A stretch of DNA of 64,000 nucleotides, from contig CANNZV010000342.1 in assembly GCA_947561585.1 (NCBI GenBank), forward strand, positions 62,001 through 126,000, read 5' to 3'. Shown in pieces: positions 1 through 64,000 of this stretch (position 1 is its first letter; the number at the start of each line of letters is the position of its first letter). This DNA comes from Caprella mutica (lineage: Eukaryota > Arthropoda > Malacostraca > Amphipoda > Caprellidae). The position numbers and the translations under genes are program-made. The notes below the pieces were generated by a model. That model did not search any database, was not told the DNA's origin, and worked only from the letters and a program-made list of their open reading frames with translations.

Positions 1-1235
1 TAAGTCAATTATGTTACTGTATAGTCATTGCAGCCGGTTCCACCATCGACATGACACCTAAAATTGATTCTTCTGTCAAAAAATCAATTATCAAACTTCA
101 TGGAAATAGCTAGCCGATGACTTGAAGCTGTCGAAAAGTGCCCTCGGGAGAATTTTATCACCTAAGAAAAATGGCAACCTTGATAAACTTCTCCTAGACA
201 AGATTGATTGATTAAGTAGATGGCACTAAATGATAGGTTTCAGACAGCTACCAGCATTTACCGTAAAGTACACACCTAACATGACAACAAAGCATCTCGT
301 AAAACAGTATCAAGACGTCTGAATGAAATTTTATCTGTTTGCGAGATCGCCAGCGAAGAAGCCGATGATAAGCAGCAAGAAATGCAGATTAAGCTTCTTG
401 TAATGGGGCCATCAACAGATGATCAGTGGCTAAATGTTTTTTTCTGATGAAAGTAAGTTTAATGTTATTATGAGGTTATTTAAACTCAACGTTGAAGGTT
501 TTATCGGATTTCAAGCTTTTGAATAGAAAGATTTCTCCTTTCTCCTGATTATGAATAGAAATCTTTCTATTCGAAAGATTGAAATCTAATAAAACCTTCA
601 ATGTTGAGTTTAAATAACCTCATAATAGTATGGATTTCCCATTGAGTTTGAATCTTTTCCATTATGTTTAATGTGTTTGGATCTGACGGGAAGAAATTTG
701 TAGAAGGTTTGTTGGCGAAAGTTGGAATAAAAATGAATGAAGAAAAAGGTTAAATTTGGTGGGGGCAGCGTAATGGTGTTCGGGATGATTTTTTGTGATG
801 AAACGACTGATCTTGTTTGTCTAACCATCAGAGTTAATGGAACAATACAAAAGAACCTGTTGAGAGATCATACCATCCCAATACTTCGAAATTCTGAAAG
901 TGAAAACCCTATTTCCATGAAAGGTAATGACCCTGGCCACTAGGATAAGAATGTAATGGAATTTTTGAAAGAGCAAAAAGGAGGTTTTTTGGATTAATCT
1001 CCTCAAAGTCCTAACCTAAACCCTTTTGAGAGCTTATGGTCAACTTTAGGGAAACATTTGAGTGCCAGAAACCCTGTCAATACTAATCATTAGTGGCTGA
1101 AACTTCAAGAAGAATGGCCAAAATTTTCATGTGATGAATGTCGTGATCTCATTCAATCTTGCATTAAAAGGTGTGCTGCAGTGATAGAAAATAAAAGAAA
1201 TTTTGAGAATAAAAATTTACATCAATTCTGATTGA
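1..1235 (+). pseudogene. Tc1-like transposase relic, 5' end outside window
   Basis: This is a broken DNA-transposon gene. Short stretches match the usual Tc1 order: an SRKTVSRRL-like helix-turn-helix remnant near 297-325, a DESKFNV piece around the first catalytic Asp (about 447-465), FGSDGKK after a 200-base insertion, KKKVKFGGGSVMVFG from 740, GNDPGH then FLKEQK near 925-980, and CIKRCAAVIENKR near 1160-1200. Frameshifts and stops break it throughout, and the third catalytic region is decayed. The family cuts and pastes DNA at TA sites, but this copy cannot make a working protein. The call is firm at superfamily level; the exact lineage is not assigned. Confidence 0.8.
466..665. mobile_element. 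200-bp foldback MITE inserted in the Tc1 relic, 9-bp TSD
   Basis: Two long inverted arms (TATTATGAGGTTATTT... and its complement, about 468-540 and 545-625) form a near-perfect hairpin. The insert is bounded by GTTTAATGT at 457-465 and again at 666-674. Removing the insert and one 9-base copy rejoins DESKFN with VFGSDGKK in frame, so this is a genuine transposon insertion into a formerly intact gene. A 9-bp duplication is typical of Mutator-like or Foldback elements. The true ends are slightly asymmetric, with about 40 bases lying outside the right arm. Confidence 0.8.
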
Positions 1236-1959
1236 ATCCAAATCTCGATTCATTTTTTATTATTCAGACAAAAATTAACATGGGAACATAGAATAATTAG
1301 AAATTTTAAGCCAATTAGAGGCTGTAACTGACATACTGAGAAACATTTGAATATTTTTATATAGATAGTAGCTAATTAGTGATGGGAAGATGAATCAGAA
1401 CATTTAAGGTCTTTCAAGTATCTGAATCAGGGATCAAAAATTTAAGGGAGAGTCCGACACATTAAACGGTTATTCCTATATTATACATATACTTAGGAAG
1501 TAGCAAATTGTACAAACTAACAATACAAGCATTTATAGGTTCTGGATTATATGGAAAATATCCTGTAATATCAAACTTAATTTGGAATTGTGTTTGGCAT
1601 TTTACATTTGATAAATGAGAGTATGCTTGTATGTTTCATTGAAGGGAACCATTTTCCCTAAAAAAACATTCTTCTTTTAAGTTGTGAATTTGAAGGGTTT
1701 TTTGTGAATGTATATGAAGTTTCTGAAGAAATTCTGTCTTTTGAAATTTGCACTAAACCAAAATAGTACATACCTACCAAAAACAGACTATTTTTGTAAA
1801 ATTACTATCAATCAAATCCATCTCCTTCGCATTTATCTCTACAAATCTATATTACATTTTAGGTCTAATTTTTAATCAAATTTTTTTATATCATTTATTT
1901 TCTGAAATAAAAAAGGAGAAAATTTTTGGAAAAAGGAAAAATAGATTCACTTGTTATTA
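1236..1959. other. AT-rich, no gene seen
   Basis: No coding region is supported. Bases about 1268-1312 carry a piece of the GGCTC/AAGCCAATT word family, with the core AACATGGGAACATAG that recurs in the small elements at 52-58 kb. Confidence 0.5.
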
Positions 1960-2420
1960 GTTATTTACAGGTGGTTCATCTTTTTTCACTCTTCAAAAGT
2001 CACCAGTATAATGGCGACTTTGGCCATACTTTGAAACATGCAAATCACTGGGCTCAGATTCTCAGTGGACTGTCACTGTAGCCTGAAGGTATTAGATCAT
2101 TTCAAAAATCTTTCCATCATTCATAATTCAAGTACTATTAAAAATTGAAAATCCAGGTCCTTTCTTGCCATTCTATTCGTGAGATACAATTGTTGACAAC
2201 AGGCTATTTTGAGCCCTTCTATGGCAAATGAAGAAAATATAAAATTTTCTCCTATTCTGCAATGTTATTTATTTTGAAGAGAATTAATAATAATTTGATC
2301 ATTTTGAAGATAAATTTAGCTTATATTGGGGATAGCTTGTGAGATAAATGGCGAGTTTATGAGTTGTAATCCAGTATGCCATACCATTTTACTTGGCTAA
2401 AACACTCACTAGCTAATTGT
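1960..2420. repeat. Fragments of the GGCGAGTTT / CCAAGTAA miniature element
   Basis: Near 2180-2395 the sequence repeats the layout of the 53.4-kb CCAAGTAA element: TTCTCCTATTCTGCAATG core, ATTTTGAAGA words, AAATGGCGAGTTTATGAG, and a TTTACTTGG end at about 2383-2395. The upstream part (AATGGCGACTTTGGCCATAC near 2010) has a relative at 3950-4020. No gene is seen. Confidence 0.55.
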
Positions 2421-2480
2421 CTAAATCAAATAATAACTAATTAAGTTAATTAAAAGATTGACAAGGACTATGTTTTAGAG

Positions 2481-3355
2481 CAGGGGTGGGCACACATTGT
2501 GTTTTTCAGTGCTGAAAGATGGAATCTCAGTGCCAATTTTCTTTTTGTTTTCTAAATTGATGGGGATACTGAATAATTATATAATGAGGTGGTAGATTTA
2601 ATTGAAGTACGTACATGTACAACGATACATATTTTGCACATAAATGTCGGTAGTAGATTTTTCATTTGCATTAAAGAATTAATAATTTCATAAATGATAT
2701 ATAATAATTTTTTTCTTTGTGTGTAAATTATTCACAATAAAAACAAAAATAAGCTATCTTGCATAAGTAATAATAAGTAACTCACAAATTCACAGGATAA
2801 ATTACTATGGCTACCTAACTTATTAAAAAAGATTGTATAAATATTTACCACAGTGTTTGTATGTCCCTAGACAAGCCGCATCCCAGACTGGAGGAACTGG
2901 GAAACTGTTCTCCAAGAAATCCTCTAATTTGGCTTTTGTTCTCAGTAAAATACATGTAAATATAGGACGGAATTAAGGATTGTTCACACAGAAAATGTTA
3001 AAAATGTCCCATATTCTGCAGACTGGGGACAAGCGTATGAAAGATATAAAATTAACTGATCTAGATAAAAAGAGACAGAGGTAAATAAATTAAACACTAG
3101 CACTATCGTAACAATGAACAAAAAATACCTTATTAACAGATAAAATTTACTATCAAAGTATCAAGGTCATTACAAATATACTGTTCTTCAATTAGTTGAC
3201 AATCCTCTTCTATATTATCCTTGTAATTTATAGAGCAGTCAGGGCTAAAAATTCTAAATTTTCTTTGGAAGAAAATAAAGCACTTTTTCCCTGGTGGGCA
3301 CGAGTGCCGCTCAGAGGGCCATAATAGCACTGAGTGCTGCATTTGCCCAACCCTG
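2481..3355. mobile_element. hAT-type non-autonomous element, 8-bp TSD
   Basis: The ends CAGGGGTGGGCAC and (reverse complement of the right end) CAGGGTTGGGCAAATG are typical of hAT transposons. The flanks TTTTAGAG (2473-2480) and TCTTAGAG (3356-3363) are an 8-base duplication with one mismatch. No transposase frame is present, so movement would need a hAT enzyme from elsewhere. A smaller CCAGTCTG-family element sits inside it. Confidence 0.75.
2890..3022. mobile_element. Small CCAGTCTG-family element nested in the hAT element
   Basis: The right end TTCTGCAGACTGG (3010-3022) and the left end CCAGACTGGAGGAACTGGG match the elements at 53483-53661 and 55703-55845. The core ACATGTAAATATAGG is near 2955. 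Flanks GACAAGCCGCAT and GACAAGCGTAT are similar but do not give a clean 8-base duplication. Confidence 0.6.
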
Positions 3356-3364
3356 TCTTAGAGT

Positions 3365-3711
3365 CTTGCAAACTACCTTTCAGCCAATTTTGAGCTAAAA
3401 TTTCAGAAAATTTTTAGGCAAAGCAAAGCCAATTTTGGCTCATTTTTGTTTTTTGGATATTTCAAGCAATTTGGGAAACATAAGAACCAGTCTGTAGTAG
3501 TGCATAAAATCCCATTGACCATGTTGTAATGTGTGGCAGGAAAGTCGCCAGTTTAGTGAGAAAATGGATCCAGGTCGCCACATTTAAGATACTTTAAAAG
3601 AGAAATTCGGCTTCCTAGTTTAGATTTTACACTTGGAAACATCCTTATACTTCATGCCTGATCTATGTGCATCTCTTGAGACTATTTTAGGAGTGATTTA
3701 CTTGTTATTTA
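3365..3711. other. Repeat debris, no gene
   Basis: Bases 3375-3480 contain AGCCAATTTTGAGC / AATTTTGGCTC words of the GGCTC element family. The remainder (AAGTCGCCAG near 3542) resembles sequence at 1990-2040 and hosts the insertion at 3712. Confidence 0.45.
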
Positions 3712-3937
3712 CCAGTCTGTATTTGGTGCACAAAATTCCACTGACTTTTTGAAAAAGCTGAAAAAATCCACCATAAATTTCCAGTAATTTGACTGATCCA
3801 CCAACATTTTACCCATTTTTCCACCAAAAATTAATGGTAACATAGGAATACGAATAAATAGCCAAAAATCCACCGACTTTGCCAGAATATTATTATCAAA
3901 GGGTACCAGTGACACCATACCACGAAATACAGACTGG
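3712..3937. mobile_element. CCACC-word miniature element, perfect 8-bp TSD
   Basis: The ends are CCAGTCTGTATTTGGTG and CACGAAATACAGACTGG. GTTATTTA is duplicated exactly at 3704-3711 and 3938-3945. The arms are built of repeated CCACC-led words, and the core is ATTAATGGTAACATAGGAAT near 3829-3850. It is non-coding. The 8-bp duplication points to hAT-type mobilisation. Close relatives lie at 52525-53276, 52645-53141, 53680-53913, 55160-55380 and 55513-55860. Confidence 0.85.
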
Positions 3938-3945
3938 GTTATTTA

Positions 3946-5222
3946 CAGGTTTTCTAACTTATTTAACCTCACAAAAGTCTCCAATATACTGGTGACTTTG
4001 TCCATACTTTAAAACATGGCCCATTGACTTTATCAATAAGCTGTAAAAATCCACCAACATACTTTCATAGTTTCATTGATTTGGCTGATCCACAAATATT
4101 TTCCCAATTTAGTTTTAGCCTTTAGGCTATCGCTATTTAGCAAGTACCTAGCACCTGCCACCCCAGTCCTGGCCCACCTGAAAATGAAAAAAAGCTAAAA
4201 TCTACCGACTTTACTAGAATATTATTCTCTATGTGGGAAAATATTCCACCGACTTGTCGGATGAATTTACCATGAAATACAGTCTGGCATTAGAATCAAA
4301 TAGCAAATTTAAACTAGTAGGTATAATAAGTATAATTAGACTCGTAGACTGTAAATTACAGTCTATGAGACTGAGTCTATAAATATTTACATATCTATGA
4401 ATTGACTTAGGAAATGTATACTGTAAGCCAATTAAGTTAAAAATTAAGTTAAAAACATGGGAAAAGGAACATAGATGAATGAGGTCATGAGTCATGAATG
4501 CAGAATGATGAGGAATCAAAATTGTTAAGAATTTAAAAAAAGAGTTGGTTCCGTATAAGTTAAACATAACATATATACAAATATTCATATTGTTCTATAA
4601 ACAGTCCAATAATTTACTTCCACCTATAGAATACATTTTCGAGGGTTATCGTGCAGTGACTCACTCAAGCCTTCTCAGATCGACAGATCCCAGCATAAGT
4701 GCCAGCCTGAGTTGCCAGCGTGACACGGACACCCCACAAAATAATAAGCGAAGCGTGACTGAAAACATTACATGTTCCGAACGTGTTTCACAAATCACAA
4801 TAACGCTACGAATGCTAAAAATGTTAAGAAACACATAAAATTAGGCTTGAGTTAAGTTACAATTAATGGAAAATTCCACACAGGATATAATGACTGTATC
4901 CTTTTTCCACATATTCCATCATTTAAAAATAGATATATGATTTAACAATTAGATGTTAATTTTAATTGGTTTCAATTGAAATGTGGAAATAATATCTAAT
5001 AATTCGTAACAAACCCAATATATAACTGCAAAAATTATTACAGGCTATTAAAATTATTTTATATTTATAGCTAGAGCGCAAGACCACAACTCTCCAAATT
5101 CCCTCACTTCTACTCTGTTAAAAATATACTTGAATATGATATATTTAAACACCAAAACGGCGAAATAATCTTACAGATAGCGGTAAATTATTGTGTTAAA
5201 ACTTGAAATCTCCAGATATATA
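3946..5222. other. Repeat fragments, no gene
   Basis: A partial CCACC-word element lies at about 4024-4287 (CCACCGACTTGTCGG and ATACAGTCTGG at its end), and a GGCTC-family scrap with ACATGGGAAAAGG lies near 4400-4470. Open frames here are short and lack family features. Confidence 0.45.
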
Positions 5223-5515
5223 GAGTAAGAACCGCATTATCGGACATTTTCGACAGGCCTCAAGAATATGATTGTCACGTGAGCACCATACGTTTAATTG
5301 CACTCTGATAGTTGCAATGTAAACAATTCGAATTTTTCTATATGATGTAATGCTCCATAAAAATCAAATTTCATCATGCATTGGGAATATGATAGTTTTT
5401 AAATGATTTTAATAATAGGAAGAAAATCACATTTGCGGACAAGAATCGATTTGAATTCAAATTTTCGGACACGTTAAAATTCATTTTTTTTTAGTAGGGG
5501 TTTATCGTCTGCTTC

Positions 5516-5990
5516 GGAATCAAAGGCCAATATCGCTGACGTCAAAAGGAAATTAAATATAAGGGACTGGAAGAAGCAGTCAGAGAGGAAAGTGGCTCCA
5601 TGAACAAAGTCACTTACCACCGTCGGTGACAATGCTCATGGATGCAGAAAAGCTTCTCCGTGAATGCAGTCACTTACCAAGGAATGTGACGAAGAGGGAC
5701 ACAAGCACCGGTGGCTGCACTCACAGATGGAAGAGGAAAATGAAGTGGTGATAGTAAATGAAGCCTACGAGCCTACCTAACACAAAATCTAAGACCTCGC
5801 AGTTGAAGAGCATAACCCTAGCGCTATCCTCTAAAACTGCAAGTAGCGTTAAAAAAAGATAAACATGGTAAAAAAGAAAAAAGACAATCCATAATCCAAA
5901 TTACAACAGTTCGGGGCCCAAGGGACACCACCCCCCTTCTCTTCCATTCATCACAGACAGCTTCAGGAAAGAGCCCCTGGGGGCTATAAT
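5516..5990 (-). repeat. Dispersed repeat S1, reverse copy
   Basis: About 470 bases recur on the plus strand at 19704-20175, 41328-41425, 46697-46925, 50180-50385 and 61048-61455, with a scrap at 23738-23800. Typical pieces are GGCTTCATTTACTATCACC, CCATCCGTGAGTGCAGCC, GTAAGTGACTTTGTTCATGG, TTTTGACGTCAGCAATAT and TTGCAGTTTTAGAGGATAGC. There is no open frame and no clear terminal repeats. It may be a SINE-like or non-autonomous element of unknown class. Confidence 0.7.
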
Positions 5991-6379
5991 TCATTTTAAA
6001 TAAATGTAAAGAGAACTAATCATAATTACAATTATGATTTGTAATAATGATTTTATGAAAACAAAAATATGACCTTACGCAAATTTGCGAAGGTAATAAC
6101 AGATGATCTATGAAATGACATATTTTTCTGACGGATAATATATTACTGGTTCATAATTCATAAGAGTAGCTATTTTGGTAATTGATTGGGGGGTTACCTC
6201 TTTAGTTATTTATTATTAGTTTTTCATATCTGACTCCATTTTACTTTATCTCCAATTAATTACATTTTGGCTAAACTGATAATTGCTTGGATTGAAATGA
6301 AATTACGAGTTAGATAATCAAGACATTTATTCAAATAAATCACATCACCTGGTAATTAGCATATGAGATTGGACTTCAG

Positions 6380-8200
6380 ATTCTCTGGAGGATGTACGTC
6401 AGCTTCGTGTAGTAAGAGATAGCGCAAACAAATATTGTGCAGGAGTCACGAGGAAAGTTAGTTCCAGGAAGATTGCGTGACTGTAGGTAGAGCAGCGAGA
6501 GTATCTTTAACTCGGAGTTAGGACGAAGGCTGGAGTTCCTCAGTTATACTAGATGAGTGAGAATTCGGTATGATATCCAATCGTGTGGAGATGGTTTTCT
6601 AGTATGATGTTTATTACTGGAAGCAGTAGTGTAAATAGCATCAACATTCAACAGGTGTTTGACCCAGAAGCAGTAGTTGCTGTGATTGCAATAGCAGCAG
6701 AACAGTAGTAATGAAACCAGAATTCATCAACGCAGAAGCCAGTTGTATTCTAACCAGTAGCAATCAGAAAGACAGAAACCCCCTGAAAGAGATAGTTTGG
6801 AATAATTGGGGTTCGATACATCTTAGCTAATAAAACACAGATAATGATAATTTAAATGAATTGCCTAATTATCATTCGTTATGAATTCATTTGGCTACTA
6901 CTCAGATGAAAAGAATTAGTATTAAAGTATTAATTAAATAATTAGAAATGAAATAGAACTTCTGTTTATTATAAAGTTAGGCATGGATGATGGAAGCAGA
7001 ATGACGTAGTCTCTGTTAAACCTAGTTTTCTTTCATATAGAAAACGAGACGGCAGAGTGAACGGGTCACTGTTCTAGAATTCATTAAAACCTGTTACGTA
7101 CGTCGGTAGGATGTTGAATGGGTTATCAAGAAAGATTATATATATATAAGGGAATATATAATTGATATTGACTAATAATATTATTAATATATGAGAAATG
7201 AATAATTAGCATTCATATTGAATATTACTTAAAATATATCCTAAATAGTATATTTATAAAATAACTACTGATATGAGATAAGGAGAAATAATGTTATTAA
7301 TTTATTATTAATATTACATGCAGAGAAGTGATAAATATAGATAGGAAAATATTTACCCTTAGTATCCGTTAGAAGAGAAGAATGAATATATAGGGGGGTT
7401 GAAGCTGTTGTCACATTGTCTTTGGATTCAGATAATATATATTATTATTAAATAATCCTGTAAATATATGTAATTAGTCTTTGTATATATTGTAATGACA
7501 ATATATACCCTAAATAATCACTCAGTTGTGTGGTACAAGGCACAATAGTAATACGCAGTTAGGTACTGGTAGCTACTTTATATAAGAGACGTAAATTGAC
7601 CGTGTCCGAATATCTAGAGATCACCGAGGTAAATGAGGCGGAAAGATGCTAACATCTTGATAGGCTTAAAAGAGGGTAATTGGCAACATGAATGTTTGAT
7701 ATAACATTCTACACAAAATGTTGAAATCGTGATGATTATATTAGAGAGATGTTGTTATTAACAATTGTGATTATTTTACTACGTTTTGAATATTATAAAA
7801 GAAATTATAACACGTACGGTACTCAACTTTAAATTGGAACATTATGGTGATATTTGGCATCTTTGAGGGTAAGATATGCGCAGCGTCTTAGAACAAAGGG
7901 CTTGTATTCGCGGGTAAAGAAATATGCGCACTTTGATGCCATAGGTAAATCGTATATAATAGTTTGTAATATTTGAATTATATATAAGATATCATATTTG
8001 ATACAATCTGTGTGATATAAATGTTTCGTTATACATATCAGTTATCATAATTACAATTGTAATTTATATATTTATTTGTATACTCGTTAATTGTATAAAT
8101 AATGTGTCAGAAATGCTAAATATGTAGTTAAGTATGAAATATGCATGTTAATATATATGTAGTGGAATAAGGTGATCACTACACTATATTTTATTTTCAT
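6380..8200. repeat. Diverged copy of the 31-34 kb foldback element interior
   Basis: Bases 6770-7440 match 32530-33150 (CCCCTGAAAGAGATAG, GATAATTTAAATGAATTGC, GAATGACGTAGTCT, AACGGGTCACTGTTCT, TATAGGGGGGTT). Bases 7990-8190 match the inner arm at 33795-33965 (TTGATACAATCTGTG, TAGTTAAGTATGAAATAT, GTGATCACTACA). The outer ACCGGAACGG ends are absent. No coding frame is seen. Confidence 0.65.
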
Positions 8201-8597
8201 GTTTCGGATTCTTATAAAAAAAATAATACTAACATTGTTAAATTTATATGACTAATAAATCCATTTGTAAATTGTTTTAGGTTTGAAAATAACACAAATT
8301 ATGAATAGCATAAAGTTATGAATTTATAATTTTAAAAAATACATCCCGTCCGGTTCATAGAGAGAATAAAAAAATATGGAATACTTTTGTAATAATATGT
8401 AAGAAGTAGAAACTATCTTATTAAGGTACAAAAAATAACATTCCGTTTCATTCAAATGATAAGAATAAAATAAATACACATTATCTATTCCATTAAAATA
8501 ATTCAACATCCTATAGAAAAAAAACTCTAAGGAACATTATCAGTGGAAAATACTAAAATATCTTAGATTTCTTAGTGATAGTTTTAGACAGCTTATG

Positions 8598-10930
8598 TTA
8601 AAGACACACTTTGCACTGGAAATCCAATGCATTCAGCTCCTCATCGTTCATTGACCTGAAATCTACAGAGAGACACTCCTTGTGGAACCACCTATGGCAG
8701 TACTCGCAACCAATCCAAGCTACTGGTTCATTCTGTCTACTATCTCCTCCGCAAGCACCACACGCCTCTTCGTCCAAATCTATCATGATATCTTCCTCAT
8801 CATCATATTGAATACTTTCATCTGAAGAAAGACTTAAATCTGAATTAAGATTTCTTTTTACTGACTTCATCTTTTCTTTTCTATGTTTTCTACGTTCACG
8901 TTCCTCTTATCTTGATTTCTTTTGATTTTCTTTGTCTTCTTTATCCTTTTGTTTTCTCTCCATGAAGGCAATGTACTCGGCACCACTAATTGCAGGTGGT
9001 ATTTTCGTTTTTTTTAAATCTTTTTAGTTACAATCAGATTTTCAGACATTCTTAAATGTTTTCCAAAGGGTGACTCCTTCTCCCATGCAGTATAATATTT
9101 TGGTGGAGACATTTCCAACCTGTTTTCAACTGCTGACAGCTCAGAAATACTTTGGCTATATCTGTTTTCCACAGATTGTAAACCAGAAGGACCGTCAACT
9201 GGGGAAGATGCTCGTGAATTGTGTTCACCGATGGTGATGGTTTGGCATATGGGGATGATTGCGTCATCATGGTTTGCATTTTCAATAGAGCTTGGAAATT
9301 CAATGATATTTTCTTCTCTTCTTTCATGCTATGATAATCTCCAGAAACTCTATTTGTTGAAGATGTTTCGATTGATTGGTTACCTGCATTAGCCATTAGT
9401 CGAAGATTTTTGTAGACCTGGTATAGCTGATTTTCATAGCTTTCATTTATAATATAATATCCTTCAGAGAACCGACGTTCGAATAGTTCCCGTGATTCAG
9501 AACTTATGGTTTCTGTGAGTTTTAGAAACGAACGTGCTTCATCAACTTGCTGCTCGAAAGATATGCTATTGGTGGTCCGAGCCACAATTGTAGCATCAAT
9601 CGTATTAATCAATTTTGTGCAGTCAATTACACTTGGATTGTAAGGTAATATACCTGTCTTTCTGAATCCGGAGATTAAATTGTTAGGTCTTGACTCAGCG
9701 ATCTTCCATGCTTCATCCAAGACAGTGAAGAAGTGTGATCTATTCATAGGGAGTTCAATTTGAAATTAGTCAAGGCCTTATTCCAAAATAGTTTTAGTGG
9801 TCCATATACGCTCACGTCCAAGGGTTGCATAATATGAGTTGCATGAGCTGGGAAGCAGTAAAGAATCACGTCATTTTTCTTGCAGAATTCACCAATAGAA
9901 AGGTTGATGTGAGATGAATGTCTGTCCAACAATACAATTATTGGGAATTGAATTCCCCTATCCTTGACAGCTGGAATGAACTTGGAAGAAAACCACCCAA
10001 AAAACTTTTCTGAATCCATCCATCCATTTTTGGTCACTCCAACGTCATAGTTACTTGGATTCACGTTCTTGAAATTATATATTGGCCGAACTCCTGGGAA
10101 AAGAACAAAAGGTTTCTGAAAATGTCCATCAGCAGATACACACCCTAGAACAGTTATCTGCTCTCTATTTTCAGTAGATACATTGTACACATTCTTGCCT
10201 CCTTTCTCTGCAAGTACCCTCAATTTATTAGAGCCTCCTAAAGGAAACCCTGACTCATCTAAATTAAATACACGGTTTGCGTTTTCAGATGTAAGAAATC
10301 TTTCAGCATCAATTCCATGTTCAGAAGAAAGATAATTTTCGAACGTGTCAAACCATTCTTCCAGTGACTCCTTGGTCACTCTTTGCCGCATGTGACCAAT
10401 GTGTTCTGGCATTCTATCTGATATATTTGGATGGCGGGATATGAAGCGCTGCACCCAACTCTTGGATGGCTCATTGTTTATAAAAAGCCTATCTTCTTCA
10501 ACAATAACATTCCAGCTTTAGCCGCATCCTCTTCCTCTTTTTGTAGCACATCTTTAATTATTTTTCTTACGTCTTCTCTACTTGCCCCATAGCCAATTTT
10601 AGACCGGTATATTAAAAAATTAACTAGCTGCTCTTCTTGTGATGCTGAAAGCTTACACTTTCTTCCTATAATAAACAGGATGGAAACAATTAATATGCAT
10701 ACTCTATTATTTTTAACTTTTTATTGTAGCCTACATTAGATTTCATTTTACGAACCTGGCTTCATCAGTCCACTAGTATAACGACCCGATACACGATCTC
10801 CAAGGGTAGAAACAGAGATATTATACTTAACTGGTGCTTCTCGAATAGATATCATTTTATTTCGAATTTCAGCAACTGCAGTTGTCATATCTAAATTTTT
10901 GTACTGTTTAATTTTCTTCTTAGGGGACAT
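8598..10930 (-). pseudogene. Pogo-like transposase, HTH_psq + DD35D + PHD finger, several lesions
   Basis: Read from 10930 downwards. MSPKKKIKQYKNL begins a psq-type helix-turn-helix (10748-10930). A candidate intron (GTTCGTAAAA to TTTATTATAG, about 10685-10757) leads to RKCKLSASQEEQL. The DDE core follows in 9744-10454: FNLDESGF (first Asp), LLDRHSSH (second Asp), and HIMQPLDV with the third Asp 36 residues on, that is DD35D. After a frameshift near 9745, PMNRSHFF and NNLISGFRKTGILPYNP match the usual pogo/Tigger tail (to 9052). A lysine/glutamate-rich linker with one in-frame stop (near 8908) leads to a PHD-type zinc finger, CGACGG..WIGCEYCHRWFHKEC..CKVC (8598-8870). At least two frameshifts and one stop make this copy inactive. 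The C-terminal PHD finger could bind histone tails and steer integration; that is inference. Confidence 0.8.
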
Positions 10931-11781
10931 TTTGCTGGAATTTTGATATGTTTATGCAATACTGAATCAGGTAGATGACACCAAATGTAATTAAATGACG
11001 CCAAATGTAATTAAATGACGCCAAATGTAATTAAATATACTATATTACAACAGTGACAACACTAAGAAATTAAACTAGGTAGTATTTTTTACAATTTTAT
11101 CAGAGCGATCGTTATATATACAAGAGTCTTCAAACTGAACCTAATGGTTAACATTTTTAATTTTGGGTTAACTCCAAGGCAGGATAAATCAAGAATTATA
11201 TATTGAATAATAATAACAACTATTTGAGGCATTAGTGATATGATGAAACAACTGTATATTTATGAAACATATATTCATGACAAATTCAATTCTCCAGACA
11301 AACCTGTCTGAAGAATCAAATTTTCGTTTGTTAAATAATCGATTCGTCGGACAGTTGTCCTAAATAGTGAATATTCAGGTATTTTGAATCGATTCATCAG
11401 ACAATATTTTTCAGAAGCTAGAGTTAAGATGATGATGAAAAGTTCATCGCCAAATGTAGCAGGACTCATAATGTAAACATTAACACTTGTCCAATCGGTC
11501 TAGAGCAGTTTGGTCGTAAGTTATGTTTGTTGCAATTTACGTCACTTTTATAACATCTTGTGTTTCAAAATGATATGAATGGGACTCAAAATACCTAATT
11601 GTCTATTATTTCTCTGCATTGTCAATGATCTTCACGAAATTGAAATACATTGTACATGGTATATATAACAGCCAATTTATCCTTCGCTTGGTCACATCAA
11701 GTTTAATATACAGGATATTTTGGCGGTTGAAGTGGATTTGTCCGATATTTCGATTCGTCCGATAATTCGTTTCTTACCCTA

Positions 11782-12006
11782 TATATTGATTGGCAAATAC
11801 GTAATAAATTATTGTCATAATGATAATTTTTAAAGTGCTAATTTTAACAACATAAAAAAAATATTTAATTGAAATAGTATCCCCAGCAAAATATTTCTTT
11901 TATAGAAAATGTTTTAGACAGAAACTTAAACAAAATTATCGAAAGGGAGCTAATTTGAATAAAAAATCTATATATAGAGTTAATTACTAATTAGTGTGCC
12001 AAAATA
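11782..12006. other. AT-rich spacer with left boundary of array block
   Basis: No gene is seen. GTTAATTACTAAT at 11979-11991 reappears exactly at 12781-12793, enclosing the two tandem arrays. Confidence 0.5.
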
Positions 12007-12606
12007 CAGTGACTCTTTTCTCTGATAGTACATCATCACAGTGACTCTTTTCTGTGATAGTACATCATCACAGTGACTCTTTTCTCTGATAGTACATCAT
12101 CACAGTGACTCTTTTCTGTGATAGTACATCATCACAGTGACTCTTTTCTCTGATAGTACATCATCACAGTGACTCTTTTCTCTGATAGTACATCATCACA
12201 GTGACTCTTTTCTCTGATAGTACATAATCACAGTGACTCTTTTCTCTGATAGTACATCATCACAGTGACTCTTTTCTCTGATAGTACATCATCACAGTGA
12301 CTCTTTTCTCTGATAGTACATCATCACAGTGACTCTTTTCTTTGATAGTACATCATCACAGTGACTCTTTTCTCTGATAGTACATCATCACAGTGACTCT
12401 TTTCTCTGATAGTACATCACCACAGTGACTCTTTTCTCTGATAGTACATCATCACAGTGACTCTTTTCTCTGATAGTACATCATCACAGTGACTCTTTTC
12501 TCTGATAGTACATCATCACAGTGACCCTTTTCTCTGATAGTACATCATCACAGTGACTCTTTTCTCTGATAGTACATCATCACAGTGACTCTTTTCTCTG
12601 ATAGTA
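12007..12606. repeat. 32-bp minisatellite, about 18-19 copies
   Basis: The unit begins CAGTGACTCTTTTCTCTGAT and continues AGTACATCATCA. Copies are nearly identical. The same unit in reverse orientation forms the array at about 48897-49330, and solo copies occur in the MITE at 13724-13968 and at 50020-50080. Confidence 0.95.
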
Positions 12607-12614
12607 CCTCAACA

Positions 12615-12780
12615 TGCCAGTTAGCACACTAATAAAAAATATCAGTTAGCACACTAATAAAAAATGTCATATCAGTTAGCACACTAATAAAAAATGTCAG
12701 TTAGCACACTAATAAAAAATGTCAGTTAGTACACTAATGAAAAATGTCAGTTAGCACACTAATGAAAAATGTCAGCTAGT
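12615..12780. repeat. 25-bp tandem repeat, about 6 copies
   Basis: The unit is CAGTTAGCACACTAATAAAA plus AATGT. It follows the 32-bp array directly and ends at the right-hand GTTAATTACTAAT direct repeat. Confidence 0.85.
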
Positions 12781-13017
12781 GTTAATTACTAATATGAAAC
12801 TTAAATCAATAATATGAATATGACTAGGGTAAGTTTTGTGTTATCGGATTTCATCTTAGATATTGGTATATTAAAACAAAATGTAAATACTTATTATAAT
12901 TATATAAATTCTAACCTGCTGGTATCATGAATACAAATTAAAAAAACGAGTTAAATTATCCATTTTTTCTTACATGATTGAAAATGTGGACCAGTCAATA
13001 ATAACTGTGAAATTATC

Positions 13018-13443
13018 GGGGTACGGTCAAGAGCCCCCCCGGTCAAGAGCCCCCCCGGTCAAGAGCCCCCCGGTCACGAGCCCCCCCGGTCATGAGCCCC
13101 CCTAGGTCATAAGCCCCCCCGGTCACGAGCCCCCCTCCATGTTTTTTTTAATCCTTATTTACCTAGTTATACAAATGAAGAACTACTTAGATAGAAATAA
13201 CTGAGAGTTGCTAATGTAGTTTGTTGTATCCGCTAGATTGTTGTACTGCACACTTCATGATTGTTTAATGACCTAGCAGGGGGGTTCGGGGGGCGGCACG
13301 CCCCCCGATATACATATATTTTATGTCTAATCAGTAATGAACTACAAAAGTGTCAATAAGGATCAAATAATATAGGTAAATAAGGATTTAAAAACAGGGG
13401 GGCTCGTGACCGGGGGACTCATGACCGGGGGGGCTTATGACCT
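13018..13443. mobile_element. Foldback element with GGTCAAGAGCCCCCC ends
   Basis: Six CGGT(C)A(A/T/C)GAGCCCCCC units at 13024-13136 face three GGGGGGCTCGTGACC units at 13397-13440. Inside them, TTTTAATCCTTATTTACCTA (13147-13166) faces TAGGTAAATAAGGATTTAAA (13374-13393). The centre holds a GC-rich hairpin (GGGGGGCGGCACGCCCCCC, 13288-13306). A central segment (TTGTTGTATCCGCTAG, 13221) belongs to a dispersed repeat also at 29140-29200, 41580-41640 and 55390-55445. Confidence 0.7.
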
Positions 13444-13723
13444 ACACCCGAAATTATCAACAGGTTTTTTTTTAAATTCATACTTCTTAGTTCTCCCCAT
13501 ACAAATTAGTTGAAATTTACCTATATAGGTATAGGTACCTAAATGCTCTTCATTTTTCTTTTATTCATTAAGCAAAGATTTGTGTGTTTAGCCGATGTTG
13601 CAACATGAAATAATCTACAGTCAAAGAAAAGTGTATCCGTAATGATTTATTTTACCGTTTTCTAATTTAAAATTCAGTAGGTAAATAGAAACTTAATTAA
13701 TATTGATGCTTGAAGATATTTTT

Positions 13724-13968
13724 AATTGGTCTGGGTACACTACGACAAATTAGAAACATTTGAATGTACCTAATAAAAAATTATAGAAAACTATGATATG
13801 AAAATTAACATGCAGTGACTCTTTTCTTTGATAGTACCTAACTAGGTACTATCAAAAAAAGGTGTATTCGCATTATGAAAATTTCTCAAATCACAGTTTT
13901 CAATTTTCCTATTATTTTCAAATCTTACAAATTTATCATCGTGTACCCAGACCAATTATAAAATATCT
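13724..13968. mobile_element. MITE with GGTCTGGGTACAC ends
   Basis: GGTCTGGGTACACTACGACA at 13728-13747 faces its complement ATCGTGTACCCAGACC near 13947-13964. The middle holds one copy of the 32-bp satellite unit (CAGTGACTCTTTTCTTTGAT, 13813) meeting an inverted TAGGTACTATCAAA. A remnant of the same element lies at 49960-50080 (GTCTGGGCATACGACGATAA). Confidence 0.7.
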
Positions 13969-15104
13969 ACAAGCAGTACAATAATTAAAGGAAAGTGTTT
14001 TATTTGAAATGTGAAATTAGTAAACTGTGAAAAAATCATTACGGATACACTTTTCTTCGAGTGTACCAACCTATGTCGTCACTATAGTCTGATTCATCCT
14101 ATTTGAATAACTATTACATTTGAACTCAAAAATGCGAAGCGCGAGATCAAGCAGATAGGTTAAATAAATAGTTAGGACTTTATTCACCGAAACAGTGACT
14201 CATTGATCACAACGTCATTCTACAAATATCACGTACCTAGTTTATCACTTTCCAGAGTAATTCCCGGTGGTTTTACCAGTGCGAAACAATGACGTGTTGT
14301 GAAATGTGAATCACCATTGGAATAATTTAAATCATATATAAACTAAGTTTTCTGTATGGATATCAATTAATATTCTGAGAGTATGTACACACACCGTGCT
14401 AACAGTTAAAATATCTGAAGGCGTTTGCAAACCGGTTAATCCTGAAAATTACTAACGTTTTTGTGCAATATTGCTCTGTTTTTATTCTGATCACCTACCA
14501 ACCGCCATACTATGTCCTAGTTACTAAATTACTTACAAAACACTCTTCCTTGCATTATTCAATTTACATTAATTAGAAGCATTTAAGAAACAATGATGTC
14601 TTGACTTAACAGTGTTAGCCTTTTTCAGTGTGCATTTTTGAAGAGTTTAGTACATCCTGGAGTTAGACATTATATATCGCAAGGCCTTTCATATAAAAGC
14701 AGACACTCCTCTTCATTTTCCTCAGTGTATAGTTGAAGTGGAGAAGAGAGGTTGTTATAGAGTACAGTGAAGACATTGCATGCAACTCTTCTACCTGCCT
14801 ATTAACATTTAAAATTCATGTCGCTCTGAAATTAAATTTTTAAGATAGGTAGCTAGTACCTACCTAGTGTGTTTATGTGAACATTAAAAAAATAGGAATC
14901 CCACATTTGCGTCTTATAATAAACACTTAAATTTGAATTAAATTATGGTTCGCAAATTTCTGTAAACCTAGTTCATTTTTTACCAAGTTATTTACCTATA
15001 GAATAGATGCTCTCATTTTCTTAAGAATCGGTTTCTGATGTTGCTGTCTCTAATTTCTTAGAACTGGAGCAATTTACTAATTTATGCATACCTACCTACC
15101 TATG
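13969..15104. other. No gene recognised
   Basis: AT-rich unique-looking sequence. Nothing on either strand supports a protein or RNA gene. Confidence 0.4.
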
Positions 15105-15345
15105 GCTATGTATTATCTAGTTCGAGCAGTATCCAATTTTTATCCCCTATGTATAACCTAGTTCAGGCAGTATCCAATTATTACCCCCATGTATTACCTA
15201 GTTCAAACCGTATCCAATTATTACCCCCTATTTATTATCTAGTTTAGCGTGTTCAGGTAGTATCCAATTATTATCCACCTATTTATTACCTAGTTTTGGC
15301 TGAAAAATCAGGCAGTATCCAATTATTATCCCCTATTTAATATCT
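15105..15345. repeat. Degenerate ~50-bp tandem repeat upstream of lysozyme exon 1
   Basis: Five imperfect copies contain TACCTAGTTCAGGCAGTATC and CAATTATTACCCCCTA. The array ends about 40 bases before the proposed lysozyme start codon, so it lies in the promoter or 5' leader. Confidence 0.75.
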
Positions 15346-15384
15346 TCCCTATTTTTCAGAACTCCCTAGTTACCTATTTATAAA

Positions 15385-18300
15385 ATGCCTTCCTACCAAA
15401 AATACCTAGTTACTATTTCAATTTATTCCATTTTAATTGGATGCACTTTTTTATCTGTGAAAGGTACGTATATATTTAAATAATTGTAAAATAACACAAT
15501 TAACAGATATAATAAAGAATAGTGATTTAAAAGAAATTAATGAAGAATAATGATAATAAAAGATTATAATAGAAAATAGTGATTTATAAGATATATGAAT
15601 GATAAAGTATAATAATATCAATATAATATAATAAAAAAAGAATATTGATACCTAATGAAAGATAATAATAGTAATTGTGATAATAAAGAAAATGGTAGTT
15701 GGTGTTATTTTATTTTTTTATAATATAGTCAAAACACTACTATTCAGTCAGTTGTAACTAACTGTACATTTCTTGAAATATTTTCCCATAATTTTGTTAC
15801 CATAAAAATTATGGTCCCATAATAATAATGGATTAGGTATATTATATAGGGTAAGTTCCGAATTATCGGATGGTTCCACTTTTTCGATCATGTTGAAAAG
15901 TATATAACAATTTAAATAAAATAACGAATTAAATTATAATTATATTATTCAGTTTTTATATGATCGACAATGTGTAACAGTTCGATAATTCAGAACTTAC
16001 CCCATTGTGATGTCAATCTCTATACCGTTTAAATTCATGTATATTAACTACACATTCCTTATTAATAATGATTATATATGTACATACGTCCTCCCACACA
16101 GTCAATATATAATGAACAAACTAACGGTTTATTATTTGTATAATAATTTAGATTATTTACATATAGACTCGGAAGCTTAAAAGGTAAGTTAAGAGTTATC
16201 AGACGCTGCCACATTATCGATCATGTAAGCAAAAACTAAATATATATTAATAATTGTTATTTAACTTGTTATATTAAATGGTATCTATGATACCAATTAG
16301 CTAATCGATAAATAAATTATATATTTTTTAATTATGTAATTTTATTCAATTCGTAGCCATGATACCAATTAATTAATCAACAAATTATCACTCAATAAAT
16401 TTATAATTATTGAACTCCCATTTTAATTGGTAACCATGATACCTTCATGCATCATGGATACGATCTTGTATAAATTTCTTATATGATCGGAAATGTGGAA
16501 CCGTTCGATAACTCGGAACTTACCCCAGAGGGATATTTTGTCTGTTTGTTTACGCCCCCACAAAGTATACTGTACAGGTACCCGTTTGACGAGTCCGTCA
16601 GAAGTGCAAACGTTTTTTATGCCCACGCAAAAAAAAAAAAACATTTTTATTTTTTGAATCGTAATGTGAACTAAAAATTTTTATTGTCCGATAACTAGGA
16701 ACTTGCCCTAATATTCAAAATATTAATTGTGCAAATAATATATTTGCAGTCCTATATATTAAAATAAAATAATTATAACTTTTCACATGGGTTAAATAAT
16801 TAACTCGAAATAAAATGACATATAGAAACTGAAGTATAAAACTTAAATTAAAAAGTATCCCATAAAAATGGCGATAATTTTTTACACCACTATTCTCTTT
16901 ATAAATTTGAATAGTATATCTAGATTATTCTAGATATACTATTCAAATTTTCATTCATTAGATTTCCTGAAAACAATTCAGAACAATTAAGATTATGACA
17001 AACTTCATTTTTCACAGGTGGAAATGAATATATGACTCCATTGAAAAAAAATATTATAAATATTAATTACATTTTTCAAATTGCAAAACCATAGAAAATA
17101 TGTTTTGAAATGAATCGAGTATAAATTTCATTTCAATATTGTTTTAATTCAAAATTCCCACATTAATTTTCTAAGGGGTTCAATAGACCAGCCTAAAACT
17201 TTAATTTTCATGTTTCTAAATAAATACCTGATAAAAATTCAATAGCGTATTATTTAAAAAAAACATCAAAATATATTCATTGTGGAGAGAAAAGGAGTAA
17301 TTTAACTGGTAATATTTTTCTTGCTCTCCCCAAACGAATATATTTTTAATTTCAATAACCATGCATTGAAATTTTCATCTGGTATTCAATTCTCGCTTTA
17401 CCCTGAAACAGCATGGTGGGGCCATAGATGTTTTCTCTTAATCTTCTATGGCCCCACCATATATCTCTTTAAATCTTCTATGGCCCCACCATAACTTTCT
17501 CTCTGGTTAACATTATCTATCTCTTCAGGATGTTTTCCGTTCTTGTTTTCCTTTTTAACCTAGATCCTAAATTGTAACCTAGATATCTAAAACACGTGAA
17601 AAAATAGGTTCTTGAAGCTGCCTGATTTTACTTATTTATTATTTTCTTTTATAAACGAACATTCTGATTTGTTTATTGGTTAAAATAAGATAATTTAATA
17701 AAAATAAATTAAATTAAACAAATAATTCTAAATAGCTATATAAATATAATTTTAAAAATTAATTCAAGATAAATTGAAGCAAAATAAATTAAATTGAAAT
17801 AAGTAGGACTATACTTATTTCCATTGGTATCCATGAAACCAATTATAATAACCAGAAAAATGATAGATTATGTATTTGAATTAACTTATATGATCGAAAA
17901 TGTGTAACTAAACGATAACAAAGAACTTACCCTATTACATGTTGAGCAGTTTGGTGCGAAAATACATGATTCTCAAGGAAGGAAAAAACATGTTCTTCTG
18001 TTTTAATTTCCTTACAAAATATGCTATCTCCACAAATATTGCAGCGGTGTTCCATATTGATGAGTGCAATAATATTGAAATTTCTGAATAATAATTATTC
18101 AAATCTGAACTCACTATTTTATATAAAATGTGTAGCTAAGATACAGAGATATTTTGATTTCAGGTCTAGATTATTCAGGACACCCCATTTCCTAGTTGAA
18201 TACAACGTTGCACTTAACTATAGGATGTACCTTACCAAACCTTTAATAAAAATCTTTGTCACTTATTTTAAATACTGCGTTATCGGGAAATTAAGTAGTG

Positions 18301-21300
18301 CTAAAATTGAAATAGACATATTACTAAGATCATTCATAAAAATATTAAAAAGTAATGAACTAAAAATTGATCCTTGGAAGAGGCCTATGGTAATAGGTTT
18401 AAATTTAATTTAAAATTATCTATCTGTACATACTGTTTCCTATTGTTTAAATAACTGTTAATTGATTTATTAAAATTACCCTCGTAACAGTAGTGATCTA
18501 ATTTTTTAGTAAAAGATACTATAGAGCTTTTTTCAAGTCTAAAAATCAGTGAAATACCATTAAAAAAATCATTAGAGGCAGACACAACAAGATTTATAAA
18601 TTCTTAAATTGAAAAAGTTGTACAAGTTTAGATCTAAAACCATATTGGCTAATAAATTATTAATATCGGAAAGAATAGAAACAAGTCTAATTTGTCATAT
18701 CATCCTGTTTTTTGCTTCAGAAGTTGGGACAACTCTAGTAACTTTAAAAGGTCCCCTCCAAGAATTTTTTAAAATTATTCCAATCAATGAAGCTTATATT
18801 TTCCATCATTTTGCTGCAGACCCCATGAAATTTGATGGCATATTTTTGGTATTTATTTATTTCACAACTATTTTTAATCCAATATTTAATGCTCGTGTAA
18901 AAGCATAAACTAGTTGTAAATTATTATAGAAACGTTTATATTGTACTTCAGGGAATAATTTAAACCTTAAATGATGACTAAACATGCATTGTTCGTGTAT
19001 GAAATTCAAATTTGAAATCAAACACAGAGTGTACAGTCTTTTTCTTCAGCGTCAGATTAGTGATTCGTACTATTGTCAAACACAGAGTATGAAAAACTTT
19101 GAAAAACGTATAAAAAATTATATGCTGAACCGTATTTTATGCAGTTTGCAGGTTAATGACCCTAGACCTTAGCTCTAAAATATAATGTAATAAACTCTTT
19201 TTCCACTGGTGGTTGTAGAGGACCTTCAAAAACTTCTGAATATGTTAAAAAATTACGTGAAACTGGACCTAATTTAGGTAAAATAATTAAATAAAAAATT
19301 AATTAAAAAAAAAATTTTAAGGAAATAATTTTTATTAAATTTAAAAAATAACCACAATTTTTTTTCAGGTCAAGATGACCTCTGTCTGAGTTGTCTCTGT
19401 GAAGCCTCCACACGCTGCAATGCCACCATAGGGTGCACTCCCCAAGGGGAGGGGGGCAGGTTCTGCGGTCCCTTCCTCATATCTGAGGCCTACTGGACTG
19501 ACGCGGGGTCAGAGGTCCTTAGGGGGGACAGCCCTGATAACCCAAGTGGTAAGGAGTGATATAGTTAATTAACTTTTTTTGATTAATCAACAATTTCTTT
19601 AATTAATCAGCTTTTTTTTTAATTAATTCATTTTTTTTATATTAAATAGTTTTTTTATTAACCAGCTTTTTTTTCTAACTACCTATTGTTTTTTTGTTAA
19701 TTAACTACCCACATGGGCTCTATCCTGAAGCTGTCTGTTGTGAATTGAAGAGAAAGGGGTGGCGTCCCTTCATCCCCGAACTGTAGTAATTTGGATTATG
19801 GATTGTCTTTTTTCATTTTTACCATATTTATCATTGTTTTAACGCTACTTGCAGTTTTAGAGGATAGCGCTAGGGTTACTCTCTTCCACTACGAGGTCTT
19901 ACATTTTGTATTGTTTGTAGGCTTCATTTAATATCACCTCTTCATTTTCATCTTAGATTTTGTGTTAAGTAGACTCTTAGGCTTCATTTACTATCACCTC
20001 TTCATTTTCCTCTTATATTTTGTGTTTGGTAGACTCGTAGCCTTCATTTACTATCACCTCTTCATTTTCCTCTTCCATCCGTAAGTGCAGCCGCGTGTCC
20101 CTTTTCGTCACGGTCACATTCATTGGTAAGTGATTCACGGATCGTAGCTTTTCTGCATCCATGAGCACTCTTGGGTACACAGTTTGAGAATCACTGACTC
20201 TGACCCTTTACTCTAAAATGTTAGATATATCTTTTACCTTATTTGCTCTTTAGTTGTAGAATATATACATGGGATTTTTGTTCTTTAATAATTAATGTCA
20301 TTTAATTGAGTTTATAGTTTTAATTATTTTTTTCACGTTTCATTGTTTATGCTAGATATATCCTTTACCCAATTTGTACTTTAATTGTAGAATATATACT
20401 TGGAATATTATTGTTTGAAAGTTAGTAATTCTAATTCATGCCATTTCAATTTTTTACGTTTCATTTTTTTACAGCTTACGAAAACTGCGCAACTGACTTG
20501 ATTTGCAGTTCCAACTCCGTAAGAAGTTACATGACTAAATTCTCACAGGTAAGACATACTTCGTCACTAATTTACACTGAGCCGATGAAAGTACAGGTTA
20601 ATATAGTACAGGACTGTTCCACATCTTCGATTAAATGCAATAAAAATTATATGATTTATCATTTTAACTCGTTATTTTAATCGGTATCATTCATACCGAT
20701 TAATGCATACCGATTAAAATAACGTCTTAAGAGCCGTACACACGTAGGGTTTTTAAGTCTTTCCACCAGACTTTTTGCTAAGCTCCTCCTACTTTTCCCA
20801 CGAGAATATAAGAAAAAACGATATAAATCGTATAATTAATATTTAGTATCCATGATACCTGCAGTTATCATGGATGCCAAATATAAAATATACGTTTTAC
20901 ACTCTACTGACTTATAATATTCTCCTAATAATGATATTTGAGAGTACTCTATGCGACGCCATTTGTTTACATCGTTTCTGAAGAATGGATCAATTTCACC
21001 GTCAATGAATTCGAAACTTAGCATACCTCTCTATTTATATACTATAATATAATCAATCCAATATTGCATATTCCTTTAAAGGTATTATATGGGATTAACT
21101 TATTATAGAAACGTTTATATACTTCAGGAAATCATTCTCAGCTTAAATGAAAGCCGAACATGTTTTTTTTGTTTATGGAATTCAAACTCGAAATCAAAAC
21201 AAAGAGTTTGCAATCTTTTTCTTCTTCGTTAGATTAGTGTTTCGCAAAGTTGTTGCACACAGAGTAGATATCAAGAACTTTGAAAGCATATAATAAAATA

Positions 21301-21936
21301 TATCCAGAACAAAATTGTATGCGGTTTGCAGATTAATTAACTTAAAGGCTGCATCACACATCACCGATATCTGTCCGGGACGTCACCGGTCAGTGATTTT
21401 TATCACTGAGGAGAGCCGGTACAGTGTGAATATGTCCGTTGAAATTAAAGTAACGATATACTTTTTCACTGACACCGAATCACTGAGAGGAGAGTGACGG
21501 AGACGGACCGGTGACGTGCCGGACGGATCCCGGTGATGTGTGAAGCAGCCTTAAATCTTAGTTCTATATTATTATATAATAAACTCATTTTCCCCCTGAA
21601 ACTGGAGAGGACCTTTAAAATTCAAGATTTAAGACCTTTAATTTCTAGAATGTGTCTCAATATTTTATGTCTATTATATGTAGTTAGTAAAATGAAGTAG
21701 TTTGGGTCTTTATATTTTTTTTATGTTTTTCATATGAATCGTGTTTGTTAAAGTTTTACATGTTTGTTTTTCAGGATTGTAACCAAGATGGGCAAGTCAC
21801 GTGCACAGATTTCGCTTACATTCACGTTCTGGGAGGGTATGGGTGCCAGGCCCCTCAGTTCACTGAGACCCCCTTCTACAAGCGGTTTAGCGACTGTATG
21901 AACGTACTGTCATCTGCCCAGCCCTCTCAGCTATGA
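15385..21936 (+). CDS. i-type (invertebrate, destabilase-like) lysozyme, 4 exons
   Basis: Exons: 15385-15463, 19369-19548, 20475-20548, 21775-21936. All introns are GT-AG, phases match, and the joined product is 164 residues. Exon 1 gives a signal peptide, MPSYQKYLVTISIYSILIG.. Exons 2-4 give the cysteine-rich i-type domain: CLSCLCEASTRC, CGPFLISEAYWTDAG, AYENCATDLIC, SVRSYMTKF, DCNQDGQVTCTDFAYIH, GGYGC. The family is secreted and cleaves peptidoglycan or, in some members, isopeptide bonds. The usual catalytic Glu (third residue after the CxC pair) is Ser here, and the expected Asp loop reads TPQGEGGRF. Muramidase activity is therefore doubtful, as in many insect i-type members. The fold call is strong; the exon 1 link over a 3.9-kb intron is inferred. 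Confidence 0.85.
15849..16003. mobile_element. GGGTAAGTTCC MITE
   Basis: The left end GGGTAAGTTCCGAATTATCG follows TA; the right end is CGATAATTCAGAACTTACCC. GATCAT and ATGATCGA sit inside each arm. It is non-coding and shares the pogo-like terminal repeat start. Confidence 0.75.
16182..16526. mobile_element. GGGTAAGTTCC MITE, longer form
   Basis: The left end is AGGTAAGTTAAGAGTTATC and the right end CGATAACTCGGAACTTACCC. The interior carries the family's GGTATC..GATACC palindromes (16280, 16360, 16430). Loose right ends of the same family are at about 16690-16708 and 17890-17932. Confidence 0.65.
16527..18384. other. Intron sequence with hairpins, no gene
   Basis: A perfect 22-base-arm hairpin (AAATTTGAATAGTATATCTA..) lies at 16903-16950. 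An inverted set GGTGGGGCCATAG / CTATGGCCCCACC (one forward, two reverse copies) lies at about 17412-17492. The rest is AT-rich lysozyme intron 1. Confidence 0.55.
18385..18860 (-). pseudogene. Non-LTR retrotransposon reverse transcriptase relic
   Basis: On the minus strand, pieces follow the order of a CR1/Jockey-type RT: GPLKVTRVVPTSEAKNRM near 18720-18770, NQYGFRSKL-like sequence near 18625-18650, FLDLKKA near 18530-18545, and KLDHYCYEGNFNKSINSYL then NRKQYVQI (18420-18510). Several frame changes and stops mean it is dead. It lies antisense inside lysozyme intron 1. Clade assignment is tentative. Confidence 0.6.
18925..19240. repeat. Repeat copy 1 (pair with 21095-21610)
   Basis: About 300 bases (TATAGAAACGTTTATATT, AAACACAGAGTGTACAGTC, TTTTATGCAGTTTGCAGG, AATAAACTCTTTTTCC) recur at 21095-21610, where a 205-base MITE interrupts the copy. 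Both lie in lysozyme introns. It is non-coding. Confidence 0.7.
19704..20175 (+). repeat. Dispersed repeat S1, with internal triplication
   Basis: This is the plus-oriented relative of 5516-5990, in lysozyme intron 2. Between about 19920 and 20085 a ~60-base piece (GGCTTCATTTACTATCACC.. CTTCATTTTCCTCTT) is tandemly repeated three times. Confidence 0.75.
20650..21094. other. Intron 3 sequence with GGTATC hairpin
   Basis: A hairpin at 20667-20722 pairs CGTTATTTTAATCGGTATC with its complement. No gene is seen. Confidence 0.5.
21095..21610. repeat. Repeat copy 2, interrupted by a MITE
   Basis: It matches 18925-19240 on both sides of the insertion at 21346-21550. The uninterrupted copy shows what the target looked like before insertion. 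Confidence 0.7.
21346..21550. mobile_element. Palindromic MITE, TTAA or TAA target duplication
   Basis: The ends AGGCTGCATCACACATCACC and GGTGATGTGTGAAGCAGCC are inverted, and inner arms GTCACCGGTC / GACCGGTGAC extend the pairing. TTAA flanks both sides (21342-21345 and 21551-21554). This fits a piggyBac-like TTAA or a PIF/Harbinger-like TAA duplication. It is markedly more GC-rich than its surroundings. Confidence 0.8.
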
Positions 21937-22154
21937 GAACATTATTCTAAAGGAGACGGGGCAAACTAAATGCCTAACAGATAAAACGCCGCGTTTTCAC
22001 CGCCCGCCTCTTCAATTAATTACGGTTTAATGAATGGAAGGCGGTAGAAACGCTAGTATAGACTGCAAAATTGCTTTACATTTATTTAACCGTGATCGAT
22101 TTAAGAGGCGTGAGCTGGGCGGTGATAACGCGGCGTTTTAACTGCTAATATAAA

Positions 22155-22287
22155 ATGGGTCTTATTCGACGGTTCCACCTTTTCGATCAAATAAGAGTTA
22201 AAATTTATAATAAATATTATTTAACTTGCTAATTTTTTTCTCACATGATCGAAATTGTGGAACTGTTCGATAACTCAGAACAAACCC
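22155..22287. mobile_element. GGGTAAGTTCC-family MITE, slightly deleted
   Basis: The left end GGGTCTTATTCGACGGTTCC lacks part of the canonical repeat. The right end is CGATAACTCAGAAC..ACCC followed by TA. Confidence 0.65.
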
Positions 22288-22494
22288 TATAGGATGTTAA
22301 GTAAATTTGAAAAGTGTGATCTCTGTTTCATTATATACTCTAGTGTACGCGTGCCGTCAAAAATGACAGAATTTTTCTAAATCAGTTTTTTGTTCACTGA
22401 TGTTAGTTCAATTTATGTAATAATTATTATTCCTGACTCCGCTTTTACTCCAATATTTTTTAACTAAATAATAAAAAAAAATTAATTTAGTTAT

Positions 22495-22800
22495 TGAAGC
22501 CATTTTTTGAACTGATATCAGAATAATTTAGTGTGACGGACAGACAGACACAAACCATTTATTGAACTGATATCATAATAATTTAGTGTGACGGACAGAC
22601 AGACACAAACCATTTATTGAACAGATATCAGAATAATTTAGTGTTACGGACAGACAGACACGAACCATTTATTGAACTGATATCATAATAATTTAGTGTG
22701 ACGGACAGACAGACACAAACCATTTATTGAACTGATATCATAATAATTTAGTGTGACGGACAGACAGACACAAACAATTTATTGAACCGCTATCAGAATA
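22495..22800. repeat. ~55-bp tandem repeat with GACGGACAGACAGACA, 5 copies
   Basis: The unit is GAACTGATATCA(G/T)AATAAT, then TTAGTGTGACGGACAGACAG, then ACACAAACCATTTATT. A further GTGACGGACAGACAGACA lies at 22841, and the reverse motif at 62488-62518. Confidence 0.9.
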
Positions 22801-23160
22801 TGTTCCTATCCATGCTATTTGCTGCTTGCCAAGCGTATTATTGTGACGGACAGACAGACAACGATTATTACAGAACTTTTTGTTAATTATTGAGTATTCA
22901 ATTGATATCATAAATTAGTACATATTTATAATACTCCTAACTTTCACACTACTAAAGATAGAAAGATAATAGAAAGTTAATTCTGAAAAGCAAGTATAAA
23001 AGATTTATTTAAATAACTTTACATTTCAAAATGAACACTGAAACATAAAATGCGATTAGCAAAATTCACTATAACTTTTTGCAATGTGTTGATATATATG
23101 GAAACAACGTTTTTTTATTGTGTCAGATGGGGAAGAAGTAAATGCTCTTCTTTAAGATAA
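22801..23160. other. No gene recognised
   Basis: AT-rich sequence downstream of the 55-bp array; nothing else is supported. Confidence 0.4.
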
Positions 23161-23335
23161 CCAGGGTCGTGACAATATGCTTTTAAAAAAATCATAGATC
23201 CCGAAAATATTATAGCCGGACAGAATTAAAGAGTATTGAATGGTTCTACACCAGCGGTATACAGTATTTGATACCATTTTGTCTCAGAAATTCTTTATAT
23301 CAATTGATTTTAAGAGCATATTGTCACAACCCTGT
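23161..23335. mobile_element. Small foldback element, CAGGGTCGTGACAA ends
   Basis: CAGGGTCGTGACAATATGCT faces AGCATATTGTCACAACCCTG. The ends look hAT-like, but no clean 8-base duplication is visible. Confidence 0.65.
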
Positions 23336-23388
23336 GATGACCAAAGAAATCACACCTATTCATATTAATCTCTGTGTAAATTGATTTT

Positions 23389-23601
23389 TCAACACATCAT
23401 TTGGTAAAAAAAAGTTCCAACAAGCGTCCTTTCAAACAATTCAAGATAATTGACACCGCTAACGGTTTGGAAAAAATGCGGCCCATAATACGTGTTGTTG
23501 CAATTAATATCTTTGGTGAATGAAACCGTTTTTGGAAAAATATTGGTCGGTCCAGTTGATAACCAGTTTTGATAATTTTGTTTATTTGAAATTAATTCCA
23601 T
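23389..23601 (-). pseudogene. Mariner/Tc1-like transposase fragment
   Basis: The 70-residue open frame includes YYGPHFFQTVSGVNYLELFE, like the YGPFFFEGTVNGERYLEML stretch between the first and second Asp of one insect Tc1/mariner group. Only this fragment survives. The call is weak because the rest of the frame does not match well. Confidence 0.45.
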
Positions 23602-23812
23602 ATGTCATATGATATTCATCACTAAAAATGATGTTATCATTAATCATATTTTTGAGTCCACATGGTAAAAATAACATAATATCCTGCAATGAAGGTTCTT
23701 GATAACAGACAGATCAATTAACCTTCCTGATTTTATTTTAAAGTCCCTTGTATTTATTTTCCTTTTGACGTTAGCAATATAACCTTGAGTGGTTAAAACT
23801 GACTGTAAGGTA

Positions 23813-24007
23813 AGTTCCGAGTTATCGGACGGTTACACATTTCGTTGTAATGATATTATACAATACCTATTTGATTGAAAAGATTCATACTCAACTGAAT
23901 TTCCTTATTTTAATAACTAAATATGATGATATGGATCTCTTTACTTATTCTGACAGAAAAAAATCAGATTGTAAAAGTAAATCAGGAAAAATTTCGGACT
24001 GTATATA
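23813..24007. mobile_element. GGGTAAGTTCC MITE left part, cut by the maT element
   Basis: The left end AGGTAAGTTCCGAGTTATCG at 23812 is clear. The element at 24008 inserted downstream, and no convincing right end is seen beyond it. Confidence 0.5.
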
Positions 24008-25303
24008 CAGGGTGGGGCGTAAGTTTGGAAGCAAATGAAAGTGCATATTATTATCCAACGAAAAATATATTTAATAATTTACAGTTATGTATTATTACAC
24101 AAGGGTTTTAAGAATTCAAAAATCATAAATTTATTCAAAATGTCCCACCTTGTTTTTAATAACAGCCTCAAATCTCCTCCGAACTCCTCCTACTGCGGCA
24201 CGCAACTGTTCTTGTGAAATTTCCTTCCAAGATCTCTGGAGCGAACGCTTTAAATCATCCAAACTGCGATGGAATTTACCACAGGCCTTTGATTCAAGAA
24301 TGGACCATACCGAAAAGTCCATAGGATTAACATCTGGGGAGCAGGGAGGCCACATTTCTTTGGACCAAAACCGTGGAAGATGGTCATGGCACCAGTTTTG
24401 AGTGACATTTGCAGTATGTGAAGTCGCGCCGTCTTGCTGAAATGTCCATAGAGTGTCATTACCGAAGTGATCCTTAGCTGACTCCAACATTGGCGTCAAA
24501 ATATTCTCAATATAACATTTAGCATTGATTTTGGCGCCTTGTTCCACAAAAATTGAAGGAGATCTCCAAGTTTCTGAAACGGCGGCCCAGACCATTACTG
24601 AAGCAGGTTTCATGGTTCTGTGGACAGTTTTTTGGTTGTATGGGATGTCTTTAGCACTTTTACCAATTATTCTGTCATTCCTCCGGTTGTGAGCCATTTC
24701 CACTGTGAAATTTTTTTCGTCAGACCAAACAATTTCACCAGCCGTGCCAGACTTCAATTCTCTCAGAAGTGCTTTGCTTCTCTCCAATCTCTTTTCTTTA
24801 CAGCTTCTGACAGAGTCTGTCTCTTTTGGAGGGTGAAAGAGGACATCTTTAGGTCTTCTTTGACAACTCTTCTCATTGTTCTGGGACTCACATTAGCTGT
24901 TTTGGCTAACAATCGTATTGACCTTTTCGGGTTCCTCCTGATCTTCTCTCGGGCACATTTTATCAGTTGTTTGGTGCGTTGTGAGCGTGGTCTACAACCT
25001 CTTGGACGATCAGTCAAGTCTCCTCTCTCATTAAAACGCTTCACACACTTCCAAACTGTCGATCTCGCTATTGTGAGAGTCTTTGAAATGACGGAATCTG
25101 AATTCCCGGCACGGTGTAGAGCAATAATGGCTTCTCTTTTGTCTGACATTTTTGAATTGACTAAATTTTTGTAAAAAAATAACACTGCCACCTCATAATG
25201 TAGTGTCTCTACTATAGTTCAAACCCTATCACCTACTTAGGAACTTATTTTTAAGAATTATATTAATGTTTGAAAAATTGCTTCCAAACTTACGCCCCAC
25301 CCG
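24008..25303 (-). mobile_element. maT-like mariner (DD37D), full-length ends
   Basis: The terminal repeats CAGGGTGGGGCGTAAGTTTG and (right end reversed) CGGGTGGGGCGTAAGTTTGG are flanked by TA at 24006-24007 and 25304-25305. The element is 1,296 bases long, a normal size for the superfamily, with one transposase gene inside on the minus strand. Confidence 0.9.
24131..25149 (-). pseudogene. DD37D mariner transposase with one frameshift
   Basis: The N-terminal frame starts MSDKREAIIALHRAGNS and carries an HTH (SDSVISKTLTIARSTVWKC) and a second helix set ending AVKKRDW (to about 24790). The C-terminal frame continues ERSKALLREL and holds VWSDEKNF (first Asp), FQQDGATSHTA (second Asp) and SPDVNPMDFSVW, with the third Asp 38 residues after the second. 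That spacing, DD37D, is the mark of the maT group of mariners. A single one-base change near 24780-24790 splits the two frames; otherwise the gene is open. It is probably a recently inactivated copy, and other copies may be active. Confidence 0.85.
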
Positions 25304-25346
25304 TATATAAAAAAAATAACGTAAAAGTAAGTCAACATATATCGTG

Positions 25347-26348
25347 CACGGACATTTCGTCCACGAAATGCTTTATTTTGTATTATAATTATAATTATTT
25401 ATTATTTATAATATTCTGCAATATAAAAGAATAAAACAACCTTTTATGATGGTAATTATTTATGGTATTTGCTTTTATTCTTATCACAATATTCTTCTCC
25501 TGCTTCTACTGGCCGGCAAAAGGAAAATAATAAAACTGAACACTTTATTAAATGATATGCAAGCAGGCCTCGCCTCTATTGCACCCCAGTCTTATGAAAT
25601 CTGTAATAATAGCGAGGCATGTCTCGAAATTTTTTTAGTACATAAACATAGAAAACGGAGACTTATTTTTCTCTATTCACAATAGCTACAATTTTTGCGT
25701 TGAAATTTCACAATAACTACAATAAACATCAATATAAGTACTTAGATTAGCTTTTTAAAAGCAATACTGGTTCAGAAATTGTTTTTTGATGACAACTTTT
25801 TTCCAACAGTGACTACATAAAATATCCTGCGAACTCCTTTAAGTATTAATGTATATACTACTAAACAAGCGATTGATATTTAAATATGATATAAAAGAAT
25901 TAAAACTAGATATTGGTACATTTTAGTGTTACGTTTAATTATATAAACGTAAAAACATCCTTGCTTTCTGACTGTTTTATATTTCCACTCATAATAAAAC
26001 CATATAAAATAATTGGCATTTACTTCTATAGTAATTATTTTATTCTCTTTCTTACGTTTCCATATTTAGTGATGTTGGATACTCATAACTCGTTAATTAA
26101 TGCATAATATTATAGGAAGTAAATAACTTAATGATACAGTCAACCTGTTTAACATATCTAATGTTATATGTAACTGTAATCGATTGATAAACATTTTTTA
26201 TGTGTTCATATGAAATCGTATATATATATATTTACACCTGGCTATTAATATAATAGTGAAAAATATTATGAAATATATCCCATATACACTTTAAAATACA
26301 AAATAAAGCAATTCGTGAACGAATTGTCCGTTGGACGAAATGTCCGTG
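25347..26348. mobile_element. 1-kb non-autonomous element, CACGGACATTTCGTCC ends
   Basis: The left arm CACGGACATTTCGTCCACGA and then ATGCTTTATTTTGTATT faces AATACAAAATAAAGCA and GGACGAAATGTCCGTG. The arms are about 45 bases. The interior open frames (79 and 64 aa) look like nothing known. It is inserted beside the maT element. Confidence 0.7.
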
Positions 26349-26631
26349 GACGAATGTTCTAGACCCAACATCTCTAATTACAAATTCCTATATTTTCAAA
26401 CATTTAGGCTTGTGAATATGGTACTCATTGATCAATAAAACAAACTCTGTAACTAATTTTATTTCTTACTCAGACATCATATTTATTCTTCTTCATTATT
26501 TCAAGATGGAAGATACTTGTCTAAGACAACCTATATAATATAAGTTAATCATGAATAAAATTGAGACGTACAGTATTTCGAACAGTAAAAGTAAAGAGAT
26601 CCTATAATAATTATTTAACTTTTATTTTATT

Positions 26632-26905
26632 TGGTATCTATGATACCTTAGGTGACTTATATTTGGATTGGTATCTATGATACCTTAGGTGACTTATATT
26701 TTGATTGGTATCTATGATACCTTAGGTGACTTATATTTTGATTGGTATCTATGATACCTTAGGTGACTTATATTTGGATTGGTATCTATGATACCTTAGG
26801 TGACTTATATTTGGATTGGTATCTATGATACCTTAGGTGACTTATATTTTGATTGGTATCTATGATACCTTAGGTGACTTATATTTGGATTGGTATCATG
26901 CATGC
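26632..26905. repeat. ~36-bp tandem repeat around GGTATCTATGATACC, 8 copies
   Basis: The unit is GGTATCTATGATACCTTAGG, then TGACTTATATTTTGATT, with G/T variation. Each unit contains the GGTATC..GATACC palindrome found in the middle of the GGGTAAGTTCC MITEs. Confidence 0.9.
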
Positions 26906-27554
26906 TACCTGAGATAATAATTATCTTTCAGATAAGATAAGGAATTATTGTCTAAAATGTTGACCAATATCATTACGTTATCAAACAGCACCGAAGTGTA
27001 CCTATATTTGATATGAAAAATAGTTTATATATCTGATTATATTGAATATAATTTGACTTAGTATTGCTCTCCTTCCTGAAAAAAAATTGACAATTTCAAA
27101 CTTTCGAATATTTCAATATTCAATATCCTAATTTCAATAAAAAATATACAGAACTTAGGAACATTTTTGTAGAATTAATCAAGTCACCTTATATAGTTAG
27201 TTAACCAATAATTAAAGAAAAATCATAGGAAATAATAAGTTATCAACCCAATATATAGCTAAATTTAATGATTATTCGATTCGTAACCATTATTTCGATT
27301 TTAATTACCCAATTAAGAAAGAAAATAAAAAATCTAAAACTTGTGTGATATTCGTATATTAGAGCCTTAGCCTATTTTAATGAATTAAACAGAATAAGCA
27401 AGTTCTTTTAATTTAACTATATTGAGTTAATAACTTATTATTTTCTATGATTTTTCTTCAATTATTTGTTAACCATTTAGGTGACTTTATTAATTTTACT
27501 ATCCAAAATAAAAATGAGTTCTAAAAATTTTGTTTTAAATTATTCAAAATTAGG
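26906..27554. other. No gene recognised
   Basis: AT-rich. ATTTAACTATATTGAGTTAA near 27414 and TTATCAACCCAATATATAG near 27240 hint at an old inverted repeat. Nothing coding. Confidence 0.35.
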
Positions 27555-27740
27555 ATACCTGATAAAACAAAATGATAACCAATGAAAAAAAAAGGATGAT
27601 AAAAAATATTAACCAATGACAAGAAGTAATAGCTAAACAATGATAAAACAAAATTATAGCCAATGATAAAAAATAATAACCTACGATAAAAAATAGTAAC
27701 CAATGATAAAAAATAATAACCACTGATAAAAAAATAATTT
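27555..27740. repeat. Degenerate ~25-bp repeat AACCAATGATAAAAAATAAT
   Basis: About seven imperfect copies are present. Minus-strand open frames across it (60 and 75 aa) are repeat translations. Related units recur at 28785-28835. Confidence 0.75.
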
Positions 27741-27904
27741 GGTAGTTTGGTAGGTTTTTGCTCTTCAAATCATACATTAAATATGTATATCACTGAGTAC
27801 TCCAATACCTTCAGTACATATCATTAGAGTTCGATCTTTCACAGCGTCACGTAGGTACAATCAATGAAAAGAGGTAGGTAGGCAAGTAGGTACACATGAA
27901 ATGT

Positions 27905-28415
27905 ATGAAATAGACATAGTATTGGCAATCAAGAGTGTTTTATGTACGTGACGTCATCAAAGCAACACTTTATAATCAAATTCAAATAAAAGAAATTTTT
28001 CAATTTGATATTTTCTATCACTATAAGGATATTTAAATAGTTTTATTTAGTTATTAAAATTTTTAACCCCTTAACTTCGGATTCAAGTATGTTGCTTTGA
28101 TGACGTCACGCACATATAACAATCTTCTGTCAGTACTAGGCAGGTACGTACACTTCACACTATACAGAATAGACAAAGTAGTAATAATTGAGTGATTTTT
28201 GAACGTGACGTCATCAAAGCAACACACTTAAATAGAAAATTAAAGGCTTGCAGTTCAACTAACTGAATATTTCTATTAATGAATAAATATAATGGCAGTA
28301 AATAAACAGTTTTGACAATTTAAAAATTTTTAATACCTTAAATTTTATTTTAGAGTGTTGCTGTGATGACGTCACGTACACAAAATACCTTGATTGTCCC
28401 TACTTTCTTTATTGT
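27905..28415. mobile_element. Two foldback MITEs with ACGTGACGTCATCAAAGCAA arms
   Basis: Copy 1 has arms near 27953-27977 and 28088-28117; copy 2 near 28204-28232 and 28356-28380. Outer sequence (GGCAATCAAGAGTG / CTTGATTGTCC) also pairs. Each arm holds the perfect palindrome TGACGTCA, the CRE/ATF-site consensus, giving four sites in about 420 bases. Confidence 0.7.
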
Positions 28416-29481
28416 ATGCACTAAGGTACACTTTATCAGTATTGACTGAATGTTACAGTAGAATGTGTCAGACAGACGAGACTGAGAATAAAAGTAACTG
28501 TGAAAATATGTACCTAATTAGTAAATTGTAATGAATAATACCAACTGTTTTATCATGTTTGTTTTTCATACCATTGGTGTAAACCTGTAATTTATGTTCC
28601 TACTTGTTTTGTGAACCTGAAATATTTATGAGACGAAGTTTTCGTTTTTTTTTTAATTATGCAGTCTAAATTCAATTAACTTTTAATTTAATGATTAATT
28701 TTTGACCCAATCATCGGAATAATGAACGATATCGAGAAGAATAAACATTTATAAACAACAATATGGGAGAAGGTGATGAAAATGATAACCATATATGAAA
28801 AAATGATAACCATTGATAAAACATGATAACCACTATAGGAATATAGAGAGGATGCACATATCCTGTCTAATAAGTATCGATACCCTTGAAATAAAACACT
28901 TACGGTGTACAAGGTTTCCATGTTTTTATTTAAGTATCGAAAATATTTATATGAATTAAAGTTTTGCATCCAATTTTTATTTATTCAAGCATTCGTGGAT
29001 AAAGGTTACCAATTGATATTGAATCAATTATTTGTTTATTATAAATCTGGTTACTATTCATCGGTCCGACTCCCTATTAATCTGACGCTTTTGCAGTTTA
29101 TTTCTGATTTAACATCTAATATGTAACCCTCCTGCCAGGTCATTAAATAATCATGAAATGTGCAGTACAACAAACTAGCGGATACAACCAACTACATTAA
29201 ATGATGAAATCTTATCAATGATTGCATCATACAATTTAATATAAGAAATGAAGTAAAATAAGAGAGGATTACGAATTTAAAAAAAAAAATTATTATTTTG
29301 AATATTTATTAATTAGTAATTTATTACTATATTAGTATATCTATTTTATTTACTTATAAGTATATCTATTTAATGATAATTTTTATTCTAATCAAAAAAA
29401 TAAAACGAGAAATAAACACATAAATCTCATATTAACAAGTCAATATTTACTTGTAGTGTAAATAAGCAATTATAATTATTT
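28416..29481. other. No gene; one dispersed-repeat fragment
   Basis: Bases 29125-29205 (CCTGCCAGGTCATTAAATAA, CTAGCGGATACAACCAACTA) are the reverse of the centre of the 13018-13443 foldback. The 93-aa and 73-aa frames have no recognisable features. Confidence 0.45.
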
Positions 29482-29756
29482 AGGATAAGTTCCAAGTTAT
29501 CGGACAGTTCTACATTATTGATCATAAATATGAAAAAAAAATGAGAAACGGACTTTTCTCCGCCTAATTTTCTTTTAAATTTTAAACTCTGGAAGACAAT
29601 TATATGCAAATGTTCGAAGATACACTGGTACAGTCTTAAAATAAAAACGACAAATATCGACACATACGGTAATCAAAGCTAACAATATGTCTGTTAATAA
29701 AATGTGTTTTTATCGAAATTATAATTTAATATACCAGAATACTATTATTTAATTCG
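29482..29756. other. GGGTAAGTTCC MITE left end, otherwise no gene
   Basis: AGGATAAGTTCCAAGTTATC then GGACAGTTCTACATTATTGA marks a MITE end at 29482. A matching right end is not clear. Confidence 0.45.
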
Positions 29757-29868
29757 GCGGGGAAAAGTCCGGCAGGGACTAGTCCAAGCGGGGGAAAGTC
29801 CGGCGGGGACTAATCCAGGCGGGGAAAAGTCCGGCGAAGAATGGTCCGGCGGCGAAAAGTCCTGGTGC
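29757..29868. repeat. GC-rich short tandem repeat GGCGGGGAAAAGTCC
   Basis: About eight degenerate GGCGGGGAAAAGTCC / GGCGGGGACTAATCC units form a GC-rich island in AT-rich DNA. Confidence 0.85.
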
Positions 29869-30784
29869 CGAAAAAAAAATAGGTAATAGGTATGTAACAT
29901 TTTCCTTTTATGAATGAAAATGCGGAACTCTTCTATTAATTACTTGGCATTATATCTTCTATATAAATAGCATTTCTAGGCTACCTACTTTTATTTCATT
30001 TTAAATATTCGTAACATTTAAATGTATTTAAATGTTCATTAATTGTTTCTAGCAATTAATTTGATATTATCTAAAAAAGAAGGTATTGCAAAAGCTATAG
30101 AAAGAAAATACCATAAACAATACATAACGCATTAATAAATAATATGGACCATATATAACTGGTACAGTTGCCATGTTTGTAAACAAAGATTGGGTAGGTA
30201 GTTGAAATTAATAACAACAACTATGTACAAACATGATGTTAGTAATGTAACGTAGCTATGGATAAAAAGCAATGAAAAAGTTAAATTTGAATAATCAGCT
30301 ACCTACCTATTCAATTAAATATATAGTAGCAATAATTTATGCTTTTTATGGAATCAATTTTCGAGCGAATCTCAATTTATTTTAGAAAATCTTATCTCGT
30401 ACCTTTAGAAAAGATATATGGATGTACAATTATTGCGTATATTAAACCTATTAAAATTGTTTCTAATGCATTAATTATCTACCTATGTATGTCTTTATCT
30501 GTTGTGGACATGTTCTGGACAGAACGTAACGCGTCATATCCTGTACCGACTGAGAGAACCTACCTATGTATGGTGAATCAGAGATTTAAAAATTCTTATC
30601 AAGCTAATTACTTGGTAAATGAAGATAGCAGCAATCTCACAGGTGCACATGGTTACAGATAATTGATCAGATATTATAAACAAACAATGAAATTCGCAAT
30701 TGATAATCAGAAAAAGTAAATATACATTTCAGTATCAGAGGGAAAGTCACTGAGTGAAGTTGTGTATAATATTTTCTCTTCAAA
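29869..30784. other. Upstream region of gene A
   Basis: No promoter element can be fixed. A TCAGTATC initiator-like string is near 30730-30737, about 50 bases before the proposed start codon. A 107-aa open frame (30339-30662) shows no domain features. Confidence 0.35.
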
Positions 30785-33700
30785 ATGTCTCCAGTTGCTA
30801 CATCATCTGCTTATGAAGATGCTGGTAAGTTTGATTTATTTAAATATATACCTATAAAGTTACTGTGTAAATAGTTACCTAAGTAGAACTTAATAAACAC
30901 GGTTGGATACCTAGGTATGTATTTGTTGATATATTTACCTAGGTATAGATCATTATGCGTATTAGTACTTAGTAGTAGGTAGTAAATTTTTACATAAGTA
31001 TCCACTTTTCTTACAGATGTTAATAATGTAATTTTGATACCTAATTACCTAGTTAAGTACCCATGTGATACTGATACCTAGTTAAAAATATAGATACCTA
31101 TAAATATCTAACTAGGTAGTTAAGCTATTGTGCCTGAACACCTGTTAGATATTCGGTTCTATAGGTAGGTATACCTTTTGTAAATAAACTAGTTACAACT
31201 GTTTGCAAGAGAGTCAAAGGGTAAGTTCCGAATTATCGGACCGTTTCACATTTTCGATCATATCTGAAGATGTCGAAGATGTGGAACTTTTCGATAATTC
31301 AGAACTTAACCCTATGACTATTGTGCAAATTAGGGGGTCCATACAATTACCGGAACGGAGCATGAATTACCGGAACGGGACATGAATTACCGGAACGGAG
31401 CATGAATTACCGGAACGGAGTTGTTTTATTGCGAAATATTCCTATTTATGTAATTTAGTTGTACAAATGATCGATATATGGTCTAAATGATATCATAATT
31501 AACCATTTTACACTCGTTTCGTCCCGTAATCGTTATAAAAACGTATGAAAATGAGACGGACATTTTACAAGAGTATATGCTGAAAATTAGTTTTCTTTAT
31601 AAGATATTTCATAGAGAATACTTTAAGGAGAGACTAAAGTAATTTTAGTGAGTGATTATATATTATAATTTTATTGAGAAATAATCCTAGTTATGTAATT
31701 TAGGTATATATTTGGTCCAAATGATATCATATTTATCCATTTTATACTCATTTCTGCTCGCTCGTAATCGCTACCCAACGTCTGAAATACACAACGTGAT
31801 TTCGCATTGTAGTATAATGTATATTAATGAGTTATATATATTTATATTTTATAGGTACCACGGTTTCTAATTAGGCAGGTAATATGATGCAATAATTAAC
31901 AAATTTTATAGGTAGCTTAAATAGTTCCTCTAATATTCTACCTTGACGCTGCTTCTTTTGAAATTAATTCCGAATTTCACAATAAAATAATTACCTACGT
32001 AATAATTAATCTAACTAGTGAAAACTGTAGTGATCATAGCTATTTCACTACAAATATATTTCAAAATTCATACTTAACTATATATTCAGCAATTATGAAG
32101 CATTAATTTTACAATCAACAAATATATGTGCTAATATCAATCGTAGTTATATTAACTACCTAATAATTATTTTTCTTGAAACAGTTATATATCGCACAGA
32201 TTGTATCAAATGTGATGTCATATGTATATTGTATATACAGGCAGACCTCGCTATAATTACCAAATTAAAGTGAGAAAAAGTAACAAAAGATAAATATAAT
32301 TGTCACTCCATCATGCATCTCTTTTTCTATATTAAATTTGTTTTAGAGTTAGAGTACAATATATGTATAAGCCTGTTATCTTGTAAAAAGTATTTCAAGT
32401 AATTATTCAAAGTACTTTTAGAAAGTACTTCAACTTTTCAAGTAGTACTTGAAGTACTTACTTGTTACTTAGTACTTTAACTTGGTACTTGGGAAGTACT
32501 TTCCCGCCCATCTCTGCCAGTCAGTAACAATCAAACCGGTGAGGTAGGAAACAAGCCGTCTAATCTGAAGCCCCCTGAAACTTGAAAGAGATAGCTGGGA
32601 ATATTTGGGGTTCGACCTATTTTCGGTAATATAACACAGATGATGATAATTTAAATGAATTGCGTAATTATCTTTAGTAGTATTAATTAAATAATTTAAG
32701 CTGAAAGAGAACTTCTTTGAATTAGGAAGTTGGGCATGAAAGGAGAATGACGTAGTCTATGTTAAAATATTCATGAAACGTTTTCTTTAACATAGAAAAC
32801 GAGACAGCAGACTGAACGGGTCACTGTTCTTAGTGTTATAGAATATTTATTCATCGAAACCTGATACATACGTCAGTTAGATGCTGAATTGGTTATTGAG
32901 AAAGATTATATTAAAGACAATAATATATGAGAAATGAATAATTAGCATTGACATTGAATATTACTTAGGATATATCCTAAATAGTATATTAATAAAATAA
33001 CTACTGATATGAAATAAAGAGATATATTGTCAATACTGCATGCAGAGAAATAAATGAAATATAGGTAGGAAAATATTTTCCCTTAGTATCCGTTAGAAGA
33101 ATATATAGGGGGGTTAATTGAATCTGTTGTCACATTGTCTTTGAATTCAGATACATTATTATTAAAAGTGGTCTCGAAAAAAGTACCGTACGTAAACATA
33201 TAAAACGGATACAAGTTTTCTGATTATTTCACGGTAACTAAAAAAACATCAGAATTATAATCCAGAAGAGGTTATTAGAAGCAATTGGTTCAGAAATTCA
33301 ACATATCCCATTGGCCATTTTAGGGTAAGTTCCGTGTTATCGCACGGTTCCATATTTTTGAACACGAAAAAATTTCTGTATAATTATTATTATTATTCAA
33401 CTTTTATCTAAATTATTCAGGATACCAATTAGAATAAAAGTTAAATAACAATTATTATATTTTCATTTCTGATGTATCCGAAAATGTAGAACCAAGTAAT
33501 AACTTGGATCGAACTTAGTATGTATACCCTACAACCAAATATATTTCATGGAGCATAAAATTGCTGTTTGTTCAATGTAACACAATAATTATAGAAATCT
33601 AAGTAATAAGCCACTATAACAGGCTTATATATTGTACTCTAACTCTAAAACAAATTTAATATAGAAAAGGAGATGCATGATGGAGTGACAATTATATTTA

Positions 33701-36700
33701 TCTTTTGTTACTTTTCCTCACTTTAATTACCGTTTAATTTGGTAATTATAGCGAGGTTTGCCTGTATATACAATATACATATGACATCACATTTGATACA
33801 ATCTGTGCGATATATAACTGTTTCAATAAAAATAATTATTAGGTAGTTAATATAATTACGATTGATATTAGCACATATATTTGTTGATTGTAAAATTAAT
33901 GCTTCATAATTGCTGAATATATAGTTAAGTATGAAATATATTTGTAGTGAAATAGCTATGATCACTACAGTTTTCACTAGTTAGATTAATTATTACGTAG
34001 GTAATTATTTTATTGTGAAATTCGGAATTAATTTCAAAAGAAGCAGCGTCAAGGTAGAATATTAGAGGAACTATTTAAGCTACCTATAAAATTTGTTAAT
34101 TATTGCATCATATTACCTGCCTAATTAGAAACCGTGGTACCTATAAAATATAAATATATATAACTCATTAATATACTACAATGCGAAATCACGTTGTGTA
34201 TTTCAGACGTTGGGTAGCGATTACGAGCGAGCAGAAATGAGTATAAAATGGATAAATATGATATCATTTGGACCAAATATATACCTAAATTACATAACTA
34301 GGATTATTTCTCAATAAAATTATAATATATAATCACTCACTAAAATTACTTTAGTCTCTCCTTACAGTATTCTCTATGAAATATCTTATAAGGAAAACTA
34401 ATTTTCAGCATATACTCTTGTAAAATGTCCGTCTCATTTTCATACGTTTTTATAACGATTACGGGACGAAACGAGTGTAAAATGGTTAATTATGATATCA
34501 TTTAGACCATATATCGATCATTTGTATGACTAAATTACATAAATAGGAATATTTCGCAATAAAACAACTCCGTTCCGGTAATTCATGTCCCGTTCCGGTA
34601 ATTCATGCTCCGTTCCGGTAATTGTATGAACCGCAAATTAGGTATATTTTAGTAACCAACCAAAAATCTTATGTTATTTGAAAGTTAGGTTAATTGGCAT
34701 AATTAATTAATTGACATAATTATTTAATTAGTTGATAAGATACGCGAAATTTTGGATCGTATGGAATTTAATTATTAATTGTAAATAATTTTTACGGTTA
34801 TTTTACTGATAAAGCTTATACCTACCTAATTGTTCTAATTAATTAATGGAAATTATTGTAGTTTAATTGTATAGGTACCTAGGTATGTTATACTAAATTT
34901 ATTTTTCTAGGTAAAAGAAGCACTTTATTTAAATTTATATCAATCATGTAATGTTAGATATTCACTATTTAAATTATACATCTTTCGACACCCTTCAGTT
35001 ACTCTTAACTATCAATTTATATTAAATATAATTCGATAATATATAGCTAATTAGCTAGATTAATTATGACTTGATAATAATTGTGGAGCATTTGCTAATA
35101 ATGTGATAAAATTATAGGTACAGTTTATGTTGAAAAAGGATTATATGGATTATTATTGATTGTGTAAATTGACTTGAGGATTAATAAATTTTGTTCAAAG
35201 AGATTATTGAAGAATTACATGATTAACATTAGCTATTCCAACGGATTAATATACGGGATAATGGGAGTAAATTTTGATTAATATGAGGGATTATGAGATT
35301 AATTTTTTCAAAAAGATTAATATGAGGGATAATAGGAGTAAATTTTGATTAATATGAGGGATTATGAGATTAATTTTTTCAAAAAGATTAATATGAGGGA
35401 TAATAGGAGTAAATTTTGATTAATATGAGGGATTATGAGATTAATTTTTTCAAAAAGATTAATATGAGGGATAATAGGAGTAAATTTTGATTAATATGAG
35501 GGATTATAAGATTAGTTTTGTTCAAAAAGATTAATATTAGGGATTACCTAACTATGTTATTATTTTTTTTTTTTCGAAAAGATTGACCAAAGAATTTTCA
35601 GAATCAAAGATAATGACACAGGTTCATAGTTAGAAAAAATGCACAACTGGGGAGAAACACAGTAGCTACTAGGAAAGTGAGTGTTTAAATAAGGCAGTAA
35701 GAAATTTAAGCGCTAGTTTGGTGTGCCATCTTGTTAGAATTTAGGGTAAATTCCTGGTTCACGTCCCTATTTCATTTAGGAACGTGAACTAGGAATTTAC
35801 CTAATACAGTAGCAAATATACAGGATACGGTATACGAGATACATAATATATTCTAGAGTTTATTAAAAGTAACGTAATAACTGGAAATTAATTGGTAATG
35901 ATGATGACCCGTTATTTTTAACGGGAAAGTACACTAGTATAATATAATTTATTTATTTTAATATAATAAAATTTATTTGTAAAATAATGAATTTTGTTGA
36001 GAATATAATATCTCATCTATATTGTTTGTTTCGTATCACAGATAGATACTTAAACAAAAAAATTATCACATTAAAATAAAAATACCAATGCATTATCAGA
36101 TCACATAAACCTCACAGATCGAATACCAAACTAGTACCGAAATTTCTAAAGGTCATATTGGTTCGTGTCCTACGTTAACACCCACTGTCCGAGTACTGTG
36201 AGTATCCGAGTACTGTGAGTGTCCGAGTAGTGTGAGTGTCAGAGTAGTGTGAGTGTCCGAGTAGTGTGAGTGTCAGAGTATTGTGAGTGTCCGAGTACTG
36301 TGAGTGTCCGAGTACTGTGAGTGTCCGGGCAGTGTGAGTGTCAGAGTATTGTGAGTGTCCGAGTACTGTGAGTGTCCGAGTACTGTGAGTGTCCGAGTAC
36401 TGTGAGTGTCAGAGTATTGTGAGTGTCCGAGTACTGTGAGTGTCCGAGTACTGTGAGTGTCCGAGTACTGTGAGTGTCCGAGTACTGTGAGTGTCCGAGT
36501 ACTGTGAGTGTCCGAGTACTGTGAGTGTCCGAGTACTGTTAGTGTCCGAGTACTGAGAGTGTCCGAGTACTGTTAGTGTCCGAGTACTGTGAGTGTCCGA
36601 GTACCGTGAGTGTCCGAGTACTGTGAGTGTCCGAGTACTGTGAGTGTCTGAGTACTGTGAGTGTCCGAGTACTGTGAGTGTCTGAGTACTGTGAGTGTCT

Positions 36701-39700
36701 CACTCTCTATCTGTGACTGGGAATAATTTATTGTTTACTGTTCTCTATCAACATTTACATGTGCTGAGGTTTGATGAGTCAGCTTAAGTTACTTCAGATT
36801 ATAAACTATATGAACTTACTGGTGTACACTTGACGAGTCATCACTATAATAGGGAAATATTAAATGAATTAATAATATGCTAATTAATATTCATTCATGT
36901 TAATTTATGCCATGTATTAATATTAATGTATGTAATATTCATTTATATTAATTTATGTCATATATTTATATTAATTTATGTCATGTATTTATATTAATTT
37001 ATGTCATGTATTTATATTAATTTATATAATATATTTATATAATTATTTATATTAATTTATGTCATATAATTATATTGATTTATGTCATATATTTATATTA
37101 ATTTATGTCATACATTTATATTAATATATATCGTATATTAGTATTCATTTTTGTCATGTATTAATATTAATTATCTATAATTAGTAATAGCTATATCTAT
37201 ATTTCTATTAATGAAATTATAATTTCAATATCACCACTGAACAAAAATTATTTTTTCAATTTGAAAATTTATAGCTATTTGTCGATGATTCAATATCAAA
37301 AGGAATTAAACTAATTTTCACACTCAATTGTTTATTTTTCGTTATTTAATAAAATCATCTTTATTAGAATATTAATCGTTTCCAATAAAGTGTACAGTGA
37401 AGAGTTAAAACAACCACCAATAGTTGTAAATAAAGTGCACAGTGAAGAGTTAAAACAACCACCAATAGTTGTAAATAAAGTGCACAGTGAAGAGTTAAAA
37501 CAACCACCAATAGTTGTAAATAAAGTGCACAGTGAAGAGTTAAAACAACCACCAATAGTTGTAAATAAAGTGCACAGTGAAGAGTTAAAACAACCACCAA
37601 TAGTTGTAAATAAAGTGCACCGTGAAGAGTTAAAACAACCACCAATAGTTGTAAATAAAGTGCACAGTGAAGGGTTAAAACAACCACCAATAGTTGTAAA
37701 TAAAGTGCACAGTGAAGGGTTAAAACAACCACCAATAGTTGTAAATAAAGTGCACCGTGAAGAGTTAAAACAACCACCAATAGTTGTAAATAAAGTGCAC
37801 AGTGAAGGATTAAAACAACCACCAATAGTAGTAAATAAAGTGCACAGTGAAGAGTTAAAACAACCACCAATAGTTGTAAATAAAGTGCACAGTGAAGGAT
37901 TAAAACAACCATCAATAGTAGTAAATAAAGTGCACAGTGAAGAGTTAAAACAACCACCAATAGTTGTAAATAAAGTGCACAGTGAAGGGTTAAAACAACC
38001 ACCAATAGTTGTAAATAAAGTGCACAGTGAAGGATTAAAACAACCATCAATAGTAGTAAATAAAGTGCACAGTGAAGAGTTAAAACAACCACCAATAGTT
38101 GTAAATAAAGTGCACAGTGAAGAGTTAAAACAACCACCTATAGTTATAAATAAAGTGCACAGTGAAGGGTTAAAACAACCACCTATAGTTGTAAATAAAG
38201 TGCACAGTGAAGGGTTAAAACAACCACCAATAGTAGTAAATAAAGTGCACAGTGAAGTTTAAAACAACCATCAATAGTAGTAAATAAAGTGCACAGTGAA
38301 GAGTTAAAACAACCACCAATAGTTGTAAATAAAGTGCACAGTGAAGAGTTAAAACAACCACCTATAGTTATAAATAAAGTGCACAGTGAAGGGTTAAAAC
38401 AACAACCAATAGCTGTAAATAAAGTGGACAGTGAAGAGTTAAAACAACCACCAATAGTTGTGAATAAAGTGCACAGAGAAGGGTTAAAAACAGCCACCAT
38501 TAGTTGTAAATAAAGTGCACAGTGAAGAGTTAAAACAATCACCATTAGTTGTAATTAAAGTCACAGAGAAGGGTTAAAACAAACACCAATAGTTGTAAAT
38601 AAAGTGCACAGTGAAGGGTTAAAACAAAACAACAGCCAGTAGTTGTAAATAAAGTGCACAGTGAAGGGTTAAAACAACCACCAATAGTTGTAAATAAAGT
38701 GCACAGTGAACGGGTTACACTGTAAGCGTTTTCTGATCGTCAGTAGGTTTCTGCCTAATTAATACTGGGTCTAAACTATGTTTTTGAGGCATTGTTCGGG
38801 AGGAATTAAACACCTACCAGTATGCCTCTGAAATAATAAACGGGACACTAATTTAGCTTCCATTTCACTGCACCAAATTTTGGAATACCTAAATAGAAAA
38901 ATAATGAGAATTTTTTTTATATAACTATAACTATTCAAGGATATTCAATTATATTGAAAAATATAAATTGTGCAAAGTAACAACCAATTCAAGCCTTTCT
39001 AAAATATATATATATATATTATATATAAATAATAACATAATTGATATCTGTATTATTCCTGATATAAAATAATATATTTCGAAAATGCATCGGTAAACAG
39101 TAATAGCAATTGAAAATAAGAATATTAAACACAAAAATTACCGAAAGCTATCGTAGTCGCATGAAAAATCAAACTCATTTGAACGCTGAAGTTGTCCTGA
39201 CGACTTCATACTTATTCTGACGAATAAATTGCTGCAACTGTAACCACTCTCATTGGAAAGTATGAATTTGACTCTTCCATTAGCTATTAGTAGATCACTG
39301 ATAAATTGAACTATTATAAACGATGTTAATTTAGGATTTACTATTATTGATGCTCTGTCTGAAATATTATTTATTTAGAGTACGTACATATACGTAATTT
39401 AAAATGGATATGCTTTTCATTAACCTAGTTCTTTTAGTATGATCGATATTTAATTTGATGCTAATTAATGAAGGGAAGAATTTTATTACTAATTTTACAA
39501 GTAACGTAAACAGTTCATTAAACAAATTGATTATTTCTATATGGCAAATCGCAACCCACGTAAATAAATAATCCCTCGGAAGTAATTACCACACTGCCAT
39601 GTTATTGAAATGAACTTAAATATTGGGAATATGTGTAAATATTTGAAGAATATGAATAATTTCATAAAATAAATAAAGTGAAGAATAGGAAAAATAACGA

Positions 39701-40635
39701 AAGAACAAACTAAGATTTTTTTATGGTTTAGTGTGACGAATAAAGACTTAAGTGGATATTAATAAAGTATTCATTATCACAGTAAATAACCAAATTACTA
39801 TCAATAATGAATAAATTACTGATTTCTGTGTTTTTCAGGTTACAGAGATCAAGATGATGAAGAGAAATTCATCTCTGGCTTCTCAGTATCGAAGGCTCGG
39901 CTTTTGAAAAAGCCGCACTATAGCGATGTGAATGCAGTGATACGAACAATGCACTACCGCGAGTTCTTGGAAGTGGCTAAAACTCAAGCATTTGAAGGAT
40001 CAAAGATAACTTCCAAATATAAAACAGCACTTCCTAAGAGAGGACAATTCGTATTTTTTCGCGCCACAAGAGAAAAAGATAGTATGAAGAATGATTTCTA
40101 CGGTAACGTTGGGTTATCCATCGATATTCTTCAACTGCTAAAAGCTGATCCTACCATTAACATGTTCCATGTTGATTGCGCTTATTTCGTTTGTTCAACG
40201 GCGTCTAGAATTCTCTTGACCCGTAAGAAATCCTTCGAAGGATGTCCTAAACTTGATTTGAATCGTCTGGAAGAAGGAATGCCGATCATACTGAGAGACG
40301 GTGTTCTTGCAGCAGCTGATCGGCATACACACAGAAAGAGGAACCGAAATGGAAAAAGACTCCGAAAGAATTACAGACACTCTGTTGAATTCGTATTTGA
40401 CCTGGAGACTATTGACACAACTTGGATCTACAATCAGTGTAAAGTTTTCGCTGTAGACCACTACATGGCCAATCTATTGGATGCTGATGACTGTTTTGGA
40501 AGACACCAGTGTCTGATCTACAATACCAGAAATAAAACCTGCCCATCTCCATGGACCAGGGAGGTTACCGAGAACAAGCTTGTGAATCATCAGAAAATAC
40601 TTGAAATATACTTTGTAAAAACAGAGTCAGAATAA
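30785..40635 (+). CDS. Gene A: unrecognised FFRA/SASRIL family protein, 2 exons
   Basis: Exon 1 is 30785-30824 (MSPVATSSAYEDA, donor GTAAGT) and exon 2 is 39839-40635 (acceptor TTTTTCAG). The phases join to give DAGYRDQDDEEKF and a 278-residue product. I do not recognise the family. Gene A shares with genes B and C, in order: a GQFVFFRA block, NMFHVDCAYF, then STASRILLTRKK, GMPIILRDGV, VEFVFDLETI..TWIY, and a terminal HQCLIYNT..CPSPWT block with paired cysteines. There are no membrane segments and no clear signal peptide, so it is probably intracellular. The 9-kb intron carries a foldback element and five tandem arrays. Exon 1 is inferred from splice sites and phase. A candidate AATAAA lies at 41008-41013. 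Confidence 0.7.
31219..31312. mobile_element. Compact 94-bp GGGTAAGTTCC MITE
   Basis: The left arm GGGTAAGTTCCGAATTATCG with CATTTTCGATCAT faces GTGGAACTTTTCGATAATTC and AGAACTTAACCC. This is the shortest complete member here, essentially two terminal repeats back to back. Confidence 0.8.
32390..32519. mobile_element. Truncated right end of the AAGTACTT hAT-type element
   Basis: AAGTACTT words end in GCCCATCTCTGCC, matching the 49380-49542 end of the complete element at 48343-49542. The left half is missing. Confidence 0.75.
33323..33530. mobile_element. GGGTAAGTTCC MITE in the foldback spacer
   Basis: The left end GGGTAAGTTCCGTGTTATCG follows TA. The right end is degraded (GAACTTAGTATGTATACCC). 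Confidence 0.6.
34642..35239. other. Gene A intron, nothing recognised
   Basis: AT-rich with no open frame or repeat structure of note. Confidence 0.35.
35240..35545. repeat. 71-bp tandem repeat, about 4 copies
   Basis: The unit includes GATTAATATGAGGGATAATA, GGAGTAAATTTTGATTAATA and TGAGATTAATTTTTTCAAAA. The period is 71 bases (35315, 35386, 35457). Confidence 0.9.
35744..35815. mobile_element. 72-bp perfect-looking hairpin MITE
   Basis: GGGTAAATTCCTGGTTCACG and its complement CGTGAACTAGGAATTTACC are separated by a short TATTTCATTTAG loop. It resembles two terminal repeats without an interior. Confidence 0.7.
36184..36705. repeat. 18-bp minisatellite GTGTCCGAGTACTGTGAG, ~29 copies
   Basis: The copies are nearly identical, with CCGAG/CAGAG and ACTG/ATTG/AGTG variants. 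They lie in gene A's intron. Confidence 0.95.
36890..37150. repeat. ~21-bp repeat ATATTAATTTATGTCATGTA
   Basis: About ten AT-rich, variable copies lie between the 18-bp and 45-bp arrays. Confidence 0.8.
37385..38715. repeat. 45-bp minisatellite, ~29 copies, open on both strands
   Basis: The unit is GTGCACAGTGAAGAGTTAAA, then ACAACCACCAATAGTTGTAA, then ATAAA. Because 45 is a multiple of three and the unit lacks stops, long frames arise on both strands (plus: VHSEELKQPPIVVNK repeats, 290 aa; minus: VVLTLHCALYLQLL repeats, 257 aa). Each frame ends when a copy loses or gains bases, and indels are frequent after 38255. It lies in gene A's intron, so a coding role is unlikely but not excluded. Confidence 0.9.
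38716..39838. other. 3' part of gene A intron, no gene
   Basis: AT-rich sequence, including an AT dinucleotide run near 39004-39025. The TTTTTCAG acceptor ends at 39838. Confidence 0.4.
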
Positions 40636-41327
40636 CAAGGAGAGGGGCATTTGTTTTGGACTGCTCAATTTAGCATTACAGAGTTTACTGTGATTTACAT
40701 TGGTACTTTTTATAAGAAAGTATAAAAAATTTATATTCTATATTTGTATTTTGTTTTTAAATTAATGTTTAGGAAATTAGGATTCTCTATTATACTCATT
40801 AGTTTTGAACTGTTTTTACCAAAAAAAGGATACATATATATATATTTATTTTTAAATCGGTCAGTACTATTATTGTATCATTTATATGTTAAATACTATT
40901 CATTATTAAGCTGATTAAATTCATCATTCATATATGTTTCATTATTATTTAACAATATCTTAATTGTGCGATTCTGTGATTACTTTTTGATAGAAATATA
41001 ACCATTAAATAAATATAACTGCTATTTCATTATCTTTCTTTCTTTAGTTCATTTAGGATTTATTATTATTTAGAGCATCATTAAGTCAAAGCGAAGAACA
41101 TATTTTGCCGACAAGTGAGCCCTTGCCCACATACTTTTCATTAATTTAGGTAAGTTACCCTTCTTTTGCACGAAAGAAAATGGTACTTTCGACAGTAACT
41201 TGTACTAAATAAAGAATTTACGTTCAAAAACTGAATAGTAGCAGTACTCTGCCTCAATAACTATCATGAAATGTAAAATATCGTCTGTCATTTAGCTTCA
41301 GTTTAAAGTATACTAAGAAGGTCTTGC
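40636..41327. other. 3' region of gene A
   Basis: It contains AATAAA at 41008-41013 and near 41204. Sequence just after the stop (CTGCTCAATTTAGCATTACA, TTTACTGTGATTTACA) recurs after the pseudogene at 45070-45110, so the duplication reached into the flank. Confidence 0.55.
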
Positions 41328-41425
41328 ATTTTGAGTTAGGTAGGCTCAATGGCTTCAGCTACTATCACCTCTTCATTTTCCTCTTCCATCCGTGAGTGCA
41401 GCCACCGGTGCTTACTGCTTATGTC
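41328..41425 (+). repeat. Dispersed repeat S1 fragment
   Basis: It contains CTACTATCACCTCTTCATTT and CCATCCGTGAGTGCAGCCAC. Its duplicate partner is the S1 copy at 46697-46925. Confidence 0.75.
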
Positions 41426-42236
41426 CATGTACCTCTAATGTTAGAAATTAATACCACCTAGAATATGTTTTAAAAACCCTTGAGGATAATGTTAATAACT
41501 CATGGATTGACCATGGAGATTGATCAATAAGTGTATTGGAGGGCATCTTGCCATACGAAACCCCTGTCAGCATTAATAAAACACGAAGTGTCCAGTACAA
41601 CACTCTAGCTGATTCAACAAACTACCTTACAGCCATTTATGTTTAGAGTTTTAAAGTTCATATTATTTGAAATCTAATTAAATTTAACTCATAACAATAT
41701 GGAATGAGAAGGGAGCGTAGCAGTTTAGTGTTCCGTCCCATGTTGGCTCCACCTCCATCTTGCCGACCAATCAGAGAAGAATTATCCGTAAAAACATTAT
41801 GCTTGCAGCAGTGTTCGGTAGACATTTATGCGCCAGAGACATTATCTCAAAAAAACTTATGCGCTGTTTACTATTTTTTTTTAAATTAGACGGAAGAAAC
41901 CTAACCTTTTGAAAATTTTCACTGCATAGTTATTATATATCCATGCGCTTTTGGCAGAAGTTTATTATTATTGATCCAATCTTAATTTTAGATTTATTTT
42001 TTCAGTCATTTAACTTACGGTGAAAACCATAAACATAGTTCCGTATAATCTGAAATCTTAATAATTTATTAATTTTTAACGACCTGACAGATAATTAATT
42101 CTTTAAAATATTATAATGACCAGAACTTCAAATCAATAATGATCATCCCAATTGAAGAAAATATCATATAACAGATTGGAAAGAGCTGCAGCCTCCAGAC
42201 CTTTTGGAAATACGGGACACCATCGAGAAATACAAG
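41426..42236. other. Region between genes A and B
   Basis: A dispersed-repeat piece at 41575-41640 (CAGTACAACACTCTAGCTGA) is shared with 13210-13290, 29140-29200 and 55385-55445. From about 42160 the sequence stays similar to 47110-47196 upstream of gene C, including a 30-codon open stretch in frame with the proposed start. Confidence 0.5.
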
Positions 42237-44046
42237 ATGTCGATAACGACACGTAAGTGTACTTAAAATAAAACAGTTCATTCAGAATGAATAATGATGT
42301 GTGTTTATTGCTGAAGTTTACTTTCTTGCCACTCTACTTACATCACATCTAATTTTTAGTACAGATATAATAAAATTGGAAATTAGTCCTGATATTTAAT
42401 GAAATAGAAAATATGTTCTGAATAATAATATTCAGTTTACTCGAAAGGTAACCTTATATTATCACTATGCAATAAAATTAACTTCGGCATTTCATTAAGT
42501 GTCAGATAAAACCATAGACCGACAATTGGGCCCCAAGACAATTCAGCCTATACATATAAAATATTATAGCAGACACAATGAAGAAGTGTTAGTTTGTTAT
42601 TACAGTAGCAATGGTATTCAATTAAGTTTTTACAGTAGACTTTGATGAAAACAGACTCGGATACTTCAAGTAGTATTAAGAGCTTGCTTTTGTATTTTGC
42701 ATACATATTTTTTACTTAAAGGTTTGACGTTTGGTCTGATTTGCTCGCACATACTTCACTTTTTTAGTGTAACCTTGATTTTCAGTATTTATACATCCTT
42801 TTATTTTGCTATTGATAATGAGTGGAGCTGTGCATGGTTCTGTGTCAACTTCAATTGTATTAGTGTTACGAGGCAGTTCTTCTACGACATGGTTGTAGAT
42901 ACTCCAGACACCTGGTTTGAAACGAGAATTTCGTATATTTTTTTGAATGGCATTCTTATTCACGAAATAAAGCATTAAATAAAAGTTATATGTATACATT
43001 GAATTCAAAATCTTGATTCTTCGGATTGAAGCTGATCTATGGTATATTGCTCAATTGTATTGGGGCCCAATTGTCCATGGCCCAACTGTCGGTGCTCCGA
43101 TAAAACATATCCATTCACTTAAAATTGTAATAATTATTGGATCCAATTTAAATTATTTTATTCGATTTAGTTTATTTTCTAGATTCTAATGCAATTATTT
43201 TCTTTTCCAGCTATGATCTACTACCCCATCTGTCCAGTGAAAAAATTCAAGTGCAAGAAAATATGCAAAGGAATGATCCTGACCAACCCAAACTACGTTC
43301 CTATTGTTGGTGTCTGTCGAACAATTCATAGTGGTCAGTTTCTCCAATCTTGCAAACTCGGACATTTGGTCCCTCTCACGGACACAGAAAAATATAAGGA
43401 TACCATGAAGTTGCCCCCCGGAAAGTTTATGTTCTTCCGTGCAGAATCGATTGCGTCAAGAAATACTGATGATACCCACGATTGGCTTGGAAACATAAAG
43501 ATTAAAATAAATTTCAACCGTTTGATGAATAACTTCAATGGCATCAGATTTTTTAACATCGATTATGTGAACTTCAACACTTCCAGCGCATCGAGAATTT
43601 TGGTGACAAGAAAGAAAACTTATCACGATTTTCCGGAGATTCAATTGGGTGATTTGAGAATAGGTGATCCCATCATTTTCAAAAATGGAATAGCCTACTA
43701 CGCGATCTCTCATGCTGATACTTCGAGTCGTGGAAAACACGCCGTTCATATTGTATTCGATACCGAGACAATTCCTGCAAAATGGATTTGGTGGAACAGC
43801 GAAAGTGAAGTTGTGCAACATGTTAATGTAAACGTAAAAAACGATGCGGGAAGGTATAAACAGCATCAGTGCAATCATTACAACACAGAAAGAAAGCAGG
43901 ATTGTCCTTCACCTTGGAGTGTACAGCGGACACACAATGAGTTGCTCCGTTATGGAGTTACAATTCGTCCGGTAGCCACTCGTGATGTTAATTGGCATTA
44001 TTCCAATGTGGAATTCACTTCTGATGAGGAAAACCATCACAGTTGA
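42237..44046 (+). CDS. Gene B: FFRA/SASRIL family protein, 2 exons
   Basis: Exon 1 is 42237-42252 (MSITT, donor GTAAGT) and exon 2 is 43211-44046 (acceptor CTTTTCCAG), together 283 residues. The protein runs MIYYPICPVKKFKCKKICKG, NPNYVPIVGVCRTIH, GKFMFFRAES, DWLGNIKIKINFNRL, RFFNIDYVNFNTSSAS, RILVTRKKTYHDFP, GDPIIFKNGIAYYA, HIVFDTETIPAKWIW, and ends HQCNHYNTERKQDCPSPWS. It is very close to gene C and clearly but distantly related to gene A. I know no domain that fits. The reading frame stays open about 30 codons upstream of the chosen ATG (ELQPPDLLEIRDTIEKYK), so the true start may lie in an earlier exon. Confidence 0.75.
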
Positions 44047-44659
44047 GAATTTATAATATATAACGACTAAAGTGTGAACTACGAATATTACGCGTGGTCT
44101 ATATATCTATCATACCCGCAACTTGGCTTATCCAACTGGAAAAATCACTAGAAACAAAATTCTCATCGCTGAATTACCTCTCATAAATGCTTCTATCACA
44201 TTCATTTTTAACTGATCTAGTTTCTTTGAATATTACAACAACAAAATTCTAAACTACTAGGTAAGTTGAACCACTTTTAGTTTTACTGCTGTAATTTTTT
44301 TTCGAGTCTTACTAGCATGGTAAAAATTTGCCCTGTACCTGGATGGGTTACAGAGAAAGGATTACTTCTGTGTATTTTTTTGCTAATTATTAATGAATAT
44401 ACCTGAAAGTTTTGTATTAGTTAAGGGTTTATGATCATTATTGCCAATCTGAAATCCTCCTTCGTTGTCTTGAGGTCATTTCCAGGTAGGCCTTCTTTTT
44501 GTTATAATGTAGCCTTTAGGTTTTGGTTTAGTTGGGTATTCTTTTCCAGCTTTCTTAGTATCTTACCTCTACTTCTTCCTCTCGTTTCTCCCTTGCTAGA
44601 TCCATGGGTAAGATGAGTGATTGTGTAGGTCTCTTATCCATGGGTAATTCTCCTGACCT
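44047..44659. other. Spacer after gene B
   Basis: No gene is seen. The junction of the duplicated block lies near 44655-44665. Confidence 0.4.
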
Positions 44660-45010
44660 GTAAGGAATCATTCGAAGGATGTCCTAAACTTGATTTGAAT
44701 CGTCTGGAAGAGGGAATGTCAATCATACTGAGAGACGGTGTTCTTTCAGCAGCTGATCGGCATATACACAGACGGAGGAACCGAAATGGAAGAAGATACT
44801 GGGTGACCTATAGACATTCTGTTTAATTTGTAATTGACCTGGAGTCTATTAACACAACTTGGATCTACAATCAGTGTAAAGTTTTCGATGTAGACCACGG
44901 CAGTGCAAATCAACCGGATGGTGATAGGTGTTTTGGTAGACAGGAGAAGATCATCTACAACACCAAGCCCATCTTCATGAACCGGAGAGAAAACCGAGAA
45001 CGAGCTTGAC
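44660..45010 (+). pseudogene. Pseudogene of gene A exon 2, 5'-truncated
   Basis: From 44660 the sequence matches gene A from about 40213: TGTCCTAAACTTGATTTGAA, ATACTGAGAGACGGTGTTCT, CAGCAGCTGATCGGCATA, CACAACTTGGATCTACAATC. It lacks the first half of exon 2 and carries stops (for example TTCTGTTTAA near 44820 where A has VEFVF) and frameshifts near the CPSPW end. Similarity continues into the 3' flank. Confidence 0.9.
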
Positions 45011-46696
45011 AAACAAACTTAGTAAAAACAGTTAGAATAGAAAGAACAGGGTCATTAGGTTTCGACTGCTCAATCTAGCCTTATAAAGTTTACTGTGATT
45101 TACAATGGTGTTATTGTTATAAAAAAGTATCATATTTAACAGCTTTACATGAAACTATATATCCTTATTTGGATTTTATAATGGGAATTTATCTTTTGTA
45201 AAGTATTATTAATGTTTATGATTTTCTAATCTACTCATTTGTTTCAAACTTGTGTGACCAAAAAAGGATAAATATTTGTTTTTAAATCGGTCAGTATTAT
45301 TATTATATCAAAGTTCATCATATTTAAATGTTATTTATTATTATGCTAATTAAACTCATATATGTTCCCATTATCATTTAACAGTATCTCAATGTTACAA
45401 ATCTGTGATTACTTCTTATCAAAAATATAATCCTTATAGATAACTACTATTTCATTGTCTGTAATTCTTTAGTTCTTTGTTAGTTAGTTAATATTTAGAG
45501 CACTGGTTGAGTCAGGGATGGTGCAAAGCGAGGACTATATTTGGTCACGAAAATGGCTTCCTTAAACACTTACTTTTTATCTATTTATATAAGTTAGATA
45601 CCCTTATTTTGTACAAAAGAAAATGGTACGTCCAGGAGTTGTTTCTCGGCATCAATAGACAATTTACATTCAGTCATTGAAAAGTCGCATTGATTGTGTC
45701 AATAATTATCAGAAAACTAAAAATACAATAGGATATTTAACTTCAGATAATATTACATTATAGGTACTAAGTATTCAATAATTTAGTCTATCCTTAACAT
45801 TTCATGTCGGTTATAGAAGAGGCAACTTAATTGTTTCGTGAATTGATCCCGGTGAACTTAAATTATCAACATTTAGTACAGTGGTTCCTAAAGTGGGATT
45901 TGGGGCCTGGATTGTTTATAGGGGGTGTCTGGGAAGGCTGTCTTATATGTTACTTATAAGTTTGGTTCTTGCTGATAATATCATGCAGAAAGTAAATATA
46001 ACAAATTCATTTTCCGTACTTTTTCATTTTAAATTTTCACATCATAGTAACCGAATAGGTATATTGTACTTTTCAATCTATTTCAATGCAATACAATACT
46101 CAGGGGGTGCCTGAGAAAAACAAGGGGTGTGCGACAAAAATACTGTAAAGGTCCTCTCCACTCTCAATTATAAAAAAATTGGAATTGCTTTAAATTTGAA
46201 GAGCTAAGGCTATATAACATATCACAGTAAGAAGAATTTTAATCGTTCGTATAACCATAGTACATACCTCTATTCAAATGCAGTGTTATACAATGATCTG
46301 TTCTCTAGATCGGAAAAATGTTATGAAATATGAAAACTATTATTAAGAAATACTTAATTAGGCACTTGGATTCTTTATATGGATTCACTATCTTGGAATC
46401 AGCTTTGTTATTGTTTTGAATTTGTCGGATCTAGTTAGCCCATAGGACATGAGGGCTTTTTCTTTGCTTGAAGTTCAGAGGGGTAGTAGAAAGAACGGAA
46501 AAAATCTTAAATTACATATTATAATAAAACTATAGAACCAAATTTTAAATGGTTTGCAGTTTTATAATCAGTAACCGTAATTATAATGAATAGAGAAATA
46601 AAAAAAAGAGTGGAGGGTACCTTTAAGAACCACTTATCTAGAAGATGTCTTCTAGCCATCGAACTTTTATAATTTGAATTTTTTTTTTATATTAAC
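45011..46696. other. Duplicated 3' flank of A, then repeats
   Basis: Matches to 40650-41200 continue to about 45660 (CTGCTCAATCTAGCCTTATA, AAAAGAAAATGGTACGTCC). About 1 kb of extra sequence (45.8-46.65 kb) has no partner in the A-B interval. The 77-aa frame at 45881 has no domain features. Confidence 0.55.
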
Positions 46697-46925
46697 GGTA
46701 GTTTCAGTTTTAGAACATAGTTCTAGGGATATGCTCTTTATCTACGATGTCTTAGATTAATCACTTAGGTAGGCTCGTAGGCTTCATTTACTATCACCTC
46801 TTCATTTTATTCTTCCATCCGTCATTGCAGCCACCGCTGCTTGTGTCCCTCTTCGTCACGTTACTTGGTAAGTGACTGCATTCACGGAGTAGTTTTTTTT
46901 ACGTCCAAGAGCTCCTCTAACCCCT
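46697..46925 (+). repeat. Dispersed repeat S1 copy
   Basis: It contains GGCTTCATTTACTATCACC, CTTCCATCCGTCATTGCAGC and GGTAAGTGACTGCATTCACG. It lies at the same place relative to gene C as 41328-41425 does to gene B. Confidence 0.8.
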
Positions 46926-47196
46926 TCAGAAGAAGTTTCTAAGTTTAATTTCACACTTCTTTTTCAGTTTGATTAAAATAATCGCAACCCTATCAGTCAT
47001 TAGACTCTCGATATTAACACAGTTTTGTCAATAATAGATCATTGTAGTTAATTCTTTAGAGATTCAAATTTAGCAGCACTGCAGATCAAATATAACCATC
47101 CCAATATTAAAAAAAAGGAAATATCATATAAGAGCTTGGAAAGTGCGACAGCCTCCAGACCTTTTGGAAATTCGGGACACCATCGAGAAATACAAG

Positions 47197-48185
47197 ATGT
47201 CGATAATTACACGTACGTGTACTAAAATATCATTTATTAATTTAAGAAATAAATTTTAAGTAACTGAAATTAGAAGAGAACATCTAATTTGGTTTATTTT
47301 ATTTTTAAGTATTCTCTATTTTATTATTTTTATTCCATTATTTTCTTGCCAGCTTTGATCTACTACCCCATCTGTCCTGTAAAGAAATTCACGTGCATGA
47401 AAATACGCAAGGGAATGATCCTGACCAACCCAAACTATGTTCCTATTGTTGGAGTCTGCCGAACAATCCATTTTGGGGAATTTCTCCAATCTTGCAAACT
47501 CGGACAATTGGTCCCTCTCACGAACACCGAAAAATATAAAGATACCATGAAGTTGCCTCCCGGAAAGTTTATAATCTTCCGTGCAGAATCGATTGCGTCA
47601 AGAAATACTGATGAGACCCACGATTGGTTTGGAAACATTAAGATTAGATTAAATTTAAACCGTTTGTTAAGTAACTTCAATGGCATCAGATTTTTTAACA
47701 TCGATTATGTGAACTTCAACACTTCCAGCGCATCGAGAATTTTGGTGACAAGAAAGAAAACTTATCACGATTTTCCGGAGATTCAATTAAGTGATTTGAG
47801 AGTAGGTGATCCCATCATTTTCAAAAATGGAATAGCCTACTACGCGATCTCTCATGCTGATAATTCGGATCGTGGAAAACACGCCGTTCATATTGTCTTC
47901 GATATGGAGACAATTCCTGCAAAATGGATTTGGTTGAACAGCGAAAGTGCAGTTGTGCGTCATGACAGTGTAAATGTAAAAAGTGATACTGATATTAGAA
48001 AGTATAAACAGCATCAGTGTAATTACTACAATACAGAACTAAAGCAAGATTGTCCTTCTCCTTGGACTGTACAGGAGACACACAACCAGTTGCTCCGTTA
48101 TGGAGTTACAATTCATCCACAAAGCGCTCGTGATGTTCATTGGCATTATTCCAATGAAGAATGCACTTCTATAGAGGAAATATAA
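47197..48185 (+). CDS. Gene C: FFRA/SASRIL family protein, recent duplicate of B
   Basis: Exon 1 is 47197-47212 (MSIIT, donor GTACGT) and exon 2 is 47353-48185 (acceptor TTCTTGCCAG), giving 282 residues. It differs from gene B by scattered substitutions, mostly in the last 80 residues, with no frame damage, so both seem to be under coding constraint. Conserved blocks are GKFIIFRAES, RFFNIDYVNFNTSSAS, RILVTRKKTYHDFP, GDPIIFKNGIAYYA and HQCNYYNT..CPSPWT. The intron is only 140 bases, against 958 in gene B. As in gene B, the frame is open upstream of the ATG. AATAAA overlaps the stop codon (48184-48189) and repeats at 48188. Function unknown. Confidence 0.75.
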
Positions 48186-48342
48186 TAAATAAATAATCAT
48201 TATTAATTAATAGATTATTGATAGTTGTTCAAAATATGACTGCAAGATATTTACCAGTGTGCTTCCTCATGGCTCTGTTCTTGGTTCATTTTTCTTTTTA
48301 ATATTCATTAATGATTTACATCTTTTGTTTGTTTCAAGTAAG

Positions 48343-49542
48343 CAGAGATGGGCAGGAAAGTACTTCCCAAGTACCAAGTAAAAGTACTAAGTAACAAGTA
48401 AGTACTTCAAGTACTACTTGAAGTACTTTCTAAAAAGTACTTTGAATAATTACTTAGAAGTACTTTTTACAAGTACTTGTTACTTTCCAAGTAAAAAGTA
48501 CTTTGCAAAGTACATTTTTTTCCTTTCAGTCAAGAGATTTTAAAAGATTAGTTCTAAAATCTCTACAAAATTAATTCTTTTTCTCATCAAAACTGTATTT
48601 ACAGCAACTGGATAAAAACTAGAGTTTGAAGAGGTCCAACATGTTAGAAAATTGTTTGTCAAGCAGTAAAATTGAAAACTTTGTCAAACAGTAGAATCGA
48701 AAACTAAGACTGTAAGACATTGTATACTTTTATGTGACGGTGAATATTTATATATTCTGACATACAATCATGTATAGAGACTATGAGTTATATTGACCAA
48801 TTTAAGTACATTGAATATAATTATTTTGTGATACCTAGATATAACAACCAATATTTACCAAACACATTGATGAATTATAAGCGTGTGGACGTGTACAGTG
48901 AGTCACTGTGATGATGTACTATCAGAGAAAAGAGTCACTGTGATGATGTACTATCAGAGAAAAGAGTCACTGTGATGATGTACTATCAGAGAAAAGAGTC
49001 ACTGTGATGATGTACTATCAGAGAAAAGAGTCACTGTTATGATGTACTATCAGAGAAAAGAGTCACTGTGATGATGTACTATCAGAGAAAAGAGTCACTG
49101 TGATGATGGACTATCAGAGAAAAGAGTCACTGTGATGATGGACTATCAGAGAAAAGAGTCACTGTAATGATGTACTATCAGAGAAAAGAGTCAGTGTGAT
49201 GATGTACTATCAGAGAAAAGAGTCACTGTGATGATGTACTATCAGAGAAAAGAGTCACTGTGATGATGTACTATCAGAGAAAAGAGTCACTGTGATGATG
49301 TACTATCAGAGAAAAGAGTCACTGAGAAGATGTACTGTCAGAGTTAACAGTATGAATTATTAGTTTTTAAATTGTATAGTAAATGTACTTGGTACTTGAA
49401 AGTACTTTAAAAAGTACTTGGTACTTGTACTTTGAAAGTACTTTTTTATTTGAGTACTTGGGCAACTACTTCAAGTACATTGATTTACGAGTACTTGTAC
49501 TTAGTACTTAAGTACTTTCGATGTACTTTTCGCCCATCTCTG
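48343..49542. mobile_element. 1.2-kb hAT-type element, perfect 8-bp TSD, carries satellite
   Basis: The ends CAGAGATGGGC and GCCCATCTCTG are typical hAT termini. CAAGTAAG is duplicated exactly at 48335-48342 and 49543-49550. Both sub-terminal regions are dense in AAGTACTT words, which may be transposase binding sites. The interior holds the 32-bp array. There is no transposase frame. A truncated relative lies at 32390-32519. Confidence 0.9.
48897..49330. repeat. 32-bp minisatellite (reverse of 12007-12606), ~13 copies
   Basis: The unit is AGTCACTGTGATGATGTACT, then ATCAGAGAAAAG, the reverse complement of the 12-kb array. It sits wholly inside the hAT-type element. Confidence 0.95.
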
Positions 49543-49550
49543 CAAGTAAG

Positions 49551-50179
49551 TTAGTTTAAACTTTGTCCTGTTAAATTATTCCTCTTGTAGATATGAGACT
49601 ACTGTTATTCTTATTATGATGTTAGGTGCAAATAATATTAAATGCTATTCATCAAATAAATGAGACTCAAATATATAGCTAATATCATAATATATATTAT
49701 GTTTAAATTGCGATTGAAGGAAAAACCAAATGCATAACACAAAATTACAGTTTTTGATCCTTTAAAATGTATTATGCAAATGGAATAATATTAGAAATAA
49801 TTATTATATTGAAATCATTCAATTTAGTTCGTACCTTTAGTCTGCATTTTAATGTACAGTCCAAGAAAATTGTTTCTGTGTTGATTTCTTAACTGTTTAC
49901 TGATTTCCAAAAATGAAACTTTAATAATTATATTACTTGTAGATAGTATAAAATTAGTCTGGGCATACGACGATAAATTTGTAAGATTTGAAAATAATAA
50001 CAGAAAATAACAGAAAATGTTGTGACTCTTTTCTTTGATAGTACATCATGTAATTCTTTTCTTTGATAGAACTTATATATCTTTTTCTGTATGAGGTTTT
50101 CTTACTGTTGATAAATTTACATTTGTCATGTTTTATTTATTTGATATATTATTACCCAAAGAACGCATTCAATAGTTAC
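49551..50179. other. No gene; MITE remnant
   Basis: Bases 49960-50080 match one side of the 13724-13968 MITE, including two partial 32-bp satellite units. Confidence 0.5.
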
Positions 50180-50385
50180 AATAATTTTCCTCATCTTTCT
50201 GTGAGTGCAGTCACGGTGTGACTGTATTCACGAAGTAGCTTTCTTGCATTCATGAACTTTATAACCGACAGGTGGCAGGTGACTTTGTTCATGGAGGTAC
50301 TTTCCTTTTTGACTGCTTCTTCTAGTCACTTCTATTTAATTTTTTTTGAAGTCTTTTGGTTCCGAAGTATACGTTTAACCCATAC
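50180..50385 (+). repeat. Dispersed repeat S1 copy (3' half)
   Basis: It contains TGTGAGTGCAGTCACGGTGT, GGTGACTTTGTTCATGGAGG and TGACTGCTTCTTCTAGTC. Confidence 0.75.
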
Positions 50386-52011
50386 TAAAGTACACGTAAT
50401 TAATAAGCTATATGTTTTGTTGAATATTTAACGGAAGTAAAATATTTAGAGAAAATGGCAATTAAGGGCAATTAGTTATTATTACTCGGATATAAATTTT
50501 AGTTTAGTATCAGGTAAGCTCCTCAATTGATAATGTTTCCTGGCATAAACTTAAATCCAATTTCTTATTTCCATGACAATTATTGCCTATTATATGTAGG
50601 GTAGTGAAGTCTTTTTAGTACTAGATTGTATTGTATAAATTTTGTTTGAATAAAAAATATACTTACAACTAATAAATTTTTTTATTATTATTTTTTTTTT
50701 ATATGAAATAACAATCTTCTCCTCTGGGTCGAGATTATGTTTTAATACAGATGCCAATAGGTAATTGAGATAAAAGTGACTTAGATTCTATATGGGAGTG
50801 CTATTGTACAGAGCATTAATTACTCCAGATGACAATAAGTCATACATTTGATTATATATATTTAGTGTCATGTGAGTTTAGCAGTCCATCATTCGATAGA
50901 CCGTAGTTATATAATGGATATTTTGTTAAACTTGTAGTTTTAAAATTGTAGGAATTTATAATAAATGTCATTAAGAGTTATGATTTTTCTTTTCTATTTA
51001 ATTTGAAGATTCTAAGTAAAATATTTTGGCTGGTTCATCAGCAATGTAAAAACAATGGACATCGTCTGAATATATAGAGAATACGGTTTGTATTCATGAA
51101 GTCTCAGAATAACCTATTTAATGGCCCTCAACAAGACTACAACATTCTATATATTAACGGAAATGTGACTAAAATTATCCGAGAACTAATAGAATAATTT
51201 GAACTGAAATACTTGATTTTAAAATACATTTTTATTTATTCATATAATTTTATAGCTAAGCCGACTAGCTACATGTGTTTATAATATTTCTCACCAAATC
51301 TTTATTAATGCCTTCTATGTAGCAGCAATAATAACTATGTATCTATCTAATTCCATTAACACTATTTTATCGGCTGTTCCATTAATTTAGGAATGATAAT
51401 TTGTGGAATGTGTCCAAAGAATGTTTATCAGTACATTTTATTAAATGAAGCATGAAAAGAGTTTCAAGAAAGTATGTATACCACTTTTAAAAACGCTTTC
51501 AAGTCTGGTGGTGCATCAGCATATCTCATACCAACATAAGGGTTACGTTTAATAGTCAGAGATTATAAACCCATTAAATTTTCAGTCTGTGTACTGTTCT
51601 GCAGCTCAAATTTTTGTACCACCCTCATGAATGGTTGGGTATATACCCCATAGTCATAAGTCTTTTGAGTACATAGATCATTTATTTCGATCAAAAGTGT
51701 GGAACTGAAAGAGGTACAAATCGAAATGTTTAGGCTTTTATCAGTTTCACAAGTGATTGTGAATATATCTTTACTTGCTCCAAGTATAATAAAAGTTTAT
51801 TTTTTTATTTATTCAAGTATCTAGATATATTTTGATAATTGAGTCACGTACACAAATTACCTAATAATTATAGATTGTCTCAACAGTTTCTTCTATACTC
51901 CAGTTTATCAAAATGATATTCAATATGTGGTTATGAATTTCCATGATTTAGTATTTTCTAACAATTTTGTATCTTTTTAGCTCGAATTGCTCAAATAAAA
52001 CAGTTTCAAAA
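50386..52011. other. Upstream of BLOC1S3, no gene
   Basis: AT-rich. ATCTTTTTAG at 51971-51980 could be a 3' splice site for an untranslated first exon, 31 bases before the BLOC1S3 start codon. That is inference. Confidence 0.4.
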
Positions 52012-55000
52012 ATGACTAGCTCAATTAAACAAGGAATTATAATAAGTGGAGAAGCCTCAGAATCTGACGAAGAAATTTACTCTGATCCTCTCATCAAACG
52101 TAAGTAAATTAAGATTTAAGAAATACGTTATTTAGAAGTATATGAAGTCCCTGAATTAGGTATAAATTACTATTTAGAATAGCATATTTCAATATTTTCA
52201 TTAATTTTACAACGAGCTTACGATTTAGTATTTAGGTATGAACACTTAGTCACTTAACTAGAAATAAATAAATGAAAATAAATTAGTCTGTAAAACAGAG
52301 TTCTGACAGTACTCTGTTGTATGAATAATGAAGGCTGAACTTCTGAAGCTATCATGCTATGATGCTATGAGCTTAGAAGTTAGACTAGCATGCACTGTGA
52401 TTATTTTAGTAGATATGCAACATTTAAATGTAATTTCGGTTCAGAATGTTTCAGAGACTTAGTCTGAAAAGTAGGTAGCTATCTTCAGACCCAGAGTTTT
52501 TTTGCAGAAATTGGGATTTATGCGCCAATCTGTATTTCGTGGTAAATTCCACCGACATGTCGGTGAAATTTTTCCCTCTTTGAATATAATATTCTGGCAA
52601 AGTCGGTGGATTTTTAGCTATTTTAGCCTATTTATTCCTATGTTCCAGGTTGACGATTGTATTTGGTGGTAAATTCCAATGATTACGGAATGATATATCG
52701 GGAGATATTCAATTTCTCTAATAAAAAAAATCCTGCAATGTCGGAGGATATTTAGCTATTAATTCCTATATTGCCATTAATTTTTGGAGGGGAAACTAGA
52801 AAATGTTGGAGGACTAAACAAATTGATGAAAAATGTTGGCAGCTTTTTCTCAGATTTTTGCCAAGTAAAATTGTATGTCTCATAAACTCACCATTTGTCT
52901 CTCCAGCTCTCTCCAAAATTCAACAAATTCTCTCTAAAATGATCAAATTATCATTAATTCTCTCCAAAATAACATTGTAGCATAGGAGAAAAATAGAAAA
53001 AACTCGCCATTTGCAATTGAAGGGCTCAAAATAACTGTCACAAACTCGCCATTAAAATGGCGAGTTTGGACATGCTTTATTACTTGGGATTTTTGAAAAA
53101 GTCAGAGGAGTTCAGTGCACTGTGCACCAAATACAAACTGGCCTATGTTACCATTAATTTTCGGTGGATAAATTGGGAAAATAATAGTGGATCAGCCAAA
53201 TTACTGGAAATTTATGGTGGATTTTTACAGCCTTTTCAAAAAGTCAGTTGGATTTTGTGCACCAAATACAGACTGGTTTATGTGCAGCAAATAACACGGG
53301 AACATAGGAATTAAATAGAACTTGGGCACAGGATTAATCCACAAATCCTGCTCTACTTTTCAGACTGGTTAGCCAAGTAATAAAGCATGTCCAAACTCGC
53401 CATTTTAATGGCGAGTTTGTGACAGTTATTTTGAGCACTTCAAATGCAAATGGCGAGTTTTATCTATTTTTCTCCTATGCTACCAGTCTGCAGAAACTGG
53501 TAAAGTGTTCGTAGAGATCTCTTATTCTGTTCGTAGCAAAATCAATGTAAATATAGGGATTAATTCAGAAGTGTTCGTAGCAAAATTAATGTAAATATAG
53601 GAATTAATTCCAAATTGTTCGGAGAGAATATCCCAAATATCTCACATATTCTGCAGACTGGCTATGCTACAATGTTATTCCAGTCTGTATTTAGTGGTAA
53701 ATTCCACCGACATGTCGGTGGAATTTTTTCCCTTTCAAAATAATATTCTGGCAAAGTCGTTGGATTTTCAACTATTTATTCATGTTACCATTAACTTTTG
53801 GTGGATAAATTGGGAAAATGTTGGTGGATCAGTCAAACTACTGGAAATTAATGGTGGATTTTTTCAGCTTTTTGAAAAAGTCAGTGGGATTTTTTGCACC
53901 AAATACAGACTGGATGTTATTTTGGAGAGAATTTATGAAAATATGATCATTTTGGAGAGAATTTGTTGAATATTGGAGAGAGCTGGAGAGACAAATGGCA
54001 AGTTTATGAGACATACTATTTTACTTGGCTGGTTAGAAGTTGAGAAGGGCCGCTCTTGAGAAGTTGAGAGGGCCGCAATTAAAAATTAAAGGGCCGCAAT
54101 TTACCTGCGTGACCCTAATCCTATGTATGTCAGTTAAAAAAGGCAAAAGCCAATTAACACATTTCCTGTGATTGCCAGATGCACAATAATGCTCCCAGCC
54201 TCCCACTGCGATTCCATACATATCCAGTCTGCAGAATGTGTCTCTTCTCCCGCAGAGATTAATTTGAGAGACAGTAACTCTCTGACTCTCAGCAGCAGAT
54301 TCAGAATCTCCCTCAGCTAAATTAATGGTAACATAGGAAATAATTCTAAATCTCCTGCAGAGATCTCCAATTTCTAAAATTCAATCAAAAACTCCTGCAG
54401 AGAGTCTTGGAAAAATGTTCCATATTCTGCAGACTGGATACATATGAATTATTACCAGTGTCTGTATGGCTGTCATCATGAGAGGTTGTGTTATGCTCTT
54501 TTTCATATCATTGATTGATACATAGTACAACAAAATGGTGACCATCTGTAGATATCTTTGCATATAATTTTTTATTTATTTAATGTATAAAAAGACTGGG
54601 GACCCACTGGTGGGTCCCTTTGCAGCACAGGACAAGTCAATGGGACCCACCGCCCACTGGTGGGTCCCTTTGCAGGAAATGTGTTAATTCTCTTAGAATT
54701 CAAAAAGTCAAAAACTCAGATATGTCTAATTGGCTTAAAAATTTAAATTAATTCCTGTGTTCCCATGTTAATTTTGGCTCAAAATCTTCTAAAAATGAGC
54801 CAAATTGGCTTGGCTCAAAATTTTAGTGAAATTTTGGCTCAAAAATTGGCATGGGGTAAAGACCTGAAATATACCCTGAAATGACCTGAAAACATTTTAA
54901 ATGCCTGCCATTTAAATACCACTGCATGTATCGATTATCAAACATGTTTCAAATCGAGAAGGAGTCCCTGGTAACATTTCCTGACAGTTTCGCTGAAAAT

Positions 55001-58000
55001 TATCTTCCATTTTTTGAAAAATTGTGCCCTGAACAGACTGTATATACCAATTTTGGTACAAAAACAAAGAAGGGATGAAGACGCCTGTTATATAAATACC
55101 ACTGCTTGTATCCATTATTAAACATGATTTTTCTTTCAAGGAGACCCTGGCAACACCTCGTAAAAAATCCCACTGACTTTTTCAAAAAGCTGAAAAAATG
55201 ATTAAAAATTCACCAACAATTTGGCTGATCCTCCAGCATTTTCCCAATTTTTCCACTGAAAATTAATGGTAACATAGAAATAAACAGCTAAAAAAACCAC
55301 CAACTTTGCCAGAATTTTATTTTCAAAAAGAAAAAATTCCGCCAACAAGTCGGTGGAATTTACCAGGAAATACAGTCTTAAACAATCATGAAGTGTGCTG
55401 AACATCAAACTAGCGGATACAACAAACTACATAACAGCCATTTATTTACGTTGAGACCATTGATAGAAAGTACAGTGGTACGCCATATTGTGGTGCACCG
55501 CTCAGCTTTTAGATACTGTTGGTATTTGGTGCACAAGTTCCCACCAACAATTTGGCTGATCCACCCAACATTTTCCCAATTTAGCCACCAAAAATTAATG
55601 ATAACATAGAAATAAATAGCTAAAAATCCACTGATTTTGCTAGAATTATTTTCTAAAAGAAAAAATTCCATTGACAAGTCCGTAGAATTTACCATGAAAT
55701 ACCCAGTCTGCAGAATATGGGAAGTATTTGGGATATGCTCTCTGAACAATTTTGAATTAATTCTTATATTTACATTAATTTTGCTACAAACAGAATAAGA
55801 GATCTCTACAAACACTTTAGGTGACTATCAGTTTCTGCAGACTGGTGAAATACAGACTGGCAGTTTAGTTATACTGTAGCTATAGTGTATACCAAGGTAT
55901 ATTAACTACAAGGTAGAGTATTGCGCAGGTTCATATCAAGATGATTACAGTTTTGTTGTGAAAGACGCTGGCTGGTGTGCGGCCGTGTGCCCCATGATAA
56001 TTATTTTTACATAGAAACAAGGTCTGTTATTCATTCTTTTTAGAATAAAATGAATTTCAACTTGTTTTTTTGGACTAAACTGGCTGTATTCAGCATTGTG
56101 AAAACTTTTCATATATTTTTTAGTAAGGTTTAATAGGGAAAAACGTATTGTTTTTCTTCAAAGTACGTTTATGTAAGAGCTGTCGATCCTGTCTCTTCTT
56201 ATCCTGTCTATTTCTTCCTAATTCCTACATTTTTAGAAAACCTAAATAATTTAATCAGAACAATTACACTTTTTTCATTGCATCCGCACACAGCACAAAC
56301 AACCACGGCAAAAATTCTTATTTACAAATAACTAATTAAGTAGCTGTATCTATTATTGCAGGGCCAAACGGCCGTGTGTTCGTATGTGCGTATTTGTTTA
56401 TGCGCAGAGGAGTCTAAAATTCGTATCAAGGCGTAGCATGCCTTGTTAAGTTAATATACCTTAGTGTATACATTATACATACATGGTGTGACGGTTAGTG
56501 CAGTGGCCAGTAACTGTGAGGGCACAGTGTGGCGTGTGTGACAGTGACACTATAAGAGCTTCACTTATTGTCTTATACAGAAACAATCCAATCTAAAAAA
56601 AGGTCTCCTCAGTCTCTCCGACAGTCAGACCGAGGATTTTTTTACAGAAATTGGGATTTGGTCGCAGAAAATAAAAATTTAAAATGGACGTAGGATTAAT
56701 CCTGAAATCCTGTTATACTTTTCAGACTGGGAAATAATGAAATAATTTGGCTGCCAATCTGCAAAGTGTGGAAAATCTGTCTTCATGATTTTATTTTGAA
56801 GATAATTTGTCTCCAAAGATTTTCAAATCTGTCTCCAAAATGACTAGAATTCTGCTAAATCTCTCCAATTAATTCATGTAAACATAGGAATTAATTAGGA
56901 AAGTGTCTCCAAAATCTTACAAAGACATATTTTCCCTCAAAATATGTCTCCAAAGATCTTCGTAATCGGTGACAGGCGTATGTTAATGTTGTGAGTTCCG
57001 AATAATTGGATGACAACATGACTTTGTTTTCACATGTTCGATTTTGTTCCAATACTATTGAAACTGGTAAAGTGTTTGCAGAAATCTATTTATGGTTTAT
57101 CTGATCATCATGTGATCATTGTAATGTAACTTTTAGAAATCAATAGAAATTTTTTCACAAAGAATTTACTAAATATCTCCCACATTCTGCAGAATGGATT
57201 TGATCATAATCATCATCATATAAGAAAATATATACTATTGCTAATAATTAGTATGTAACTCTTTATTTTAATTGGTAAGTATCAATAATTCTAATGTTAT
57301 AGAATATAGAGTGAGTCACTTTAATCCAGGGTTGTTAAAAAACAATTATTTTTTTGAAAAAAACATAAACTTATGGTCTTTTGAAAAATCAAATAAACCA
57401 TGGTTTATTTGATTTTTATAGAGAATAATTTAATAAATGTGCATAAAGATGCCGATTGGTTCATAACTGATCACTATCCATGGTTAACAGTACAAAACAT
57501 CATTCATATTTTGATAAATTATGAAATAAAATGATTTATTTGAGATAAATTATGAAAAAATTAATTAATGCAGATGCTATGTAACATTTTACTACCAATT
57601 CATAAATAATTCTTAGCTGCTAGTTTACTTTAATAAGCTCATAAACATTTAAAACTCAAGTCTTAATTAACATAGCTAGATTCAAATATTTCTTGAATTT
57701 TTATATTTCCATTGGTTTACATTTCAAATGTAGATGTTCATAGTTTCAAACTAAAATATAACATATTAGCTAATGAATATCACAGTGTGACTCAAGACTC
57801 TATTTTATTAGCTCTTCACTAAATAACTATGTAAAATATCTTTATAAAATGATAATATCACAATATGGTGAGGAGAAAACCCTGTCCATATTTCTATTTT
57901 CCTTTTAGACTTGATGTTTTCCATTAAAAAATTACACTACTAAAATTAACTAATTGTATTTTTAAATAGCTGCATGATATATTTATTGAAATGATTTAAC

Positions 58001-59364
58001 AAAACTATTTAAAGTGATTTTAGAGCTGCAAATTTAAAAAAATAAAATAAACCATAAAAACCAAATTAACCATGTTTTTTTTAGCTTGGTTTAAACAAAT
58101 TTGTTTAAACCAAACCACCCTGCTTTAATAAGTTTATAGTTATAGCCAATTAATTGGCTTAACATTTTGAAATAACTTGTGAGTCCTGTGTTTCAGAATC
58201 CATATTAATTTTGGCTTTAAAATTGGCAGCCTTGGTTCAGATTTTTGTGAATTTAGGCTCAAAAATTGGCTTACAGTTTGACAGCCTCTGAAACATGGCA
58301 TGATTGCACTAAGATTCCTCACTGTCTGTTCTTGCAGAAAAATGCATGCAACTGGCGAGTTAAAATGTCAACTTCATGGATACCAATTAAAATAAGTTAA
58401 ATGTGTCAACAAAAAGCAGTAAAGTAATTAAAAATATGGGATATTTTTTACCTTTTCTGTTCAAACAATCCTTAATTTCATCCTGCATTTTAGTATTTGT
58501 GTATTTTACTGAGAATAAGAGTCAAATTGGAAGACTTTTGAGAATTGATAACATTCATCATTTTTCAGCAGTCTGCTGTCTATCAAAAAATAGACTATTA
58601 ATTTACATGATATTGAAGAAGAATAAAAGAAGATCTACTTGTAAGTTGTTTAAACTGTCTTTAAAATTACAAACAGTTTTACTTTTTGTGAACTGGCCTA
58701 ATATCTATTACCAAAAATGTAAACTAAATATTTTGGTCTTTGACTAATTTCATCCTTTTGATACAAGCTTGAAAAAAAGCTTCTCTAAAATTTCAGATAT
58801 AGGTAATTCTTCTAATTTAAGATTATTAGTTTCCTAATAACAAGCCAATTCATTCAATCAAAGAAAATACTTTTGTATATCTTTATACTCAAATTACTGT
58901 CTTTTTCAGAAGGAAACTGTAATGCCACTACACCATCTAGCACTACCAATACCATTAGAGAGGAAGAATTGAAGAAGTCTTCTATCCCTATCAAAAAGTC
59001 TCCAAAATATATGCAAGATTCTTTGTTGCAAATCAAATTAAGTGAGTTGATGAATTGCATAAATTTATATTTTTATCGTGTTTCAATTCATTGACCAAAC
59101 TTCTCAATTTTCATTATTACTATTTACTGATTTTCTTATTTTACAGGGGAAAGCAAGAATAAGCTGAAGGAGAGTGTCCATGCTACATATCTGCTACCAT
59201 TAGTAAATTCCAAACTCAAACTAAATGACATCCAAAAAAATTCTAATCAGTTGTCCTCAGTATTAGAAAATACAAAATCATCACTGATACACATTGAAAC
59301 TAACCTAAAAAATCTCTCCATGAATATAGACAGTCTTCCATCAAATTTAGTATCTTTGAAATAG
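52012..59364 (+). CDS. BLOC1S3: BLOC-1 complex subunit 3 homologue, 3 exons
   Basis: Exons are 52012-52099, 58910-59041 and 59147-59364, with GT-AG introns (6.8 kb and 105 bases) and matching phases; the product is 145 residues. The acidic N-terminal motif IISGEASESDEEIYSDPL matches the GEA(T/A)ETDSE motif of BLOC1S3. The C-terminal coiled-coil block QDSLLQIKLRESKNKL and the following VHATYLLPLV match the SLLQLRLAESQARL region. BLOC-1 acts on endosomes in making lysosome-related organelles. Intron 1 is filled with nested miniature transposons. The stop lies 20 bases before the RBM48 start, so the two may share one transcript. Confidence 0.8.
52645..53141. mobile_element. Second CCACC-word element inserted in the core of the first
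   Basis: The ends CCAGGTTGACGATTGTATTT and CCAAATACAAACTGG are aged. CCTATGTT is duplicated exactly at 52637-52644 and 53142-53149, and this site is the host element's ATAGG core read in reverse. The older-looking body contains the next insertion. Confidence 0.75.
52861..53087. mobile_element. CTCTCC-word element (P4), innermost
   Basis: The ends are CCAAGTAA and TTACTTGG. GATTTTTG is duplicated exactly at 52853-52860 and 53088-53095. The arms consist of TTCTCTCCAAAAT words and ACTCGCCATT / AATGGCGAGT. The core ATTGTAGCATAGGAG is near 52973-52987. Confidence 0.85.
53483..53661. mobile_element. GTTCGTAG-word element (P2) in the P4 core
   Basis: The ends are CCAGTCTGCAGAAACTGG and ATATTCTGCAGACTGG. 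CTATGCTA is duplicated exactly at 53475-53482 and 53662-53669. The core unit TGTTCGTAGCAAAAT.. AATGTAAATATAGG is present twice in tandem. Confidence 0.9.
53680..53913. mobile_element. CCACC-word element in the P4 core
   Basis: The ends are CCAGTCTGTATTTAGTGG and CACCAAATACAGACTGG. ATGTTATT is duplicated exactly at 53672-53679 and 53914-53921. Confidence 0.9.
54224..54437. mobile_element. CTCCTGCAGAGA-word element (P3)
   Basis: The ends are CCAGTCTGCAGAATGTG and ATATTCTGCAGACTGG. ATACATAT is duplicated exactly at 54216-54223 and 54438-54445. The core ATTAATGGTAACATAGGAAA is at about 54321-54340. The arms use CTCCTGCAGAGA words. Confidence 0.9.
54590..54870. repeat. CCCACTGGTGGG hairpins and a GGCTC-word element (P5)
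   Basis: GACCCACTGGTGGGTCCCTT occurs twice (54601 and 54652 regions). From about 54730 to 54850 the GGCTCAAAATTTT words surround the core ATTAATTCCTGTGTTCCCAT. The ends of P5 are not fixed. Confidence 0.55.
54900..55155. repeat. Direct repeat of ~60 bp, two copies ~180 bp apart
   Basis: ATAAATACCACTGC(A/T)TGTATC, AAACATG and the following GAG(T/A)CCCTGG pieces occur near 54912-54970 and 55092-55150. Confidence 0.6.
55160..55380. mobile_element. CCACC-word element, degraded
   Basis: CCCACTGACTTTTTCAAAAA, AAAATTAATGGTAACATAG and AAATACAGTCTTA keep the order of the family. The left end is lost. Confidence 0.65.
55513..55860. mobile_element. CCACC-word element hosting a P2-type insertion
   Basis: It runs from GGTATTTGGTGCACAAG to TACAGACTGG, with core AAAATTAATGATAACATAG. 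The element at 55703-55845 lies just inside its right end. Confidence 0.7.
55703..55845. mobile_element. P2-type element, perfect 8-bp TSD
   Basis: The ends are CCAGTCTGCAGAATATGGG and GTTTCTGCAGACTGG. TGAAATAC is duplicated exactly at 55695-55702 and 55846-55853. Confidence 0.9.
55879..56475. mobile_element. 600-bp foldback, GTGTATACCAAGGTATATTA ends
   Basis: The left arm GTGTATACCAAGGTATATTA faces TTAATATACCTTAGTGTATA, and CTACAAGG pairs with CCTTGTTA. Inner motifs GCGGCCGTGTG and ACGGCCGTGTG repeat directly. No gene is seen. Confidence 0.65.
56624..57200. repeat. P7 copy and GTCTCC-word element (P6), no gene
   Basis: A P7 copy spans about 56624-56728. A GTCTCCAAAAT-word element with core CATGTAAACATAGGAATTAA spans about 56745-56985. 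A GAGTTCCGAATAATTGGATG MITE-like end follows, and a TTCTGCAGA end lies near 57186. Confidence 0.6.
57327..58122. mobile_element. hAT-type element, CAGGGTTGTT ends, 8-bp TSD
   Basis: CAGGGTTGTTAAAAAACAAT faces AACCAAACCACCCTG. CTTTAATC (57319-57326) and CTTTAATA (58123-58130) are the duplication with one change. The inner arms AAATAAACCATGGTTTATTT and AAATAAACCATAAAAACC also pair. It is non-coding. Confidence 0.75.
58140..58909. other. GGCTC-word element and end of BLOC1S3 intron 1
   Basis: Bases 58145-58290 are a P5-type copy (ATTGGCTTAA, ATCCATATTAATTTTGGC). The 114-aa frame at 58403 lies in the intron and has no domain. Confidence 0.5.
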
Positions 59365-59384
59365 ATATTAGTTTTATAAGCAAT

Positions 59385-60512
59385 ATGAGCTCACCATCTC
59401 CTGACATTGTTCCCTCTGATTCTGTGGAAAATGTTTCAGCTAATGCTGCTTCAACCTCTAAGATTACGCCTCAAGAATATCACAAGCAAGGAGAGCTGTG
59501 TAGAACACGTCCTGCATATAGACAGGGGCGCAAATTAACAGCCGTAAAAGTTTACACGATCAATGATGAGTCTTCTTATTTGCTTATAATTGGAGTACCT
59601 AGTCTAAAACTGGAGAAGGAATTGAAGAAAATGTGCAAACTGTACGGAGAAGTTATAAGTCTTCATCCTGTTCCAGAATATCCAAGTGAAAGATTTACAG
59701 AAACTTTTATGTGCAGATATGCATGTTTGAAAGATTCTAGAAAGGCGAAGAAAAACATTGATTGTCGCAACTTTTTTGGTGGGTCTCTACATGTGTGCTA
59801 TGCTCCTGAATTAGAGAATCCTGAAGATACTAGACAAAAACTTATTGAAAGAAGAGAATCTTATTTGAAGTACTTACATATGGTTGAGAAGAATGAACAT
59901 TCATCTGTTATTTCATATCATCCTAGTGATAAATTGTTTAAAACTTTAGAAAAAACTCCATCTAATCTAATTGCTGCTGAGAGTGTTTCCTCTATAAATA
60001 TTGAAAGAGAACTTAGTGATGCTAGTACTTGCAAAAATGAAATCCAATTTAATGAAGAAATACTTGGCCCATCCCTAGGAGAAAATTCCTCTTACCAAAG
60101 TACAAATGTTGACTACGAACCTCGTTCAGATTACGTCGAACCAACTGCACACTACAATATTCCCCATAATTCCAAAAAAGAATATAAACAGAAAAATCCT
60201 CCTGAGCTTATAAAGTCTATTAAAGTATATAAAAAGAAAACATTCAAGGGTAGTAAAACAAATGCTCCTTTTATAGGTCCAAAACCTAGGGAGGATAAAA
60301 GTTTAAAATCCTGGAATGAAGTTTATGATTTCAAAGAGCATGATTTGGAGCATCAGAAATCTCTTCTTAATGAGAAGAAGATAGAAACTCTAAAAAAGTT
60401 TGAGGTTTCTTTGCGTTCTTTATCAACTCCTCCGTCACAGTTGATCCAGAAGAAAAACATCACTAAAGAGACCAATAAGAAAATAAAATTAATGGATTGT
60501 GATGCTCTTTAA
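59385..60512 (+). CDS. RBM48: RNA-binding protein 48 homologue
   Basis: This is a single open exon of 375 residues. Residues about 33-140 carry the family signature: CRTRPAYRQGRKLTAVKVYT, SYLLIIGVPSL, KLYGEVISLHPVPEYP, FTETFMCRYACLKDSRKAKK, and FFGGSLHVCYAPELENPEDT, followed by RQKLIERRESYL. This is the atypical RRM of RBM48, which works with ARMC7 in the minor (U12-type) spliceosome. The rest is low-complexity, ending in a basic tail with IGPKPREDK, comparable to the IGPLLP stretch of vertebrate RBM48. The start is the first ATG after the BLOC1S3 stop, only 20 bases on. The spacer ends TTTTATAAGCAAT and has no polyadenylation signal. Confidence 0.9.
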   Translation: MSSPSPDIVPSDSVENVSANAASTSKITPQEYHKQGELCRTRPAYRQGRKLTAVKVYTINDESSYLLIIGVPSLKLEKELKKMCKLYGEVISLHPVPEYPSERFTETFMCRYACLKDSRKAKKNIDCRNFFGGSLHVCYAPELENPEDTRQKLIERRESYLKYLHMVEKNEHSSVISYHPSDKLFKTLEKTPSNLIAAESVSSINIERELSDASTCKNEIQFNEEILGPSLGENSSYQSTNVDYEPRSDYVEPTAHYNIPHNSKKEYKQKNPPELIKSIKVYKKKTFKGSKTNAPFIGPKPREDKSLKSWNEVYDFKEHDLEHQKSLLNEKKIETLKKFEVSLRSLSTPPSQLIQKKNITKETNKKIKLMDCDAL

Positions 60513-61047
60513 CACTACTTAAATTAATTTGTTTATTTATCATTCTTATTATGTAAGAAAAACTTATCAACTTTTTATTTATAATATTCATTTAATTTTC
60601 AAATTATTTTGTGACAATGTTACCTGTATTTAATTTAACTGCAAGATATTCTAATACTTATACCTAAATATCAAATTAATCCACATTCTATTGCTCGATT
60701 TAAGTGGTTTATACATTTTTTATTAATAGACCTGATACTAGAAAGAAAATATTTTTATTAACTAGAATTTTTACCTTTAATGATTAAAAGAAAAGAGATG
60801 ATTATTTGAATCAAATGATTATAATTAAAACCTAGTCATTATTGGAAAATTTAGAACAATTTGTCTTTAAAATTAAACTTTACATTTTTTCAAATAGAAA
60901 GTGAATTTGGTTACCGTTTACTTTATTAGTAGTACTTATATTCTCAATTGTTGAAAATAATCATACAAGATATGAAATTATGAATGAAATTGTTTGAAAA
61001 CAATTCTGTCATTTTAACATTAGTTTGATTCAATGTTTTTTAAGCAC
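60513..61047. other. 3' flank of RBM48
   Basis: AT-rich, with no clear AATAAA close to the stop codon and no further gene. Confidence 0.4.
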
Positions 61048-61455
61048 CCAGTGTCTCTATCCTGAAGCTGTCTGTGGTGAATGGAAGAGAAGAGGGGTGG
61101 TGTCCCTTAGTCCCGGAACTGCTATAATTTGGATTATGTATTGTCTTTTTTTATTTTTTAACATGTTTATCATTTTTTTAACGCTACTTGCAGTTTTAGA
61201 GGATAGCGCTAGGGTTATGCTCTTCAACTACGAGGTCTTAGATTTTGTGTTGAGTAGACTCAAAGGCTTCTTTAACTATCACCTCTTCCATCCGTGAGTG
61301 CAGCCTCGGTAAGCAGCTGCTTTCACATAGTAGCATCCACCACCAAAGGTGGTGGATGACTTTGTTCAAGGAGCCACTTTTCTTATTGTCTGCGTCTTAC
61401 AGTCCCTTGTAATTAATTTCTTTTTGACGTCAACAATATGGTCGAAACAGACGTT
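61048..61455 (+). repeat. Dispersed repeat S1 copy
   Basis: TATCCTGAAGCTGTCTGTGG, TTGCAGTTTTAGAGGATAGC and TTCTTTTTGACGTCAACAAT span most of the repeat with an internal deletion. The 90-aa frame here is a chance reading. Confidence 0.8.
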
Positions 61456-61474
61456 AACTGTTAAACCCCCAATA

Positions 61475-62470
61475 CAGTATGGGCCACAAAAATGTTTCCG
61501 CTTTTTCAAATGCTTATTATAAATCGTTAGCCAATAGACGCAACAACTGTATCTTGGTCTCTTTTTCTCTGCCTCTTATTGTACTATTAACAGGTAAAAA
61601 CAATTTTGAACTGATGGAGAAACATGTAAGCAAAAAGTGAGGGTAATTATTTTGGTCATTGAGCGAAGGTTATTCTTAGAGCTAACTCTGTGATTTTACT
61701 TACTAAAAGGCAGTGAATGAATGGGAAAAAATTATAATGGTTGACATTATAATGCAGGGTTTTTAAACTTCTTCCTTAGAAACTATTTGAAAATAGAAGA
61801 ACTTCAGTAACATTTTGATCTCATCGAAGTTTTCACTATTAATATTCTTCTTCGCTTGTTCATTGCATGGTTAAGGCCCTCTTCACACTTGCATTTTTAA
61901 CAGCGTGAAAAAAAGTTCTTCTTAAAATGTATTTACACTTGCGTTTATTTATCGCTGGTAGAAAAAATCACATTAAATTTTTACTTCAGCGATAAAAAAA
62001 GGCATGTGTGAACACATTTTAAGAGCTTTTTTTCCGCGCTGTTAAAAATGCAAGTGTGAAACGGGCCTTAACCATGCAATGAACAAGCGAAGAAGAATAT
62101 TCATAGTGAAAACATCAATGAGATCAAAATGTAACTGAAGTTGTTCTATTTTCAAATAGTTTCTAAGGAAGAAGTTTAAAAACCCTGCATTATAATGTCT
62201 ACCATTATATTTTCCCCTTTTATTCACTGCCTTTTAGTAAGTAAAATCACAGAGTTAGCTCTAAGAATAACATTCGCCCAATGACAAAAATAATCACCCT
62301 CACTCTTTGCTTACCTGTTCTTAAACTGTGTCAATCAGTTCAAAAAAGTTTTTACCTGTTAATAGTACAATAAGAGGGGGAGAAAGAGAGACCAAGATAC
62401 AGTTTTTCCGGTCATTGGCTAACGATTTACAAGTATTTGGAAAAGCGGAAACATTTTTGTGGCCCATCTA
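61475..62470. mobile_element. 1-kb foldback of Tc1/mariner type, CAGTATGGGCCACAAAAATG ends
   Basis: Arms of about 400 bases (61475-61874 and 62068-62470) are inverted copies: CCAAGATACAG, TTAATAGTACAATAAGAG, GGTTTTTAAACTTCTTCC. TA flanks the left end. The arm start recurs alone at 63642-63800. The very centre is occupied by another MITE. Confidence 0.8.
61875..62067. mobile_element. MITE at the centre of the foldback, TTAA flanks
   Basis: The ends pair CTTCACACTTGCATTTTTAA with TTAAAAATGCAAGTGTGAA, and inner CAGCG pairs with CGCTG. TTAA lies at 61871-61874 and 62068-62071, like the element at 21346-21550. Confidence 0.75.
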
Positions 62471-63641
62471 TACAATAATAAGAGCCGCGTCCGTCTGTCT
62501 GTCCGTCCGTGTGTCACACTTTTTATTAAGAAATACATATTAAAAGGAAAAACAAATCATTTGTGGCACTATCATGACTACGGGCAACAATAATAATTGA
62601 CATTAATTATTTACAAAAAAAGTTATATTTTGGCTTTTTTTATTTTATTTTTTCGTTTAATCAGAATATGTTCAATACATAATTTCATTCGAATATAATT
62701 TAGATTCAATAACAGGTACTGTACTAGTGCAGTATAATAAATATTGTTTTGTAACTAAGACCAATAGCGATTCCTGCAGATATCATAGATACCAATCAAA
62801 ATATCCAGTTAAATAATAATTATGTATTGTTTTCTTGTGTACAGTAAAAGAAAAGTATGTCCGAAATTATTTTTGATGAATTACAAATTTCACATTTGAA
62901 TAGCTAATTAATTTACTAATTGGATTGATTGTATTTTATAATTGGTCTGAGAACATGATGACATACTTTAAAATAATAGGAACTGTGATCTGGAAAATTT
63001 TCATCACGCGGATGTACTTTAGTTCGATGGTACTGTACGAACCAAAAATCGGTGAATTTGAGTAAAAATGAAGGTAGGGTAGATAGTTATTGTTCAATTT
63101 GGCACTCTTGAAAGTTGATTCAAGAAATAATTATAATGCTATACGTAAAATATTTCTTTAAGATAACTACTAAATGGAAAAGATAATGATAGACATTTAA
63201 AAATAATAATAATATTTCATTATAGAAAAAAAAATCACGCTTTTACATTATTGCAGCTGATAATTCTCAAATTTAATCCTAAATTTTATGATCAATTTGA
63301 AAGTTGATTAGCCTTTCAATTGTTAATATCATATGAATGCTGCAGTAGTAAATAAGTTAATAATGGTAAAAGAAGGTTCCTAAGAAAAGAAGCATCACGC
63401 CGTTATTGTGTTCACAAAGGAGAAATTTGAAGTCAACTGATCAATTTAATTTTTTTGTCTGCAGAGTAGTGTTCATCACTTCGCATCGCATCGAAGGAGA
63501 CCACAGCACTTCTATAGGGGCGTTTACACGAGCACACAAGTTGTGTGTTCAGGGCTCTTGGGCCTCGGCACACACTTTTTGAGTGTGGCACGCAAAAAGA
63601 GCGAAAGCATGTGTGACACTGCTGTGCGCCGAAGCAATATA
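62471..63641. other. No gene recognised
   Basis: CCGTCTGTCTGTCCGTCCGT at 62490-62509 is the reverse of the 22.5-kb satellite motif. A GC-richer stretch at 63515-63635 (CACACAAGTTGTGTGTTCAG) has a small hairpin. Otherwise AT-rich. Confidence 0.45.
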
Positions 63642-63805
63642 CAGTATGGGCCATAAAAATGTTTCCTCTTTTTCAAATACTTGTTAATCGTTAACAAATG
63701 AGCGGAAAAATTGTATCTTGGTCTCTTTTTCACCGCCTCTTATTGTACTAGTAATTGGTAAACAATTTTTTGAACTGATGGACATAGTTTAAGAACAGGT
63801 AGCAT
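63642..63805. mobile_element. Second copy of the CAGTATGGGCC element end
   Basis: CAGTATGGGCCATAAAAATG and onward matches 61475-61630 and follows TA. No second arm is found before the window ends. Confidence 0.7.
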
Positions 63806-64000
63806 CTAGATTTAGGTGATCCTTATAAGATACGGCCGTGAGAGAGGCTCAATATGATCACCTAGCTATAGCATTTCAGCATTTGATTTTAAATTAATTA
63901 CAGTTGGAAAATATAGTTTGATTACAGAGTTAGGAATAGGGTACTTGGATAAAATCTGTTATATAATAGCTAATCCTTTTTCTAATTTCCTCATAAATAG

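Follow-up and report, generated by a model that had tools for sequence, protein, structure and literature searches.

En/Spm (CACTA) transposons carry a repeated transposase-binding motif in subterminal arrays, generate 3-bp target site duplications (TSDs), and end in CACTA; we know of no core common to En/Spm families with different motifs. C/T A A/G N G is the consensus for the ends of hAT elements; the TSD pattern of the Ac/hobo group is nTnnnnAn. According to published accounts, hAT elements (Herves, Hermes, Tol2, and Ac/Ds) combine 8-bp TSDs with a short repeated subterminal motif that differs between elements. In Herves, the motif bound by the transposase is 8 bp long and repeated, and bound regions differ in sequence among hAT elements (PMC3143072). 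By our own reading of the STR orientations, the repeats of Hermes lie mostly on one strand, which implies the same one-orientation arrangement as in the elements described here (PMC10368747). The P-element MITEs of Anopheles gambiae have 8-bp TSDs, form several MITE families per genome, and retain P-element ends around an unrelated centre (PMC1562414).

In the window, a 64,000-nucleotide stretch of the Caprella mutica genome, miniature elements are nested within one another; their ends are CCA..TGG, and their TSDs measure 8 bp. Similar to hAT elements, they contain a short repeated motif (here, the word) that varies between families, and, as in Hermes, the orientation of the word is mostly the same on both sides of the core. 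In contrast to hAT elements, the word array spans the entire 140–260 bp element around a shared central core, ten families have a common spacing with a varying word, and the CCA end departs from the hAT consensus. Subterminal arrays of a repeated motif are also a feature of En/Spm, which differs in its 3-bp TSD and CACTA ends. The P-element MITEs share with the present elements the 8-bp TSDs and the presence of several families in one genome; here, however, it is the centre that is shared. In agreement with the preliminary description, which knew of no family with this architecture, a common core with varying words was not found in the open-access literature searched (including PMC4763223 and PMC8961557). 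Exact element patterns had no match in viral and genome contig collections, none of them animal, and one P1 copy had none among phage records, also a non-animal collection.

Element Families and Their Arrangement

Sorting by hand of 214 core sites, located in 347 kb of sequence (the window and further loci), yielded ten families. Full elements were recognized by CC..GG termini, end repeats matching at 7 or more of 10 positions, and TSDs matching at 7 or more of 8, which were found for 65 of the 214 core anchors, representing 62 distinct elements. A CCA start is present in 61 of the 62, and the remaining one (CCTATGTT) is probably spurious. The family consensuses, 139–260 bp in length, derive from 41 of the 62 full elements and two window copies, all hand-picked, with P6 represented by a single window copy; P2 copies carrying the 44-bp duplication were omitted, as was a number of others, including P3 and P9 copies. 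Terminal identity is short, as the consensus termini agree over about 8–18 bp. A scan of the window recovered five CCAGTCTG elements with both ends and the 8-bp TSDs exact, while 200 shuffled termini gave 0. The 8-bp duplications proposed earlier are supported. The end classes are three, CCAGTCTG-like, CCAAGTAA, and CCATGTTT-like, which corrects the earlier description, in which four types shared one kind of end and P4 had another. Short length, terminal inverted repeats, a fixed 8-bp TSD, and a high copy number (15,193 exact cores) are all characteristic of MITEs.

The elements were originally confined to 52461..57200; they do occur there, and more copies lie beyond, at 1.2–4.3 kb and 58.15–58.54 kb. 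A P7 element (52458..53368, + strand; word GGGCGC from a two-copy consensus), with a decayed left end and no TSD found, is interrupted by a P1 element (52525..53276, − strand; word CCACC; TSD TTTATGCG/TTTATGTG) detected by the TIR/TSD scan and de-nesting. The P1 copy is interrupted at its core by an inner element (52645..53141, − strand; TSD CCTATGTT), which was initially taken for P1 and belongs instead to a separate family, P1T, with the word CCTCC and more copies elsewhere. A P4 element with CCAAGTAA ends (52861..53087, + strand; TSD GATTTTTG) carries CTCTCC on the left and CTCGCC on the right. In another P4 element (53373..54028, − strand; TSD CTGGTTAG), the core region is interrupted by P2 and P1. 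This P2 (53483..53661, + strand; word GTTCGTAG) contains a 44-bp tandem duplication of word and core, and its TSD, CTATGCTA, is derived from the P4 core; the P1 (53680..53913, − strand; TSD ATGTTATT) has part of its core deleted.

Further along are a P3 element (54224..54437, + strand; word CTCC(C/T)GCAG; TSD ATACATAT) and, from de-nesting and the consensus, a P5 element (approximately 54690..54900, − strand; word GAGCCAA/AAGCCAA). De-nesting also revealed a P1 copy without its left end (55158..55376, + strand) and, together with the TIR/TSD scan, a P1 copy (55525..55860, + strand) with a P2 inserted near its right end; the scan identified a P2 element at 55703..55845 (− strand; TSD TGAAATAC). 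A P7 element lacking the core (56588..56730, + strand; TSD GAAACAAT/GAAATAAT) resembles the P1 at 53680 in that a TSD is present despite a damaged or missing core. De-nesting placed a P6 element (word GTCTCC) at 56754..56985 (+ strand, right end approximate), with the shared core located by the core search at 56869..56895 (+ strand), and a decayed P2 copy at 57055..57197 (+ strand).

At the other end of the window, a P10 element (2880..3026, + strand) has the words GTTCTC/GTTCAC, with GTTCGC also occurring in the family. The left part of a P5 copy (3382..3486, + strand) is cut at its core by a P1 insertion at 3487. This P1 copy (3487..4287, + strand; TSD CATAAGAA/CATTAGAA) sits in the P5 core and is host to a P8 element (3519..4019, no strand assigned; TSD CCCATTGA) with CCATGTT ends and without a clear core, which is itself host to a P1 element (3712..3937, + strand; TSD GTTATTTA) found in the TIR/TSD scan. 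Sequence comparison identified a decayed P4-like copy (1954..2396, − strand), the core search a P5 fragment carrying the core (1258..1319, + strand), and a match to the element library, subsequently read, further P5-like and P10-like sequence (58151..58537, no strand assigned). No RNA family reached the gathering threshold in the window. Of five element pieces folded as RNA, two (P1 and P2) had z below −3, and the P2 fold pairs the end repeats.

Conserved Core and Variable Words

An exact-pattern count in the 903-Mb Caprella mutica assembly returned 15,193 matches (7742 + 7451) for the core ACATAGGAATTAAT versus 18 (10 + 8) for the reversed pattern. A profile derived from the window copies themselves detects 16 window sites at E < 1e-3, confined to 52–57 kb and 2.9–3.9 kb, and an additional weaker site at 1.27 kb (E 0.0049). 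When eight types are anchored on the core, the 25 core columns have a mean pairwise identity of 0.70, expected 0.275, and the word positions one of 0.34–0.36. Columns −6, −5, −1, +2 to +7, +11, and +12 are invariant in all ten families. The claim of the preliminary description that several element types have a core in common is confirmed.

Relative to the core anchor, the near-left word lies at −19 to −23 and the near-right word at +21 to +25, 43–44 bp apart in 10/10 families. The original proposal of one template with a word that changes throughout the element is supported. A far-right word is located at +64 to +68 in P1, P4, P5, and P6, and these families also have a word in inverted orientation, at +78/79 (P1, P4, and P5) or +86 (P6). 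The match between left and right words within families sums to 63, which 0 of 100,000 permutations reach, although the windows and words were picked after looking at the data and the result is optimistic because the families are related. The words mostly differ between families but are not unique to one: CTCTCC is found on the left in P4 and P9 and once in the window P6, GTTC is found in P2 and P10, and the right word is a variant in P4 and P9 (that of P9 being read from the printed flank). Among the words assigned at the outset, CCACC for P1 and GTCTCC for P6 hold; CTCTCC applies to the left side of P4, the right being CTCGCC, and the word repeated on both sides of the P7 consensus is GGGCGC, TTGGGATT appearing there once. 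Helical phasing of the words is not significant (p 0.12 over distinct spacings), and no AT-rich stretch is exclusive to their 3′ side (0.82 on both sides).

P1 and P1T are sister families with 79% identity. When their consensuses (7 and 3 copies, respectively) are compared, an A of P1 is replaced by T in P1T at 4 of the 7 CCAC sites and in 9 of the 80 remaining columns with A (Fisher p 0.0085), a difference that could have arisen in either direction. The window P1T copy alone gives 5/7 versus 10/82 (p 0.0012); around one of these five sites, the alignment is poor. The seven CCAC sites include one that adjoins the end repeat, outside any word, and the P1 sites at −73 and +65 are without a P1T change. 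Each homologous site retains its own flanks even though the word differs. Both flanking words could be read in 24 of the 214 anchors with a pattern allowing only A or T, and these comprise 17 A/A, 7 T/T, and 0 mixed copies.

With a probability of roughly 60%, we favor the interpretation that these MITE families arose from one ancestral short element and that their words are subterminal binding sites of transposases, tentatively hAT-like, and were exchanged one site at a time as the specificity changed. All families would have been mobilized by transposases making 8-bp duplications, and the words would be the subterminal repeats for the DNA-binding finger of the mobilizing transposase, as in Herves and Hermes. 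A lineage meeting a transposase of other specificity may have seen its better-matching copies move more, and for this reason the word sites would have shifted in parallel via independent substitutions, while the spacing, core, and CCA ends were kept. The core, for which we infer a role in transposition, was most likely retained because the same transposition complex uses it as an internal site.

Core Insertions and the Mobilizing Transposase

A more elaborate, tentative scheme, to which we give less than even odds, envisions a two-part code: machinery shared by all families would read the core, which would double as a landing site for siblings, while the words would be family addresses, rewritten at most sites by successive transposase lineages to leave a specificity series, with at least one sister pair (P1/P1T) caught mid-change. 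Of the 9 nested insertions in the window, 3 begin no more than 2 bp from the core anchor (p 0.001). Over all loci, a strict set shows no clear excess (of 16 insertions near the core, 3 lie within 4 bp). In a relaxed set, the TSD starts at −3 to +2, a range picked after looking, in 7 of 47 nested insertions, where 1.3 are expected (p 0.0001); the wider ranges −12 to +7 and −14 to +14 each hold 9 of 47, with 4.3 (p 0.027) and 6.3 (p 0.17) expected, respectively. Perhaps six of the seven core insertions are independent, because loci L012 and L016 have the same TSD and layout. Insertions also accumulate at +97, where three of the copies look alike (L006, L029, and L039). Genome-wide, TAACATAG directly joined to CCAGTCTG occurs 46 times and AACATAGG joined to CCAGTCTG 16 times, with 0 for the reversed controls. 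The core centre seems to be a favored insertion target of sibling elements, as a secondary feature, and such insertions would help explain the growth of nested islands.

The 8-bp TSD is shared by hAT and P elements, and the repeated subterminal motif at both ends is a hAT trait. The CCAGTCTG, CCAAGTAA, and CCATGTTT ends, however, do not fit the hAT terminal consensus. Among 49 distinct exact TSDs, 8 match nTnnnnAn, with T2 in 21, A7 in 18, C1 in 15, and G8 in 21 of the 49. The genome holds at least 57 hits to the hAT dimerization domain PF05699 (150 of 297 candidates scored). In two of these loci, read in 3.4-kb stretches that may stop short of the ends, neither the three ends nor the core was found, and the autonomous hAT with the same termini sought in the preliminary description did not emerge. 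As is characteristic of MITEs, no transposase coding was detected in the elements: the 18 matches listed for 84 window ORF pieces of at least 70 aa, excluding those starting in a tandem array at 37.2–38.8 kb, include none to a hAT, BED, P, or THAP family, and matches to DDE_1/DDE_3 were assigned to other elements at 9–10.5 and 24–25 kb.

It is unlikely, but conceivable, that the MITEs belong to the P superfamily or another superfamily with 8-bp TSDs and that THAP-type fingers read the words. P elements have 8-bp TSDs and MITE relatives (PMC1562414), and locus L025 contains an ORF of 659 aa resembling a P transposase, detected among the nine of 92 ORFs scanned in other loci. However, the P TIRs of A. 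gambiae measure 27–31 bp in the same source, compared with about 8–18 bp of terminal identity here, and the sequence examined on either side of the L025 ORF yielded no matching ends.

Other Sources of the Word Arrays

Slippage of a 44-bp unit of word and core operates in P2 and P3, where the unit is in tandem (window 53528–53621), and 12 of 16 close same-strand pairs of exact cores are spaced 44 bp apart. To this extent, the earlier view that the arms are homogenized by conversion or slippage is supported with regard to slippage. As a general cause, with the unit duplicating in tandem via slippage, unequal exchange, or conversion, spreading the word while surplus cores decay, it is improbable: although 43–44 bp is also the spacing of the near-left and near-right words in all ten families, the outer inter-word stretches of P1, P1T, P4, P5, P6, and P9 lack similarity to the core unit (12 comparisons, p 0.15–1.0), and the P1 and P1T flanks stay site-specific.

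We assign still lower odds to the words being host-factor binding sites or regulatory motifs, changed via selection or drift on host factors. The words do reach the middle of the element rather than only its end regions, and the related families P4 and P9 have words in common; however, words differ among families exposed to the same host factors in one nucleus, which would better fit a mobilizing transposase. Equally doubtful is a core shared through recombination or repeated insertion into one target rather than whole-element descent, since, despite the excess of insertions at the core centre (7/47), the families also agree in the spacing of words beyond the core, and certain arms can still be aligned, such as those of P4 and P6 for about 100 bp (score 28; 0 of 300 shuffles scored as high).

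The joint change of a transposase's specificity and its scattered binding sites is hard to observe. These elements, with thousands of copies in about ten sister families, have one scaffold and a varying word, so that the change can be traced at each site individually. Should the words be transposase sites, as in the favored interpretation, the families would constitute a natural specificity series accessible to simple binding assays.

Core and words of the window elements

The miniature elements at 52461–57200 of the window had been described preliminarily as seven types joining a common core to type-specific words, and the comparison of de-nested copies bears this out. In a scan for termini and duplications, the elements carry CCAGTCTG or CCAAGTAA ends and 8-bp target duplications, and several are nested in one another; shuffled termini gave 0 elements in 200 trials. 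Mean identity between eight types is 0.70 in core columns and 0.34–0.36 in words, against a chance level of 0.275. With 16 terminal bases trimmed, the best local alignments of eight representatives reach p of 0.01 or less (300 dinucleotide shuffles) in 21 of 28 pairs and cover the core in the same orientation, while p exceeds 0.05 in six of 28, every one involving P4 or P10. A GGGACCCACTGGTGGGTCCC-like inverted repeat is present twice between elements (54590–54680).

The words are CCACC in P1, CCTCC in P1T, GTTCGTAG in P2, CTCCCGCAG in P3, GAGCCAA/AAGCCAA in P5, GGGCGC in P7, and GTTCTC/GTTCGC in P10 (family consensuses), and GTCTCC in P6 (one window copy). The consensuses of P4 and P9 both have CTCTCC on the left, with CTCGCC and GTCGCC, respectively, on the right. 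Word positions were first noticed in window copies and afterwards re-tested on genome-derived family consensuses. In the window, words lie near −22 and +22 from the first A of ACATAGG in types with a clear word (that of P7 is not clear there), with further words near −43/−52, −72/−84, and +61/+66. In the consensuses, with P6 represented by one window copy, the core-flanking words are spaced 43–44 bp apart in 10/10 families. Left and right words agree within the ten families (sum 63, reached in 0/100,000 permutations), a result that is optimistic because the families are related and some share a word. A far-right word (+64 to +68) followed by an inverted word at +78/79 is common to the P1, P4, and P5 consensuses; the P6 copy has words at +64 and +86.

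Elsewhere in the window, a 32-bp tandem unit is common to 12006–12611 and 48900–49343 (18.9 and 13.9 copies), in opposite orientations 36 kb apart. A 29-copy array of a 45-bp unit (37384–38710) has reading frames open on both strands, and three ORFs resembling one another (39823–40635, 43183–44046, and 47274–48185) have no Pfam match. Three Destabilase matches among 84 ORF pieces of the window, together with RBM48, point to an animal as the source.

Genomic distribution and nesting

The exact core occurs 15,193 times in the assembly (903,207,152 bases, 7200 contigs) versus 18 times for the reversed pattern. The loci comprised 97 of 100 listed core places, ten 10-kb stretches taken arbitrarily, and two stretches adjacent to the window. 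Together with the window they make up 347 kb, in which a core profile placed 214 anchors. Both ends and a target duplication of at least 7/8 are present at 65 anchors, representing 62 distinct elements. Of the 208 distinct core regions, 71 stayed singletons and the rest fell into 20 clusters with at least two members; because P1 and P1T were mixed in the largest of these, families were set by hand. Only one of twelve stretches not picked for cores (L067, 16 hits) carried any, which suggests that the elements occur in islands. Elements occupy 4,462/64,000 bases of the window and 4,738/100,000 of the arbitrary stretches, where L067 alone contributes 4,706.

The strict set holds 64 insertions, of which 34 lie across another library element, 16 beside one, and 14 neither; the fraction across another element is 11/17 at singly chosen loci, and 47/87 of a relaxed set lie inside one of ten consensuses, all figures inflated because loci were picked for cores. 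Within hosts of the relaxed set, insertions start at −3 to +2 of the core in 7/47 cases versus 1.3 expected (p 0.0001), a range chosen afterwards, wider ranges giving p 0.027 and 0.17. Cores in L013, L028, L036, L042, and L053 contain small internal duplications (e.g., GTAACA-CC-GTAACATAG) that look like excision footprints.

Word change and slippage

P1 and P1T are 79% identical (186/236 aligned bases). At 4/7 sites CCAC of P1 corresponds to CCTC in P1T, versus A to T at 9/80 of the remaining A positions (p 0.0085). Two sites, −73 and +65, differ in other ways, and one of the seven adjoins the end repeat. Both flanking words could be read as A or T in 24 copies: A/A in 17, T/T in 7, and mixed in none. 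P9/P6 and P2/P10 may be additional pairs of this kind. Two window P2 copies differ in word (GTTCGTAG versus GTTTGTAG), which may be simple CpG decay.

Homogenization of the arms by conversion or slippage, as first proposed, receives no support as a general mechanism. Tandem 44-bp word-plus-core units are present in P2 and P3, but inter-word stretches outside the core in P1, P1T, P4, P5, P6, and P9 show no likeness to the core unit in any of 12 comparisons (p 0.15–1.0). We therefore regard slippage as acting locally rather than as the source of word identity along the whole element.

Candidate mobilizers and the proposed role of the words

The 8-bp duplication length is compatible with either hAT or P elements. 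The terminal bases depart from the hAT end consensus, and agreement of the duplications with nTnnnnAn is weak. The genome holds at least 57 hAT dimerization-domain matches. An autonomous hAT with the same termini was sought, and the long hAT frames of L069 and L070 lack these ends in the 3.4 kb examined at each. A 24-bp ATATCGAATTACACCTACCTAATC-like satellite lies on either side of the L070 transposase gene (629-aa frame), at 1–400 and 3000–3401. L025:5891–7867 (−) encodes a frame of 659 aa that matches domains of P-element transposases (PF21787, PF21788, PF12017, and PF12596), around which convincing ends were not found within the L025 stretch. A 2,341-bp element at L042:1676–4016 sits in a P3 word. 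Its 18-bp terminal repeats, CCACACTGGAATCTTTGG, are perfect and its target duplication is TCCCGCAG; it has no ORF over 80 aa and may be a larger CCA-ended relative.

PMC3143072 describes binding of the Herves transposase to CG/AATTCAT repeats and sequence variation of transposase-bound regions among hAT elements. Hermes has subterminal repeats at precise positions, whose orientations, as described in PMC10368747, imply on our reading one strand along the element, and subterminal repeats are important for Kat1 activity (PMC4763223). Because transposase-bound motif repeats are known in hAT elements, the words are taken as their candidate counterpart, putative transposase sites that would have been altered in parallel under selection for mobility.
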